From contig NZ_LZDD01000001.1 of assembly GCF_001885095.1 (NCBI RefSeq), positions 744,001-808,000 of the forward strand: DNA of 64,000 nt. The letters are read 5' to 3'. Each line of letters begins with the position of its first letter. The first letter of the stretch is position 1. The stretch is from Streptococcus bovimastitidis. Its GTDB lineage: Bacteria; Bacillota; Bacilli; Lactobacillales; Streptococcaceae. Shown in pieces: positions 1-64,000 of the stretch. The notes below the pieces were generated by a model, which worked only from the letters and a program-made list of their open reading frames with translations, was not told the DNA's origin and did no database searches. The translations under genes and the position numbers were made by a program.

Positions 1-132
1 GATAATAAAAGCACTACAAAACTCTTTAAAGCCCCTTCTTATCTAGAACTTAATCCAAAAGAAGATGAAACTAGCTCTTCATCGACAAGTACTTCTACTT
101 CTAGTTCAAACCAAGAAAAGAAAACCAATTAA
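1..132 (+). CDS. C-terminal fragment of an unidentified protein with a Ser/Thr-rich tail
   Basis: An open frame runs from base 1 to a TAA at 130-132 and gives 43 residues; the gene begins before the window. The visible part reads KLFKAPSYLELNPKE and then a low-complexity tail of Ser, Thr and Lys. Such tails are common at the extracellular C-terminus of streptococcal penicillin-binding proteins and other bitopic surface proteins, but nothing here identifies the family, so I do not name it. A hairpin plus T-run directly follows the stop, which supports a real gene end. It converges on the rplT operon. Confidence 0.6.
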   Translation, partial: DNKSTTKLFKAPSYLELNPKEDETSSSSTSTSTSSSNQEKKTN

Positions 133-140
133 CAGACTTT

Positions 141-176
141 AAAAAGACGCTTTCTTTAATGAGAGCGTCTTTTTTC
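141..176 (+). terminator. Rho-independent terminator of the upstream + strand gene
   Basis: Stem AGACGCT / AGCGTCT with a 12-nt loop, followed by TTTTTT, 9 nt after the stop codon at 132. Confidence 0.8.
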
Positions 177-200
177 TGAACAAATTTTTCATAAGCGAAA

Positions 201-230
201 GAAAAAAACTAGTCACCAGGACTAGTTTTT
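201..230 (-). terminator. Terminator of the infC-rpmI-rplT operon (bidirectional)
   Basis: Stem AAAAACTAGT / ACTAGTTTTT with loop CACCAGG, just after the rplT stop in the minus direction. The A and T runs on both sides allow it to work on either strand between converging genes. Confidence 0.8.
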
Positions 231-235
231 AAATA

Positions 236-595
236 TTATTTACCTAATTTAGCTTTCGCTGCGTCAGCAAGAGCAGTAAAGCCAGCTGCATCAGTAACTG
301 CTAAATCAGCAAGCATTTTACGGTTAACTTCAATTTCAGCAAGTTTTAAACCATGCATTAATTGTGAGTATGATAAACCATTCATGCGAGCTGCCGCATT
401 GATACGTGTGATCCATAATTTACGGAAATCACGTTTCTTTTGACGACGGTCACGGTATGCATAGTAATAAGAATTCATTACTTGTTCTTTTGCAGTACGG
501 AACAAGATATGTTTTGCTCCATAGTAACCTTTTGCTAATTTTAAAATACGTTTACGACGTTTACGTGAAACAACTCCACCTTTAACACGAGCCAT
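236..595 (-). CDS. rplT: 50S ribosomal protein L20
   Basis: L20 binds 23S rRNA early in large-subunit assembly and in Firmicutes also represses its own operon by binding the leader RNA. The 119-residue product has the usual family length and the typical basic N-terminus ([24 protein letters not shown]). It is the last gene of the infC-rpmI-rplT operon, 57 nt after rpmI, and is followed by a terminator at 201-230. The product is highly conserved and the call is secure. Confidence 0.98.
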
Positions 596-652
596 TTATA
601 ATTCCTCCAAATAGTTCTAATAATTCTAGTAAATGCTTATCTTTAGGGTCTC

Positions 653-853
653 TTATTTAAGACCAGTAAGCATTGCTTTAATACGTTTGAAATCTCCGCT
701 ACTTACCATAGTAGCTTTACGAAGATGACGACGTTGTTTTTTAGTTTTTCCGTGGAAACGGTGTGATGTAAAAGCACGGAAGCGTTTCAAACCACCAGAA
801 CCTGTACGTTTAAAACGTTTAGCTGATGCGCGGTGTGTTTTTTGTTTTGGCAT
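653..853 (-). CDS. rpmI: 50S ribosomal protein L35
   Basis: A 66-residue, very basic protein starting [20 protein letters not shown], the standard L35 signature, of normal length. The start is preceded by AGAGGAGAAT, a good ribosome binding site. It is the middle gene of the infC-rpmI-rplT operon, 41 nt downstream of infC. In Firmicutes this operon is controlled together through the infC leader by L20. Confidence 0.98.
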
Positions 854-894
854 TTTTGTATTCTCCTCTAGTAAATCTTAAAATCTTTTGACAA

Positions 895-1425
895 TTATTT
901 TTTGTCGGAAATTGGTGCAAGTTGCATAAACATTTGGCGTCCATCCATTTTTGCTCTTTGCTCAATGATAGCGATATCTTGAGTAGCTTCAGCAAATTCA
1001 GCTAGAACCTTTGCACCAATCTCTTTATGAGTAATCATACGCCCTTTGAAGCGAATCGAAACTTTTACCTTATTTCCTTTTTCAAGGAATTTACGGCCGT
1101 TACGGAGTTTTGTTTCAAAGTCACCCTTATCTATAACGGGACTTAAACGCACTTCCTTAACAGTAACAACACTTTGTTTTTTGCGTTGTTCTTTTTGTTT
1201 CTTTTGAAACTCAAATTTGAACTTTCCATAGTCCATGATTTTGGCTACTGGAGGAACAGCTTGTGGCTGGATTAAAACCAAATCAACATTAGAAGAATCA
1301 GCAAGTGCTTGTGCTTCAGATAATGGTTTAATTCCTAATTGTTCACCTTCTAGACCGACTAGACGAACTTCGCGAACACGAATTTCATCATTAATGAATA
1401 GATCCTTTTTAGCTATGACCTTCAC
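895..1425 (-). CDS. infC: Translation initiation factor IF-3
   Basis: IF-3 binds the 30S subunit, prevents premature 50S joining and checks the initiator tRNA-start codon match. From a GTG at 1425 the product is 176 residues ([15 protein letters not shown]...), the length known for streptococcal IF-3, with the N-domain, the [10 protein letters not shown] linker and the C-domain all intact. A longer frame from an ATG at 1482 would translate through the leader hairpin and is unlikely. The ribosome binding site AGAGGTGA overlaps the GTG itself; it is spaced correctly (about 5 nt) for an ATA codon at 1416. Use of a rare start is known for infC in other bacteria and allows self-regulation. The exact start is therefore open between 1425 and 1416. 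Confidence 0.95.
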
Positions 1426-1440
1426 CTCTTTATTTTTTTT

Positions 1441-1476
1441 AGAGAAAAACGAAAGCGGACTTGATAAATCAAGCCC
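1441..1476 (-). terminator. Leader hairpin/attenuator before infC
   Basis: On the minus strand the stem GGGCTTGA / TCAAGTCC (one G-U pair) with loop TTTA is followed by a T-rich stretch (GCTTTCGTTTTTCTC). It lies between the promoter at 1572-1600 and the infC start, so it fits a premature terminator that controls the operon. Confidence 0.65.
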
Positions 1477-1566
1477 ACTCACATAATATCCTATTGGAAT
1501 TTATCATGTTGGGCCAGACAACCTAAGTCGCAAGGCGAGAAGCTCTCACTTCTACTTTTCTCATTA
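1477..1566 (-). ncRNA. Structured infC (L20-type) mRNA leader
   Basis: About 90 nt of transcribed leader lie between the expected transcription start (near 1565) and the attenuator hairpin. It contains the complementary segments GAAGTGAGAGCTTC and GCCTTGCGACTTAGG-TTGTCTGGCC, which can fold into short stems. Firmicute infC operons are known to carry leaders bound by L20 that cause premature termination. Assignment to that leader class rests on position, foldability and the hairpin, not on a covariance search. Confidence 0.65.
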
Positions 1567-1571
1567 CTATT

Positions 1572-1600
1572 ATCTTACCACAGTCATTAGACCATGTCAA
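1572..1600 (-). promoter_or_regulatory. Sigma-A promoter of infC-rpmI-rplT
   Basis: On the minus strand TTGACA (1595-1600), a 17-nt spacer and TAAGAT (1572-1577) form a near-consensus promoter. The -35 box lies inside the end of cmk. Confidence 0.8.
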
Positions 1601-2267
1601 TCATTTTTTCTGCTTTTTCTTGAATAAATGCTACAACTCCAGGAATATCGATTCCAGTTGTATCAAAAATGATAGCATCTTCCGCAGCTTTTAATGGTGA
1701 TACCTTGCGGTTACTATCTTTGAAATCACGAGCAGCAATTTCTTCTTTCAGGGTTTCTAAATCACTTGAAATCCCTTTTTCAATATTTTCTTTATAACGT
1801 CTTTGAGCTCGCTCGTCTACAGAAGCAATTAAAAAGATTTTTAATTCTGCATCTGGTAAAACAACTGTTCCAATATCACGACCATCCATGATAATTGCTC
1901 CATTTTGGGCAATTCGTCTTTGTTGAGCCACTAATTCTTCTCGAATCTCAGCGATAGCGGATACCCAAGAGACATTGTTAGTCACATCGTTTTGGCGGAT
2001 AGCTAAGGTTACATCCTGATCACCTAAAAAAACAAGTTGACTTCCATCATCAGACTTTTTAAAAGAAATTGGGTTTTTAGATAATTCATTTAAAATGGCA
2101 TCAACATTTTTATCAGTAAATTTATGTGTTAATGCAATATAGGTCGCACAACGGTACATAGCACCTGTGTCCAAATAAGTAAAGCCAAGATTTTTTGCTA
2201 TAATCTTGGCTACTGTACTTTTACCACTTGATGCTGGACCGTCGATAGCAATTCTAATAGCTTTCAT
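1587..2267 (-). CDS. cmk: Cytidylate kinase
   Basis: Transfers phosphate from ATP to CMP or dCMP in pyrimidine nucleotide salvage and lipid precursor supply. The 226-residue product has the P-loop [12 protein letters not shown] at residues 10-21, the DTGAMYR substrate segment and the MDGRDIGT motif near residue 150, all typical of the family and at normal length. It follows the LysM-protein gene by 20 nt, so both are probably cotranscribed. Its last codons overlap the infC promoter. Confidence 0.97.
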
Positions 2268-2287
2268 TATGTCCTCTTATTTATTAA

Positions 2288-2791
2288 TTATTTAATGATG
2301 ACAGCGTCTCCAGGATTAGCATACCAGTATCCCTGAGTCATGTGATCAGGATTTAAGGCCTGAAGTTGTTCAACACTTATGCCTGCTCTAGCTGCAATAG
2401 CTGCAACTCCTTCTCCTTGAAGGACAACAATTGTTTCTCCAGTTTTTGCATCTGAACTTGAACTTGTCTCAGTAGATGATTCAGTTATTTTGTCACTGGA
2501 TGACTCATCTGAACTATCCTTTTTAACAGAAGATTTTGCTGCTTTTGATGCCTTGGCAGCTTCTTTTGACTTAGATACTGAGGCTCCATAGAAACCACTG
2601 GTCTCCGTTTGCTTATCTCCACCACTGTTTGATGTATAGAAAAAAATAAATAATATACCAACAATGATTACGAAGAAAACACTTAAAAGAGCAGTTAACC
2701 AAGGTGTGCTTAGTAGTGGCCCTCTAGACTTACGTGATCTTGTTTCCTTGTCTTCATTCACAATCTTTTCTTCCCATGGTTCATTAGCCAT
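2288..2791 (-). CDS. LysM-domain membrane protein (SAG1386/EF1546-type)
   Basis: A 167-residue bitopic protein. Residues 1-30 are charged and cytoplasmic, 31-52 form one membrane segment, 60-117 are a Ser/Lys/Glu-rich linker, and 118-167 form a single LysM domain (GETIVVLQGEGVAAIAARAGISV..., ending in NPGDAVIIK). LysM domains bind peptidoglycan GlcNAc, so the protein should link membrane and wall. Streptococci carry such a protein next to cmk. Its exact function is not established. The start has a strong site (AAGGGGGAAAATC-ATG). Confidence 0.85.
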   Translation of the reverse strand: MANEPWEEKIVNEDKETRSRKSRGPLLSTPWLTALLSVFFVIIVGILFIFFYTSNSGGDKQTETSGFYGASVSKSKEAAKASKAAKSSVKKDSSDESSSDKITESSTETSSSSDAKTGETIVVLQGEGVAAIAARAGISVEQLQALNPDHMTQGYWYANPGDAVIIK

Positions 2792-2802
2792 GATTTTCCC
2801 CC

Positions 2803-2831
2803 TTGTTAAATAACCGAAATCATATTAAAAT
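2803..2831 (+). promoter_or_regulatory. Promoter of the ferredoxin gene, predicting a leaderless mRNA
   Basis: TTGTTA (2803-2808), a 17-nt spacer and TAAAAT (2826-2831). The ATG starts at 2838, 7 nt after the -10 box, which is where transcription should start. No Shine-Dalgarno sequence lies in between. Confidence 0.6.
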
Positions 2832-2837
2832 GATACT

Positions 2838-3035
2838 ATGAAAGTATCGATAATACCAGAAAAATGTATTGCTTGTGGTCTATGCCAGACCTATTCATCA
2901 CTCTTTGACTATCAAGACGACGGCATTGTTAAATTTGCTGACTCAAATCTCTTAGAAAAAGAGATTTCTCAACAAGATCAACAAGCTATCCTTGCAGTCA
3001 AATCATGTCCCACAAAGGCTCTTACAATAAAGTAA
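2838..3035 (+). CDS. fer: Ferredoxin, single 4Fe-4S cluster
   Basis: A 65-residue small electron carrier. The cluster ligands are visible as C10-x2-C13-x2-C16 near the N-terminus and C57-P near the C-terminus, the pattern of a monocluster bacterial ferredoxin. It is divergent from the LysM protein and overlaps the convergent EbsA-like gene by 14 bp at its 3' end. Its start lies 7 nt after the putative -10 box, with no ribosome binding site, so translation may begin on a leaderless transcript. The redox partner cannot be told from context. Confidence 0.93.
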   Translation: MKVSIIPEKCIACGLCQTYSSLFDYQDDGIVKFADSNLLEKEISQQDQQAILAVKSCPTKALTIK

Positions 3036-3510
3036 GGGTCTTTTTCTCATCCTTGTAATGCTCAAAATAATCTAAATTTATTAGATTATCAACTAAGACA
3101 ACTTCTCCCTCAAAGTAGGGATTTATTGCTAAAGCATCTAAGAAATATTTCTTAGGCCATTTGCGCATATAGAAGAGATAATTTTTATCGTTAGTACAAA
3201 TTGTCACACTCGATTTAGTCACTTCAACTTTGTTGATGCTCGAAATTGCAAGCTTACGAGGTCCCAAAAGTCTAAATGAAACTATTTTTAAAATACCACC
3301 TTCTTCAATTAAGAAGTAACGATGCAATCCAATTCCTACTAATACGATAAATAAGAAGAATAAGATAAAGACGCGTCTAGGAATATTTGTATTTTCATAT
3401 AGCAAGGACAAACCAATAAAAATAGGAGCAATAGCAATTGACCAATAGATAATAGACCAAGATAATTCTGGTTGCCAATGGTATCTTATTTTTCCAAATA
3501 ATTTAATCAT
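3022..3510 (-). CDS. EbsA-like membrane protein
   Basis: A 162-residue protein with two membrane segments near residues 17-37 and 46-64 and a cytoplasmic C-terminal domain of about 95 residues. Position beside the ferredoxin and pepT and the overall pattern match streptococcal proteins annotated as EbsA family (named after an enterococcal locus tied to aggregation-substance expression). The biochemical role is unknown. Its last 14 bases overlap the ferredoxin gene on the opposite strand. Confidence 0.7.
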   Translation of the reverse strand: MIKLFGKIRYHWQPELSWSIIYWSIAIAPIFIGLSLLYENTNIPRRVFILFFLFIVLVGIGLHRYFLIEEGGILKIVSFRLLGPRKLAISSINKVEVTKSSVTICTNDKNYLFYMRKWPKKYFLDALAINPYFEGEVVLVDNLINLDYFEHYKDEKKTLTLL

Positions 3511-3539
3511 TTGTTATAGCCCCCTTTGAAAATTCATCA

Positions 3540-4763
3540 TTACGATTTTTGAACAATTCCAAGAATAACTTGAATTGCTTTTTCCATCGTTTCAAGGCTA
3601 ACAAATTCATACCGGCCATGCATATTTTCACCACCAGCAAAAATATTTGGTGTCGGAATACCCATGAAGGAGATTTTAGAACCATCAGTACCTCCGCGAA
3701 CCGGTTCGATAATTGGTTTGATATCTAAGTCTTCCATCACTTCTTTAGCCAATTCAATTGGCGTCATATCTTTTTCAATAACTTTACGCATGTTGTAATA
3801 TTGATCATATAAATGTACTTGTACACGTTCTGTTCCAAGTTCAGCATTCATTTTATCAGCAATTTCTTGTACTTTTGCTTTTCTTGCTTGGAAAGAGTCA
3901 TCTTGGAAATCACGAATAATGTAAGTACTTGTTGCTTCTTCAACATTTCCTGATATTTCATCAAGCATATAGAAACCATCATAACCATCAGTGTACTCAG
4001 GACGTTCTTCCTTAGGTAATTGATTATGGAAGTCTACGGCTAATTGCAAAGCGTTAACCATTTGCCCTTTGGCAGTACCAGGGTGCACGTTTCGTCCTAA
4101 GAATTTCAAATCTAAACCAGCTGCGCTGAATGTTTCAAATTGTAATTCACCTAAAGGACCACCATCGACAGTGTAAGCAAAATCAACATTGAAGTCCTCA
4201 ACATCAAATTTATCAGCACCAACACCGATTTCTTCATCTGGACCAAATGCAACACGAATCTCACAATGTTCAATTTCTGGATTTGCTACTAGAAACTCAA
4301 TTGCTGTCATAATTTCAGCAATACCAGATTTGTCATCTGAGCCGAGTAGGGTTGTTCCATCCGTCGTTATCAAGGTTTGACCAAGATAATTATTCATATT
4401 AGGAAACTCATCAGGTAGTAGGGAGTAGCCTGAAGTTCCTAAGACGATTTCGCCACCTTGATAATTCTCAATGATTTGAGGATTGACATTATTAGCATTA
4501 AAATCAGCTGTATCAATGTGGGAAATAAAACCAACTTTACGCGTTAGATGGCTAGCATTCGCAGGCAATGTTCCGATGATATAACCATTTTCAGCAATAT
4601 AATGAACATCTTGTAATCCAATAGCTTCCATTTCTGGTTTTAGAATGTTTAAAGCAAAATCAACTTGACTTTGTGTACTTGGAGTTGTTTCACTAGCAGG
4701 ATTACTACGAGTGTTAACTTTAACATACTTCAAAAAACGTTCTAAGAGTGCGTTGTCTAACAT
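3540..4763 (-). CDS. pepT: Peptidase T (tripeptide aminopeptidase)
   Basis: A cytoplasmic dizinc M20 peptidase that removes the N-terminal residue of tripeptides, the last step in using imported peptides. Conserved metal-site segments are visible: [31 protein letters not shown] and the C-terminal [11 protein letters not shown] place the start at ATG 4763 ([14 protein letters not shown]), because GAGGTGG precedes it by 4 nt and the ten residues upstream are not conserved. The result is 407 residues, normal for the family. Confidence 0.96.
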
Positions 4764-4801
4764 AATCCACCTCAATATATAATATACCTTCATTATAGCA
4801 C

Positions 4802-4841
4802 AAAAAAACTCAAAAATCGTTAGGACAAATAGATTTTTGAG
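4802..4841 (-). terminator. Terminator downstream of the amidase gene
   Basis: Minus-strand stem CTCAAAAATC / GATTTTTGAG with a 13-nt loop, then TTTTTTTG. It lies 8 nt after the amidase stop and so closes the transcript that begins in the polysaccharide locus. Confidence 0.85.
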
Positions 4842-4849
4842 CTAGAATT

Positions 4850-6718
4850 TTAGGCTTGATATTGTTTGTAATAAGACAAAATACCACTGAAAATACCGTT
4901 GGCTAGTTTTTCTTGGTAAGTTGCAGAATTAATATTCTGGAACTCAGTCGGGTTTGACATATACCCTAATTCTAATAGCACAGCTGGTGCTGTAGTTTCT
5001 CTTAAAACTGAGAAAGTATTTCGTAATACACCATTGTCTTTAGCGCCAGTATTCCCAACAGTAGCCGATTGAATAGCTTGAGCTAAGGTGTTACTTCGAC
5101 TGAGACGATCCGGATCTAAGTGCCAATCTGCATTTATCTTTGGTTGATACTCTGGATAATACTCATAATAATAGGTTTCAATACCGTTTGCCGTACTACT
5201 TGTAGAAGCATTAAAATGAATTGAGATAAAAAGGTCCGCTAAAGTCTGATTAGCACTCTGAGAGCGTGGAAGCAAGTCAACGAAAGAATCATCGGTCCTC
5301 GTTGTAACTACTTTATAACCGGCTGCTTCAAGTTTAGTTTTGAGGCGCGTTTGCATTTGCAAATTCAATGTTTTTTCGGATTGGTTAAAGTATGCTGCAC
5401 CAGGATCATAGCCACCATGACCAGCATCAAGATAGATGACTTTATTAACGACCGCATAATTACCTTGAGAAGCAGAAAGACCAACAGGTTTTGTTACTTT
5501 CTCAACTAACACAATTTCAATTGCTTCAACGCGTTTTGATTGACCAGTTGTTCCAGCAATAGCATTATCATAAACCCAGTTTTGCCATCCAATATCTTGA
5601 ACATGAACACGATATTTAACACTATATTTTTGGGCTAAGACTCCAGTTAATTGAAGTTGTAATGCTTCGATTCGTCGTGATTGTCCACTTGTACCTGTCA
5701 TACTACCACTTTGAACATATTTTTGCCAACCAATACCTTGAACATGACTTCGATATTGGAGATTACCAAATTCTTTAGATGATAAATTTACAACCAAACC
5801 TTCAATTCTCTTTGATTGACCAGTTGTTCCTGCTAACTGGCCTTCAGAAACCAAGGGTTGCCAACCAATATCTTGAACATGAGTTTTATAAGTTAAGCTA
5901 GGTTTCACAACTTGAATAAATGACTTACTAAGATCAAAGTTAACTGCCGCACCTTTAGCTATTAAAAAGACTTCATAGGCTTCCATTTGTTTGGATAAAC
6001 CTATACTACCTGCAAAAGCACCATTCTTAGCCCAGCCAAGCCAACCATATGATGCAATATGCGTGCGGTAATAGATGTCATATTTAAGTGCTAAATCACC
6101 AGTCAGATTAATTTGAATCGCTTCTATTGCCTTAGCTTTACCAGTCGTCCCACTAATTTGCCCATTAGATACAGCTGTTTGCCAACCGATATTGATAACT
6201 GAACTGTTATAGGTTATTGAACCTGTGTAGGGAGTTGATATATTAATCTTGATAGCTTCGAGCCGTTTTGATTGACCAGTTGTACCACTGACTAAACCAT
6301 CAGTTACTGGCACCTGCCAGCCAATATCCTGCACATGTCCTGAATAGGATAATACACTGTCTTGCACTACTGAAGTTTTTACCGCTGTCTGATGAACTTC
6401 CTTAACTAGAGTTATCGAATCTGCAGACGAAGCAGGCTCCGCTCCTTGATTAACAACTGATTCTTCTTGAAGTTCTTGAGTAGACACAATAACATTTGGA
6501 TTCGTAGTCTGTGATTCTGTAACTGGAGTTGTTGATACTACTTGTTCACTAATAGCAGTTTGCATATTAGGCTGATTGATCGTAACCGAACTAACTACAC
6601 TATCAGTGGCTATTGGTCTGCTAATATCGTTCGCATGGATTATTCCAGCATTCAAGAGATTAACTAAAGTAATGCCCGCTAGTAAATAAAACTTTTTTGA
6701 GCTATAGTTTTTTTTCAT
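4850..6718 (-). CDS. Secreted N-acetylmuramoyl-L-alanine amidase with six ChW repeats
   Basis: A 622-residue wall hydrolase that should cleave the lactyl-peptide bond of peptidoglycan. Residues 1-30 are a signal peptide, 30-120 a Thr/Ser/Val/Gln-rich stretch, 124-405 hold six repeats of the ChW type (core H-V-Q-x-I-G-W-Q ... G-T-T-G-Q-S-K-R-x-E-A), and 425-620 are an Amidase_3 domain. Zinc and catalytic residues are visible as H434 in DAGHGG, E448, H501 in SIHFNAS, and the Glu of LLELGYMSN. The third repeat is the most divergent. The gene follows the GT4 by 21 nt with no terminator, so it is probably the last gene of the polysaccharide transcript. ChW repeats are thought to bind wall components; their ligand here is unknown. 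Confidence 0.9.
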   Translation of the reverse strand: MKKNYSSKKFYLLAGITLVNLLNAGIIHANDISRPIATDSVVSSVTINQPNMQTAISEQVVSTTPVTESQTTNPNVIVSTQELQEESVVNQGAEPASSADSITLVKEVHQTAVKTSVVQDSVLSYSGHVQDIGWQVPVTDGLVSGTTGQSKRLEAIKINISTPYTGSITYNSSVINIGWQTAVSNGQISGTTGKAKAIEAIQINLTGDLALKYDIYYRTHIASYGWLGWAKNGAFAGSIGLSKQMEAYEVFLIAKGAAVNFDLSKSFIQVVKPSLTYKTHVQDIGWQPLVSEGQLAGTTGQSKRIEGLVVNLSSKEFGNLQYRSHVQGIGWQKYVQSGSMTGTSGQSRRIEALQLQLTGVLAQKYSVKYRVHVQDIGWQNWVYDNAIAGTTGQSKRVEAIEIVLVEKVTKPVGLSASQGNYAVVNKVIYLDAGHGGYDPGAAYFNQSEKTLNLQMQTRLKTKLEAAGYKVVTTRTDDSFVDLLPRSQSANQTLADLFISIHFNASTSSTANGIETYYYEYYPEYQPKINADWHLDPDRLSRSNTLAQAIQSATVGNTGAKDNGVLRNTFSVLRETTAPAVLLELGYMSNPTEFQNINSATYQEKLANGIFSGILSYYKQYQA

Positions 6719-6739
6719 TTTCTATCTCCACTACTCCTT

Positions 6740-7876
6740 TTAATGACCAAATAAGACCGATTCAAGTTTTTTTGCAGTAACCGACCAAACAAAGGATGAT
6801 TGAATTTGTTCTTGAATGTTTTTTTGTAGGTTAGCTCTTCTAGAATGATCTTCAACAAGCGATACCAAAGCAGTTCTTAAGGACTCTTCATTTTCTTCAA
6901 TGATGATACCTAATCGGTCATTGGTAATGACTTCTGTCGTACCACCACGATCCGTTGCAATGACTGCCGTACCTAATAATCCTGCTTCTAAAATTGAAGT
7001 CGGCAAGCCTTCTGGGTACATAGATGGATAAACAAAAATATCAGACTGTGCCATCAATGACATGGTTTCTTGAAAATTCAACTTACCTAAAAAATGGATA
7101 TTGGCATTTTGATTATTCGACATTAATTCCTCAAGCAAGGGGCCATCACCTGCAATTTGCAAGTGAATATTTGCCGGAAAATCTGCTTTCTCAAAAGCTT
7201 GAACCAGCATAGCGACACCCTTCTCCTTGAGAATTCGACCAGCATATGTTATATATAATTCTTGCTCTTTTTTAGGTAAATAGCTTGCGCCCTGAAACTG
7301 CTGAGCTAAATCATCCGGAACAGAATTATAGATAACCCCACTAGATTTAATGGAAAAATGCTTAAGCCAATTCGAACTCCGTTCGGACACTGCAAAAAAT
7401 TGAGGATGATAAGATTTAACACGACCAGTCAAGAGATGCTCATAGATAGCACCAAAAACATCTAATATCTTGTTATTTACTGTAAAATGACTACTACCAT
7501 GGTCAAGGACAATACTTGGAAGTCCTTTACTTTTAGCATACTTTAAACCCATTAAAGTTGTCAATTGAAAACGGGTATTACAGATGACATAGTCAGCTTG
7601 CTCAGATAAAAGTTTTTGATATAAATCCTCATACTCTTGGTTCTTATCTAAGAACGGATAACGCTGTTTAAATTGTTTTTTCGACGGGAAACGATAAATT
7701 TTACGACCATTATCTATCTCAAAATTTGGCAATTGATCATGATTGGTGGTTACAATAATAATATTGTAACCCAATTTAAGGAGTTCATTGGTTAATTTAT
7801 CCGTGTAACGCTCAATTCCACCTAAGAAGGGGAGAAAATAACCAGAGAAAAATAATATTGTTTTTTTATCTGCCAT
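6740..7876 (-). CDS. Family 4 glycosyltransferase
   Basis: A 378-residue GT-B fold enzyme. The N-terminal half has the SGYFLPFLGGIERY segment, and the C-terminal half has TYAGRILKEKGV and the donor-site motif E-x7-E in PEGLPTSILEAG near residue 285. It should transfer a sugar from a nucleotide donor to the lipid-linked polysaccharide in the cytoplasm; donor and linkage cannot be read. A TTG at 7885 extends the frame by three residues, but the ATG at 7876 is more likely. It is the last glycosyltransferase of the locus, 40 nt after the flippase, and its codon use is closer to the housekeeping genes than that of its upstream neighbours. Confidence 0.88.
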   Translation of the reverse strand: MADKKTILFFSGYFLPFLGGIERYTDKLTNELLKLGYNIIIVTTNHDQLPNFEIDNGRKIYRFPSKKQFKQRYPFLDKNQEYEDLYQKLLSEQADYVICNTRFQLTTLMGLKYAKSKGLPSIVLDHGSSHFTVNNKILDVFGAIYEHLLTGRVKSYHPQFFAVSERSSNWLKHFSIKSSGVIYNSVPDDLAQQFQGASYLPKKEQELYITYAGRILKEKGVAMLVQAFEKADFPANIHLQIAGDGPLLEELMSNNQNANIHFLGKLNFQETMSLMAQSDIFVYPSMYPEGLPTSILEAGLLGTAVIATDRGGTTEVITNDRLGIIIEENEESLRTALVSLVEDHSRRANLQKNIQEQIQSSFVWSVTAKKLESVLFGH

Positions 7877-7916
7877 TGCTATCAACTTTCATATTTTATT
7901 TCATTAATTCAAAATA

Positions 7917-9320
7917 TTAACGCTTAATTATTTTTACAACTGGCGCTTTCAACACAACTAGAATTAGAATATAAGTAGATGAACCGATAATAGTTAAAAT
8001 TCCATAATTAATAATATTATCAGCTAATTTCAAGTCTAAAAAATACATTAATGGAGTAGAAATCAATGCCGCAAGAAAATATTTTAGAATTCCTCCAAAA
8101 ATTTCCGAAGGTGAAAATACATCTCTTAAAGAATACACTTGGTAAAATGAAACCATAAATTCTGTGAGCACTGAAGATAAAATAGCCCCCATCGCCCCCA
8201 TTCCTGGAATTAATACAATATTTGCAATAATATTAACAATAAGGCCAAAAACAGCTGATAAAGTATATGATCTAGTCCTATGTGAAGCTAATAAATATTG
8301 ACCTCCAAAAGCATTTCCATATGAAATAAGTAACACCATAATTGATTGAACCGCCATTAAAGGACCCACAGCACTAAAATCTTTGCCAAAAAAGAAAATA
8401 GCAAATGAGGAAGATACTGCTACAGTTCCAGAAATCATTAAAAATGAGATTGCATTGCTTATTTCTAATAGTTTCAATGTTAAAATTTTTGCCTCTTCAA
8501 ATTTTTTTTCAGCGAACAGACTAGATAACCTTGGTAAAAATACTCCTCCAATAGCAGTTACTATAGTAAATAAAACTCTAATTAATTTATCTGACTGATC
8601 AAAATATCCAGCAGAATGAACAGAATCCATAAGACCTAACATACTTTTATTAAGAGATAAGTAAATTTGCATAGTAATTTGTGGTAGGAATAAATATAAT
8701 GCTGGTTTCAAATGTCTAAAAACATTTAATTCTTTTATTGAAAGGTAGTTGATTTCATTTTTTAAGAATGGCCAAACTGTTAAATTACCAAGAAACATTG
8801 AAAATGCAATTAAAAAAATATATAATCCTAAGTCTGATTTATCTTTTATCAAAATAAATGTAAGGGCAACTGTAGTTAATTTAACAACTGCATTTCTTAC
8901 AACAATTTTTTTGAAATCTTCGACACCAATAAAGTACCATGATATATCAATCATGGTAGCTATCAAATTAATTCCTTGTAATAAATATAATATTTGCCAT
9001 TCCTTTACGAAGGAAATAAAAATCAGGTATACAAGCAAAGAAATTGTTGCTGAAAAGAATTTAAGATATACTAGCTCCCAAAATACTTTACTTCTTTTTT
9101 CCTTGTCTTTTTGAAATGATGCAATTTCCCTATTACCATACAAATTAATACCTAAAGCCCCTGCCAAAGTAAAGTAATTTGCAATAGATAAAGTAAAAGC
9201 ATTAATACCCACTCCTTCAGGGGTAAGGACTCTGGAAATATATGGTATTGTTATTAAAGGCAATATTAATGATAATAATTGGAATGAAGTATTATAAATC
9301 ATATTTTTGACTAATTTCAA
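7917..9320 (-). CDS. Wzx-type polysaccharide flippase
   Basis: A 467-residue, very hydrophobic protein with about 12-14 membrane segments and the N-terminal pattern LVKNMIYNTSFQLLSLILPL followed by ITIPYISRVLTPEGVG, characteristic of the Wzx/RfbX branch of the MOP exporter superfamily. It should move undecaprenyl-linked oligosaccharide to the outer face. This matters because classic streptococcal rhamnan loci export through an ABC transporter (RgpC/RgpD or GacD/GacE), and none is present in this locus. The gene is clearly AT-rich. It lies between the DUF2142-like gene and the GT4. Confidence 0.9.
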   Translation of the reverse strand: MKLVKNMIYNTSFQLLSLILPLITIPYISRVLTPEGVGINAFTLSIANYFTLAGALGINLYGNREIASFQKDKEKRSKVFWELVYLKFFSATISLLVYLIFISFVKEWQILYLLQGINLIATMIDISWYFIGVEDFKKIVVRNAVVKLTTVALTFILIKDKSDLGLYIFLIAFSMFLGNLTVWPFLKNEINYLSIKELNVFRHLKPALYLFLPQITMQIYLSLNKSMLGLMDSVHSAGYFDQSDKLIRVLFTIVTAIGGVFLPRLSSLFAEKKFEEAKILTLKLLEISNAISFLMISGTVAVSSSFAIFFFGKDFSAVGPLMAVQSIMVLLISYGNAFGGQYLLASHRTRSYTLSAVFGLIVNIIANIVLIPGMGAMGAILSSVLTEFMVSFYQVYSLRDVFSPSEIFGGILKYFLAALISTPLMYFLDLKLADNIINYGILTIIGSSTYILILVVLKAPVVKIIKR

Positions 9321-9382
9321 AATTTCACCTCGTATTTTATAAAATACATTATTTTATCAAACTTCATTTAAACTCCTCTAAA

Positions 9383-10723
9383 TTATCTTTTTAAATCAAT
9401 AATAGTGTTGAAAATTACCATCAAGTTAGTAAGAATAGAAGAGATTACAACACTAAAAGTCAAATAGTAACTTTTTTTCAAAATAAGCTTGTTACCAATT
9501 CCAGCAACAAAAATTAACAATAGTAAAAGTGTTGGAGTGAAATATCTCCCTTGAACACCTTTAATATATGAAGTACCATCAGCCCCATAACTTAATTGAA
9601 TGTAGTATACACCTAGCATTCCAATTATAAATAAAAACAAGGCGAAAATACTTAGTGATAAATTTATAACAAATTTTTCTTCACTAAGTAAAACAATTAC
9701 TAATAATACTATCCATAAAGCTGTAACCCATGAAGGCATATTACTATACCCTGGGTATGGTTCTGCAAGCCATGAATTCAAAGTGAAACTATTTTTATAG
9801 TCAAAAACTATTGTCATAAAATACCTTTGTAACACAATTTTTATTCCTCCTTGTGGAATGCAAATTACGTAAAGAAATACTAAAAACAAGCTTAAACCAC
9901 TTAATAAAAAAAATAGTTTACGACTTTTTATAAAATACAGAATATCAAGTATTATTTTTCTATACTTCAACGTGTATGTATTTTTCGATTCAAATAATGT
10001 GAAAAATAGAATTAAAATTATTATCCAATAATTTTGTTTAGATGCAATTATTAAGAAAATTATGGATGATATTAATGATTTAATAGGTAGTTCTTTATTT
10101 GGTTCTGCAAGAATATTAATGTTTAACATTAAAAAAACTGAAACTGCTAAAATACTAGCCGCATCATAAGATAAACTTGCAATTAAATTCATCACTACTG
10201 GACTTAAAAATATAGTTGCAAAGACTAATTTCCCGTATTTCAACTTCTTAATTACAAGAAACAAAGCTATTACATAAATGAATGAAGAAAAAATTCGCCC
10301 ACAGGTTATCATAATACCTAATGAAGGATAGATTAGTCGTCCAATAAATATTCCTATAGCTGGCACAACATGTCCAAAAAAAACATAATTATGATATGAA
10401 AACCTAATATTTCTAGGAACAATGGATGAATTAATAATTTTAGCTTTATTCAAGTAATATTTTTCAAAATGTGTTCCATTTTGATAAGATTCTTTCTGAT
10501 CACTCATACCCGTCACTACATGATCCACGCCGTATCTCGAAGTATCTACAGATGAATTTACTATTCTACTTGAAACTGCAAAATGATACTGTCCATCTGG
10601 CTCATTAAATAATGGCATAGATAAGCTTAAAGTAATTGTAATTAGTAACCCGAATATTAAAAAAAGATTTTCAATTTTATATTTATCAAATTCTATTTTT
10701 ACTTTTTCAATTAATTGAAACAT
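9383..10723 (-). CDS. DUF2142-like polytopic membrane protein (candidate GT-C transferase or polymerase)
   Basis: A 446-residue protein with about ten or more membrane segments. After the first segment it has NEPDGQYHFAVSSRIV (residues ~40-55), and near the C-terminus GVQGRYFTPTLLLLLIF; both resemble the conserved ends of DUF2142 proteins, which are found in polysaccharide loci. An acidic residue just after the first membrane segment is also a feature of lipid-phosphate-sugar-dependent GT-C enzymes. With no Wzy or ABC exporter evident, this protein could polymerise or decorate the glycan outside the membrane. That role is inferred. It is strongly AT-rich. Confidence 0.65.
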   Translation of the reverse strand: MFQLIEKVKIEFDKYKIENLFLIFGLLITITLSLSMPLFNEPDGQYHFAVSSRIVNSSVDTSRYGVDHVVTGMSDQKESYQNGTHFEKYYLNKAKIINSSIVPRNIRFSYHNYVFFGHVVPAIGIFIGRLIYPSLGIMITCGRIFSSFIYVIALFLVIKKLKYGKLVFATIFLSPVVMNLIASLSYDAASILAVSVFLMLNINILAEPNKELPIKSLISSIIFLIIASKQNYWIIILILFFTLFESKNTYTLKYRKIILDILYFIKSRKLFFLLSGLSLFLVFLYVICIPQGGIKIVLQRYFMTIVFDYKNSFTLNSWLAEPYPGYSNMPSWVTALWIVLLVIVLLSEEKFVINLSLSIFALFLFIIGMLGVYYIQLSYGADGTSYIKGVQGRYFTPTLLLLLIFVAGIGNKLILKKSYYLTFSVVISSILTNLMVIFNTIIDLKR

Positions 10724-10756
10724 GAATTCTCCATTTTAAAAATTTCTTTTGTAAGT

Positions 10757-10782
10757 TAATTTGATAATACATTATCAAATTA
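10757..10782 (-). repeat. Hairpin at the 3' end of the SDR gene, without a T-run
   Basis: TAATTTGATAAT and ATTATCAAATTA are perfect inverted repeats (arms of 11-12 bp). The SDR stop codon lies inside one arm. In the direction of transcription no T-run follows, so it looks like an mRNA-stabilising or processing stem rather than a terminator. Confidence 0.5.
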
Positions 10783-11791
10783 AGATACTAAATAAATTAT
10801 CAATCGCATTTTCCATATTAAATGATTCCGTCCATCCCAATTTTTTTAATTTTGAATTAGATAATAAAGAATTTACAATTTGTGAACCACCTTTGGTATC
10901 TGAAATATCAAATTGTAAATTCACACCAGCTTTATCTGCTAATATTTGTGCAAACTCTCTCAATTGTACATTTCCAAAGTCCGATGAAATATTATATGCT
11001 TCACCATTTTTTCCGTCAAGCATAACCTCAAGCATTGCAGTAACACAATCGAAAACATAGGTATAAGAGCGTTTTTGAACTCCTTCAGACCGTAATATTA
11101 TATTTTCTTTTGATAAACAAGACTTAATGAATTCAACATCGGCTCTTGTATTTGATTCTGAAAACCTTGGACCAAAAATATAAGCCGGACGTACTATTAC
11201 CGCATTTACTTTAAACTCTTTAATATATGAACATATTAAAGTTTCAGCTAATCTTTTACTTTCTGAATAACATGATCTAGGGGAGAGTATATCAATTTTT
11301 CCATAGTTCTCTTCTAAATGAGAATCAAAATTTCGGTCCAATTCTCCATATACTTCTGAACTAGAGACAAATAATAATCTAGCTCCAGTTTCATGAGATA
11401 ATTTCAACACATTTTCAGTTCCTCTAACTGTAATCATTATTGTTTCAACAGGAAATTGATCATAAGCTTTAGGATGAGCATTGCTTGCAATATGGAAAAT
11501 ATAATCTAGGTCGCTATCAATACTTATTAAATCCTCAACGCTTTGATTTAATACAATTACATTAGAATTTGAAAAAAATTTTTGAGAAATAAACTTTGAC
11601 CTGACTAAGGCATAAATTAAAATATTAGCGTTATATTTATCATTTAAAAATTGAAAAAAATCTAATAAAGTACCACCAATTAGTCCGTTTGCTCCTGTAA
11701 TCAAAATCTTTTTATTGTAAAATTTATTGTATTGATTTTTATTAATTTTTTCTAAAGTATTAATATAATTTTTTTCATCAAAATCTCTCAC
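10775..11791 (-). CDS. NAD-dependent epimerase/dehydratase (extended SDR) paired with the cytidylyltransferase
   Basis: A 338-residue SDR with the cofactor motif TGANGLIG (residues 32-39) and the catalytic YSESK near residue 173. The family includes sugar-nucleotide epimerases and dehydratases, but in several capsule loci an SDR next to an IspD-like cytidylyltransferase reduces a ketose phosphate so that a CDP-polyol is made. The start overlaps the cytidylyltransferase stop by 4 nt, so the two are translationally coupled. I infer a role in CDP-polyol supply; a plain NDP-sugar epimerase remains possible. Confidence 0.75.
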   Translation of the reverse strand: MRDFDEKNYINTLEKINKNQYNKFYNKKILITGANGLIGGTLLDFFQFLNDKYNANILIYALVRSKFISQKFFSNSNVIVLNQSVEDLISIDSDLDYIFHIASNAHPKAYDQFPVETIMITVRGTENVLKLSHETGARLLFVSSSEVYGELDRNFDSHLEENYGKIDILSPRSCYSESKRLAETLICSYIKEFKVNAVIVRPAYIFGPRFSESNTRADVEFIKSCLSKENIILRSEGVQKRSYTYVFDCVTAMLEVMLDGKNGEAYNISSDFGNVQLREFAQILADKAGVNLQFDISDTKGGSQIVNSLLSNSKLKKLGWTESFNMENAIDNLFSILI

Positions 11792-12498
11792 CGGATAAAA
11801 TCGTCCTTTCTAGTTGTAAGAAGTGCTTTAAAAATTAATAAATCATCAACAGTTGTAATTTTCAAATTTGTTTCAGCACCTTTAGAAAAATATACTTTTT
11901 TTCCAAGTTCATGCATTAAGGCACAAGTTGCTGCAGTATTACTGATACCTTTTTTTGAAGCTTCGAGATGTGCAGAAATAACATCTTTAACAGGATAAAT
12001 ATGAGGTGTTTGAGTTCGATATAAAATCTCTCTTGGCACAGAATCTTCTGCAATTAAGGCATCATGACTTGTAAATACTGCTTCTACGGTAGGTATTGCT
12101 GCTACAGCAGAACCATATTGATTAAAAGTTGCAACTGCACTTGAAATTATTTCTGATGTAACGAGTGGTCGGTTTCCATCATGAATCAAAACTGTAGAAT
12201 CTTCAGAAGCAAACTTTACAATTGATTTGATCCCATTTGCTATTGATTCTTGACCAGTGCTTCCACCAACAACAATATCTTTCAGTTTGGTGATGTTAAA
12301 TTGTTTAGCATATGCTCTAACAACTTCGACCCAAGATTCTAGTGTAACAATAACTATTCCATCAATATTTGGATCTTTCTCAAAAACTTCCATTGTGTAA
12401 ATAATTATAGGTTTATTATTTACATGAAGAAATTGTTTAGGTATGTCTTGACCCATTCTAGTACCAGTACCGGCTGCTGTTAGTAGTGCTGTAATCAT
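11788..12498 (-). CDS. TarI/IspD-type cytidylyltransferase
   Basis: A 236-residue enzyme of the IspD/TarI family. Visible motifs are the N-terminal CTP site LLTAAGTGTRMGQDIPKQF (residues 5-23), the GG-x-T-G-Q-ES segment (VVGGSTGQES) and VLIHDGNRPLV. IspD makes CDP-methylerythritol; TarI and capsule homologues make CDP-ribitol or other CDP-polyols. Streptococci generally use the mevalonate route, so an isoprenoid role is unlikely, and the neighbours (SDR, LicD, glycosyltransferases) favour CDP-polyol synthesis. The polyol cannot be read; ribitol, glucitol, mannitol and arabinitol are all possible. Confidence 0.82.
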   Translation of the reverse strand: MITALLTAAGTGTRMGQDIPKQFLHVNNKPIIIYTMEVFEKDPNIDGIVIVTLESWVEVVRAYAKQFNITKLKDIVVGGSTGQESIANGIKSIVKFASEDSTVLIHDGNRPLVTSEIISSAVATFNQYGSAVAAIPTVEAVFTSHDALIAEDSVPREILYRTQTPHIYPVKDVISAHLEASKKGISNTAATCALMHELGKKVYFSKGAETNLKITTVDDLLIFKALLTTRKDDFIR

Positions 12499-12511
12499 TT
12501 TTTTCTCCTTT

Positions 12512-13453
12512 TTATTTTTTAAATATGAAAATAATGTCTTTAAAATAATTTCCTACTCCATTATAAAGTTTAAAATTGAAAATCATCTGTATAACAGTTT
12601 TAACAATATTTCTATCTTCAGCATTTTTAATTCTCTCTTTATAGAAAGAAACAAACTTAGAAATCTTTTGTGTATCTGGATGATTTAATTCATTTAAGAC
12701 ATTGAAAATAACATCATAGTAAATGTACATATTATTAAGTACAGAAATATGTTCTGAATTAGAACTTTTTATGTTTAATAAATTTCCACTTGCATTGTTA
12801 TCATGTCTAACATGCAATACAACTGGGACATTAAAATTATAGCCATTACCGATAATACCAGATAAACCTGAAAATAGATTATCATGTGTAGTTCCAATAT
12901 TTTGTTTATAGTTTCTTGCAACTAAATCTAAGAAAGGCTTTCTGATGCACATAACAAGTCCTGGTCTATAACTAACATAGTTTAGTGAATATGGATATTT
13001 TGAAAGTTTATTTTTATCACTATCACTAAATTTAAAAACATTTGGCATAAACGCTTCATTAGAAATACTTTTCACTTCAATATCAGACGATAAAACATCA
13101 ATATTTTCATTTTTTTCCATTATATCAGTTTGTATCTCATTTTTATTCAAAAACCACTCATCATCTTGATCTGAAATAAATACATAATCTACATCATAAG
13201 ATGAAACGTCTAGCATTAGCTGTCTAAAGTTTAATCTCCAACCTAAATTTTTTTCATTTTTTTTAATAGTCCAACCTATTAACTGATATTTCTCAATATA
13301 TTTTTTTACAATATCTACTGTGTTGTCAAAAGACCCATCGTCTCTAATTAATACAAAAGTAGGTTGTAATGTTTGTCTTCTTATTGAGTCAAGTTGAATT
13401 TCTATATTTTCCGAACCATTATATGTAGCCATTAATACTGCTGATTTTATCAA
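12512..13453 (-). CDS. Family 2 glycosyltransferase (RgpB-like, copy 3)
   Basis: A 313-residue GT-A enzyme with ATYNGSENIEIQLDSI at the N-terminus, the LIRDDGS segment, and the metal-binding ISDQDDEW motif near residue 93. These match the rhamnosyltransferase-like GT2 at 17160-18101 in layout and in exact length, but the sequences have diverged and this copy is far more AT-rich. It should add one sugar, perhaps rhamnose, to the repeat unit. The start has a normal AGGAGG-like site (CATAGGAGGATATTTTG). Confidence 0.85.
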   Translation of the reverse strand: MIKSAVLMATYNGSENIEIQLDSIRRQTLQPTFVLIRDDGSFDNTVDIVKKYIEKYQLIGWTIKKNEKNLGWRLNFRQLMLDVSSYDVDYVFISDQDDEWFLNKNEIQTDIMEKNENIDVLSSDIEVKSISNEAFMPNVFKFSDSDKNKLSKYPYSLNYVSYRPGLVMCIRKPFLDLVARNYKQNIGTTHDNLFSGLSGIIGNGYNFNVPVVLHVRHDNNASGNLLNIKSSNSEHISVLNNMYIYYDVIFNVLNELNHPDTQKISKFVSFYKERIKNAEDRNIVKTVIQMIFNFKLYNGVGNYFKDIIFIFKK

Positions 13454-13473
13454 AATATCCTCCTATGATTTTA

Positions 13474-14301
13474 TTATTTCCAGTACCATGTGTAATAACT
13501 GTGATTTTCCCGCTTATCTTCAGGAGGTAACTCCATATAGAATTTGCCATAAAGCTGATTCAAATAAGCATGATCATTTTTTATTTTTCTTACAGTTAAG
13601 TTTTCAAATGGCGTATCTTCATATTCTGAAAATAATTCGACAGGAAAATGTTCTTTTAATCGGTAGCGTGAATCTGTATATCCAATATATGGAACATTTT
13701 GTTCATTGTATGTTCTCATAATTTGATCCAATACTTGAGCTTGTTTTTTTGCTTGGCCATGATACTTTAGAAAACGAGGCAATCCTAAAACTAATCTAGC
13801 AAAAGCATATAACTTACGGGACCCACTAGCATAATTAGGATAAGTGGTACACATGAGATTTGCTGCCGCATTATGAACTTTTTTAAAGAACTTTTCTCGA
13901 TCCTCAGCAGTCTCTGGTAATTTGTCCATAGGGAAAATATCAATAAAAATTCCAGTCCATGGGTGAATCCGGTCTGTTTTGCTTTGATACATTGATTTTG
14001 TATGATAGAGTTTGGCGAAAGGCCAAAGATTAGGCTCTACAGAGTGATGTAAGAGTTTATAATCAGCATCTTCTTGTCTAGCCAATAGCTTCATCAATTT
14101 TTCATACTCACTTCTTTTAAGCATTAAATCAATATCGTCATCCCAAGGGATAAAGCCTTGGTGACGGATTGAACCTAAGAGACTTCCGCCTGCTAACGAA
14201 TAGTTGATATTATTTTCCTTTGCCAAAGTATCAATATAAGAAAGCATCTCTAATTGAACTTTCCTAATTTCTGCAACCGTCATTTTTTTCATATTTTTCA
14301 C
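13474..14301 (-). CDS. LicD-family phosphotransferase
   Basis: A 275-residue LicD protein. The core signature is clear: LAGGSLLGSIRHQGFIPWDD-DIDLML at residues 37-61. LicD proteins transfer phosphocholine or other phospho-alcohols from CDP donors to surface glycans. With the CDP-polyol pair at 10775-12498 in the same operon, this enzyme most likely attaches a polyol phosphate to the wall polysaccharide. Its frame begins with a GTG that overlaps the upstream stop (GTGA), with ATGs four and seven codons in; the exact start is uncertain. Its base composition is closer to the chromosomal average than that of its neighbours, which suggests a separate origin. Confidence 0.88.
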   Translation of the reverse strand: MKNMKKMTVAEIRKVQLEMLSYIDTLAKENNINYSLAGGSLLGSIRHQGFIPWDDDIDLMLKRSEYEKLMKLLARQEDADYKLLHHSVEPNLWPFAKLYHTKSMYQSKTDRIHPWTGIFIDIFPMDKLPETAEDREKFFKKVHNAAANLMCTTYPNYASGSRKLYAFARLVLGLPRFLKYHGQAKKQAQVLDQIMRTYNEQNVPYIGYTDSRYRLKEHFPVELFSEYEDTPFENLTVRKIKNDHAYLNQLYGKFYMELPPEDKRENHSYYTWYWK

Positions 14302-16088
14302 TTTTCATTTGATTTATTTTTAGGATTTATCAGTAAAAACACTGTAAATAAATAAATAAATAAAACTATTAACAATCCCAGTGCTAATAGTATGTAGGGA
14401 TTGACTGGCGTATTTATTTTTTTATTTTTCTTGTTTAATGGTATCGCATTATATTCATTTTGGCCATATTCAAAATCTAAAATCTGTCCATTAATTTCAT
14501 AGTTTAAATATTGTGCATAACTTTTACTATTTATATTAGCAATAAAATCAATTCGCTCACTTCTTAATTCATAACCTTTAGGAACTTTAGTTTGAAGCAA
14601 AAAATATTTATAATTGCTTGATAATCCTTCAATCGTAAATAAGGATTTTGATATTTTTCTTTGTTCCTTAATATTATAATCCCAAATTTTTTTATTAAGT
14701 TCAAATTTTTGAGTCAATCCATCCATCGTATACCTGGATCCACCCCTAATTTGAAAATAATTATTTCTATTTCTTAAATATTTTTTAATAAAATGTTTAC
14801 TAAAATCATTTGTATTTTTAGTTGGACTCCATTTCGGCTTTCCATATTTTGAACCAGAATAGATACCTATTTGATTATTCTCATCAATACGACCTAAAAT
14901 ATAATTTCCACCATAATATAATTTATTACTATTAGAATTAAACATCGCAAAATTAACCTTATAACTAGTTAAATAAGGTGTAAAATAATATTTTTGTCCA
15001 TCACTAACTAATATTCCTTGTTTATATCTTGAGTTTTCTATATTTAGTTTTTCTTGTGATTTATTCAAATTATTAGCATCTAAATTTCTCTGAGCCTTAA
15101 TTTGGTAATTTGTATTAGAAACAACATGACCTTTAATAATCAGAAATTTTTTATCAATATTTTTAAAATCAAAATTATATCTATAAATTGACTGAAACTT
15201 ACTTAACTCTTTTTCAATAACTTGCTTCTGTTCTTCGGCTGTATTTTCACTACTATTATAATAAATGATATTATTACTAAATTCTAATTCTGTATCATTT
15301 TCAAGCAACCCATTTTTTCCGATTTTGTACGGAGAAAAATTTAATTCTTTTTCGTAAGGTAAATTTACAGAATCAATAACAAAATTCGGAGAAATATCTA
15401 CTCGTAATTTAGTTTTATTGCTAATTGGAATATGATATTCAACGGTTTCTCCATAATCAACAGATAATTTTTTTTTCGATTTTTTATCATTTGTTTTAAT
15501 AAAAATTCCACTAGAAAAATCTGTATTTCCTAATGATATTTTTTGATTACTATTAATATTTTTAATCTCAAAGTCTTTAGTATCAATTGATGATACAAAT
15601 AAAGTAAGGCCCCCTTCTATCTTTCCAATTGTATTTCCTTCTTTATTAGTAAATTTATACTTAGTGTTTTCAGGGTTTGACAAAGTTATTTGTGGACCAA
15701 AATCATTAATAAAATCCAAATAATCAAGATTCGTTTTGTAGAGTTCCGAAATAATATCCTTTGCTTCACTGTAACTTGTTTTGAGATTTTTTCCGAATTT
15801 TAATTTATTGTTTAAAAACACTTTCTCATTTTCAACTCTGTAATTACTCTTTAACTTTGAAACTGAAAAATGTTTAAAGTCAGACTCTTTAAAATCACCT
15901 TTCATCAACTTATTTTTTGCATTTTCATAATTCTTTGCAATAATTTGAATACTATAAATTGGATTGTTATTATAACTATAGTTTACTTCAATATCATATT
16001 GCTTTTTTTCATCAGCAAAGACACAATTTGACTCAATATTTGTAAAAACAAAGAATACTGATAACACAACTAATAAAACTCGTCTCAT
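14298..16088 (-). CDS. Secreted, membrane-anchored pilin-like (degenerate SpaA domain) protein of unknown function
   Basis: A 596-residue protein that I do not recognise as a known family. Residues 1-25 are a signal peptide (cleavage near CVFA-DE). The long extracellular part is rich in Asn, Lys and Tyr. Near residues 484-515 it has FTIEGLSS...FLLQTKVPKGYEL, which resembles the end of a Cna-B/SpaA isopeptide domain (usual form F-x-I-x-G-L ... L-x-E-x-x-A-P-x-G-Y), but the position of the usual catalytic Glu is Gln. A membrane segment at 564-587 and a short basic tail follow; a sorting motif should precede it, but only NTPVNP is there, so sortase anchoring is not expected. It overlaps the gacJ-like stop by 1 nt and the licD start by 4 nt, so it is coupled to glycan genes. 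Very AT-rich. Confidence 0.7.
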   Translation of the reverse strand: MRRVLLVVLSVFFVFTNIESNCVFADEKKQYDIEVNYSYNNNPIYSIQIIAKNYENAKNKLMKGDFKESDFKHFSVSKLKSNYRVENEKVFLNNKLKFGKNLKTSYSEAKDIISELYKTNLDYLDFINDFGPQITLSNPENTKYKFTNKEGNTIGKIEGGLTLFVSSIDTKDFEIKNINSNQKISLGNTDFSSGIFIKTNDKKSKKKLSVDYGETVEYHIPISNKTKLRVDISPNFVIDSVNLPYEKELNFSPYKIGKNGLLENDTELEFSNNIIYYNSSENTAEEQKQVIEKELSKFQSIYRYNFDFKNIDKKFLIIKGHVVSNTNYQIKAQRNLDANNLNKSQEKLNIENSRYKQGILVSDGQKYYFTPYLTSYKVNFAMFNSNSNKLYYGGNYILGRIDENNQIGIYSGSKYGKPKWSPTKNTNDFSKHFIKKYLRNRNNYFQIRGGSRYTMDGLTQKFELNKKIWDYNIKEQRKISKSLFTIEGLSSNYKYFLLQTKVPKGYELRSERIDFIANINSKSYAQYLNYEINGQILDFEYGQNEYNAIPLNKKNKKINTPVNPYILLALGLLIVLFIYLFTVFLLINPKNKSNEK

Positions 16089-16432
16089 TAATCTTTATCC
16101 TCAATTTCTTTTTTTAACAAGGAAACTTCTTGTATCAGTTTTTTGATTTGCTCTTCTTTTCGAGTAGAACTTTGGGTATCAAAAATCTCCAAGACAAACA
16201 AGAAAAGGACAGCCATAAACAAAAGAAAGTTCATAGTTAAAGCAAATCCTGCTCGATGTGCTACGATGGAGACAACTTGTGGAAAAACACTGATAAAGAC
16301 AAGTGAAAAACCAACAAATAGCCAAGGGGTAGCTCTTCTTACTGAAAAAGAATGTTTATTGACCATGCGAATAATAGCATATAAAATTATTAGGGCCAAA
16401 ATAAACATTTCGATTTGTAGAAATAAACTCAT
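16088..16432 (-). CDS. gacJ: GacJ-like small membrane protein (DUF2304)
   Basis: A 114-residue protein with three membrane segments (residues 5-22, 37-54, 68-88) and a charged C-terminal coiled coil. It matches DUF2304, and in S. pyogenes the DUF2304 protein GacJ forms a complex with GacI and increases its GlcNAc-phosphate-undecaprenol synthase activity. The order GT2 then DUF2304, with a one-base overlap on each side (16432 and 16088), is the same here. The gene symbol is by analogy. Confidence 0.8.
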   Translation of the reverse strand: MSLFLQIEMFILALIILYAIIRMVNKHSFSVRRATPWLFVGFSLVFISVFPQVVSIVAHRAGFALTMNFLLFMAVLFLFVLEIFDTQSSTRKEEQIKKLIQEVSLLKKEIEDKD

Positions 16433-17157
16433 TAATCTTGCTCCTTCATAAATCCAGCAATCAGAATTGAAATTAGCACATCAATCATATAAGTCACTGA
16501 TTTGAAAGCTCTAATACTTGAGACGCCTTCTAAACGTTCAAACATGTTGGCTGGCATTTCTTTTACTCTAAGCCCTTTTTTCAAAAGTCGGACGATTGAT
16601 TCCGGCTCAGGATAAGCCACTGGGTAGCGTTGAGCAAAATAAGCAATGACTTTCTTATTTCCTGCACGATAACCACTAGTGGTATCGTAAATTTTTTTGC
16701 CAGTTGTCAGTTTAATTGCTATGGAAATTAAATTAATTCCTAATCGACGCATAAAAGTTGATTGGAAATTCTCAATCGATTTATCAACAAAACGGGAGCC
16801 TATGACAAAATCAACCTCATCATCTAAAACCGGTTTTACGACCTCAGCGATACTATTAATATCATGTTGACCATCCCCATCAAATTGGACAGCGATGTCA
16901 TAATTTTGTCTTAAGGCATAAATATAGCCTGTTTGAACACCACCACCAATTCCTAAATTTTGAATTAAGTCGATATGCTGTAGTTGCTTTTGATCCAAAA
17001 TTTGAGCTGTTGAATCTGTTGAGCCATCATTAATAACAATATAGTCCAATTGAAATGAAAGATCGTGTTGCTCACGAAAAGCAACAATTTTTGCAACTGT
17101 CTTTTCGATACTACCCTCTTCATTATAGGCTGGAATAATTAATAGAACTTTTTTCAT
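16432..17157 (-). CDS. gacI: GacI-like polyprenyl-phosphate sugar synthase (GT2)
   Basis: A 241-residue GT2 of the dolichol-phosphate-mannose-synthase type: LLIIPAYNEEGSIEKTVAKI at the N-terminus, IVINDGSTDST, the metal site VQFDGDGQHD near residue 97, and GSRFVDKS. There are no C-terminal membrane helices, so it should depend on its DUF2304 partner for the membrane. In S. pyogenes GacI makes GlcNAc-P-undecaprenol, the donor for the GlcNAc side chain added outside the cell. The donor sugar here is inferred from that homologue. It lies 2 nt downstream of the RgpB-like gene. Confidence 0.82.
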   Translation of the reverse strand: MKKVLLIIPAYNEEGSIEKTVAKIVAFREQHDLSFQLDYIVINDGSTDSTAQILDQKQLQHIDLIQNLGIGGGVQTGYIYALRQNYDIAVQFDGDGQHDINSIAEVVKPVLDDEVDFVIGSRFVDKSIENFQSTFMRRLGINLISIAIKLTTGKKIYDTTSGYRAGNKKVIAYFAQRYPVAYPEPESIVRLLKKGLRVKEMPANMFERLEGVSSIRAFKSVTYMIDVLISILIAGFMKEQD

Positions 17158-17159
17158 TT

Positions 17160-18101
17160 TTATCTCGCATTATATAGATTTGTAAGCAATAATAGTCTAA
17201 AAACAATAATATGTTTCCATTGATTCTTTGTGTACTTATATTTTATGATACGACGAAGTCGCTCAGGAAAAGCTTTTTGATCAATGTCAATATAGTGAAG
17301 TAGGACTTCTCTGTCTTTAGGAGCTAAATTATCACTTTCTGTTTCAAGAATTTTTTGGGCTTGCTGCTGTGATTCATGGATTAACTTCCAATAGCGTGTA
17401 AAAATATGACGAGGGCCTTCTCGCAAAATTTTAAAGCGTTTATCAAGTGTTCTAGCCCCCAAAACATTGTTACTGTGCTGACGATATAATTCACCTGGTA
17501 TATCAATATAAATCAATTTTCCAAGACTTGAAGCTATCAAGGCTAAGTACCAGTCATGCATGATAATGCCATCAGGTGATTTCCATTTTTCTGCCAAGGC
17601 ATGATTGATCAACATGACTCCACCCGTAACAGTGTTCTCAGAAAGTTCCTGAATCATTTTTGTATTGGCATGTCCTGACTGAGAACGAATCATGCTTTCA
17701 TTGATGACATTCAAGTTTTGATCCACCACTTTTAGGTCCATATAAACAGCCAATGGTATTTCCTGATCATGCTTTTGACCCTCTTGCAATTGAATGGCCA
17801 ACTTATCTGGTAACCATACGTCATCTTGATCACTAAATAAATAGTAGTCAGCTTCTTCATGTTTTAAGAGTGTGAAGAAATTTTTGATGACACCGAAATT
17901 AACACGATTATTAGCATTGATAAAACGAATCCGACTATCTTTAGCCACAAACTCTTGGATGATTTCCGGTGTGTGATCAGTCGAACCATCATCCCTGATT
18001 AAGAGTGTCCAGTCTGTAACTGTTTGTTTTTGAATGCTTTCAATCTGTTCTGCTAGGAACTTTTCACCGTTGTAGGTGGACATTAAAATGTTAATTTTCA
18101 T
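17160..18101 (-). CDS. rgpB: Rhamnosyltransferase RgpB/GacC
   Basis: A 313-residue GT2 with MSTYNGEKFLAEQIESIQKQ, LLIRDDGSTD and LFSDQDDVW (residue ~93), followed by ADKW-type acceptor segments. It corresponds in sequence and place to RgpB/GacC, which extends the rhamnan with alpha-linked L-rhamnose from dTDP-L-rhamnose. Its start overlaps the rgpA stop by 11 nt. Two more GT2 genes of exactly the same length lie in this locus (12512-13453 and 20215-21156). Confidence 0.88.
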   Translation of the reverse strand: MKINILMSTYNGEKFLAEQIESIQKQTVTDWTLLIRDDGSTDHTPEIIQEFVAKDSRIRFINANNRVNFGVIKNFFTLLKHEEADYYLFSDQDDVWLPDKLAIQLQEGQKHDQEIPLAVYMDLKVVDQNLNVINESMIRSQSGHANTKMIQELSENTVTGGVMLINHALAEKWKSPDGIIMHDWYLALIASSLGKLIYIDIPGELYRQHSNNVLGARTLDKRFKILREGPRHIFTRYWKLIHESQQQAQKILETESDNLAPKDREVLLHYIDIDQKAFPERLRRIIKYKYTKNQWKHIIVFRLLLLTNLYNAR

Positions 18102-19245
18102 TTAAAAATAAGGCCTCATATTCACTAACAATTTTGTCCCAAGTGTATTCTTTCTGGATAATCTCCTTGGCTTGCCGACCTAAATCATCATAGTTGTGGC
18201 GACCATCAACACTTTCAATTAACTGAGCCAGCACCTTATCATCTTTGGTCCAATACAAAGCGCCAGTTTTTGCCACCGACTTATTAAAATCAACATTGAA
18301 GACCAAATTTAGATTTGTATGGGCCAATGCTTCTAGTAGCCCAGGATTGGTTCCTCCGACCTCGTGTCCATGGATGTAGGCGAAGGCATTTTCACGAATG
18401 TAGGTTAATAACTGACGATCATACTGGGTACCTACAAACTTGACCCGTTGATCCTTTTCAAAGTGTGTAGTTGATTTCAAGGCCTCAAAGAATCCATTAC
18501 CTTCATGGTTGCAAATCACGACCAAATCACGCTCTGTCTGTGAAGCCATAAATTCTTTGATAATAGTCTCATAGTTGTTCTCAGGAACAAAGCGACCAAT
18601 GACTAAATAATAATTTTTCTCACTGATTTGAAACTGATTGAAATAGTCACGAACCTTGTCTTCTTCAAAAGTTAAAGTAGATGGTTCTGTATCAGTTCCA
18701 TAAGCAATAAATTTAGTCTTAGCCCATGGATAGGCTTCCTTAATGTAGGTTTCAATTCCTAAATTATCTGAAATGACTAAATCAGCTTTTTTGGTCATTT
18801 GCTTTTCAGCATATTTCAAATACCATTGAACTGGCTTAGACCATTTACTGCGTTTCCATTCGAGGCCATCAGGATTGATGAAAAACTGACCGGTATGCTT
18901 TTTAATTTTTTTTGCAAAAGATCCGATAAAGGCACCAATAGTGTTACCAAGAATGTAAAAAATGGGATTTTTAATATTTTGACGATCACATAGTTTCAGA
19001 GCATAGTTAATGGCCATCATGTCATAAGCGATGACTCGTGCAGGGCCAATCTTTGGTGGATTAAGGTAAAAACAATCGATTCCTTTGAAATCAAAGTGTT
19101 CTTTATGTTTTGAATCACTGAGACAGGCAACGTGATAACGGATGTCTCCACTTTTTTGATGACTGATTAGCTCTTCGACAAAAGTTTCAAAGCCACCATA
19201 TTTTGCCGGTAATCCTCGACTACCAATGATAAATACATCCTGCAT
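18091..19245 (-). CDS. rgpA: Rhamnosyltransferase RgpA/GacB
   Basis: A 384-residue GT4 with an N-terminal DUF1972 domain, opening with DVFIIGSRGLPAKYGGFETF. RgpA/GacB adds the first L-rhamnose to GlcNAc-PP-undecaprenol and so primes the polymer. The C-terminal half has VIGRFVPENNYE and GGTNPGLLEALA (donor-site Glu near residue 316). An extended -10 promoter lies 36 nt upstream of the gene and a terminator separates it from rmlD, so rgpA can head its own transcript. Confidence 0.92.
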   Translation of the reverse strand: MQDVFIIGSRGLPAKYGGFETFVEELISHQKSGDIRYHVACLSDSKHKEHFDFKGIDCFYLNPPKIGPARVIAYDMMAINYALKLCDRQNIKNPIFYILGNTIGAFIGSFAKKIKKHTGQFFINPDGLEWKRSKWSKPVQWYLKYAEKQMTKKADLVISDNLGIETYIKEAYPWAKTKFIAYGTDTEPSTLTFEEDKVRDYFNQFQISEKNYYLVIGRFVPENNYETIIKEFMASQTERDLVVICNHEGNGFFEALKSTTHFEKDQRVKFVGTQYDRQLLTYIRENAFAYIHGHEVGGTNPGLLEALAHTNLNLVFNVDFNKSVAKTGALYWTKDDKVLAQLIESVDGRHNYDDLGRQAKEIIQKEYTWDKIVSEYEALFLNEN

Positions 19246-19280
19246 TCACAATGCCCCATTCTAAAATATAATCAATAAAT

Positions 19281-19289
19281 ATTATAGCA
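19281..19289 (-). promoter_or_regulatory. Extended -10 promoter upstream of rgpA
   Basis: On the minus strand TGC-TATAAT (TATAAT at 19281-19286) with no good -35 box at the usual distance. It is positioned between the rmlD terminator and the rgpA start. Confidence 0.55.
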
Positions 19290-19321
19290 TAAATAGTGAC
19301 TTTTTACGAGATTTTACCATG

Positions 19322-19354
19322 AAAAAATGAGCTCTGCCACTAGGGCAAAGCTCA
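19322..19354 (-). terminator. Terminator after rmlD
   Basis: Minus-strand stem TGAGCTTTGCC / GGCAGAGCTCA (one G-U pair), then TTTTTTC. The rmlD stop codon lies at the base of the stem. Confidence 0.85.
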
Positions 19355-20218
19355 TTCTTCAGCTTGTTTTTTGATTTCTTGTTGATAAAATTCATGTAAA
19401 GCATCTTGCCACATTGGAATCTTAAATCCAGTTGCTTTTGCCTTATCTAAATTCATGGTTGAATTAAGTGGACGCTTAGCTTTTGCCGGAAAGGCAGAAG
19501 AATCAACAGGAACTACTTCCACGTCAGTATCTTTTAAGATTTCCTTGGCAAAATCATACCAGCTGGTATCTTCTTTGGAATCATTTGAGAGATGATAATA
19601 ACCAAATTCCTTATTGTTTTCAGCTAAATAACACATAAATTCAGCAAGGGTACGAGTCCATGTCGGACGACCAAACTGGTCATTAACTACTGTAAGTTTG
19701 GGATGACTTTTTGCAAGATTTTGCATAGTGAAAACAAAGTTTTTGCCGTAATTACCAAATACCCATGCAGTTCTAATAATATAGAATTTTTCAGCATATT
19801 TTTCTACTGCTTCTTCACCAAGTCGTTTAGTGCGACCATATTCTGTTTTAGGATCTGGAACATCTGTTTCAAACCACTCTTGACCTACTGTTTTTGTCCC
19901 GTCAAAAACATAGTCAGTTGAAATATAAACTAATGTAGCATTATATTTTTGACAAGCTTTTGCGATATTTACTGTACCATCAACGTTGATTGCTTGGTTT
20001 AATTCTTTGCCTTCATCTTCTGCAGCATCAACTGCCGTATAGGCTGCGCAGTGGTAAACCAATGTCGGTTTCACTTGTGAAAAGACTTGGTCAACCATTT
20101 CAGCATTTGTAATATCCATTTCAACAACATCTACTGCTACATATTCTTCATTACGCTCATCTAATAAATAACGTAATTCTGTTCCAAGCTGTCCATTACT
20201 ACCAGTAATTAATATCAT
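19352..20218 (-). CDS. rmlD: dTDP-4-dehydrorhamnose reductase
   Basis: Reduces dTDP-4-keto-L-rhamnose to dTDP-L-rhamnose, the donor for the rhamnan backbone; equivalent to GacA of S. pyogenes. The 288-residue SDR starts ILITGSNGQLGTELRYLL (NAD(P)-binding TGxxGxxG), has the YISTDYVFDG segment and the catalytic YGRTK near residue 128. The other genes of the pathway (rmlA, rmlB, rmlC) are not in this window. It overlaps the upstream GT2 by 4 nt and ends in its own terminator. Confidence 0.95.
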   Translation of the reverse strand: MILITGSNGQLGTELRYLLDERNEEYVAVDVVEMDITNAEMVDQVFSQVKPTLVYHCAAYTAVDAAEDEGKELNQAINVDGTVNIAKACQKYNATLVYISTDYVFDGTKTVGQEWFETDVPDPKTEYGRTKRLGEEAVEKYAEKFYIIRTAWVFGNYGKNFVFTMQNLAKSHPKLTVVNDQFGRPTWTRTLAEFMCYLAENNKEFGYYHLSNDSKEDTSWYDFAKEILKDTDVEVVPVDSSAFPAKAKRPLNSTMNLDKAKATGFKIPMWQDALHEFYQQEIKKQAEE

Positions 20219-21156
20219 ATTTTCTCCTTATTCAGCAATTCTTGCAAGATATTCTTGGGCATTTTATATTTGAACAACAATAAAAAGTTTAATGCAATTG
20301 TCTCAATTAATGATTTTCGCCTAAGTTTTAGTTCCATCAATGTTTTTAATCTATTGAAAAAGTTCATTTTAGGAATACTTACAAAGCTTTTTAAAAAACC
20401 TTTATGGTATTTATCCATATATTTTTCATAGTCATCCAATACAAGTTGACTACGAACAAATGACATTTCCATCATTTTCCAAAAAGTTTCAATACCAAAT
20501 CCTCTACCATAATTAGAAATTGACTCTGAAGACGATAATCTTCTCCAAAGGATCGTAGATTTAGGAATATAAATGACATTACCTATGGTATATGCTATTA
20601 GAGCAACAAATGAATCATGTGCACCCCATTTACGATAATTCCATATTTTAACCAATTTATCATTAAGCATCATTGACATTCCATTAATTTGATTAAATGA
20701 AATTTGTTCATTAATTGTTGTTTTTGGAAATACTTCTTTTAAAAGATTCAAGTTTTCATCAACTGTTGTCCAACCAGAATAAACAAGTTCAGGTTTTTCA
20801 GTTTCAAAATTTGTTTTTGATAAAAACAATTCAATTTTGTTTTTTTTCCAAATATCATCTTGATCACAAAAAAAATAATAATCAGCTTTTTTATATTTCA
20901 CCAATTCAAAAAAAGATCTGTGACTACCTAAGTTTTCAATCTGCCCACAATTAATAAACTCAAATTTTGAATTTTTCTCGCAATAATCTTTAATCAGATC
21001 GATTGTTCCATCAGTTGAACCATCATCTCTAATTAAACACTCCCAATTTTGATAAGTCTGATATTTAATACTGTCTAACTGCTCAATTAAATACTTTGCT
21101 CCATTATAAGTTGCAATACAAATGTTAACTTTTGGATTTAAAGCATGTTCATTCAT
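20215..21156 (-). CDS. Family 2 glycosyltransferase (RgpB-like, copy 1)
   Basis: A 313-residue GT2 with IATYNGAKYLIEQLDSI, LIRDDGSTD and FFCDQDDIW (residue ~100). It is a divergent, AT-rich relative of the RgpB-like enzyme downstream. It stands between the sufT-like gene and rmlD, a place with no gene in the S. pyogenes gac arrangement that I know, so it may be an insertion. It should transfer rhamnose or another sugar to the growing glycan. Ribosome binding site AGGAAGG, 7 nt before the ATG. Confidence 0.85.
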   Translation of the reverse strand: MNEHALNPKVNICIATYNGAKYLIEQLDSIKYQTYQNWECLIRDDGSTDGTIDLIKDYCEKNSKFEFINCGQIENLGSHRSFFELVKYKKADYYFFCDQDDIWKKNKIELFLSKTNFETEKPELVYSGWTTVDENLNLLKEVFPKTTINEQISFNQINGMSMMLNDKLVKIWNYRKWGAHDSFVALIAYTIGNVIYIPKSTILWRRLSSSESISNYGRGFGIETFWKMMEMSFVRSQLVLDDYEKYMDKYHKGFLKSFVSIPKMNFFNRLKTLMELKLRRKSLIETIALNFLLLFKYKMPKNILQELLNKEKI

Positions 21157-21189
21157 AAAAAATCCTTCCTATTTTCCTCATTATTTTAC

Positions 21190-21217
21190 AACAAAAAAGG
21201 GAATATTTCATCCCTTT
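21190..21217 (-). terminator. Terminator after the sufT-like gene
   Basis: Minus-strand stem AAAGGGA / TCCCTTT with an 8-nt loop and a TTTTTTG run. Confidence 0.8.
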
Positions 21218-21226
21218 AGTTTGTTT

Positions 21227-21565
21227 TTATCGAATTCCTAAAGCAATTCGTGCATAACGACTCATTTTATCTACAGTCCAAGCTGGATACCAAACCAATT
21301 TCACTTCTGAACTTGTTACTTCTGGAACATCTTTTAAGACATCATAAATTTGATCAGTCAGTAAATCAGCTAAAGGACAACCCATTGTTGTTAAAGTCAT
21401 ATCGATTTCGGTATGACCAGAGTCCGAAAAACGGATTTCATAAATCAGACCTAGATTAACAATATCTATACCAAGCTCTGGGTCAATGACCATTTCGAGT
21501 GCTTCGAGAATACGGTCTTTAATTTTACCTACTTCTTCTTCACTATATTTTTGATTTTCTGACAT
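21227..21565 (-). CDS. DUF59/MIP18-family (SufT-like) protein
   Basis: A 112-residue protein with the family hallmarks ALEMVIDPELGIDIVNLGLIYE (residues ~20-41) and LTTMGCPLADLL (Cys near residue 64). Proteins of this family help mature iron-sulfur proteins. It is found between rpoD and the rhamnan locus in streptococci, but no functional tie to either is known. A hairpin (21592-21621) precedes it and a terminator follows it, so it may be a single-gene transcript. Confidence 0.88.
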   Translation of the reverse strand: MSENQKYSEEEVGKIKDRILEALEMVIDPELGIDIVNLGLIYEIRFSDSGHTEIDMTLTTMGCPLADLLTDQIYDVLKDVPEVTSSEVKLVWYPAWTVDKMSRYARIALGIR

Positions 21566-21591
21566 CTAAACATCCTTCATTATTTATGGTA

Positions 21592-21621
21592 AAGCTCAAA
21601 GACCATTTGGCCTTTGAGCTT
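21592..21621 (-). repeat. Hairpin in the 5' region of the sufT-like gene
   Basis: AAGCTCAAAG and CTTTGAGCTT form a 10-bp stem, with a smaller inner pairing GGCC / GGTC in the loop. No T-run follows on either strand. It lies 27 nt upstream of the sufT-like start, so it may be a leader structure or the 3' end of the rpoD region. Confidence 0.5.
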
Positions 21622-21702
21622 AAATCTCTTTTAATATTAACTACTTTTTCTATCAATTCTAATAACAGTCTTGAATTTAATCGACTGCATTATAAGTGGC
21701 TA

Positions 21703-21897
21703 TTTCTCGTTTCTTTCTCGACCTTAAAAATGCCCACAAATTCCGTACACTTTCTAGTTTCAAGGTGTACCGCTGAGATGTGCCACTTGGAAACAGTCAG
21801 CTTTCCAATCTCTTGGCTGACCGCTAAAACCCTCAGCCTGGATTTTGGGCTCGTTTCCAATTTCAAGCTCGCCGTTAAAAATGCCCACTGGGCATTT
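21703..21897. repeat. Degenerate tandem repeat, four units of about 50 bp
   Basis: The 332-bp gap between the sufT-like gene and rpoD holds no convincing gene. Four related units start at 21703, 21751, 21802 and 21854 (periods 48, 51 and 52). Each begins TTTCtnn-TTTC or TTTCCAAT-TTC, continues with a CG-rich centre ending ACCgctAAAA, and units 1 and 4 share TTAAAAATGCCCAC exactly. Unit 4 runs into the rpoD terminator. A 111-codon frame crosses the region on the plus strand, but its product looks random. Confidence 0.6.
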
Positions 21898-21900
21898 TTA
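21876..21900 (-). terminator. Terminator of dnaG-rpoD that includes the rpoD stop codon
   Basis: TAAAAATGCCC-AGT-GGGCATTTTTA on the minus strand. The first TAA of the left arm is the rpoD stop codon, and the right arm supplies the T-run. Confidence 0.8.
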
Positions 21901-23007
21901 ATCCTCTATAAAATCTCTTAATTGTTTGCTTCTGCTTGGGTGGCGGAGTTTGCGTAGGGCTTTAGCTTCAATTTGACGGATACGTTCTCTAGTGACATTA
22001 AATACTTTACCAACATCTTCTAAAGTACGCATTTTGCCATCATCAAGTCCAAAACGTAATCTTAAAACATTCTCTTCACGGTCTGTTAGGGTATCTAATA
22101 CTTCATCAAGTTGTTCGCGAAGGACAACACGAGTTGTGTAATCAACTGGATTTTCAATCACTTCATCTTCGATGAAATCGCCTAGATGGCTATCATCTTC
22201 TTCACCAATTGGTGTTTCAAGTGACACAGGTTCTTGAGCAATTTTAAGAATTTCACGAACTTTCTCTGGTGTCATTTCCATACGTTCAGCGATTTGTTCT
22301 GGTGACGGGTCTTGTCCTAATTCCTGCAAAAGATTACGTTGTTCTCGGACAAGTTTATTAATCGTTTCAACCATGTGAACCGGAATCCTAATGGTACGGG
22401 CCTGGTCAGCGATAGCACGTGTGATAGCTTGACGTATCCACCATGTTGCGTAAGTTGAGAATTTGAATCCTTTCGAGTAGTCAAATTTGTCAACGGCTTT
22501 CATCAATCCCATATTACCTTCTTGAATCAAATCAAGGAACTGCATACCACGACCTACGTAACGTTTAGCAATAGATACAACTAATCGTAAGTTAGCTTCA
22601 GCAAGTCTTTGTTTAGCATCAACATCGCCTTCTGCTACTGCAATGGCTAGTTCTTTTTCTTCTTCACTTGTGAGAAGAGGAACGACACCAATTTCTTTCA
22701 AATACATCCGAACAGGATCGTTCACTTTAGCTGAATTGCTTCCGATTAATTGTTCGTCAGTTAGTTCTTCTGGTTTTGGTTCTTCAACAATATATTTTGA
22801 GGATGGATTTCCTTCTTTATCAGTAATTGAAATACCACCATCAGTTAAGCGTTCTAAAAGATCATCAATTTGATCTGCATCTAATACAAAAGGAATAACA
22901 AGTTTTTCTGTTACTTCATCATCAACTGCAGTACCTTCTTTTTTGTGGTTACGAATGAATTCTGCAACTTGAACATTAAAAGTTGTTATATCGTTTTCTT
23001 TAGCCAT
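21898..23007 (-). CDS. rpoD: Primary sigma factor RpoD (sigma-70/sigma-A)
   Basis: The housekeeping sigma factor that directs RNA polymerase to -10/-35 promoters. The 369-residue product has region 1.2 ([16 protein letters not shown]), region 2 with the -10 melting segment [18 protein letters not shown], region 3 and region 4 with the -35 helix [20 protein letters not shown]. The length is normal for a Gram-positive SigA, which lacks the long insert of enteric sigma-70. It follows dnaG by 8 nt and ends in a stem that includes its stop codon. Confidence 0.98.
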
Positions 23008-23015
23008 ATTTTCCT

Positions 23016-24800
23016 CTATTCCATTTTCCTTTTTTGTGCAATTAGATTTTCTAAAACTTCTAAGGCTAGTTTGTGGTCTCCATTATTACTGGATTCTCTC
23101 ACTTGTTTTCCTTGTTTATGAATATCTCTTTCATTGAGTAACTTGTTACGTTTGACTAAAATATCATCAATTTCACCTTCAGCAACTTCCTCAGGTAGAT
23201 TTTCCTCTAAGATACGATAGTAGGCTTGATTAACTTCAGGACTTAATTGCGATAAATCAAGCGAGGTAATCTCACCAGTATTTTTCAGAATATTATATAG
23301 CTCCTGCAAACTTGGAGTATCAAAATAAAATTCTTCTTTTAAGCGAAATTCATTTAAAAGATAATCGTGGTGAAGCAAACGATGCAATAATTGATTTTCA
23401 GTCCTAACCAAGGCAGTCAGATTTTTAGTCACAGGTAAACTAACCAGTTCCGTTCTTGGAACTTGAGCCGATACCTGTCTTTCTTGCCGATCCTTGAGTC
23501 GATAAGAATTAACGGTTTGCTCAACTTGTAAGTAATCAAAATCTGGTAAAGCATCTGCCACTTTGTAAATATATGAATTCTGAGCTGTTATCGAAGGTGC
23601 TCCAGCTATAATTGGACCAATTTTTTCAACATAAGCAATCTGAGATTGGAGATTGTCCATATTCTCTGGTTTCAGGTAATCAATCAAAAACTCAACGTCA
23701 CTTATGCGTGAGTGGTCTAAGAGATTAGCAAGCTCTTCAGCTGAATATTTTTGAACAAATTCATCGGGATCCATCTTATTAGGAATGCGTACGATGTCCA
23801 CTTGAAAGTCTTTTAGAAGATCTAAAGACTTAGAGATTGCACTTTGACCTGCATCGTCACCATCATAAGTCAACACAACCTTTTTGGTTAGTGATTTCAG
23901 ATGGTTGACATGCTCTTGTGTCAAGGCGGTCCCCATTGAGGCGACAGCGTTCTCACAGCCTGCTCGATAAGCAGCTATGACATCCATAAAACCTTCCATC
24001 AAAAAAACTTCATGTTTTTTGGCAATCACCGGCTTGGCTTTATCCAAATGATAAAGTTCATAAGACTTATTAAAGAGAACAGTTGCTCGGGAATTTTTGT
24101 ATTTAGCTTGCTTTTTAGCAATATCTGCTTCTGTCCACACCCTACCCGAAAAAGCAATGGTGTTGCCGCGATCATCCGTTAAGGGAAACATAATCCGATT
24201 ACGGAAAGCATCGTAGATTGTGTTAGACGACTCCGAAAGATTAAAGAGCCCTGATGCTGCTAAGGCTTCTTCTTGGTACTTTTGGGAAAGTGACCGATAA
24301 AGATAGTCATTTTCAGCTGGCGCCAAACCAATTTTAAAATGGTTTATCAAGTCATCATCTAAGCCCCGCTGGTATAAATAACTGAGTGCTTCTTGCCCCA
24401 TCTTTGTGGTTTTAAGGACTGCCTGGTAAAACTTTTGCGCATCTTCATGCATAGCAATCAATTCCTGATGAGGATTTTTTCGATTTTGCTGAGTTTGGGT
24501 TTGTGGTGCAATATCTAGCGTAATCCCAGCTTTTTCAGCAATAATATTGACACTTTCCAGGAATGGAACCTGTCTGTAATCTTCAACAAACTTAAAAACA
24601 TCGCCAGAACGCCCACATCCGAAACAATGGAAAAATTGACGATTTTCAATGACGTTAAACGATGGCGTTTTCTCTTTATGAAAGGGACAAAGCCCTAAGT
24701 AATGTCTACCGGTGCGGGTTAGACTGACAACTTCACCAATAACATCAACGATATTAACAGCATTTTTAATCTGGGAAATCATATCTTTGTCAATTGCCAA
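23016..24800 (-). CDS. dnaG: DNA primase
   Basis: Makes RNA primers at the replication fork. Visible parts are the zinc finger (CPFH ... CFGCG), the catalytic TOPRIM core with [13 protein letters not shown] and YDGDDAGQ, and a C-terminal helicase-binding domain. The frame opens with an ATG at 24827 ([10 protein letters not shown]...), but the strong site GGGGAGGTG lies inside it and is spaced about 5 nt from a TTG at 24800, which I prefer (594 residues). The longer form (603 residues) is commonly annotated in relatives. The gene heads the dnaG-rpoD operon from a consensus promoter at 24846-24874, a macromolecular-synthesis arrangement with rpsU nearby. Confidence 0.96.
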
Positions 24801-24845
24801 ATCTTCACCTCCCCACAAAGTACCCATTCTACTTTTTTATAGTTA

Positions 24846-24874
24846 ATTATAGCATTTTCAAGTATTTTTGTAAA
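24846..24874 (-). promoter_or_regulatory. Sigma-A promoter of dnaG-rpoD
   Basis: Minus strand TTTACA (24869-24874), a 17-nt spacer and TATAAT (24846-24851). The start of transcription falls about 10 nt before the ATG and 38 nt before the TTG, so only the TTG has a usual leader and binding site. Confidence 0.8.
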
Positions 24875-24987
24875 TTTATAAAAATAAGCATAATCACTTG
24901 TCAGAATAATTAAAATTATGTTATCATTAATAGAATCAAAATAATAATTGTTATATTGATATGAAATAAACATATGGGGAGATCAAA

Positions 24988-25362
24988 ATGATCAAAGAAT
25001 TAAAAGAATTTTTGTTTAAAGGTAATGTTTTAGATTTAGCGGTTGCCGTTGTTATTGGTGCTGCATTCAAAGCTATCATCGATTCATTAGTTGCTGACGT
25101 GGTTACACCACTTATCTTAAATCCAGTTCTTAAAGCTGCAGGTGTTTCAAACATCGCTGAACTAGCTTGGAACGGTGTTAAATACGGTAGCTTTATCGCT
25201 GCAGTTATCAACTTCCTAATTGTTGGTACAACTCTATTCTTCGTTGTTAAAGCTGCTAACAAAGCAATGTCTTATAGAAAACAAGAAGAGGAAGAAGTTA
25301 TTGCTGGACCTACTCAAGAAGAACTTCTTGTTCAAATCCGCGACTTACTTGCTAACAAATAA
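24988..25362 (+). CDS. mscL: Large-conductance mechanosensitive channel
   Basis: A 124-residue membrane channel that opens under hypo-osmotic shock. It has the two membrane helices (residues ~16-38 and 63-88), with the first holding LDLAVAVVIGAAF, and a charged cytoplasmic helix at the end; length normal. The site GGGGAGATCAAA precedes the ATG. It is the only plus-strand gene of this section and is followed by a strong terminator. Confidence 0.97.
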   Translation: MIKELKEFLFKGNVLDLAVAVVIGAAFKAIIDSLVADVVTPLILNPVLKAAGVSNIAELAWNGVKYGSFIAAVINFLIVGTTLFFVVKAANKAMSYRKQEEEEVIAGPTQEELLVQIRDLLANK

Positions 25363-25372
25363 TAAAAAATAT

Positions 25373-25399
25373 GAAGTTGCTCTGCAACTTCTTTTTTTT
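25373..25399 (+). terminator. Terminator of mscL
   Basis: GAAGTTGC-TCT-GCAACTTC followed by eight T residues. Confidence 0.9.
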
Positions 25400-25438
25400 G
25401 TACATTTTCATAAACGTATCTCTATTTATAAGAGTCAA

Positions 25439-25466
25439 AAACAGCCTTCATAAGGAAGACTGTTTT
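25439..25466 (-). terminator. Terminator of rpsU
   Basis: Minus-strand stem CAGTCTTC / GAAGGCTG (one G-U pair) flanked by A and T runs. It pairs better on the minus strand than on the plus strand (C-A mismatch). Confidence 0.75.
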
Positions 25467-25478
25467 TTTATCTAAAAA

Positions 25479-25655
25479 TTAGAATTTTTTACGTTTGCGA
25501 GCTGCTTCTGATTTACGTTTACGTTTTACAGAAGGTTTTTCGTAGAATTCACGTTTACGTGATTCTTGAAGAGTTCCAGCTTTAGTAACAGAACGTTTGA
25601 AACGACGAAGAGCATCGTCTAATGATTCGTTTTTACGTACTACTGTTTTTGACAT
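25479..25655 (-). CDS. rpsU: 30S ribosomal protein S21
   Basis: A 58-residue basic protein ([20 protein letters not shown]...) of the small subunit, ending in a very basic tail. The start at 25655 is fixed by GAGGAGGTGAATCAC-ATG; the frame stays open ten codons further upstream but has no site there. A consensus promoter lies at 25702-25730. Confidence 0.97.
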
Positions 25656-25701
25656 GTGATTCACCTCCTCAAGATATTGTAACATTTACACGTTCTTTAA
25701 C

Positions 25702-25730
25702 ATATTACATGACTTTTTCGAAAATGTCAA
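25702..25730 (-). promoter_or_regulatory. Sigma-A promoter of rpsU
   Basis: Minus strand TTGACA (25725-25730), a 17-nt spacer and TAATAT (25702-25707). Confidence 0.8.
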
Positions 25731-25852
25731 TAAAATTTGCACTTTTTCAGCTCGGTTTTCAGAATTGATAAGAAACTGAAAAAATAGATTCTGACAGGTC
25801 CAGTCTGATATCTCCCTGAACTTGTTTTATGGCTTCAGCTAGTACTAATTTT

Positions 25853-28800
25853 CTAAACAGAGATAACTTCCAATTCTTCTCCCCCAAGCAATACCAGGTA
25901 TTTTTCAACCAAAGGGATAGCATAGGCTTTAGTCAGGGCTTCAGCATATAAATTAAGTTGGCTTTGGTAGCGTTCTTTGATTTTCTGAGCATCCTTGTAT
26001 TTATCTGTTTTGTAATCAAAAAGGATAATCCGGTCGTCAAAAAGGAGGTAGCCATCAATAATCCCACGAACGACAAAATCCTCTTGGCTTAAACTGTCTT
26101 TTTTCAACATGGCAAACGGTGCTTCACGATGCAGATGCTCACGTTTCTTAATGAGCAGTTGTCCCAATTCTGTATCTGTGAAGAAGGCTAAGATTTTTTC
26201 TTTATCCAGTTGTGCTTTTACCAAATCATTTGCATCTACTAAAGCTACTGCTGCTTCAATGGCTTCTTGATTAGGTGTCTGAGTTAAGTCAATTTTTTGC
26301 ATTGTTTCATGCAAAGCAGATCCAATCTGGCTCGCTTCCACCTTGGCATTTGCCCAAAATTGTGGCAGGTCAAACGCTAACTTCCTTTGCCCATTATTCT
26401 TTTCAATAATCGCCACTCCTTCGGAGTCCATGACTGGTTGATAAAAGTTTTTAATCTGACTTGGAGTCTGAACAGTTGGCAAATGAATAGCCGCCTGAAA
26501 ACCCTGATTAAGAAGATTGACTTTTTCCAACATATCCAGAGCACGCGCAATTTCTTTCGTTTGACGGTTATGGCTTAAATCATCAGGACGAAGGCGCTCA
26601 ACTTGCTCCAATTGTCCAATTTTGTCATCCGTCAGGTCATCATCACCGACAAAACTGATATCAAAATGCAAATCTTCTTTAGTAAAGTTAGCTTGAATAG
26701 CCAGAATCCATTCTTGGAAGGACTGCAAATTTTCCCGCAGACTTTTTGCTAGATGATTGTCCTGTCGCTGATTTTCATACTTGTCCTCCAACTTCTCTTT
26801 TTGACCCTTACCAATCAAATAAAGCTTCTTCTCTGCTCTGGTCATAGCCACATACAGAAGACGCATCTGCTCCGACAAAGTCGCCCTCTTAATTGCTTTA
26901 CGAATCACCTGATAAGGCAGGGTTTCAAGACTAACTTTGACACTTGAGAATTGCTGAGCTTCTAAGAAAGATTTAAAATCTGCTAGGTATTTAATGCCAA
27001 TGCCTTGATATCGGTCCATGATGGCCGGCGCCTTCAAATCTTGGAAGCCAAATTTTTGATCACAATTGAGAATAAACACATATTTAAACTCAAGCCCTTT
27101 GGACTTGTGAATGGTCATTAAATTAACAGCATCTTTGGGTTTTGCCACGTCGACATCAGCCAAATCATTCTCAGTCTCAAGAATGCGATCAATCATGGTG
27201 ATAAAACGAGATAAGCCTTTGTAACCAGCTTTTTCAAATTGACTTGCCCGTATCGCCAAAGCATAAAGATTAGCTTGAGCTTGTTCCCCTTTTGGTCCAG
27301 AAGCCACAAAATCGAAATAGAAACGTTTATTGTAGATGTGCCAAATCAAATCATAAAGTGATTTTTTTTGGGCAAATTGACGCCAATTCTTCAATTGACT
27401 GATAAAGAAATCAATTTTAATGCTTAAGTCATGAGTGATTAACTGGGCATTTTTCCCAGTTTTAGCTTGACTATTAAGCATTTTTTCATAAAAGGATTCC
27501 GTGTATTCTTCTGAAGAATCTTGAAGAGCAATCCTTGCCAATTGATCTTCATCAAAGGCAAACATAGGCGACTTAAGCAGAGCAACTAAAGCATAATCAT
27601 TTAAAGGATTATTAATGGTCCTTAAGGTATCTAACATAACCATCATTTCAACTGATTGTAAGTAGTTTTCCTGACCTCCATCTGCAACTAAAGGAATACC
27701 AAATTGATTAAAGGCTCTGAAAATATTATCATTTCGTGTTCTTGAAGACACCAGAAGAGTGATATCAGAAAAAGCCACATTTTCAGACTCATGTAAACGA
27801 ATAATCTCTTTGGCCACAATTCTAATCTGACCTGGTGATAATCGTGGGAAAAGACTTAAACCCTCACTTTGCTCAACTTCTTCTTCCAAATCCGAACTTA
27901 AGCTATCATCATATAAAATAAATTGAGCGCGATTTTCAGGATACTCTTCTTTCTGACGATCACTACCAGCAAGTAAGCGGTGACTGTCATCGTAAAGTAT
28001 ATCACCGATTTCTTCATCCATTAGATGGGTAAAAATACTATTAGTAGCATCCAAAACTTCTGATTGACTTCGGAAATTTTCTTTAAGGAGAATCAAGCGT
28101 CCAAGCTCTGGATTCTCTTGGTAATCTTTAAATTTCTGGTTAAAGATTAGAGGATCTGCCTGTCTAAAACGATAGATGGACTGTTTAATATCCCCTACCA
28201 TAAAGCGATTGTGACCATTTGCTAAGAGTTCTAACATGCGCTCCTGCATATGGTTATTATCCTGGTATTCATCCACCATGACTTCATGGTATTTTTCTTG
28301 ATAGGCTGCTTGAATATCCGGATATTTTTCAAGAATTTCAATAGCAAAATGGGCAATGTCGGAAAATTCAAAGGCATTCTCTTTCCTTTTTGCCTCAAGA
28401 TAGGCATGACTAAAATCCATGACGAAAGCTTGGAGGAGTTTCATGAGGGGCTTGGTTTCCTTTTGGAAATGCAAAATGGTTTCCAAATGTTGCCATTCTT
28501 TTAATCGTGGTTGCAAATCCTTATAGATAGGATAAGCCCTCTTATTTACGGTGATACTATCCCCACTAGGTAGTAGGGCTAAGATATCCTTGGCTAAATG
28601 ACTTAGTTTCTCTTTACCATAATAAGTTTCAAAATGAAGTGATTTTTCTTCCAGTTCCTGAATAATAAGCAAATGTTTTTGATACTTAGCACTAGGTTTT
28701 CCGGCTTTAGTCATTTTGCCGTATTCTTCTAATTCTGTCAGATCTCGCAAATCTTGTGCTGTTTTTTGCATGGTTTTGAGCAGGGCTTCCACTTCTGAAT

Positions 28801-29509
28801 CCGCTATACTCTGGAAATCGACAAACATGTCACTCGCTCTGAGCAGATCATTTTCCAACCATAAAGCAGGCGACTGCGTCGATTGGCTAAAATAATAAAC
28901 ATTATATACAAGATTCCTAAAAGCAAGGGAATCCTTCCGTTTGCCTGAAAAATTCTTTACCAAAGCAAGAAAGGTCTCCCGCTTTTCTCCCTCTAGGTAT
29001 TTGGAGAATAGTTCCTCATAAATAGCCTTTTTCAAAATATCTTGCTCAGACTTGTCCTGCATGATTCGAAACTTTGGCGACAGCCCTAAGAAATGACTAT
29101 GTTCAGTCACCAATTTTTGCGTGAATGAATCCATTGTCCCAATATCTGCCTGATGTATCAGTTGCAGCTGTTGATTAAGATAAACTTTCCACTCTGGATC
29201 CTGACTCTCTTTGATGGCCGCCACTAATTTCTTTTCAAGACGCTCCTTCAATTCCGCAGCTGCTTTGACCGTAAAAGTTGAAATAAACATCCGGTCTATT
29301 GGAATGCCTCGCATGATTTTATCAATAATTCGTTCAACCATAACAAAGGTTTTTCCAGACCCTGCAGAGGCTGAAACCAGGATGTTATGGCCATTTAAAT
29401 AGATAGCCTCAATTTGTTCCCTAGTACGTTTTTGTACTTTATCCGAAAGCAATTCCTCAGTTTGGAGGGTTTTGATTTGATCTTCATTTAAAAATTTTGG
29501 AAATTCCAT
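25853..29509 (-). CDS. rexA: ATP-dependent exonuclease subunit A (AddA/RexA)
   Basis: The helicase-nuclease subunit that processes double-strand breaks with RexB for RecA-dependent repair. The 1218-residue protein has the UvrD-type Walker A ASAGSGKT (residues ~48-55), the DEYQD helicase motif II, GDIKQSIYRFR, LYVAMTRAEKKLYL, and a C-terminal PD-(D/E)XK nuclease with IIDGYLLFDDRIILFDYKTDK split across residues ~1160-1180. The start ATG lies 1 nt after the rexB stop (TAA-G-ATG), so the two are translated together. Confidence 0.97.
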   Translation of the reverse strand: MEFPKFLNEDQIKTLQTEELLSDKVQKRTREQIEAIYLNGHNILVSASAGSGKTFVMVERIIDKIMRGIPIDRMFISTFTVKAAAELKERLEKKLVAAIKESQDPEWKVYLNQQLQLIHQADIGTMDSFTQKLVTEHSHFLGLSPKFRIMQDKSEQDILKKAIYEELFSKYLEGEKRETFLALVKNFSGKRKDSLAFRNLVYNVYYFSQSTQSPALWLENDLLRASDMFVDFQSIADSEVEALLKTMQKTAQDLRDLTELEEYGKMTKAGKPSAKYQKHLLIIQELEEKSLHFETYYGKEKLSHLAKDILALLPSGDSITVNKRAYPIYKDLQPRLKEWQHLETILHFQKETKPLMKLLQAFVMDFSHAYLEAKRKENAFEFSDIAHFAIEILEKYPDIQAAYQEKYHEVMVDEYQDNNHMQERMLELLANGHNRFMVGDIKQSIYRFRQADPLIFNQKFKDYQENPELGRLILLKENFRSQSEVLDATNSIFTHLMDEEIGDILYDDSHRLLAGSDRQKEEYPENRAQFILYDDSLSSDLEEEVEQSEGLSLFPRLSPGQIRIVAKEIIRLHESENVAFSDITLLVSSRTRNDNIFRAFNQFGIPLVADGGQENYLQSVEMMVMLDTLRTINNPLNDYALVALLKSPMFAFDEDQLARIALQDSSEEYTESFYEKMLNSQAKTGKNAQLITHDLSIKIDFFISQLKNWRQFAQKKSLYDLIWHIYNKRFYFDFVASGPKGEQAQANLYALAIRASQFEKAGYKGLSRFITMIDRILETENDLADVDVAKPKDAVNLMTIHKSKGLEFKYVFILNCDQKFGFQDLKAPAIMDRYQGIGIKYLADFKSFLEAQQFSSVKVSLETLPYQVIRKAIKRATLSEQMRLLYVAMTRAEKKLYLIGKGQKEKLEDKYENQRQDNHLAKSLRENLQSFQEWILAIQANFTKEDLHFDISFVGDDDLTDDKIGQLEQVERLRPDDLSHNRQTKEIARALDMLEKVNLLNQGFQAAIHLPTVQTPSQIKNFYQPVMDSEGVAIIEKNNGQRKLAFDLPQFWANAKVEASQIGSALHETMQKIDLTQTPNQEAIEAAVALVDANDLVKAQLDKEKILAFFTDTELGQLLIKKREHLHREAPFAMLKKDSLSQEDFVVRGIIDGYLLFDDRIILFDYKTDKYKDAQKIKERYQSQLNLYAEALTKAYAIPLVEKYLVLLGGEELEVISV

Positions 29510-29510
29510 C

Positions 29511-32500
29511 TTATTCCCCTCCTTTCAATTGATTAGTCATTAATGTCATAACTGCTTCCTTCTTTTGCCGCCCCGGAATTTTCAGTAAGGGTCTGGCTTG
29601 ATCAAAATTGAGATCAGCTTCAAATCCAGTAATGGCTTTTAATTGATCTCCTTGAACCGTTTTTCCATCTTTAGTGTAAGGATTAATCAAGAAATGGCCC
29701 TTGCGAATAATGCGCTCCGCCTCTAAATAAAGCCATTTATTATAGGCTAAAATCAGCGTCAATTCCTGGTCACTATAGGTATTATTCTGAAGATGATAAG
29801 GACCAGAAGCGAGCTTATCCTTTTCTTCTTCCAAGAAAATACCTTGATACTTCATTTCTTTAAACTGCGTCTCCAAGAGACTAGAAGCAATGTCGGCCTT
29901 TTCCGTCATCATTATTTTGGGCTCCTGCATGTGTAAATACATAGCACCAAATAGCGGAAACTCCTGATTGTTAGATTGATTTATCCCTTCTTTTAATGCT
30001 GACAAATAGGTTGGCAACTGAGAATTTAAACCATTATAAAAGAGACTAATATCAAACACATTGGCACTTGATTTATAATCAACAATTCCTAAAGACTGAT
30101 CATTCAGCTGGTCAATTCGGTCAATAACGCCTTTGATGATGACTCTGTCTTCAAGAGCTAACTTGAAAGGTTTTTCTTGAGCAATAATACTAATGTCACC
30201 ATGGCTCTTGAAAATATCCGTTGTTGAACGAGCAATTTCTTCTAAAAGATTAAGACTAAATTGTCCCTGTGAATCAGCTAAATAAAAGTCCCAAAACTCA
30301 TTTTCTTGATTAGTTTCCTGGATGGCCTGATTAACTTTGCTATCAAAATGGTCCTTGGAAGGATTTTTCATAACTTTTTCCAATACTTTGTGTAAGTAGG
30401 AACCATGGAGTCTAGAATCTGGATGAATGGAAGCTAATTCCTGTAAACCTAAAATATACTGCAAGAAATATTTGTACTGATTGTTATAAAAGACGGTCAG
30501 TGCAGAGTTAGACAAGGAAATTGGCTGATTAAGGGGATAACGAGCCTGAATAACCTCTGATGAAAGTGGTTTGCTTTCTCGACGATGAGATGCTAATTGC
30601 GGTATAGTAAACTGTTCACTTGCCAATCGTTTCCGTAAGTATCGGCTCATAACCGTCCAGAAATTTTCCTCATCATTTGATAAGTCGTACTCTTGATCAA
30701 GATTATTAATTTCAATGATGGATGATAAAAGGGATTTATAATTACCGATATCAGTATCCAAACTTGAAAAGCGATTTTTATCTTTTTCAATCATTGGAAT
30801 ACCTAAATCAATCAAAGTGTTAAGATAAGGTGACCTATTTTCTGAAACCTCATTTAAAACTAAGGGAACACTTAGGACTAATTTTTGATTAGCAGCATTA
30901 AGTAAGGAAAGAAATGAATAATGATTCTTTTTCGTTATTTCATGTGAAGAGACTTCAAATGACCTAAAAGCAGATAAACTTTCATTGGTTTTACTACGTT
31001 CCTGATCAGAAACTAGGGATTTGTTCTGAGCAATTTTTGGAAAATGACTTTGAGTCATCCCAATGGCATAAACAAACTCTTTACTATGAGGCTCAACTAA
31101 GTCATAGGATTTAATTGTTACTACATCCAAGGTGGCTGGAACGGCTCGATACTTTCCCATTTGCAAAGCAGTCTTTATGAGACTAAGCATTTCCTCCAAG
31201 GACATCACTTGGTCATTAAAAATCTGATAAGCTTTTTCCAAAATCGAAGTTACTTTTTTCCAAACTTCAAGATCTTTTTCCTGCTGATTTTCATTTTGGG
31301 AATTGCTGAGCTCTTCTAGATTAGCAGTAAAATCAATCTCATTTAAAAATGTCAATAACTTCTCAATCAGGCTAGAGCCACTATCTTTCTTACTAGTGAG
31401 AAAACGATTAAGTGGGTTATAAATAGCTCCCCTAACTTCATTAATTTTTTCAATATTAAAACTTTGCCGACCTTGATTATCTTTCAAATTGACCTTAAAA
31501 ACTTTTGCAAATTTCGCAGGACCATTAATATCAGCGAACTGCAAGTAGCTCTCAAAACCATCCAATTCAAGACTCGAAAAACGACCAAAAAGGCCTGTTT
31601 TTAAAATGCTTAAGATATCTTCTTTGCGCCACTTATAGGTTTGAATTCTTTCCAATCCATCAAAAAATTGCAGAATAGGATGGTGAGCCATCTCCTCTGA
31701 CCTACCAAAATAATAGGGAATTTCAAATTTTTCAAAAATCTGTCCCATTTGTAATTGATAAGCTTCAACATCGCCTAAAAGAACCAAGATATCCTTGTAG
31801 CGATGTCCCTCATATAACTTTTGACGAATGTCTTTAGCCAAATGCTCGATTTCTTCTTTTTGGTTAAGAGTTTGCCAAATCTCAATGACTTCTGCGTCAG
31901 CCTTATCCAGACTTTCTGCTTCTTCCGAAAAGTCATATAAAGACTCAATGACATTTGTTATGTTTTGGAAAGCTAATGGATAAGTTTCTTTGCTTGAACG
32001 ATACTCAGCTTTTACCTGATATTGAGCTGATAATTGTCGGAAAAAATCGATACTAGCTTGATAAAGATTGCCTTCTGTAAAAGTTTTTTGATAAGCCTTT
32101 GGACTCATGTATGTACCGATAACAACTTGATGGCATTTTTCTTGTAGAAGAGAGATTAATAAGGCTTCTTCGGAAGAAAAGCGCGTAAACCCATCAATCA
32201 CAACAACTGTTTCTTTTAATTGGTCTTCAATTTGACCACTAGCAAGTGCTTGTGAAAAATGGTCTAGGGAAGATTCCTGAATGAGATTCTTTTCCCGTAA
32301 GATATCTTCCAGTTCCATAAAAATAGTCACTAAATCGGCTTTTTTAAGAGGATCTTCAAAAGCAATATCCATAATCGAGATATTTGCTGCCTTCAGCTCC
32401 TTATATAAATCCATTAATTGCGCGTTAAAACTTAAGTCTTTCCGAATATGGTAATATAGTTTTAAGTCCTCTTCGCTTAAGCTATCTAAAGCACGATAGA

Positions 32501-32768
32501 GAAGCATGCTTAAAGCCGCATCATCTAGAGTTTCTTGGCTTTTAATTTTGTCAAGCGTAAAATATCGCGCCATTTGACCAAACCGAGTCACCGTAATCGA
32601 GAATGAGGCTTGCTCCGCTAAACGCTCAAGAACGCTTCTTTCCTTTTCAAAAGATAAGGAATTGGGGGCAATATAAAAAAGGCGATAACCTTCCTTGGCA
32701 TAGCGATCAGCTTCTTCAACAAGTATATCTGTAATGGAATGATTGACATCCGTATAAAGTAATTTCAT
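29511..32768 (-). CDS. rexB: ATP-dependent nuclease subunit B (AddB/RexB)
   Basis: The partner of RexA, with a helicase-like fold and a C-terminal nuclease domain (KGVIDRIDQ ... LGIVDYKSS near residue 900). I start it at ATG 32768 (MKLLYTDVNHSITDILVEEA), 1085 residues, because GAAGGTG sits 5 nt upstream; the 20 residues before it are an extension without support. Unlike B. subtilis AddB, which holds an iron-sulfur cluster with four C-terminal region cysteines, this protein has only one Cys that I can see (LLQEKCHQ) and cannot bind one. Lack of the cluster fits RexB-type subunits of streptococci. Confidence 0.95.
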   Translation of the reverse strand: MKLLYTDVNHSITDILVEEADRYAKEGYRLFYIAPNSLSFEKERSVLERLAEQASFSITVTRFGQMARYFTLDKIKSQETLDDAALSMLLYRALDSLSEEDLKLYYHIRKDLSFNAQLMDLYKELKAANISIMDIAFEDPLKKADLVTIFMELEDILREKNLIQESSLDHFSQALASGQIEDQLKETVVVIDGFTRFSSEEALLISLLQEKCHQVVIGTYMSPKAYQKTFTEGNLYQASIDFFRQLSAQYQVKAEYRSSKETYPLAFQNITNVIESLYDFSEEAESLDKADAEVIEIWQTLNQKEEIEHLAKDIRQKLYEGHRYKDILVLLGDVEAYQLQMGQIFEKFEIPYYFGRSEEMAHHPILQFFDGLERIQTYKWRKEDILSILKTGLFGRFSSLELDGFESYLQFADINGPAKFAKVFKVNLKDNQGRQSFNIEKINEVRGAIYNPLNRFLTSKKDSGSSLIEKLLTFLNEIDFTANLEELSNSQNENQQEKDLEVWKKVTSILEKAYQIFNDQVMSLEEMLSLIKTALQMGKYRAVPATLDVVTIKSYDLVEPHSKEFVYAIGMTQSHFPKIAQNKSLVSDQERSKTNESLSAFRSFEVSSHEITKKNHYSFLSLLNAANQKLVLSVPLVLNEVSENRSPYLNTLIDLGIPMIEKDKNRFSSLDTDIGNYKSLLSSIIEINNLDQEYDLSNDEENFWTVMSRYLRKRLASEQFTIPQLASHRRESKPLSSEVIQARYPLNQPISLSNSALTVFYNNQYKYFLQYILGLQELASIHPDSRLHGSYLHKVLEKVMKNPSKDHFDSKVNQAIQETNQENEFWDFYLADSQGQFSLNLLEEIARSTTDIFKSHGDISIIAQEKPFKLALEDRVIIKGVIDRIDQLNDQSLGIVDYKSSANVFDISLFYNGLNSQLPTYLSALKEGINQSNNQEFPLFGAMYLHMQEPKIMMTEKADIASSLLETQFKEMKYQGIFLEEEKDKLASGPYHLQNNTYSDQELTLILAYNKWLYLEAERIIRKGHFLINPYTKDGKTVQGDQLKAITGFEADLNFDQARPLLKIPGRQKKEAVMTLMTNQLKGGE

Positions 32769-32896
32769 AGGCACCTTCAACTCTTGAATTCTTTCCTCTA
32801 TTATAACAAATGAAAAAGTAAATATCATTTTGGAGGAAAAATAAGAGAAATTAGCGCTTTCAACTTAATATTCAAGCAATTCTCAGAAAAATAAAT

Positions 32897-32902
32897 TATA
32901 AT
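32897..32902 (+). promoter_or_regulatory. Probable -10 box of the YpfJ-like gene
   Basis: TATAAT at 32897-32902, 35 nt before the ATG. I find no good -35 box at 16-18 nt, so the call rests on the -10 alone. Confidence 0.4.
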
Positions 32903-32937
32903 AGTAATAACAAATAAGCTAATGAGGAGAAAAAGAT

Positions 32938-33861
32938 ATGAAAACAGATGATCTTAGAGAAAGCTCCAATGTCGAAGACCGTCGTGGAGATAGTTCTGGT
33001 TCTTATAGCACTGGTGGTGGAGGCGGAGCCGGAATGTTACTGCAACTCCTCTTCTCACGGGGCTCTTGGAAAACGAAACTAATCCTTCTTATCATCATGC
33101 TAGTCATGGGAGGAGGGGGGCTATCTGGCATTTTCCCCGGTGGTCAACAATCCAGTACAGGTAATAACCCCTATCAATCAACTGAGGTCACTCGAACAAG
33201 TGGTGACAAGGCCAGTGATCAACAAGTTGAATTTGTCAGCAAAGTTTTTGCATCAACAGAAGACTTCTGGACCAAAGAATTTGAAAAACAAGGTAAAACC
33301 TATAAAAAACCAACATTGGTTCTCTACACTGGCTCAATCACAACAGCCTGTGGCCAAGGCCAAGCTGCTTCTGGACCTTTCTACTGTTCCGGTGATAATA
33401 AGGTTTATTTAGACATCTCATTCTACAATGACTTGTCTGAAAAATATGGAGCTGCCGGTGACTTCGCTATGGCCTATGTTATTGCCCACGAAGTTGGCCA
33501 TCATATTCAAAACGAACTTGGTACAATGGATGAGTATGGACAAGCTAGACAAGGTAAGAGCGAAGCTGACGCTAACAAACTCAATGTTCAGTTAGAATTA
33601 CAAGCAGACTACTATGCCGGAGCTTGGGCAAATTATGTTCAAGATGAAGGACTCTTAGAAAAAGGCGACTTTGAAGAAGCCATGAATGCTGCAAATGCCG
33701 TTGGTGATGATACATTACAAAAAGAAACATATGGTAAAACTGTCCCAGATAGTTTCACTCACGGAACCTCTGAACAACGCCAACGTTGGTTTAACAAAGG
33801 CTTCGAATATGGAGATATCGAACACGGTGATACTTTTAGCGTTGCCTACAATGACTTATAA
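32938..33861 (+). CDS. YpfJ-type neutral zinc metallopeptidase
   Basis: A 307-residue membrane-anchored protein. After a charged, Gly-rich cytoplasmic N-terminus (residues 1-45) comes one membrane segment (47-66), then an extracellular peptidase domain with HEVGH at residues 184-188 (zinc site H184, E185, H188) and a later ELQADYYAGAW that supplies the third ligand. Two cysteines (C138, C150) flank a loop and might pair. It matches the YpfJ family (PF04228); substrates are unknown. It is divergent from rexB and has its own terminator. Confidence 0.9.
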   Translation: MKTDDLRESSNVEDRRGDSSGSYSTGGGGGAGMLLQLLFSRGSWKTKLILLIIMLVMGGGGLSGIFPGGQQSSTGNNPYQSTEVTRTSGDKASDQQVEFVSKVFASTEDFWTKEFEKQGKTYKKPTLVLYTGSITTACGQGQAASGPFYCSGDNKVYLDISFYNDLSEKYGAAGDFAMAYVIAHEVGHHIQNELGTMDEYGQARQGKSEADANKLNVQLELQADYYAGAWANYVQDEGLLEKGDFEEAMNAANAVGDDTLQKETYGKTVPDSFTHGTSEQRQRWFNKGFEYGDIEHGDTFSVAYNDL

Positions 33862-33866
33862 AAACA

Positions 33867-33890
33867 AAGAACTGCCAAAAAGCAGTTCTT
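33867..33890. terminator. Bidirectional terminator between the YpfJ-like gene and the OsmC gene
   Basis: AAGAACTGC / GCAGTTCTT with a 6-nt loop. T-rich ends on both sides serve the converging genes. Confidence 0.75.
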
Positions 33891-34259
33891 TTAAAGTGGT
33901 AAAAAGTTTATCTTAATCTGTACATCTTCTGCCAATACTTGACTGACACGACATTTACTTTTAACGAATTTCAGTACTTTTTCTTCTTCATCAGTTGCAA
34001 GCTCATTTTCTAGAAAACAATTAAGCGTAAAAGCACGATTTTCATAAGTAGCATCGACTTTTAGAGGCATCTCACTGATCTTATGGTAAAGATTGAAATA
34101 GGATTGAATACACATGGAGACACATGAAGCCAAGGCAATATTAAGCAGACTCATCGGTGTCTCACCATCTTCAGTGACACCAAAAAGTTCCACCGATGCC
34201 CCATAGCCCTTTGACCTTGTGTGGTATAAATAATCTCCAGAAATTTCTGTTTGATACAT
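33891..34259 (-). CDS. OsmC/Ohr-family peroxide reductase-like protein
   Basis: A 122-residue OsmC-fold protein. The two redox cysteines of the family are present as C46 in IALASCVSMC and C103 in KSKCRVSQVL; members reduce organic hydroperoxides with thiols. The extra C50 and C81 are not family residues. The start has a strong site (AAGGGGGAAAAGC-ATG) and an extended -10 promoter (34284-34292). Convergent with the YpfJ-like gene. Confidence 0.88.
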   Translation of the reverse strand: MYQTEISGDYLYHTRSKGYGASVELFGVTEDGETPMSLLNIALASCVSMCIQSYFNLYHKISEMPLKVDATYENRAFTLNCFLENELATDEEEKVLKFVKSKCRVSQVLAEDVQIKINFLPL

Positions 34260-34283
34260 GCTTTTCCCCCTTATGATGACTCT

Positions 34284-34292
34284 ATTATAGCA
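34284..34292 (-). promoter_or_regulatory. Extended -10 promoter of the osmC gene
   Basis: Minus strand TGC-TATAAT (TATAAT at 34284-34289), 25 nt before the start codon. Confidence 0.6.
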
Positions 34293-34343
34293 AAAAAAGA
34301 ACCTAGCTCTTTACCATTTAGCTTGATGGCAAAGACTAGGCTC
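34292..34343 (-). terminator. Terminator of pheS-GNAT-pheT
   Basis: A long minus-strand stem of about 18 bp with G-U pairs, GAGCCTAGTCTTTGCCAT / ATGGTAAAGAGCTAGGTTC, and then TTTTTTT. Confidence 0.88.
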
Positions 34344-34352
34344 TTTATTAAA

Positions 34353-36758
34353 TTATCTAATTTGGGCTCCAGCTTTTTCAACTAAAGCATTGCTAATTTT
34401 TTCCATATATTTAGCAACTTCCTCATCACGCAAGCTTTCTTGTGGATTTTGGAAAGTTAAACTGTAAGCCATTGATTTCTTACCAGGCTCGATGTTGGCA
34501 CCAGCATAGACGTCAAAGAGTTTAATAGCTTCTAAATATTTAAGACCTAGGTCTTCAATAATAGCAACAATTTCTTGGTGGCTTAAACTGTCATCAACTA
34601 AGAGGGCAATATCGCGAGAAACGGCTGGTTGCTTACTAATTTCAGTAAAGATTTGAGCAGATGTCATATTCGACTCTAATGCTTTAAGATTCAATTCTGC
34701 TACATAAGTTTCCGGAATATCATAGTCATTAGCCACTTGAGGATGAACCTGACCTAAGAAACCAATTGTCTCTTCACCAAGAAGTATTCTAGCTGTACGA
34801 CCAGGGTGCATACTTACCATATCTTTTTCAGCCACAAAAGTAACCTTAAGGTTTAATTTGGCAAATAAACTTTCTAAAATACCTTTAGCATAATAGAAAT
34901 CAACTGCTGTCGCTTGTGTTTGGAAATCTTTCTCAGCAATTAAACCAGTCAAAGCAAAGGCAAAAGTATCAATTTCATTTGGAAGCTCCACTTTAGGATC
35001 AGCCTTTTGTTCAAAAACCTTACCAATTTCATAGATGGCTAAATTCTTTTGCTTACGAGCAACATTATAGGCAATAGTATCCAACATACCAGAAACAATA
35101 TTTTGACGCAAGGCCGAACGTTCAATGGTCATCGGCCACATTAATTCCGTCAAGTTACTGCTTTCGATGGCAAAAGCTTGAGCTTTTTCAGGAGTGGTTA
35201 AAGCATAAGAAATAATTTCTGTTAGCCCTGCTCCTTCGGCTATAGCGCGAACACGTCTCCGTAAAACCTGACTTGCGGTTAATTCACCAGCTGTCCCACC
35301 AGCTTCCGGCAAAGTCGTTGGAAGATTGTCATAGCCGTAGATTCGCGCAATTTCTTCGACCAAATCAGCCTGAATACTAATATCCCAACGACGACGTGGT
35401 ACAGAGACAGTGAAGGCTGACGCATCTCCAGACAAGCCAAAACCTAGCTTGGCAAAAACATCTTCAATGTCAGAATAAGCTAAGTCGGTGCCCAAACGCA
35501 CATTAACATAGTCTAAAGTCGTTAAAACTTGAACCGCATCCGTCGGTAGGCTACCAGCCTGAGGACGACCAGCAAGAACTTGACCACCAGCCAATTCTTC
35601 TAACATAGCTGCCGCAAAATCAAGGGCTTCGATGACTGTATCGTAGTTAACACCTTTTTCAAAACGAGAAGATGACTCTGAACGAAGGTTGAGACGGCCA
35701 CTTGTTTTACGAATCGATTTACCATCAAACACGGCTGCTTCTAAAACGACATTTTTTGAATTAGCATCAATTTCAGTTGCTTTACCGCCCATAACACCAG
35801 CTAAAGCAACAGGTTTGTCATTTACAGTAATAACAATATCTTGATCAATCAAGTCACGTTCTTCACCATCTAAAGTGACCAAGTTTTCACCATTGCGGGC
35901 TTGACGAGCAACAATATCACCTGATTCAAATTTATTCAAATCAAAAGCATGCATTGGTTGACCAAAATAGAGGAGAACATAGTTGGTAACGTCAACAACA
36001 TTGTTGATTGGACGGATACCTGCATTCATCAAAATATTTTGTAACCATTGTGGACTTGATTGAATGGTAACATTTTCGACGATACGGCTAGCATAAGTCA
36101 AAACTTTGTCAGACTCAATTGCAACTGAAAGCAAGTCAGAAGCTGCTTTAGAGCTTTCGTGTACTTCTTTTACTGGGAAGTGTACTTCTTTTCCATAAAT
36201 AGCCGCTACTTCATGGGCAACCCCACGCATTGAAAGGGCATCCGCACGGTTTGGAGTGATCGATAATTCAATGATTTCATCATCTAAATCGAGGTAAGGG
36301 AAGATAGAGTCCCCTGGTTTTGCATCTTCAGGTAGAATTTGAATACCTTCGGAAAATTCTTTTGGAATAATAGAATCTGGAAGACCCAATTCTTGGAGAG
36401 AACAAATCATCCCAAGAGATTCCATCCCTCTGATTTTCCCTTTTTTAATTTTGTAATTGTTCGCAATACGAGCGCCTGGAATGGCTACAATAACATTAAT
36501 ACCTGCTTGGACATTTGGAGCTCCACAAACAATTTGTCTTGGCTCATCATCACCAGTGTCTACCTGACAAAGATGTAAATGGGTTTCAGGAACATCTTCA
36601 CAAGATAAAACATGACCAACAACTAACTTTGACAGACCCTCAGCAGGGACTTCAACGCCTTCAACTTCGATACCAGTTGTTGACATTTTTTCAGCCAGTT
36701 CAGCTGAAGAAACATCGATGTCAACTAACTCTTTTAACCATTTATAAGATACTAACAT
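34353..36758 (-). CDS. pheT: Phenylalanyl-tRNA synthetase beta subunit
   Basis: Subunit of the alpha2-beta2 enzyme that charges tRNA-Phe; the beta chain holds the editing site that clears Tyr-tRNA-Phe. The 801-residue product has the N-terminal tRNA-binding fold (residues ~40-150), the B3/B4 editing core ([21 protein letters not shown]), the B5 domain ([22 protein letters not shown]), and a C-terminal anticodon-binding domain. It follows a GNAT gene by 14 nt in the pheS-GNAT-pheT transcript under T-box control. Confidence 0.98.
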
Positions 36759-36772
36759 ACTTCACTTTCTTT

Positions 36773-37297
36773 CTATTTTAAGGCTTTTTTCATTAACCAG
36801 TCAGTGTCGACTAGATCACCAACTGCAAAGGAATGTTCAGAGAATTTTTCGAAACCATACTTGCGATAAAGAGCTTGAGCTTTAAAATTATACTCCCAAA
36901 CACCTAACCAGGCCCAAGTTTTCCCAGAGGCATAGGCTCTTTCCAAAGCAAACTCAAAAAGAACTTTACCTAAGCCAAGACCTTGGTATTTATTCAACAG
37001 ATAAATGCGTTGAATCTCAAAAGCATCATCTAACTCATGCTCAGTCTGATCCTGACCCCAATTAACTTTCAGGTGGCCAACAATCTCGCCATTCATTCTT
37101 AAAAAGTAAACTTCATTTTCTTTACTTTTTAATTCTTTACCGAGTACCTCTAAGGTGTAATCTTGCTCAAAAAATTCCTGCAATTGTTGGTCAGTGTTAT
37201 GACCCCCGAATGTTTCGGTAAAGGTCTGAATGGCTAAGTCTCTTAATATTGCGACTTCTTCATCTTTTACCAGGTCAATGGATAGTTCTTTCTGCAT
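36773..37297 (-). CDS. GNAT-family N-acetyltransferase
   Basis: A 174-residue GNAT protein with the acetyl-CoA loop YQGLGLGKVLFEFALERA (R/Q-x-x-G-x-G/A pattern) near residues 104-121 and the downstream WLGVWEYNFKAQALYRKYGFE. The substrate is unknown. It lies between pheS (46 nt) and pheT (14 nt), an arrangement seen in other streptococci, so it is under the same Phe T-box although no link to charging of tRNA is known. Confidence 0.88.
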   Translation of the reverse strand: MQKELSIDLVKDEEVAILRDLAIQTFTETFGGHNTDQQLQEFFEQDYTLEVLGKELKSKENEVYFLRMNGEIVGHLKVNWGQDQTEHELDDAFEIQRIYLLNKYQGLGLGKVLFEFALERAYASGKTWAWLGVWEYNFKAQALYRKYGFEKFSEHSFAVGDLVDTDWLMKKALK

Positions 37298-37343
37298 GGC
37301 AATTCCCCCAAAAATTCATCAATTACTTTGAACAAGACCCTTT

Positions 37344-38387
37344 TTATTTGAATTGTTCTGAAAAACGCATGTCTCCCTGATAGAATCCACGAATATCATT
37401 GATTCCATAACGGAGCATGGCGATCCGTTCTTGTCCTAGGCCAAAGGCAAAACCAGAATATTCTTCGGAATTTACGCCTGACATTTCAAGGACACTTGGG
37501 TGAACCATACCGGCACCGAGGATTTCAATCCAACCGGTCCCTTTACATACGTTACAGCCTTTACCACCACATTTGAAACATGAAACGTCAACCTCTACGG
37601 ATGGCTCAGTAAATGGGAAGTATGATGGACGAAGACGAATCTTACGTTCTTCACCAAACATTTTTTTGATAATCATTTCCAAGGTTCCTTTTAAGTCACC
37701 CATAGAAATATTTTTACCAACCACTAATCCTTCAATTTGGTGGAATTGGTGTGAGTGAGTCGCATCATCCGTATCACGACGGAAAACACGACCAGGAGAA
37801 ACCATTTTAAGTGGGCCTTTAGAAAAATCGTGTTGATCTAAAGTACGGGCTTGAACTGGACTAGTATGGGTACGCAATAAAATTTCTTCCGTAATATAGA
37901 AGGTGTCTTGCATATCACGGGCTGGGTGATCTTTTGGAAGATTCATACGTTCAAAGTTATAGTAATCTTTTTCAACTTCAAAACCGTCAACAATTTGGAA
38001 GCCCATGCCCAGGAAGATGTCTTCAATTTCTTCATTTGTTTGTGTTAAGACATGACGATTACCGAGTGTCATTTGACGACCTGGTAAAGTGACATCAATT
38101 GATTCAGCATCAAGCTGAGCCTTAATTTTAGCAGCTTCGACCACTTTTGCCTGTTGGTCAAATGCTGTTGTTAAGACATCACGTAATTCATTCACTTGTT
38201 TTCCAACTAGAGGACGCATGTCTGCAGACAAATCTTTAAGACCTTTTAACAATTCTGTTAGTGACCCTTTTTTCCCTAAGACCGCCACTTTCAAATCTTG
38301 CAGTTCTTTAGTATGATTACCATTAAACGCTTTTAATTGGTCTAAGGTTTGATTGCGTAGTGCTTGTAATTGCTCTTGTAAATCCAT
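37344..38387 (-). CDS. pheS: Phenylalanyl-tRNA synthetase alpha subunit
   Basis: Catalytic subunit of the PheST complex. From ATG 38387 ([21 protein letters not shown]; site AGAAGGGAAAATC) it is 347 residues, the usual length. An N-terminal coiled coil is followed by the class II core with [52 protein letters not shown] and the glycine-rich [16 protein letters not shown]. The frame is open 22 codons further upstream, but that part is the T-box terminator and is not translated. Confidence 0.97.
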
Positions 38388-38410
38388 GATTTTCCCTTCT
38401 ATTAACGGAC

Positions 38411-38594
38411 AAAAAAAGCGTGTCAAAACTCCATTTATGCGGAGCGTTGACACGCGGTACCATCCGAATTCATCTGCAAATGCAGACCTTAATTTAACAT
38501 CATATGTGAGTGAATTCCTTACATTTTCATTAAGAAGGCTTCCAGTCTATGGCCTTCAGTCCCTGGTAACTTCCCTGTAATTACTAGTCTCACT
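38411..38594 (-). promoter_or_regulatory. Phe T-box riboswitch of the pheS operon
   Basis: The minus strand has the T-box core GGATGGTACCGCG (38453-38465), then a terminator stem GCGTGTCAA / TTGACACGC ending in a seven-T run (38411-38417). The antiterminator and the terminator share the GCG segment, as in known T-boxes. Upstream, GTGAG (38589-38593) and CTCAC (38506-38510) form the base of stem I, and a UUC triplet (38512-38514) lies just inside it. UUC is the Phe codon, so low charging of tRNA-Phe should raise pheST expression. Confidence 0.92.
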
Positions 38595-38596
38595 GA

Positions 38597-38625
38597 TTTC
38601 TATTCAATTATTATTAGTGTATCAA
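38597..38625 (-). promoter_or_regulatory. Promoter of the pheS T-box transcript
   Basis: Minus strand TTGATA (38620-38625), a 17-nt spacer and TAGAAA (38597-38602), just upstream of stem I. Confidence 0.55.
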
Positions 38626-38674
38626 AATTGCTGAAAAAAGACAATAAGATTTATCAGAATCTTGTAAGACTGCT

Positions 38675-39559
38675 TTAACTGGCTTTCTTCTGATAAGCTT
38701 CTTTGTAGACTTGGCCTGTTTGATAGTTCATTTTCAATCCTTTTTGAACATTCGGAATAAAGACATTAAATTCCAGGCTGTCATCATCTGATTTGGCTTC
38801 CAAATGACTACCACTTGCAATCAAGTTGTTGCCCTCATATATTAGAGTAACACGATAACGGACACGCTTATTATTATCCAAAGCCCGTCTGATTTGTGTC
38901 TCATAATAATTCTGCCCAGTTGAATCCTCTAGATATGCCTGATTAGCCCAAGACATTTGAACCGCAATATTTTTGGGGTTACTGGTTGAAGCATCAAAGC
39001 CCTTAAGTCCACCAACAAGCGCATATCCCAAAAGGTGTCCACGGTCGACAGCATGCTCATATTCTCCAGAAAGCCCATGAATTTGGTGCCAACCAACAGG
39101 CTTCCAATAAGTATAGCCATTACCAGTCTCGTTTCGATCTCGATATTGACGGGTAGAACGAGCTAAAAGTGCATTAGCTCTAGTCGGAACCAACTTACCT
39201 TGAACCATTTTGGTTTCAGTATTAGCATAAGGGGCACTAACAACCTTGGCATTGAGATCTGTTTTATTATGATTAATTTCAAAAGCACCAGCTCCATTCC
39301 AATCAATAGATGACCCTAACTGTTGCTTGACCTCCCGACTTAAAACTGAAGAAGCCAGCTGATAGGATGGCGTGTCAGGATTGTTTGATTCCCTACGACT
39401 AACTTGACTACTACTCGTTTCTGAGATGCTTCGCAATACACTTTGAAAAGCGTTATTGTTAACTAATTGATCTCCTTGAGATAAGGCAGTTACAGCAGCT
39501 ATTAGCAGAGCTAGCAGAATTGAATTGCGTTTTTTTCCATTAAAAGTCTTTTTTGACAT
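38675..39559 (-). CDS. endA: DNA/RNA non-specific nuclease, EndA-like
   Basis: A 294-residue nuclease with a membrane-anchoring or signal segment at residues 12-28. The beta-beta-alpha-metal active site is intact: [13 protein letters not shown] with H175 as the general base, and the Mg-binding Asn in MSWANQAYL (N206). In S. pneumoniae EndA is the membrane nuclease that takes part in DNA uptake and degrades extracellular traps; related streptococcal DNases are secreted. It follows epuA (30 nt) and murA, the same order as in S. pneumoniae. Confidence 0.92.
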
Positions 39560-39589
39560 TATTCCTCACAGTTAAAAAGTAGGCAAAGC

Positions 39590-39778
39590 CTACTTTCCAG
39601 TAAATTTATTCATTAATTCAGTCCACTTGTCCATGGATAAAATGGAAGATGCGTGTTGACCATCACCAAAAACGCTATAGCCAAGCATCAAACCAATTGC
39701 TAAGAAGATACAGGCAAGTAGGGCAATGACTAAGAGCAAACCAACTTGCTTAAGTACATATTTCCATCCGCTTGTCAT
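39590..39778 (-). CDS. epuA: EpuA-like small membrane protein
   Basis: A 62-residue protein with one long membrane segment (residues ~10-34, LKQVGLLLVIALLACIFLAI...) and a short outside tail with YSVFGDGQHASSIL. It matches the EpuA family found just upstream of endA in pneumococcus, sometimes annotated as an RNA polymerase-associated small subunit. The function is not settled. It lies 2 nt after murA and 30 nt before endA, one operon. Confidence 0.85.
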   Translation of the reverse strand: MTSGWKYVLKQVGLLLVIALLACIFLAIGLMLGYSVFGDGQHASSILSMDKWTELMNKFTGK

Positions 39779-39780
39779 TT

Positions 39781-41052
39781 TTAGTCCTCACTTATACGTT
39801 CGATTTTTGCTCCCAATTTTGCTAATTTTTCATGGAATTTATAATAGCCACGATCCAAATGCGTTAATTTGGTAACAGTTGTTTTACCTTGAGCAACCAT
39901 GCCACTTAAAATAAGGGCCGAACTAGCACGTAAATCTGTCGACATAACTGGAGCACCTTGTAGTGGGTGACCGCCATGAATCATTGCAGTGTCACGTAAG
40001 ATTTCAGAATGAAGGCCCATACGACGCATTTCTTCTAAATGTTGGAAACGATTTTCAAAGACCGTTTCAATCATGGTTGATTCACCATTAACAACAGCCA
40101 TTAAAGAAGTAAATTGGGCTTGCATATCTGTTGGGAAACCTGGGTGTGGTAAGGTTTTAACAGTAACTGGTTTTAAGTTACTTGTATCTGATTTAACACG
40201 GATACCTTCTGCTTCCTCAGTCACTTCAACACCCATTTCTTTTAATTTTGAAATAAGTGGACGATTGTGTTCCCAAACAGCATCTTTAACCAAGACATTA
40301 CCAGATGTCATGGCAGCTGCTACCATAAAGGTGCCGGCTTCGATACGGTCTTGAACAACATCATGCTCAACACCGTGCAATTGGTCAACCCCTTTAATGG
40401 TTAAAGTTTCCGTTCCGGCACCTTTGACCTTGGCACCCATTTTATTAAGTAATTGGGCCAAGTCAACAATTTCAGGTTCGCGGGCAGCATTTTCGATGAC
40501 AGTTGTCCCTTCAGCCAAGGTGGCCGCCATCATCAAGTTTTGTGTAGCACCAACTGATGGAAAGTCCATATAAATAGTAGCACCTTTAAGACGTTCTGCA
40601 CTAGCAGTGATATCACCATTGCTTTGTTTGATCTCAGCACCCATTGCTTCCAAACCTTTTAAATGCAGGTCTATCGGACGGCTACCAATTGTGCAGCCTC
40701 CTGGCATTGACACTTTAGCATGACCATTTCGAGCTAAAATTGGGCCTAAAACAACAATTGAAGCGCGCATTTGACTAACGTATTCATAAGGAGCTTCGTC
40801 AAGAATTGGGCCTGAAGCATCGACTGTTATTTCGTTTGCTTCTTCTTTAAATTCCACAGGGATATTAAGGCCACGAACCACATTGTTCATGGTAAAAACA
40901 TCGGAAAGGATTGGGACATTTCGTAAAATGGTTTTTCCTTCTGATGGTAGGATTGTCGCTGCTAACAAAGGAAGCACTGCATTTTTAGCTCCTTCAATAA
41001 CAACTTCACCTTCTAACCTGGTGTTCCCACCTTCAATAATAATTTTATCCAC
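39781..41052 (-). CDS. murA: UDP-N-acetylglucosamine 1-carboxyvinyltransferase
   Basis: First committed step of peptidoglycan synthesis: adds enolpyruvate to UDP-GlcNAc; target of fosfomycin. Visible motifs are [16 protein letters not shown] (K22 region), the catalytic loop [18 protein letters not shown] with the reactive Cys, and [17 protein letters not shown] at 41052 is the likely start ([15 protein letters not shown], 423 residues), because GGAG lies 6 nt upstream; the ATG four codons earlier has no site. Low-GC Firmicutes often have two murA copies; only one is in this window. Confidence 0.96.
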
Positions 41053-41126
41053 AATTTTCTCCATTTCATTTGTCTATATAATATAAAATTATATCACATT
41101 TCTCATTTACTATCTGAAAACGAGCA

Positions 41127-41351
41127 CTAAAAGAGTGTTTGACTCATTGCAATTAATTCTAACATAAAGTGGCTAACCAAGTAACCCATGATGATTGCAA
41201 GAAAGAAAACAAAGAGCTTTAATTTACCAATATTTTCAGGCGTCATTTTTATGATTTTTGACCAATCAAAAAGGCTTAATAAGAGTTGAAAGCTGATGCC
41301 GATAAAAAGCAAATGACTGATCAGTTTTAATAAATTATTGATATATTCCAT
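41127..41351 (-). CDS. DUF1146-family small membrane protein
   Basis: A protein of 74 residues from the ATG at 41351 (MEYINNLLKLISHLLFIGIS...), with two membrane segments (residues ~8-25 and 45-63), matching the DUF1146/YwzB family of unknown function, which often sits between the ATP synthase and murA genes. Longer starts at 41357 (ATG) and 41411 (TTG) exist, but the latter lies in the atpC terminator. TATAAT ends 7 nt before 41351 with no Shine-Dalgarno, which suggests a leaderless transcript. Confidence 0.75.
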   Translation of the reverse strand: MEYINNLLKLISHLLFIGISFQLLLSLFDWSKIIKMTPENIGKLKLFVFFLAIIMGYLVSHFMLELIAMSQTLF

Positions 41352-41357
41352 AGGCAT

Positions 41358-41366
41358 ATTATACCA
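41358..41366 (-). promoter_or_regulatory. Extended -10 promoter directly at the DUF1146 start
   Basis: Minus strand TGG-TATAAT (TATAAT at 41358-41363), followed at once by ATGCCTATGG. The expected transcription start is at 41350-41351, the ATG itself. Confidence 0.6.
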
Positions 41367-41401
41367 AAAGTCTTGCTGCAAAAATAGGATAATGGCTAAA
41401 T

Positions 41402-41434
41402 AAAAAAACAAGTCGAATTTAGTCCAACTTGTTT
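41402..41434 (-). terminator. Terminator of the ATP synthase operon
   Basis: Minus-strand stem AAACAAGT / ACTTGTTT with a 13-nt loop, then TTTTTTT. It lies 51 nt after the atpC stop. Confidence 0.8.
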
Positions 41435-41485
41435 TAAATGTAAAAGATGAAAATCAAAATCGCCATAAAATGACGATTGCTGATT

Positions 41486-41902
41486 TTATTTATTTCCAAC
41501 GCTAATCCGGTTAAGGGCACGTTGAAGAGCAATTTCTGCACGACGGGCTTCATTGATATCCTTACTTGATTTAGCTTCTTCAATTTGGCGTTCTGCTCGT
41601 TGCTTAGCACGTTCAGCACGACTAATATCAATGTCACGAGAGCGTTCAGCAGAGTCTGCTACAATAGTGACAACATTATCTTTTACTTCAATAATCCCAC
41701 CATTAATGGCAATCCAATCGACATGATTATCATCATCAGTCCGACGAATCTTCATTTCATGGATGACTAAAGGTGCAATAATGTTGATATGTTTCGATAA
41801 GATACCCATTTCACCTTCAGCTGTTTTTACTGAAATAAATTTTGCTTGATGGTCATATTTGACCCCATCTGGTGTCACGACTTGAACAGTCATATGTGTC
41901 AT
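41486..41902 (-). CDS. atpC: ATP synthase epsilon subunit
   Basis: Central-stalk subunit of F1 that inhibits ATP hydrolysis. The 138-residue product has the N-terminal beta-sandwich ([20 protein letters not shown]) and the C-terminal helical hairpin ([15 protein letters not shown]); length normal. It is the last gene of the atpEBFHAGDC operon, 12 nt after atpD, followed by a terminator. Confidence 0.97.
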
Positions 41903-41914
41903 AGTGGAACCTCA

Positions 41915-43336
<1,422 letters not shown>

Positions 43337-43401
43337 TCAATTTGTAAACAAGTGACTCTTTGGAGCCAATGTTTATGTGTGTTTTTAAAAATGACATGCC
43401 T

Positions 43402-43433
43402 AAATAGTATAAGAATTGCCTTAAAAACTATTT
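43402..43433 (-). repeat. Hairpin in the atpG-atpD gap
   Basis: AAATAGT / ACTATTT with an 18-nt loop; the atpG stop codon lies at the base of the stem. There is no T-run. The other gaps of this operon are under 60 nt, so this 110-nt gap may hold an mRNA processing or stability element. Confidence 0.4.
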
Positions 43434-44310
43434 ATTCTAATGCATTTGCTCCTGCGACAATTTCCGTAATTTCTTGGGTAATTGCAGCTTGACGAGCGCG
43501 ATTATATTGAATGGTTAAATCACTGATAACATTTTTGGCATTATCCGTTGCCGTTTGCATGGCGGTCATTCCCGCAGCGTGCTCGGCTGTTTTTGCATCA
43601 ATAATAGCTCCGTAAATTAAACTTTCTGTAAACTGTGGGAGTAATTGATTTAAAATGGTATCACGATCAGGTTCTAGTTCAAATCCTAGTACCCCTTCAT
43701 CAGTTGCTTCTTCAGCAACCAAATCAGAAATAGGAAGCATTTGTTGAACACGGACCTGACTTGTTAAGCTGTTGACATGGTGATTGTAACAAACATATAA
43801 TTCATCAAAAATTTCATTTTGGTACATATCAACGGATTGTGAAATGATTTTAGCAACTTCCTCAAAAGTTGGTTGATCTGCCAACCCTCTTAATTCAAAA
43901 GCGACATTCATTCCTCTGGCTTTGAAAAAGTCTGTTCCGACACTACCAATTGAAATAATGGCATAATCACCGTCTTGGTGATATTCTTCAACCATTTCCA
44001 TAATTGATTTCAAGATTTTTGAGTTATAGCCACCGACTAAACCTTTGTCAGATGTAATTACAATATAACCTGTTTTTTTAACGGGTCTTGAAACCAACAT
44101 AGGATTACTTGAAGTTCCACCAGATAATTCGGCTTTCAAAAAGTCCGTTGTTATTTGACGAATTTTAGAGGCATAAATTTGAAAATCACGCGCAGCTTGT
44201 TCAGATTTAACAAGTTTTGCTGAAGAAACCATCCGCATGGCACTTGTAATTTTACTTGTTTTCTCAGTTGAAACAATTTTTGCTTTAATTTCACTTAGAG
44301 AGCCTGCCAT
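43432..44310 (-). CDS. atpG: ATP synthase gamma subunit
   Basis: The rotating central shaft of F1. The 292-residue product has the N-terminal coiled-coil helix ([20 protein letters not shown]), the [13 protein letters not shown] segment and the C-terminal helix ([25 protein letters not shown]). Length normal. It lies 18 nt after atpA in the operon. Confidence 0.98.
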
Positions 44311-44328
44311 ACTGAAATCCCTCCCTTA

Positions 44329-45837
<1,509 letters not shown>

Positions 45838-45849
45838 TCACACCACTTT

Positions 45850-46386
45850 CTATTTTAATTTCATTTTAAATTCACGTAATTGTTGACGAACGCTAGTATC
45901 AATAATTTTATTATTAACTTGAATAATAAAGCCACCAATAATATTTTCATCAATAACTTCGACTAATCGACTTGTTTTCATCCCTAATTTTTGGGCAACA
46001 AGGGACTGGATACGTGATTTCTGTTCCTCAGTAAGAGGAACTGCAGATATAACTTTTACATCATATTCATTTGTTACTTGCTCTATTTTTCGAACAGCTT
46101 CTTTCAAGATTTCGTATAAGAAAGCTTCACGCTGATTGACTAAAATAATTTCAAGTAAATTGTTAACATATACTGAACTAGTATTTTTCAGTAACCCAAT
46201 TAATTGTGCTTTTTCAGCTTGCGAAACAGCTAAACTTGATAATGACTGATCAAGATCTGTTGTTTTAAAAATATCCAATAATGTTAAAAGTTCACTTTTA
46301 ACAGATTCAAGGCTATCATGTTCAACAGCAACCTCAACAAGGCTTTTAGCATATTGTGCAACAAGCGCCTGTTCTTTTTTGGTCAT
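45850..46386 (-). CDS. atpH: ATP synthase delta subunit
   Basis: Peripheral-stalk protein that joins F1 to the b subunit. 178 residues, with the N-terminal helical domain (VAQYAKSLVEVA) and the conserved C-terminal EVIDENIIGGFIIQVNNKIIDTS. It shares one base with the atpF stop (TAATG-type overlap at 46386). Confidence 0.97.
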   Translation of the reverse strand: MTKKEQALVAQYAKSLVEVAVEHDSLESVKSELLTLLDIFKTTDLDQSLSSLAVSQAEKAQLIGLLKNTSSVYVNNLLEIILVNQREAFLYEILKEAVRKIEQVTNEYDVKVISAVPLTEEQKSRIQSLVAQKLGMKTSRLVEVIDENIIGGFIIQVNNKIIDTSVRQQLREFKMKLK

Positions 46387-46880
46387 TAGGCTTCTCCTAA
46401 TTCATCAAGATAGGTATCAATAAGTTTGCTTTGTGCTTCCTTATCAAGTTTAGAACCCATAATCTTTTCTGCTAAAAGTACTGATAAATCAGACATTTCA
46501 GCTTTAACACTTGAAAGTGCATCTGATTTACTTTGTTGAATATCGGCTTCTGCTTGTAATTTTAAGCGTTTAGCTTCTTCAGAAGCTTCAGCAACAATTT
46601 GATCACCCTTAACTTGACCTAATTCTTTTGCATCAGTAATAATTTGACCTGCTTCTTGTTTAGCACCACTTAATTCAATTTCTCTCTTTTGGGCTAATTC
46701 TTCTGCTTCTTTTCGAGCAGTTTCAGCAGTATCAATATCATTTGCAATTTTATTAGCTCTTTCGTCAAGGATATTAGTAATAGCATCCCATGCGAATTTC
46801 TTTAGTAAAAGGTATAAAACAAGAATTGACCCTGTTACTAAGATAAAATTCCCAATAAGTTCACCTACTGTTAATTCCAT
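46386..46880 (-). CDS. atpF: ATP synthase b subunit
   Basis: Peripheral stalk. 164 residues: one N-terminal membrane helix (residues ~8-26, [22 protein letters not shown]) and a long charged coiled coil rich in Ala, Glu and Lys. Typical of the family. It overlaps atpH by one base and follows atpB by 14 nt. Confidence 0.97.
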
Positions 46881-46894
46881 TTAGGTCTCCTTTC

Positions 46895-47608
46895 TTATTC
46901 TTCTTCCTCATTTACTTTTTTACCAATATACATAGAAGATAATTTTGTGAAAACATATGCTTGGATACATGAAATGAATATTGAGAAAATTGTCCAAACA
47001 ATATTTAATACTAATGTGACTGGGAACCAGGCAACATTTGATTCTAACATTTTCAAAATTAGTCCCATAACGATTTCACCGGCAAAAATATTACCGTATA
47101 AACGCAGAGCTAACGAGAGAACATTAGTCACTTCTTCCAACAGATTCATTGGTGCCATTATAGCTGGTGTAACAAAACGTTTTAGATAAGCTTTGACACC
47201 ACGCTGACGGATACCTTCAACTTGGCAAATGATTGAAATCAAAAATGAAAGTGAAAGGTCAAAGCCAACATTGGCAGTTGGTGATGTCCATAAATTCATT
47301 CGATCTGGTGTTTCAATCTTAGTCATCAATCCCAAGTTATTGGCAACCATGACAAATAGAAAAAGACAGAAAAAGAAGAGCGAGTATTGCTTTCTGAACG
47401 GTTTTTCAACATGTTCATCAGTGACACTCGAAACAAAACTCAAAAGGAATTCCAATACAGTTTGTTTTCCCTTTGGTCGTAATGTCATATTACGACTAGT
47501 TGAATAAACAAACAAGAAAACAATTGCAATTACAATTATGCACATAGCAAGCAGGGTTAAATTAAAGGTTACTGGACCTAGTGTCAGCGTTGGAGTATGT
47601 TCTTCCAA
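46895..47608 (-). CDS. atpB: ATP synthase a subunit
   Basis: Membrane stator with the proton half-channels. The 237-residue product has five or six membrane helices and the essential Arg in LSLALRLYGNIFAGEIV. I take a TTG at 47608 as the start (MEEHTPTLTLGPVTFNLT...), because GGAGGG lies 6 nt upstream and related proteins begin MEE; the frame also opens from an ATG at 47629 that lies upstream of that site. It follows atpE by about 78 nt. Confidence 0.95.
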   Translation of the reverse strand: MEEHTPTLTLGPVTFNLTLLAMCIIVIAIVFLFVYSTSRNMTLRPKGKQTVLEFLLSFVSSVTDEHVEKPFRKQYSLFFFCLFLFVMVANNLGLMTKIETPDRMNLWTSPTANVGFDLSLSFLISIICQVEGIRQRGVKAYLKRFVTPAIMAPMNLLEEVTNVLSLALRLYGNIFAGEIVMGLILKMLESNVAWFPVTLVLNIVWTIFSIFISCIQAYVFTKLSSMYIGKKVNEEEE

Positions 47609-47686
47609 CCTTTTCCCTCCTTCCTTCATAACAGGCGAATTCGCCTTAACTAATCATTTTGACTAGTAGATTTTTGGCTTATGCTT

Positions 47687-47884
47687 TTATTTCAATACAA
47701 ATGCCATTGCAAGTGTTACGAAGAAAGTACCCTCGATAAAGGCAATACCTAAGATTAACAATGAACGAAGTTGTCCAATGATTTCAGGTTGACGTGCTGC
47801 AGATTTAAATAATGATCCCAAAATATAACCTTCTGCTAGGGTAACACCAATACATGCGAAAACTAAAGCGAAAAACGGATTCAT
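47687..47884 (-). CDS. atpE: ATP synthase c subunit
   Basis: Proton-carrying rotor ring subunit, 65 residues, two membrane helices joined by the polar loop AARQPEIIGQLR. The ion-binding carboxylate is E51 in IAFIEGTFF; a second Glu, E18, lies in helix 1. It heads the operon, behind a consensus promoter at 47919-47947, with an AAGGAGAATTCGTT-ATG site. Confidence 0.97.
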   Translation of the reverse strand: MNPFFALVFACIGVTLAEGYILGSLFKSAARQPEIIGQLRSLLILGIAFIEGTFFVTLAMAFVLK

Positions 47885-47918
47885 AACGAATTCTCCTTAA
47901 AAAATTTTTTACTTTGCT

Positions 47919-47947
47919 ATTCTATTCCTTAAAATTAAGAATGTCAA
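47919..47947 (-). promoter_or_regulatory. Sigma-A promoter of the ATP synthase operon
   Basis: Minus strand TTGACA (47942-47947), a 17-nt spacer and TAGAAT (47919-47924), about 35 nt before the atpE start. Confidence 0.85.
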
Positions 47948-48098
47948 CTAATTTCTGAAAACTGTTTACGCTTTCTTAAACCTTTACTAACCTTTATCTA
48001 ACAAGGTTTTTCAAGTTTGTGCATTCTTGAAAAATCGGATAGCTTAACAATTCTATTATACCAATAAAAAAGGAATATTACAAAGTTTGTGAAAAATA

Positions 48099-48126
48099 AG
48101 AGAGAGCAAGTCATCTTGCTCTCTCT
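48099..48126 (-). terminator. Terminator of glgP
   Basis: A perfect 12-bp stem AGAGAGAGCAAG / CTTGCTCTCTCT with a 4-nt loop, then TTATTTTTC on the minus strand. It separates the glycogen locus from the atp operon. Confidence 0.9.
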
Positions 48127-48149
48127 ATTGGTTAAAAGTTTCAAAATAT

Positions 48150-50546
48150 TTAGCTTTCCAAGTTCCAAATTTCTTTGGCATATTCGCGAATGGTATCATC
48201 TGACGTGAATTTATCAGATGTCGCAATATTGATTAAACTCATCTGCATCCATTTTTGACGATTGCGATAGAGGTCATCAATTTTACCTTGCGCTTCAATA
48301 TATGATTCTAAGTCTTCTAATAAGAAGTAATCATCATTATGGGTAATCAAAGCTTCATAAATTTCCATACCTTCACTTTGGCAATTTGGTATCGTACCAT
48401 TAACAAAGCTATCGACAATTCGTCGAATCATTGGATTAGATTCATATAATCCGCGTGAGAAATAGTCATGTTTAGCATAATGATCGTAGACTTGATCCTT
48501 ATCCATACCAAAAATGACAATATTATCATCACCGACTTCATCTTTGATTTCAATGTTAGCACCATCTAAGGTTGCCAAAGTAATGGCACCAGTCATCATG
48601 AATTTCATGTTTGAAGTACCAGAGGCCTCTTTAGAAGCAAGTGAAATCTGTTCTGACACATCAGCTGCAGGAATAATTAATTCTGCCAGACTAACATTGT
48701 AATTCTCAAGGAATATGACTTTGAGTTTACCTTTTAGGGTAGCATCCTTGTTTATCAGGTTGGCAAGTTCATTAATCACTTTAATGACTGACTTGGCAAA
48801 ATGATATCCCGGCGCAGCTTTTGCCCCAAAAATGAAAACCCGCGGTACAACATCTAAGTCAGGATTTTCTTTTAAATCAAGGTAACGTTTGATAATATGA
48901 AGAACATTTAACAATTGCCGTTTATAAGCGTGTAGTCGTTTAACTTGAACATCAAAAATGGCATCTGTGGAAACTTCTTGATTAGTGGTTTGATAGATGT
49001 ATTTTGCTAAGCGCTCTTTAGCCACTTGTTTGACTTGATAGAAATCTTCAAGAACTTGGTCATCACCGACAAAATCTTGTAACTTACGTAGTTCATGGAT
49101 ATCCTTGCGCCAACCTGCTCCAATAACTTGATCAATGGTTTTTGATAATTCAGGTGCTGCAATTTGAGTCCAGCGTCTTTGAACAATACCATTGGTCTTA
49201 TTATTGAATTTTTCCGGGTAAAGATAGTAAAAATCTTTAAGCGTATCTTCTTTTAAGAGTTCTGTATGGAGTTTAGCAACCCCATTGACTGAATGACCTC
49301 CGATAATGGCTAAGTGAGCCATATGAATCATATTATCTTTAACGATACGGGTATTTTCAATGATTTCAGGAGCTACACCTTTTTGAGCCAGTTCTGCCAC
49401 AAAACGGTTATCAATCTCTAGAATGATTTGGTAGACACGTGGTAATACTGTTTTGAAAAGCTCAGCATCCCATTTTTCCAAGGCTTCAGATAAAATCGTA
49501 TGATTGGTATAAGACATGGTTTTAATGGTTGCTTGCCAAGCATCTAGCCATTCTAAATTATAGTCATCAATCAAGAGCCGCATAAATTCAGCGGGTGCTA
49601 CTGCCGGATGCGTATCATTAATATGGACAGAAACTTTTTTATAGATTTCTTCCAACGGTAAACCTTGTTTCAAATAGGACTTGATAATGGTTTGTAGTCC
49701 AGCACTGGTCATGAAGTACTCTTGAATTAATCTGAGTCGTTTGCCCTCATAACTACTATCATCCGGATAAAGGACAGCCGTAATATCTTGAATAGCACGT
49801 CTTGACTCGATTGTTGGATAATCTAATTCATTTTCTTGGGGAATTTCCACATCCCAAAGGCGAAGATTATTGATAACTTCATTTTCAAAGCCAATCTGAG
49901 GGACATCGTAAGGCACTGCCTTAAGAATTTGTGCTCCTTCATAAACAGGGACTAATTTGCCTTCTGCATTTGATTTTAAATAGACATTACCATATAACTT
50001 AACATCAACAATGTCATGGTCTTTACGGACTTCCCAGACATTACCGGTTGATCCGAACCAGGAATCAGGTAATTCTACCTGGTAGCCATCAACGATGCGC
50101 TGCTTAAATAAACCATATTGGTAGCGTAAGCCATTACCAAAACCTGGGTAACCGGTCGTCGCTAGCGAGTCCATAAAGGCCGCAGCAAGACGACCAAGGC
50201 CACCATTTCCCAAAGCCATATCATGCTCAGCAGACTTAACTGCATCAAAATCCACACCTAATTCCGCAAAAGCTTCTTTGGCTGTATCTAAGATACCTAA
50301 ATTTAAGAGGTTGGTTTCAAGCATTCGACCTGGCAAAAATTCGATTGAAAAATAGTAAGCAACCTTGGCTTTTTCTTCGGTTAATGCTTTATTTCGATTA
50401 ATCCAAGTGTTAGTGTAATATTTTCTAATCAATTTAGCTAAGGCAACAAAGAGTTCGGTGTCTGTTGCTGCAGGCACTTTGATTAGTTGTTCTTCGTGTA
50501 AAGTATCCTTAAAATCACGAATAAATTGTTCTTTTGTGACTTTCAT
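48150..50546 (-). CDS. glgP: Glycogen/starch phosphorylase
   Basis: A GT35 enzyme that releases glucose 1-phosphate from alpha-1,4-glucan ends. The 798-residue product has the PLP site EASGTSNMKFMMTGAITLAT with its Lys, and the substrate segments NGGLGRLAAAFMDSLAT and HINDTHPA. It is the last gene of the glg cluster (9 nt after glgA) and has a strong terminator. With the intracellular pullulanase it degrades the glycogen that glgBCDA build. Confidence 0.97.
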   Translation of the reverse strand: MKVTKEQFIRDFKDTLHEEQLIKVPAATDTELFVALAKLIRKYYTNTWINRNKALTEEKAKVAYYFSIEFLPGRMLETNLLNLGILDTAKEAFAELGVDFDAVKSAEHDMALGNGGLGRLAAAFMDSLATTGYPGFGNGLRYQYGLFKQRIVDGYQVELPDSWFGSTGNVWEVRKDHDIVDVKLYGNVYLKSNAEGKLVPVYEGAQILKAVPYDVPQIGFENEVINNLRLWDVEIPQENELDYPTIESRRAIQDITAVLYPDDSSYEGKRLRLIQEYFMTSAGLQTIIKSYLKQGLPLEEIYKKVSVHINDTHPAVAPAEFMRLLIDDYNLEWLDAWQATIKTMSYTNHTILSEALEKWDAELFKTVLPRVYQIILEIDNRFVAELAQKGVAPEIIENTRIVKDNMIHMAHLAIIGGHSVNGVAKLHTELLKEDTLKDFYYLYPEKFNNKTNGIVQRRWTQIAAPELSKTIDQVIGAGWRKDIHELRKLQDFVGDDQVLEDFYQVKQVAKERLAKYIYQTTNQEVSTDAIFDVQVKRLHAYKRQLLNVLHIIKRYLDLKENPDLDVVPRVFIFGAKAAPGYHFAKSVIKVINELANLINKDATLKGKLKVIFLENYNVSLAELIIPAADVSEQISLASKEASGTSNMKFMMTGAITLATLDGANIEIKDEVGDDNIVIFGMDKDQVYDHYAKHDYFSRGLYESNPMIRRIVDSFVNGTIPNCQSEGMEIYEALITHNDDYFLLEDLESYIEAQGKIDDLYRNRQKWMQMSLINIATSDKFTSDDTIREYAKEIWNLES

Positions 50547-50555
50547 TTTTGCCTC

Positions 50556-51995
50556 TCAATAATGATTCATCAGATGCTCATAAAGAGTCAGGTAAGCTAA
50601 ACTTGCTGTGTCCCAAGAAAAATCTCGAGTCATCGCATTTTTTTGAAGCATTTGCCAGTCGCTTTGATTATGATAGTAAATATCCAAGGCTGACAAAATG
50701 GTTTGTGTCATCCAGTAACCTGAAAAATGATTAAAGGTAAAGCCAGTCCCTGTTTTTTCAAAGGTATTGTATGCTTGTACAGTATCTTTAAGACCGCCTA
50801 TTTCATGAACAATTGGCAAAGTACCATAACGCATTGCCATCATTTGCGATAAGCCACATGGTTCGAAAGCACTTGGCATTAAGAAAAGATCACCGGCTCC
50901 ATAAATCATCTGAGCCAATCCTAGGTCGAATGTAATATTTGCTGATAACTTTTCAGGATATTGTTGGGCAAACCATGAGAAGGCTTCTTCATATTGTTGG
51001 TAGCCTGTTCCTAGAACAACCATTTGAATATCTAATTGCATCAAGTTTTCAAGTTCTGATACAACCAAATCAAAGCCTTTCTGATCTGTCAATCGGGAAA
51101 CAATACCAATTAAAGGAACATCTTCCTTAACAGGTAAGCCTAATCTTTCTTGCAAGGCTCTTTTGTTAATCGCTTTCCCTTCTAAATCATCAACAGAAAA
51201 TGGATGAGGTAGGAAAGGATCATTTTCAGGGTTGAACAAATCAGTATCAATCCCATTGACCACACCACTTAATTTTCCAGCTTCCATCCGCATCACATGA
51301 TCTAAACCTTTACCAAATGCAGGGGTTTGAATCTCATGAGCATAGGACGGTGAAACGGTTGTCACTTTGTCAGAATACAAAACGGCCGCTTTCATCCAGT
51401 TTAAACAATTATTCCAACGCAATGTGCCATCTTCGTATCGTTCACTTCCCACACCGAAGAGGTCTCCTAACATATCTGGGGCAAACTGACCTTGGAATTC
51501 AATATTATGAATAGTAAAGATTGTTTTAATATTGCGATAAGCATTTACCCAAGCATATTTTTCCCTTACTAGATAAGGAATCATAGCTGTATGATAATCA
51601 TGAACATGAAGGACATCAGGAATAAAATCAATTTTTTCCATAGCTTCAAGAGCTGCTAATTGGAAAAATGCAAAACGCTCACCATCATCCCAATCACCAT
51701 AAACATGACCTCTAAAGAAATAATCTCTGTTATCAATAAAGTAAAAACTAACTTGATCTTTGACAATCTTTTTGATACCTACATATTGACGTCTCCATCC
51801 TACTTGCGTGTAAAAATATAAAACATTTTCAACTTGATCACCAAACTTGTGATCAATCATATCGTAATAAGGCAGAATGACAGCAACTTGATTGCCGTGT
51901 TTAACAAGAGATTTAGGCAGTGCCCCAATGACATCACCTAAGCCTCCTGTCTTTGCAAAAGGTGCTCCCTCTGCTGCGACAAATAATATTTTCAT
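50556..51995 (-). CDS. glgA: Glycogen synthase
   Basis: A GT5 enzyme that extends glycogen from ADP-glucose. The 479-residue product has the N-terminal ADP-glucose site [16 protein letters not shown] (residues 15-30), and the C-terminal [23 protein letters not shown]. Length normal. It overlaps the glgD stop by 4 nt. Confidence 0.97.
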
Positions 51996-53125
51996 TTAAT
52001 CATATCCTCTACTACATGACTACCTTTAGGAACAACAATCGGATCTTCTTTTGTTCCTCGGATAACAACACCTGGAGCAACTTTAACTGATTTATCAACA
52101 ATTGCATATTCAACAACTGCTCCCTCACCAATAGTTACTTTTGGTGAGACAATAGAATGGCTAATTTTTGAATCAAGCTCTAAATGACAGTTACGTGAAA
52201 TAATGGAATGATTCACAGTTCCTTTTACGACACTACCAGAGGCGAATTGTGAATTATTAACTTCTGACTCCTCAGCAAAGTAAGTAGCTTCCTCATTTTT
52301 TACGCGTGTGTATACTTTTTGGTTAGAGTAAAGTAATGAATAGAATTTAAGCGGATCTAACATATCCATATTAGCATCATAATAAGATTTAATAGAATGG
52401 ATATTAGCCATATAACCAGTATATTCAAAGGCCAAGGCACCTTCATTAACTGTTAAATCACGAAGCAAGAAACGCAATTTTTGAGGATGTTCTTTTTGAG
52501 CTTCGATTTCCATCTTAGAAATCAGCCAGTCTGTATTGACAATGTAAATACCAGCAGACATTTTTTCAATGCCTTCTTTTTCACTAACATGACTCCGTCC
52601 AACAACAGTGTCTGACTCATCAATTTCTAAAATATCATTCTCTGGAGAAATAGATTCAACTGGTGTCTTTTTATAGACTACAGTAATGTTTCGTTTATTA
52701 GCATTGTGTAGGTGAATGACCTGGTCAAGTTCAATATTACATAAAATATCACAACTCATATAGATGGTTTGGTCTGAGCCAGACCGTCTGAGGTATGTTA
52801 GAATTTGCTCGTAATAGTCAGCATCAGTCTCTTTGGAATTTTCTTTCGTATCATAAAAGCCAAGGAAATAATGACTTAAAAGAGAGTTGAGTCCCCATTC
52901 ACGTCCACTACGAACATGGTCAAAGACTGAACGAATATTTTCAGCACGGAAAATACCATAAATGCTTTTAACACCTGCATTAGCAAGATTTGAAAGGTGA
53001 AAGTCAATGAGACGGTATTTACCGTCAAATGGTAAATTGGCTAGTGGACGTTTATCTGTAAGACCACCCATTTCTGGAAAACCAATTGCACTCCCTAAAA
53101 TTGCTGAATATTTATCACTCTTCAT
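51992..53125 (-). CDS. glgD: Glucose-1-phosphate adenylyltransferase subunit GlgD
   Basis: A 377-residue relative of GlgC. It has the left-handed beta-helix C-terminus, but the N-terminal catalytic site is altered: GlgC's [11 protein letters not shown] corresponds here to [15 protein letters not shown]. In other Firmicutes GlgD is nearly inactive alone and raises GlgC activity as a heteromer. The start overlaps glgC by 11 nt. Confidence 0.93.
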
Positions 53126-54254
53126 TTGAAACCCCCACTACTTCCTTATAACCAATTACTTGAATTTCATCTGTACCATCAATGACAACATCATTTCCAA
53201 TAACAGCACCTTCACCAATAATAGCACGATTAATTTTGGCACGTTCACCAATAATGGCACCTGACATGATAAATGAATCTTTAACTTCTGCACCTTGTTT
53301 CATGTGGACGTTAGCTGAAAGAATAGAATGTTCAACTTTACCAGTCACAAAACAACCATCAACAATAAGGGAATCTTTGACTTCTGAATGCTCAGAAATA
53401 AAGTTTGGTGGTGCAATATGGTTTTTAGAATAAATTTTCCAAGAACGATTACGACTATCGAGAGCGTTGTTTTCAGCAATATACTCCATGTTTGCTTCCC
53501 AAAGTGATTCAATCGTACCAACGTCTTTCCAATAGCCTTGGAAGTTGTATGTATAGACACGCTCACCAGCTTCTAGGTAAGCAGGGATGACATTTGACCC
53601 AAAGTCTGACATATCAATATTGTTTTTCTCAGCATCAATCAACATACTTCTTAGTCTTTGCCAATTGAAGATGTAAATACCCATTGATGCTTTAGTTGAT
53701 TTTGGATTTTTTGGTTTTTCTTCAAATTCAACGATGCGATCATTTGTATCAGTATTCATAATACCAAAACGACTAGCTTCTTTTAAAGGAACATCCAAGA
53801 CAGCTACTGTTAAACTAGCTAGATTATCTTTATGGGTTTGAAGCATTTCATCATAGTCCATTTTATAAATATGGTCACCTGATAAGATGAGAACATATTC
53901 TGGATTGATGCTATCAATGTAATCAATATTTTGATAAATAGCATGACTGGTTCCTTGGAACCAACGATTACCTTCTGTAGCCGAGTAAGGTTGCAGAATT
54001 GTTGCGCCCCTGTCAATTCCTTCTAATCCCCAAGAAGAACCATTTCCAATATGATTGTTTAAAGCAAGAGGCTCATACTGCGTAATAACTCCCACATTAT
54101 CAATACCTGAATTGGCACAATTTGAGAGAGCAAAATCGATAATCCGATATCTTCCTCCAAATTGAACTGCTGGTTTGGCAATTGTTTGCGTTAATTTCCC
54201 CAAACGCGTACCTTGACCACCAGCAAGAATGAGTGCTAACATTTCATTTTTCAT
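53115..54254 (-). CDS. glgC: Glucose-1-phosphate adenylyltransferase GlgC
   Basis: Makes ADP-glucose from ATP and glucose 1-phosphate, the committed step. 379 residues from ATG 54254 ([18 protein letters not shown]), chosen because AGGAAAG lies just upstream and the 10 residues before it are not conserved. The catalytic [11 protein letters not shown] and the substrate segment [17 protein letters not shown] are intact, with a C-terminal beta-helix. It works with GlgD next to it. Confidence 0.95.
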
Positions 54255-54313
54255 AAACTTTCCTTTCTTGGCCATAATGACCAAAACTAACTAAATCATA
54301 ACTACCATGCTAC

Positions 54314-56194
54314 TTATTTTTTTCTTCTTTTTACTTTCCAGATACTTGCTCCTAAAGCAGGTAAGGTAAAAGTAAGGGTATTTTGATAGTCTTTCCAGAC
54401 TTCTTTTTGACTCTCAGTAATTGGATTATGTTCTTTCCAAACACCTCCAAAACTCTCCATTTCAGTGTTCCAAATTTCTTGATAGATACCAGCCTGAGGT
54501 ACCCCAATCGTAAAGTTTTGTCTCTCAACCGGTGTCATGTTAAAGACACAAAGTAAGAGATCACCTTTATGATTTTTACGGGTAAAGGTCAAGACAGTTT
54601 CCAAAGAATTATCAGCATCAATAATTTCAATGCCATCATAATTATGATCATTTTGCCATAACATGTTATGGTCCTGATAAAAGGCATTCAGTTCCGAAGT
54701 AAAGGATTGCATCTTCTGATTGTAGCTATCTTCAAGATTCTCCCATACCAATTGGTCATCGAATTTCCATTCCAAGAATTGACCAAACTCTGAGCCCATA
54801 AAAAGTAACTTTTTACCAGGATGACAGATTTGATAGGTTAAGAGGGTTCTTAAACCAGCAAATTGATTGTAGCGATCCCCCCACATTTTATGCATTAAAC
54901 TCTTCTTACCATGCACTACTTCATCATGTGAGAATGGAAGAATAAAGTTTTCGTTGAAACAGTACATAAAACTAAAGGTTAAGAGGTTAAAATGGAACTT
55001 GCGATCATAAGGATCCATCTCGTAAAATTTCAAAATATCATTCATCCAACCCATATTCCACTTGTAGTCAAAACCTAGACCACCTTTGGAAATTGGTTTG
55101 GTAATTGGAATATCAGAGCTTGCTTCTTCAGCAATCATCATCACATCTGGGTGATCTTTTTTAATCACTTGATTGAGTTTCTGCAAGAAAGCAAAGGCCT
55201 CTAAATTATGGTTGCCACCTAGATGATTAGGTTTCCAAGGTCCTTGATCGTAATCAAGGTAAAGCATATTACTAACTGCGTCAACTCTAATACCATCAAT
55301 ATGAAAGGCTTCAATCCAGTACATGGCACTTGAAATTAAATATGACTGTACTTGATTTTTTCCCAAATCAAAGTTAAGTGCCCCCCAACCAAAATTGCGA
55401 GCCCTATCTGGGTCTTGATATTCATAAGTTGGTGTCCCATCATAATAGGCTAAAGCATCATCATTTTGAGTGTAATGACCAGGTACCCAGTCCACCAAAA
55501 CGCCAATGTTATTAAGATGACATTCTTCAACAAAATCTCGAAAATCTTCGGGACTACCATAAGTCGTTTCGAACCCAAAATAAGCCATTAATTGATAGCC
55601 CCAGCTCATTCCTAGAGGATGAGACATCAAGGGCATAAACTCAACATGGGTATAGTTCATTTGTTTCAAATATGGAATCAAATGTTCCTTTAGTTCATTA
55701 AATTGATATGGCCTTCCATCATCATCTTTTTTCCAAGAATTGGCATGCATTTCGTAGATTGAAACAGGTCGCTCTTTAAATCCAAAGCGTTTCCGCCTTG
55801 CCATCCATAAAGCATCCTTCCATTTCTTATCCGCTAGTGGCTGGACGATAGCGCCAGTTCCAGGTCTATTCTCAAAACGTATAGCAACCGGGTCTAACTT
55901 CTCAATTTCTTGTCCACCTTGACGTCTAATGAGGTATTTATAGATTTGACCAATTTGAGGTAAATCTGTAAAAATCTCCCAAACACCAGCTTCATTTCTC
56001 TCCATGGCAAGTTTATTATGAGACCAATCTGTGAAATCTCCAATTAAAAAAACTGCCTCTGCATTTGGTGCCCAAACTCTAAATACAAACCCCTTATGAC
56101 CATCCATTACCGTTTCATGTACACCAAAATAATCTTGAATGCGGTAATTTTCTCCTAGACCAAATGTATATAAAGCTAATTCCTTATCCATCAC
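54314..56194 (-). CDS. glgB: 1,4-alpha-glucan branching enzyme
   Basis: A GH13 enzyme that forms alpha-1,6 branches in glycogen. The 626-residue product has an N-terminal CBM48 domain ([18 protein letters not shown]), and the catalytic triad in [21 protein letters not shown] and [12 protein letters not shown]. It begins the glgBCDAP run. A terminator after pulA suggests that it has its own promoter, but I see no clear one. Confidence 0.96.
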
Positions 56195-56241
56195 TTCCCC
56201 TTCTCTAATTTTCTAAATAATAAGTTAGAAATTTAATAAAA

Positions 56242-56272
56242 CAAAAAGTAACCTGAAATTTCAGGTTACTTT
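56242..56272 (-). terminator. Terminator of the ligA-dagK-pulA transcript
   Basis: A perfect 14-bp palindromic stem, AAAGTAACCTGAAA / TTTCAGGTTACTTT, with a T-rich run on the minus strand. The pulA stop codon is part of the stem. Confidence 0.85.
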
Positions 56273-58566
56273 GTGATATCAAGGATCAATGCTGCCAACT
56301 GATCAATGTTTTCTTTCTCAATTTGAAAGCACTTATCATTTGTTACAATTATAGCACTTTGAGGGTCTATTTGCAAACGTTTACTGAAACAAGTGAAAAT
56401 AATTTGGTATTTCCGCAAATCATCTACAGTATAGCTAATATAGCCCGTATCTTTTTGGGCAGATTCAATATAAACATGTTTGCGAATGTCTTCAAATGTT
56501 TCGTAGGAAAAATAATTTGTTTTCGTCTTTAAAGCAATCAACTGACGGACAAAATCTACTGTTTCTGCTTCTTTGGTAGCTAAATTCCAATCAACCTGGT
56601 TTACAGAATCAGGTGCATTATAGGAATTCATAGCTCTTTCCAAGTCTTCTTGAGTGTATGTCCCATTTTCACCACTAGCTACCCGCTTTGTTCGTAAAAA
56701 TTCCTGCCCAATTTGCATGAAAGAAAGACCTTGAGTCAAAATATTCATAGCTGTTGCTAATTGAACACGTTTCCTATGAACTTCTATTGAATCATTAGGA
56801 TTCAAAGCCCAAAATAAGTCATTAAGATTGTAATTATCATGAGCTTCTACATAATTAACTACTTGATCAGGACTCAAATAAGGGACAATCTCATCACTAC
56901 CTAAAAAAGCTTTGGCGACAATATCTTCACTTCCAGCGCCTGAAGCAAAGCCACTTTCAAGACTTCCATAGACTTCCGCACCTTTAATAGCATTCCGTTG
57001 GTCATCATTAAAGAAGCCAATCCTTGGCATTTTTGAAGCGTTGGCTTTCTTGGCTTTATCTTCAGGCATCAAACCTGTGCCCATATCCCAGCCCTCACCA
57101 TAAATCAAAATTCTTGGATCAATCGCATCAAGTTCCTTACGAATTTGATTCATCGTTTCAACATCATGTAAGCCCATTAAATCAAAGCGGAAACCATCGA
57201 TATTATAGTCATTAACCCAATAAAGTAGTGAATCAATCATATATTTGCGGAACATTTCTTTTTCACTAGCTGTTTCGTTGCCACAGCCAGAGCCGTCTTG
57301 GAAGGAACCATCCGAATTCATTCGATAATAATAGTCTGGAACACTCAATTGGAAGGACGAATCACGTGATGAATACGTATGATTGTAAACCACATCCATA
57401 ATGACATTAATACCGGCATCATGGTATGCTTGGATTACTTTTTTTAATTCATGTATTCTCCGAGTTGGATTATGGGGATTGGAGCTAAAACTAGCTTCGG
57501 GAACATTGTAATTCTCCGGGTCATAGCCCCAATTATAAGCATAATCACCGTCCTCAGTAAAGGTTTGATGATGGTCAAAAAGGGGTTGTAATTGAATATG
57601 TGTCACACCTAGCTTTTTGACATAATCAAATCCAGTTGCATCTCCGTAAGCATTTTTGGTCCCAGACTCAATTAATCCTAGATATTTTCCACGATTTTCT
57701 GGAGCCACACCTGACGATTCTGACATGGAAAAATCACGAACATGCATTTCATATATAAGAGCTTGATTGGGATTATCCAATCGCCAGGTCGCTTCTTTTC
57801 TTTGCTTAACTTGGAAGTCACTAGGCCTTAAGTCCTGATCAGCAATGACGATAGAGCGCTTCCCTTTAGCAGTCGTCGCAATAGTATAGGGATCGCGCGT
57901 ATCCCGGAAAGTCCGCTTTCGATAGTGAACCCGATAATGATAAGCTTGAAAATTGAAATCACCTTCCAAAGCAATTTCCCAAAGACCATGAGTATTTTTA
58001 CTATGGTCATGCTCATTAACTTGCTTACCTCTAGTCATTGGGTAAACTGCTGTAACACTGGCATTTTCATCCGTTGAAGAAAATAAGATCAAATCAACCG
58101 ATAAAGCAGTCGGTGCCCACAGACGAAAAGTGGTTTCTTCTTTTTGATAGGAATAGCCAAGCCATCCAGAAAATCCCCACTTTTTATCAAAGGCCTTACT
58201 ATTAACAGCCATATCAAAAGCATGCGCTTTACGGTTTTTGTAGAAATGACTACTGGTTGCGGCCTGACGAGAATAATAGACGGTATCATCTCCATCCACT
58301 AGCCAGACTTCTGTCTTTGGAAGACCAAAAGCTCGCTCAATGCGGAAATCTTTTGTCTTATACTGCCATTGCTGTTTTTTAATAATCACATAAGCATGAC
58401 TAAGGAAATAAGGAGCCTCATATTCTAGATTGGCAACAATGCCAAAACTATCAAAGCGATCAAAACTAGCTTCCTTACCTAATTTTCCATCCCGCCATTG
58501 CCACAAACTAAAGTCAAAATAATTACCCTGTTTTGAATGAAAGTGCACTGTTACTGCATTTTTCAT
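56266..58566 (-). CDS. pulA: Type I pullulanase (intracellular debranching enzyme)
   Basis: Cleaves alpha-1,6 links in glycogen or maltodextrin. The 766-residue product has an N-terminal carbohydrate-binding part, CBM48 (FRLWAPTALSVDLILFS), and GH13 motifs YNWGYDP, VIMDVVYNHTY, GFRFDLMGLHD, LIYGEGWDMG and VEAHDNYNLND. It has no signal peptide and no LPXTG anchor, unlike the surface pullulanases of streptococci, so it should act on intracellular glycogen with GlgP. The start shares bases with the dagK stop (TGATG). Confidence 0.94.
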   Translation of the reverse strand: MKNAVTVHFHSKQGNYFDFSLWQWRDGKLGKEASFDRFDSFGIVANLEYEAPYFLSHAYVIIKKQQWQYKTKDFRIERAFGLPKTEVWLVDGDDTVYYSRQAATSSHFYKNRKAHAFDMAVNSKAFDKKWGFSGWLGYSYQKEETTFRLWAPTALSVDLILFSSTDENASVTAVYPMTRGKQVNEHDHSKNTHGLWEIALEGDFNFQAYHYRVHYRKRTFRDTRDPYTIATTAKGKRSIVIADQDLRPSDFQVKQRKEATWRLDNPNQALIYEMHVRDFSMSESSGVAPENRGKYLGLIESGTKNAYGDATGFDYVKKLGVTHIQLQPLFDHHQTFTEDGDYAYNWGYDPENYNVPEASFSSNPHNPTRRIHELKKVIQAYHDAGINVIMDVVYNHTYSSRDSSFQLSVPDYYYRMNSDGSFQDGSGCGNETASEKEMFRKYMIDSLLYWVNDYNIDGFRFDLMGLHDVETMNQIRKELDAIDPRILIYGEGWDMGTGLMPEDKAKKANASKMPRIGFFNDDQRNAIKGAEVYGSLESGFASGAGSEDIVAKAFLGSDEIVPYLSPDQVVNYVEAHDNYNLNDLFWALNPNDSIEVHRKRVQLATAMNILTQGLSFMQIGQEFLRTKRVASGENGTYTQEDLERAMNSYNAPDSVNQVDWNLATKEAETVDFVRQLIALKTKTNYFSYETFEDIRKHVYIESAQKDTGYISYTVDDLRKYQIIFTCFSKRLQIDPQSAIIVTNDKCFQIEKENIDQLAALILDITK

Positions 58567-59597
58567 CAGTCTGGAATTCCTCCATTCTTTTCTTCCAAAT
58601 CTTCTACCTCATGGGCGAATTTTTGAGCAATTTCTTCAATTTCTGGTTCATCGTCATCCATACTGTAAGCATCATCTGAAATTAAATCAGTATTAGCAAA
58701 GAAAGTAATATGGTTTTTAAGATTTTCAATTACAATTGGAGCATCTCCACCATACTCACCGTCCAAGTTAATCATCATTTTACTTGAAGATTTTGGTTCA
58801 ATTTCAATTCTGCTTGTTTTGATGTATTCAATTCGACGGTCATTAACATGTTTACCACCGTCTAGAACAAGTCTTAACAGGTGAACAATTTCAAAAAGGT
58901 TAGCTGTTTTAACCAAAATTAGGGTAAACATACCGTCATCCAATTTGGCATCTGGAGCAATCATTTCGAAGCCACCAACTGAATTGGTGATTGCCGCGAA
59001 AATCATGGATACTTTACCTTCAAATACACCTTCGTCGTGGGTAATTTTTACCGGTACGTTTTTAACACGTGGCAATAACTCAACCCCTTTAGCTAGATAA
59101 GCTAAATAGCCGAACATGGTTTTCAACTGACTTGGGACACTATAAGTTAATTCGGTCAGAGAACCCGCAGCTGCTATATTGATAAAGTAAGCATCTTCAC
59201 GCGCCTTACCAATGTCCATATTAATGGTTTGATTTTTCCCAATTAATTGAGCTGCCTTAATAGGATTGCCACGAGGGATTTTCAAGGCTCTGGCAAAATC
59301 ATTAGTAGTTCCCGTTGGAATAATAGCCATTTTAGGACGCTTCTTCAAAGGTGCAATTCCTGAAACGACTTCGTTGATAGTTCCATCACCACCAGCTGCA
59401 ATAATCAAATCAACCCCAGTTTCAGCGACTCTTCTAGCTTCATTATGGGCTGATTTTGGTTCAGCTGTCGTCTGAAAAGCTGACGTTTCATAACCATAGC
59501 CTTCCAAAATATCCAAGACATCAGCGACATTTTTTTTCATGATTTCCTGACCCGATGTGGGATTGTAAATCAATCTCGCTCTTTTCACTTTTTTCAT
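58566..59597 (-). CDS. dagK: Diacylglycerol/lipid kinase
   Basis: A 343-residue soluble lipid kinase of the DagK/DgkB family. The nucleotide site AAGGDGTINEVVSG is at residues ~67-80 and IPTGTTNDFARAL near 95. It phosphorylates diacylglycerol and returns it to phospholipid synthesis after lipoteichoic acid assembly. The C-terminus has an acidic tail of about 30 residues. It follows ligA by 14 nt and overlaps pulA. Confidence 0.92.
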   Translation of the reverse strand: MKKVKRARLIYNPTSGQEIMKKNVADVLDILEGYGYETSAFQTTAEPKSAHNEARRVAETGVDLIIAAGGDGTINEVVSGIAPLKKRPKMAIIPTGTTNDFARALKIPRGNPIKAAQLIGKNQTINMDIGKAREDAYFINIAAAGSLTELTYSVPSQLKTMFGYLAYLAKGVELLPRVKNVPVKITHDEGVFEGKVSMIFAAITNSVGGFEMIAPDAKLDDGMFTLILVKTANLFEIVHLLRLVLDGGKHVNDRRIEYIKTSRIEIEPKSSSKMMINLDGEYGGDAPIVIENLKNHITFFANTDLISDDAYSMDDDEPEIEEIAQKFAHEVEDLEEKNGGIPD

Positions 59598-59611
59598 TCC
59601 TTACCTCATCA

Positions 59612-61579
<1,968 letters not shown>

Positions 61580-61626
61580 TTATCACATTTCCTTCAAATT
61601 GCATGTTTAGGTCTTTTACTTTGCAC

Positions 61627-61659
61627 GAAAAAAACCTTCAAATCGTAATTCGAAGATTT
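61627..61659 (-). terminator. Terminator of queT
   Basis: Minus-strand stem AAATCTTCGAA / TTTGAAGGTTT (two G-U pairs), loop TTACGA, then seven Ts, just after the queT stop. Confidence 0.75.
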
Positions 61660-61677
61660 AAGACAATTTTTATGATA

Positions 61678-62187
61678 TTAAAGACTTAAATCCATACTTT
61701 TTGACAGCTTATCTATTATAATTGAACCGATAAGTAAAGAAGTAAATTCTCCAACTCCTGTAGTGAACCATGTCATTAATAATGGTAATTTTGCTACAAA
61801 GAATAATTCAATAGCAACTGTAATCATTGATGCCGCAAAAAAGAGCGAAAAGTAAAAGAAGGCTTTATTGATTTGACCATTAAACACATATTCATTTTTA
61901 TATTTGCTAAATAGATAAACACCTAGACTAACAAAGATAAGGGTTGAAGCTCCGCCAACAAAGACATCAATGATTCCGAAACTATAAAAGTTTGCGATCA
62001 TACAACCGATGGTCACGGCAGTAATGTATTTCTTGTTATAAAAAGCAAGAAAGTTTAACATCTCAGATACTCTAAACTGGTACATTCCATAAGAGATAGC
62101 ATTAAGGGGAGGTGTAATAGTTAGGACCACATAAAGAGCAGCCACTAAAGCAATGTGAACATAGTCACGGACAGTATAAGATTTCAT
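61678..62187 (-). CDS. queT: QueT, substrate-binding component of a queuosine-precursor ECF transporter
   Basis: A membrane protein of 169 residues with about five or six helices, opening MKSYTVRDYVHIALVAALYVVL and continuing with YGMYQFRVSEMLNFLAFY, typical of QueT. It imports preQ1 or a related precursor by docking to a shared ECF energizing module, which is not in this window. The start at 62187 is set by AAAGGAGAAAAT; the frame opens upstream at 62208 in the riboswitch. A preQ1-II riboswitch controls it, which supports the assignment. Confidence 0.93.
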   Translation of the reverse strand: MKSYTVRDYVHIALVAALYVVLTITPPLNAISYGMYQFRVSEMLNFLAFYNKKYITAVTIGCMIANFYSFGIIDVFVGGASTLIFVSLGVYLFSKYKNEYVFNGQINKAFFYFSLFFAASMITVAIELFFVAKLPLLMTWFTTGVGEFTSLLIGSIIIDKLSKSMDLSL

Positions 62188-62190
62188 ATT

Positions 62191-62265
62191 TTCTCCTTTG
62201 ACGCTCAAGTCATCTCATCTTCGAGCGTTTGTAATATGCTTGGCGAAAGGGAACTAAGCACCAAG
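62191..62265 (-). promoter_or_regulatory. preQ1-II (COG4708-type) riboswitch upstream of queT
   Basis: The minus strand reads CTTGGTGCTTAG, then CGCCAAGCATATTAC, a stem ACGCTC / GAGCGT and AAAGGAGAA at the end. This order matches the preQ1-II class, where CTTGGTG pairs with CGCCAAG and the Shine-Dalgarno is held in the pseudoknot when preQ1 is bound. It should block queT translation when the ligand is plentiful. Confidence 0.92.
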
Positions 62266-62285
62266 GGTTGCATGGCAACTTTAAT

Positions 62286-62294
62286 ATTGTAGCA
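62286..62294 (-). promoter_or_regulatory. Extended -10 promoter of the queT transcript
   Basis: Minus strand TGC-TACAAT (TACAAT at 62286-62291), 20 nt upstream of the riboswitch; no clear -35. Confidence 0.5.
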
Positions 62295-62417
62295 CAATTA
62301 GCATGAGAAAAAAAGGACTTTCGCTTCAAAAAAAGCAAGTAACTAGGCTGACTAGACAGGTTATGGTAAAATAAATCAAAAAGAAAAGTCCCTAACGATT
62401 TTGGGCAGAAGGAAAAA

Positions 62418-62996
62418 ATGAAAAGTTCACGATTAGAAGCCTTTAGTGATGGTGTCTTAGCCATTATTATCACCATCATGATTTTGGAACTCAAAGTACC
62501 TGAATCCTATCAACTGGCAAGTTTACTTGCAGTTCTACCAAAGCTTTTAGCCTATCTCTTAAGCTATGCCTATGTAGCTATCTATTGGAACAACCACCAC
62601 CATTTATTATCAAGCATAACTAAAACCAACGCCAAAGTCCTATGGGGAAATATGATGTGGCTCTTCTTTATGTCCCTAATCCCATTCTCAACAGCTTGGC
62701 TCAGCCATTTTTATAAAGAACAATTACCAGCCATGGTTTATGGGATTGTCTTTCTTTTAACAGCCTTTGCCTACATTTACCTGCAAAAGCAAGTTGTTAA
62801 TATCAGTGATGCCAAAGAAGAATTACAAGAAGTAATTGGAAAAGATAAAAAAGGTAAAATATCAGCCATCTTTTACACCATTTCCATTATCCTCAGCTTC
62901 GTCTCCTCTTACTTATCAATCGCCTGTTTCATCATCGTAGCTATTATGTGGTTCGTCCCTGATAAACGCTTCTCAAAAGTCCTAAACGGCAACTAA
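62418..62996 (+). CDS. TMEM175-family (DUF1211) potassium channel-like protein
   Basis: A 192-residue membrane protein with six helices. The signature R5...F9-S10-D11-G12 lies in the first helix (RLEAFSDGVLAIIITIM), as in bacterial TMEM175 channels, where a ring of these residues forms the pore. Bacterial members are potassium-selective tetramers. The upstream GGCAGAAGGAAAAA gives a ribosome site. It is divergent from queT and ends in a terminator. Confidence 0.88.
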   Translation: MKSSRLEAFSDGVLAIIITIMILELKVPESYQLASLLAVLPKLLAYLLSYAYVAIYWNNHHHLLSSITKTNAKVLWGNMMWLFFMSLIPFSTAWLSHFYKEQLPAMVYGIVFLLTAFAYIYLQKQVVNISDAKEELQEVIGKDKKGKISAIFYTISIILSFVSSYLSIACFIIVAIMWFVPDKRFSKVLNGN

Positions 62997-63016
62997 AACT
63001 AGATATAAGAAAAAAG

Positions 63017-63040
63017 CTTGGGATTTTCCCAAGGTTTTTT
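63017..63040 (+). terminator. Terminator of the TMEM175-like gene
   Basis: CTTGGGA / TCCCAAG with a 3-nt loop, followed by GTTTTTT. Confidence 0.85.
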
Positions 63041-63088
63041 GGTTAAAGTTACTAAAGATATTAGGTTTCTGTCTTACCACTAAAAGAA

Positions 63089-63113
63089 AAGACTTGGATA
63101 ACATCCAAGTCTT
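63089..63113 (-). terminator. Terminator of enolase
   Basis: An 11-bp stem AAGACTTGGAT / ATCCAAGTCTT with a 3-nt loop and TTTTCTTTT on the minus strand, about 65 nt after the eno stop. Confidence 0.8.
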
Positions 63114-63152
63114 CTTCAATAACTTTACTTCGCTAATAGATATTAGCTCAGG

Positions 63153-64000
<848 letters not shown>

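Follow-up and report, generated by a model that had tools for sequence, protein, structure and literature searches.

A WpsH-type membrane protein with a predicted pilin-type ectodomain is a candidate partner of the polymerase in a streptococcal group B carbohydrate-type locus

The window analysed here is a 64,000-nucleotide stretch of Streptococcus bovimastitidis DNA containing a group of leftwards-transcribed genes that form a group B carbohydrate (GBC)-type locus. The genes, and the features of the 596-aa protein encoded among them, are listed in the order of transcription.

17160–19245, minus strand: GT2 glycosyltransferase gene (PF00535) and a gene that we take to be RgpA-like; conserved start of the locus, both genes recurring in each of the 13 other streptococcal loci
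16432–17157, minus strand: GT2 glycosyltransferase, GacI/WpsA-like (PF00535)
16088–16432, minus strand: DUF2304 protein, GacJ/WpsB-like (PF10066, E 1.1e-23)
14298–16088, minus strand: 596-aa protein, WpsH-type membrane protein with a predicted pilin fold (ORF with ATG start)
16014–16088, minus strand: its signal peptide, approximately residues 1–25, without a lipobox (from sequence)
15516–16007, minus strand: its domain D1, residues 28–191, resembling a pilin N-terminal domain (own model, pLDDT 89; the weakest part of the fold case)
14964–15515, minus strand: its domain M, residues 192–375, predicted pilin middle-domain fold (VIA-align rows over model residues 192–557)
14418–14963, minus strand: its domain C, residues 376–557, predicted SpaA/Cna-B-type without the isopeptide Lys and Glu (VIA-align and profile alignment)
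14328–14399, minus strand: its C-terminal membrane helix, residues 564–587 (model and sequence)
13474–14301, minus strand: LicD-family phosphotransferase (PF04991, E 3.3e-55)
12512–13453, minus strand: GT2 glycosyltransferase in the exchanged part of the locus (PF00535)
11788–12498, minus strand: IspD-type cytidylyltransferase (PF01128)
10775–11791, minus strand: SDR-family oxidoreductase (sub-cut-off NCBIfam matches only)
9383–10723, minus strand: DUF2142 (GT-C type) membrane protein, predicted WpsI-like polymerase partner (PF09913, E 3.9e-18)
7917–9320, minus strand: Wzx-type flippase (PF01943, E 1.5e-26), shared with all 13 other streptococcal loci
6740–7885, minus strand: glycosyltransferase labelled here as GT4-type, at the locus end (synteny)

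The 596-aa ORF is as originally predicted, with a signal-peptide-like N-terminus and, after the sequence NTPVNP, a C-terminal membrane helix. The proposed overlaps with both neighbours are in part confirmed: that with the DUF2304 gene is 1 nt, and that with licD is 4 nt only if licD starts at a GTG, which is uncertain because LicD matches start at residue 4, at an in-frame ATG, in 12 of the 13 other streptococcal loci. All 14 streptococcal members of the family have the C-terminal helix, and no further strongly hydrophobic stretch is seen between their two ends. Seven of the 14 (a set that includes the window protein, which lacks one) have a lipobox and thus probably carry an N-terminal lipid; together with the helix this would place both ends of these proteins in the membrane.

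An AlphaFold2 model of the protein (pLDDT 81.6, pTM 0.74) predicts an ectodomain of three pilin-type domains, so that the Ig-like or SpaA fold on which the original prediction depended is found in the predicted structure. Among the first 45 rows of a Foldseek search of the PDB, 44 bear the title of a pilin or pilus protein (best E 4.1e-14), and the sole exception is SSA1632 of S. sanguinis. Domains M and C together align to EbpB (9lj6) with a VIA-align Z of 12.9 (3.1 Å over 208 residues). D1 aligns to 9llw and 5yxo with Z 8.8 (2.2 Å over 102 residues); its predicted likeness to pilin N domains is modest, with non-pilin rows on top (6hif_Y, Z 9.5 over 77 residues) and a DUF3823 protein as the single Foldseek match at E≤0.001. 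That other folds are missing from the Foldseek and VIA-align lists is not counted as evidence.

The SpaA-like motif (around residues 481–507) is also real at the level of sequence profiles, where the 14 streptococcal members together align to the C-terminal domain of pilins. The hhalign probability is 97% and the score 91.8, whereas 100 column-permuted controls reach no more than 26.9; the E value of 3.4e-11 is not independent because these pilins (set A3) were picked via the profile's own matches. Independently chosen pilins, a set with a usable ORF from three of four regions fetched, gave a weak score of 26.8, the highest of 60 permuted controls being 23.3. The details of the motif hold in part: the usual Glu is Gln499 in the window protein as proposed, and conservation across the family does not extend to P-K-G-Y. 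With E values allowed up to 1, six of the 14 members match PF17802 (SpaA), the strongest at 2.3e-5; that of S. thoraltensis passes the Pfam cut-off (29.7 versus 23.1 bits). The window protein is not among the six; alone it stays below every Pfam and NCBIfam cut-off and has no SpaA match, and a PDB sequence search with this single protein gave nothing useful. One member matches OST_P1 (E 0.011), which was set aside as chance.

Of 284 Streptococcus genomes, 14 carry a single copy of the family, that of the window among them, and always in a syntenic GBC-type locus. The left neighbour encodes DUF2304 in all 14; licD adjoins on the right in nine, and an extra GT2 gene lies between in the other five. 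A DUF2142 gene is on the same strand in the same locus in every case. A genus-wide search with the window DUF2142 protein finds matches in 92 of the 284 genomes, and the 14 best (E≤2.6e-98; the next is 1.4e-33) are exactly the 14 carriers.

Relatives extend to other Streptococcaceae. The 14-member profile finds homologues in 15 of 20 DUF2142 loci (19 from other genera of the family and one from Streptococcus) with E values from 7e-54 to 1.1e-23; the homologue is beside DUF2142 in 14 of the 15, and 12 of 15 other-genus members pass a topology filter for a signal peptide, an outer block and a C-terminal transmembrane helix. The GacI-like protein of the window is 50–55% identical to the product of the gene preceding DUF2304 in 14 lactococcal-type loci. 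A sample of 50 other Streptococcaceae genomes not chosen by DUF2142 has 24 carriers with 25 copies, 22 of which have a same-strand DUF2142 gene within 150 bp; for the remaining three the nearest is 1.4, 3.6 and 11 kb away. The expectation that homologues always sit between DUF2304 and licD thus fails, given the nine of 14 in Streptococcus and the position mostly beside DUF2142 in other genera. Their confinement to polysaccharide loci is borne out by all full-length relatives whose surroundings were read (14 streptococcal and 15 others); for 10 of the 25 copies in the sample, the context is the DUF2142 neighbour only. Locus membership and DUF2142 pairing support the proposed role in polysaccharide assembly.

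At the order level, profile searches of 395 and of 315 genomes gave no full-length matches outside the Streptococcaceae. Matches outside Streptococcus are short and confined to the SpaA-type region; ten short matches that were read (nine non-Streptococcus matches of the 395-genome search and one from Streptococcus, L051) are all pilins by eye, and the 315-genome search has 12 further short SpaA-region rows outside these ten. Both samples seemingly lack Streptococcaceae other than Streptococcus, which would explain why the lactococcal-type relatives were found only via DUF2142. A wider profile has eight matches in 187 Streptococcus genomes, six known members and two that are short and weak (G266 and G050). 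No match to the 596-aa protein was seen in plasmids and phages, and nothing was confirmed in a genome-contig scan with the single protein or a viral-contig scan with the alignment.

Pairing of the 596-aa gene with a particular type of DUF2142 gene is accompanied by co-variation. Across 11 other-genus loci the family correlates with the adjacent DUF2142 protein with r 0.83 (0 of 5000 permutations), against −0.03 for the other DUF2142 protein of the locus (picked by hand), 0.13 for DUF2304, 0.07 for the GacI-like protein and 0.10 for Wzx, a weak control because in four of the 11 loci (L126, L129, L130, L131) Wzx was picked by size and hydropathy only. These are 11 of 15 loci; L127 is a near-duplicate of L126, the L133 copy is split, no Wzx was recognised in L135, and L141 is incomplete. 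The best reading is that the 596-aa protein is a candidate WpsH-family membrane partner of the GBC repeat-unit polymerase.

The foremost alternative, although an unlikely one, is that the protein partners not the polymerase but the flippase, the GacI/GacJ-like pair or LicD, or else takes part in the final attachment of the polymer to peptidoglycan. The invariable DUF2304 neighbour in Streptococcus is consistent with this, as are the distances within that genus, for which partial correlations in the 14 loci are 0.78 for Wzx, 0.77 for DUF2142, 0.72 for a GT2 and 0.43 for LicD (0.60, 0.51, 0.42 and 0.24, respectively, in the 10 loci that dereplication leaves); over all 14, the weak partial correlations of IspD, SDR and LicD likewise survive permutation testing. 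In Streptococcus, Wzx and a GT2 are about equal to DUF2142 in co-variation. Joint transfer can make adjacent genes co-vary; in Streptococcus the 596-aa gene and DUF2142 are not adjacent, and the intervening licD co-varies less. By gene order, the S. agalactiae counterparts of the 596-aa and DUF2142 proteins are gbs1489 and gbs1483, and a 2016 review, in the part available, suggests for gbs1489 only a possible role as second flippase and/or assembly protein. Against a role with these other proteins, the partner in other genera is DUF2142 and not Wzx (subject to the weakness of that control), DUF2304 or the GacI-like protein, and a single membrane helix is too few for the protein to be a flippase itself. 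Comparison with S. penaeicida argues similarly: nucleotide identity is 95.0% at window coordinates 16092–20228 and 87.8% in licD, whereas the 596-aa gene has no blastn match and DUF2142 matches only in pieces of 200 and 38 bp, such that DUF2304, GacI-like and licD genes are kept and the 596-aa and DUF2142 genes both differ.

The pilin-type fold, with the basal pilin EbpB among the best matches, raises a second alternative, that the protein is a surface adhesin or a pilus component (lost or basal), encoded in the same operon but directed at the cell's surroundings and not at glycan assembly; the numerical adjacency of the S. agalactiae pilus operon gbs1474–1479, as given in the portion seen of PMC2674936, to the GBC genes gbs1480–1494 is in keeping with it. 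We consider this improbable. Pattern searches find LPXTG and the YPKN-type pilin motif in none of the 14 streptococcal members, and by eye LPXTG is absent from the 14 other-genus rows of alignment A5 (25 rows, leaving out the near-duplicates L020, L022 and L025 and the split L133), whereas a YPK motif is seen by eye in all 10 pilins read for comparison. Residues invariant throughout A5 include Glu545, Asn128 and Trp420, in the numbering of the window protein. At the isopeptide columns of domain C the Lys position is M or T in all 14 members and the Glu position Q in seven and P in seven; by eye, L138 from another genus has E at the latter but lacks the Lys. In the middle domain, which may or may not keep its isopeptide triad, no Lys is invariant at the start and the alignment register for the Asp is ambiguous. 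No pilus-class sortase is in the same cluster; the window genome has one sortase match (contig C1, 596844–597221), approximately 160 kb from the 596-aa gene, and a single sortase gene is found in seven of the 14 carrier genomes, the window's own included, on which ground a pilus base was rejected. Sortase-independence, as originally proposed, is thereby supported, and the pairing and co-variation with DUF2142 and the predicted membrane location of both ends in the seven lipobox-containing members also speak against an outward-acting adhesin or pilus part. The suggestion of decay is not borne out, because dN/dS is 0.16–0.26 in four pairs, which rules out a decayed pseudogene, and the family is present in other Streptococcaceae; dN/dS of the 596-aa gene exceeds that of licD and Wzx in most pairs. 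That the protein carries the glycan itself as a membrane glycoprotein, or senses it, is very improbable, for although it is predicted to lie on the outer face, belongs to the locus and has invariant Asn residues, no attachment site or signalling domain is recognised in the Pfam matches of members, and the tail past the helix is, by eye in the streptococcal members, about 10 residues or fewer.

The lactococcal model of WpsI and of WpsH, the latter a cwps-cluster protein of pellicle polysaccharide synthesis, bears on the preferred reading of a polymerase partner and reportedly originates in a 2019 paper. In the sections seen of later papers (PMC12599335, PMC10821137, PMC8327497), WpsI is the proposed polymerase and WpsH a co-polymerase or regulator with one outer loop between a signal peptide and a transmembrane helix, roles that rest on bioinformatics and gene inactivation; in PMC10821137 the two roles are opposite between text and figure legend. 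The 596-aa protein similarly has a signal peptide, one large outer part and a C-terminal transmembrane helix, and its family has homologues at the WpsH position, beside the DUF2142 GT-C polymerase, in other Streptococcaceae genomes (profile E values of 7e-54 and weaker). It differs in that the Streptococcus gene follows DUF2304 and is apart from DUF2142, and in the lipobox of half the streptococcal members. We infer identity with L. cremoris WpsH from gene order and topology and not from an accession. Because of this match in topology and position the family is, contrary to the original suggestion, not wholly new. The word 'pilin' is absent from the main text of two WpsH papers searched, and among the matches listed in a literature search none calls WpsH a pilin and none is a functional study of gbs1489, a locus tag that one of the papers contains.

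We put at roughly 0.7 the probability that the 596-aa protein is a WpsH-family co-polymerase, an assembly partner whose ectodomain is a repurposed sortase-type pilin. This retains the pilin fold, sortase-independence and role in polysaccharide assembly of the original prediction, and discards decay and a fixed place between DUF2304 and licD. In this scheme the GacI/GacJ-like pair would make the GlcNAc from which repeat units are assembled on undecaprenyl phosphate. LicD would then decorate the units, Wzx would flip them, and the DUF2142 GT-C enzyme would link them on the outside. The 596-aa protein would sit beside DUF2142 on the outer face and position the growing chain or set its length or branching; anchored at both ends, it would form an arch over the membrane and not a projecting fibre. 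In S. agalactiae, the gbs1483 and gbs1489 pair would assemble the branched group B carbohydrate.

Three known systems provide comparisons. In PCP (Wzz-type) proteins a largely helical part is flanked by two membrane helices. The 596-aa protein may occupy a similar place, beside the polymerase that joins flipped repeat units, but has a predicted beta-sandwich ectodomain and one C-terminal helix, and Wzz is absent from the 16 Pfam families matched by the 14 members at E values up to 1. Sortase-type shaft and basal pilins (LGG SpaD, LrpA, EbpB, RrgB) share the predicted three-domain order and fold and, at the level of sequence profiles, the SpaA-type C domain; the 596-aa family differs in lacking LPXTG, the YPKN-type motif, the C-domain isopeptide Lys and Glu and a pilus sortase in the locus, and would serve glycan assembly. 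GacL, a GT-C enzyme adding a single GlcNAc to the group A carbohydrate, likewise acts at an outer-face step on a streptococcal rhamnose polysaccharide begun by a GacI/GacJ pair, but no comparable ectodomain protein is mentioned in the parts of that literature available.

Section 13 of the 2016 review calls GBC translocation 'particularly enigmatic' and asks for experiments on it; the portion seen of a 2021 review has a table in which polymerisation of the Streptococcus side-chain decoration is N/A. The present reading names a specific pair for GBC assembly, a DUF2142 polymerase and a WpsH-type partner. A broader proposal, to which we give a little less than even odds, is that these proteins form a Gram-positive co-polymerase family descended from sortase pilins that lost polymer-forming and isopeptide chemistry, became membrane-tethered, partly at both ends, and set polymer size or branching with DUF2142; gbs1483 and gbs1489 would be the missing outer-face machine of the GBC, and swapping the pair between strains would redirect this machine to new repeat units. 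If true, co-polymerases would have a previously unrecognised source in a pilus subunit fold turned into part of a glycan machine, which would give a structural starting point for WpsH of dairy lactococci, whose cell-wall polysaccharides are described in the sections seen of PMC8327497 as phage receptors.

The best NCBIfam match of the IspD-type protein is to D-ribitol-5-phosphate cytidylyltransferase (162.5 bits, just under the cut-off of 166). Judging from its sequence, it probably serves a CDP-alditol, and the SDR oxidoreductase is presumed to act together with it.

An ORF between the DUF2304 and licD genes encodes a 596-residue product whose start resembles a signal peptide; a long polar ectodomain follows, and the single membrane helix is C-terminal. 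The positions of this gene, its two neighbours and two more distant genes of the locus are:

14298-16088, reverse strand: gene in question (candidate WpsH-type membrane protein)
16088-16432: DUF2304 gene
13474-14301: licD
9383-10723, reverse strand: DUF2142 gene (GT-C type, WpsI-like)
7917-9320: Wzx gene

The gene in question and the DUF2304 gene share 1 nt; a 4-nt overlap with the licD ORF exists only if licD starts at GTG and is uncertain because the LicD match begins at residue 4 in 12 of the 13 other streptococcal loci. The window protein alone reaches no Pfam or NCBIfam cut-off, and its gene is under purifying selection (dN/dS of 0.16-0.26; four pairs).

Whole-genome searches find the family in 14 of 284 Streptococcus genomes, its own included, as a single copy per genome; one extra genome matched by the profile of the 14 was rejected as a family member, the match being a true pilin. 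The loci include those of S. agalactiae, S. suis (two strains), S. porci, S. thoraltensis, S. catagoni, S. pseudoporcinus, S. penaeicida and S. halichoeri (nine of the loci). The window and the 13 other loci have in common RgpA-like, GT2, GacI-like GT2 and DUF2304 genes, the gene in question, licD, IspD-type and SDR genes, at least one GT2, DUF2142 and Wzx. An additional GT2 is situated downstream of the gene in question in five of the 13, and one GT2 precedes the IspD-type gene in the window and elsewhere follows the SDR gene. The window also contains a GT2 gene (20215-21156) between rmlD and a paaD-like gene; of the 13, S. catagoni alone has its best match to this GT2 in that position (58% identity). 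The S. penaeicida locus (L026, 11097-12475 and 18080-19233) has a licD that is short at its start and IspD-type and GT4 genes each in two ORFs, and may be partly broken or contain errors in the draft.

The streptococcal locus is the group B carbohydrate (GBC) cluster, given as gbs1480-gbs1494 in the review PMC4931226, where gbs1482 is a flippase, gbs1483 and gbs1490 are membrane proteins, S. pseudoporcinus lacks gbs1485, and S. thoraltensis lacks gbs1481 and gbs1485. When the S. agalactiae locus, which has 15 genes, is numbered from rmlD as gbs1494, it agrees with these statements, and by gene order the S. agalactiae copy would be gbs1489. That review, the one paper found to contain this tag in the literature searched, suggests that gbs1489 may be a second flippase and/or an assembly protein. 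Loci of the GBC type are present in two strains recorded as S. suis (L035 and L036); the S. suis cluster described in PMC13015895 has other genes, with no apparent ortholog of known GroP transferases.

For lactococci, PMC12599335, PMC10821137 and PMC8327497 describe WpsI as a polymerase of the DUF2142 type with 11 membrane helices, and WpsH as a co-polymerase or regulator in which a single large outer part is flanked by a signal peptide and a C-terminal helix (one sentence of PMC10821137 reverses the two names). DUF2142 is found in 70 of 117 sampled Streptococcaceae genomes, Streptococcus included. The profile of the 14 was run against the ORFs of 20 DUF2142 loci (19 from other genera, one from Streptococcus), and a homologue was present in 15 of them (E 7e-54 to 1.1e-23), immediately adjoining a DUF2142 gene in 14 and separated from it by one gene in the 15th. 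The order flippase, family gene, DUF2142 occurs in seven of the 15, the flippase of one (L130) being assigned by size and hydropathy only. Searched with a profile, 24 of the 50 sampled genomes from outside Streptococcus carry the family (25 copies), with 22 copies at most 150 bp from a DUF2142 gene on the same strand, and the 21 DUF2142 genes closest to that of the window (E <= 2.3e-55) are all from family-bearing genomes. In one Streptococcaceae genome (G630, C26:20492-38829) a single region contains two WpsH-type genes, each of which adjoins a different DUF2142 gene, and in another locus (L133, 13518-15193) the WpsH-type gene is in two ORFs and the locus otherwise looks complete. By position, topology and profile homology the protein is a putative member of the WpsH family, L. 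cremoris WpsH being compared by description only.

In a co-variation test on 11 loci, the family tracked the DUF2142 beside it (r 0.83, 0 of 5000 permutations) but showed no such relation to another DUF2142 of the same locus (-0.03), to Wzx (0.10, a weak control), to DUF2304 (0.13) or to the GacI-like protein (0.07). Co-transfer of neighbours may contribute, yet in Streptococcus the two genes lie apart and are still linked. The window DUF2142 matches 92 of the 284 Streptococcus genomes, with the 14 carrying the gene in question at E <= 2.6e-98 and the next at 1.4e-33. With the rgpA, GT2 and GacI-like trend taken out, the protein's strongest distance correlates over the 14 loci are Wzx (0.78), DUF2142 (0.77) and a GT2 (0.72); the weaker SDR (0.48), LicD (0.43) and IspD (0.41) pass the permutation test as well. 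Dereplication to 10 loci gives 0.60 for Wzx, 0.51 for DUF2142 and 0.42 for GT2, versus 0.24 for LicD and 0.22 for IspD. S. penaeicida, the closest of the 13 in conserved genes, has 95.0% DNA identity to the window across 16092-20228, no blastn match in the gene in question (31% protein identity), 87.8% identity again in licD, and a different stretch from the IspD-type gene to DUF2142 (the DUF2142 proteins being 42% identical). The simplest reading of these alignments is that the gene was swapped almost end to end and the adjoining licD retained. The window IspD-type and SDR genes (10775-12498) differ in allele from their counterparts in the 13 other streptococcal loci (34-38% and 29-35% identity), and the IspD is nearer to that of L133 (51.5%), so the strain may add another alditol phosphate.

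The AlphaFold2 model, from a ten-sequence alignment, has a pLDDT of 81.6 and a pTM of 0.74. Among the best 45 Foldseek rows against the PDB, 44 have titles that name a pilin or pilus protein (top E 4.1e-14), including LrpA, SpaD of L. rhamnosus GG, EbpB and RrgB; the remaining row is S. sanguinis SSA1632. By VIA-align, the middle and C domains (residues 192-375 and 376-557) align to those of EbpB with Z 12.9 and 3.1 A over 208 residues, and the C domain matches pilin C domains by sequence profile at E 3.4e-11, scoring 91.8 against at most 26.9 in 100 column-permuted controls. PF17802 (SpaA) is matched at E up to 1 by six of the 14 and by 10 of 25 in the wider alignment, with one member exceeding the Pfam cut-off. 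The first domain (residues 28-191), folded separately at pLDDT 89, aligns to pilin N domains 9llw and 5yxo (Z 8.8, 2.2 A over 102 residues); it is the weakest part of the case because its top row by Z is a non-pilin (6hif_Y, Z 9.5, 77 residues) and its sole Foldseek match at E <= 0.001 is a DUF3823 protein.

Several defining pilin features are absent, and pilin identity was rejected. None of the 14 has LPXTG or a YPKN-type pilin motif. Where the C-domain isopeptide Lys would stand, all have Met or Thr, and the position of the Glu is taken by Gln in seven and by Pro in seven. In the middle domain no Lys is invariant at the domain start, and the register for the Asp is ambiguous. Seven have a lipobox and all have the C-terminal helix, so half are probably tethered at both ends, at odds with a fibre that projects. 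Only one sortase match occurs in the window genome, and the same holds for six of the other 13. The modelled fold suggests that the protein came from a pilin or has a common ancestor with one. A neighbour such as the S. agalactiae pilus operon (gbs1474-1479 in PMC2674936, by number adjoining gbs1480) could have been the source of the pilin fold, but the family is also in other genera. In one S. agalactiae genome (G002, C1:815820-820970) SpaA-domain and sortase matches lie ~10 kb past the end of the GBC locus. The window genome, despite its single sortase match, contains two long open frames (C4:11399-12907 and 19884-21014; 2219 and 1457 residues) in which matches to the SpaA domain recur.

The export signal, membrane helix, predicted fold and pairing with DUF2142 are computed results. 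We propose that flipped repeat units would be joined on the outer face by the DUF2142 GT-C enzyme, and that the membrane-tethered protein would contact this enzyme as a partner dedicated to it, where it would hold the acceptor or growing chain and thereby set size or branching. Neither gbs1483/gbs1489 as a WpsI/WpsH-type pair nor a pilin fold for the family was found in the literature searched; the words pilin and SpaA are absent from the main text of PMC12599335, and pilin from PMC10821137. An amidase with ChW repeats (4850-6718) follows the locus in the window and may read the polysaccharide; similar genes follow the locus in S. catagoni, S. pseudoporcinus, S. penaeicida and a further genome, and three loci from other Streptococcaceae (L133, L134 and L141) have one alongside.
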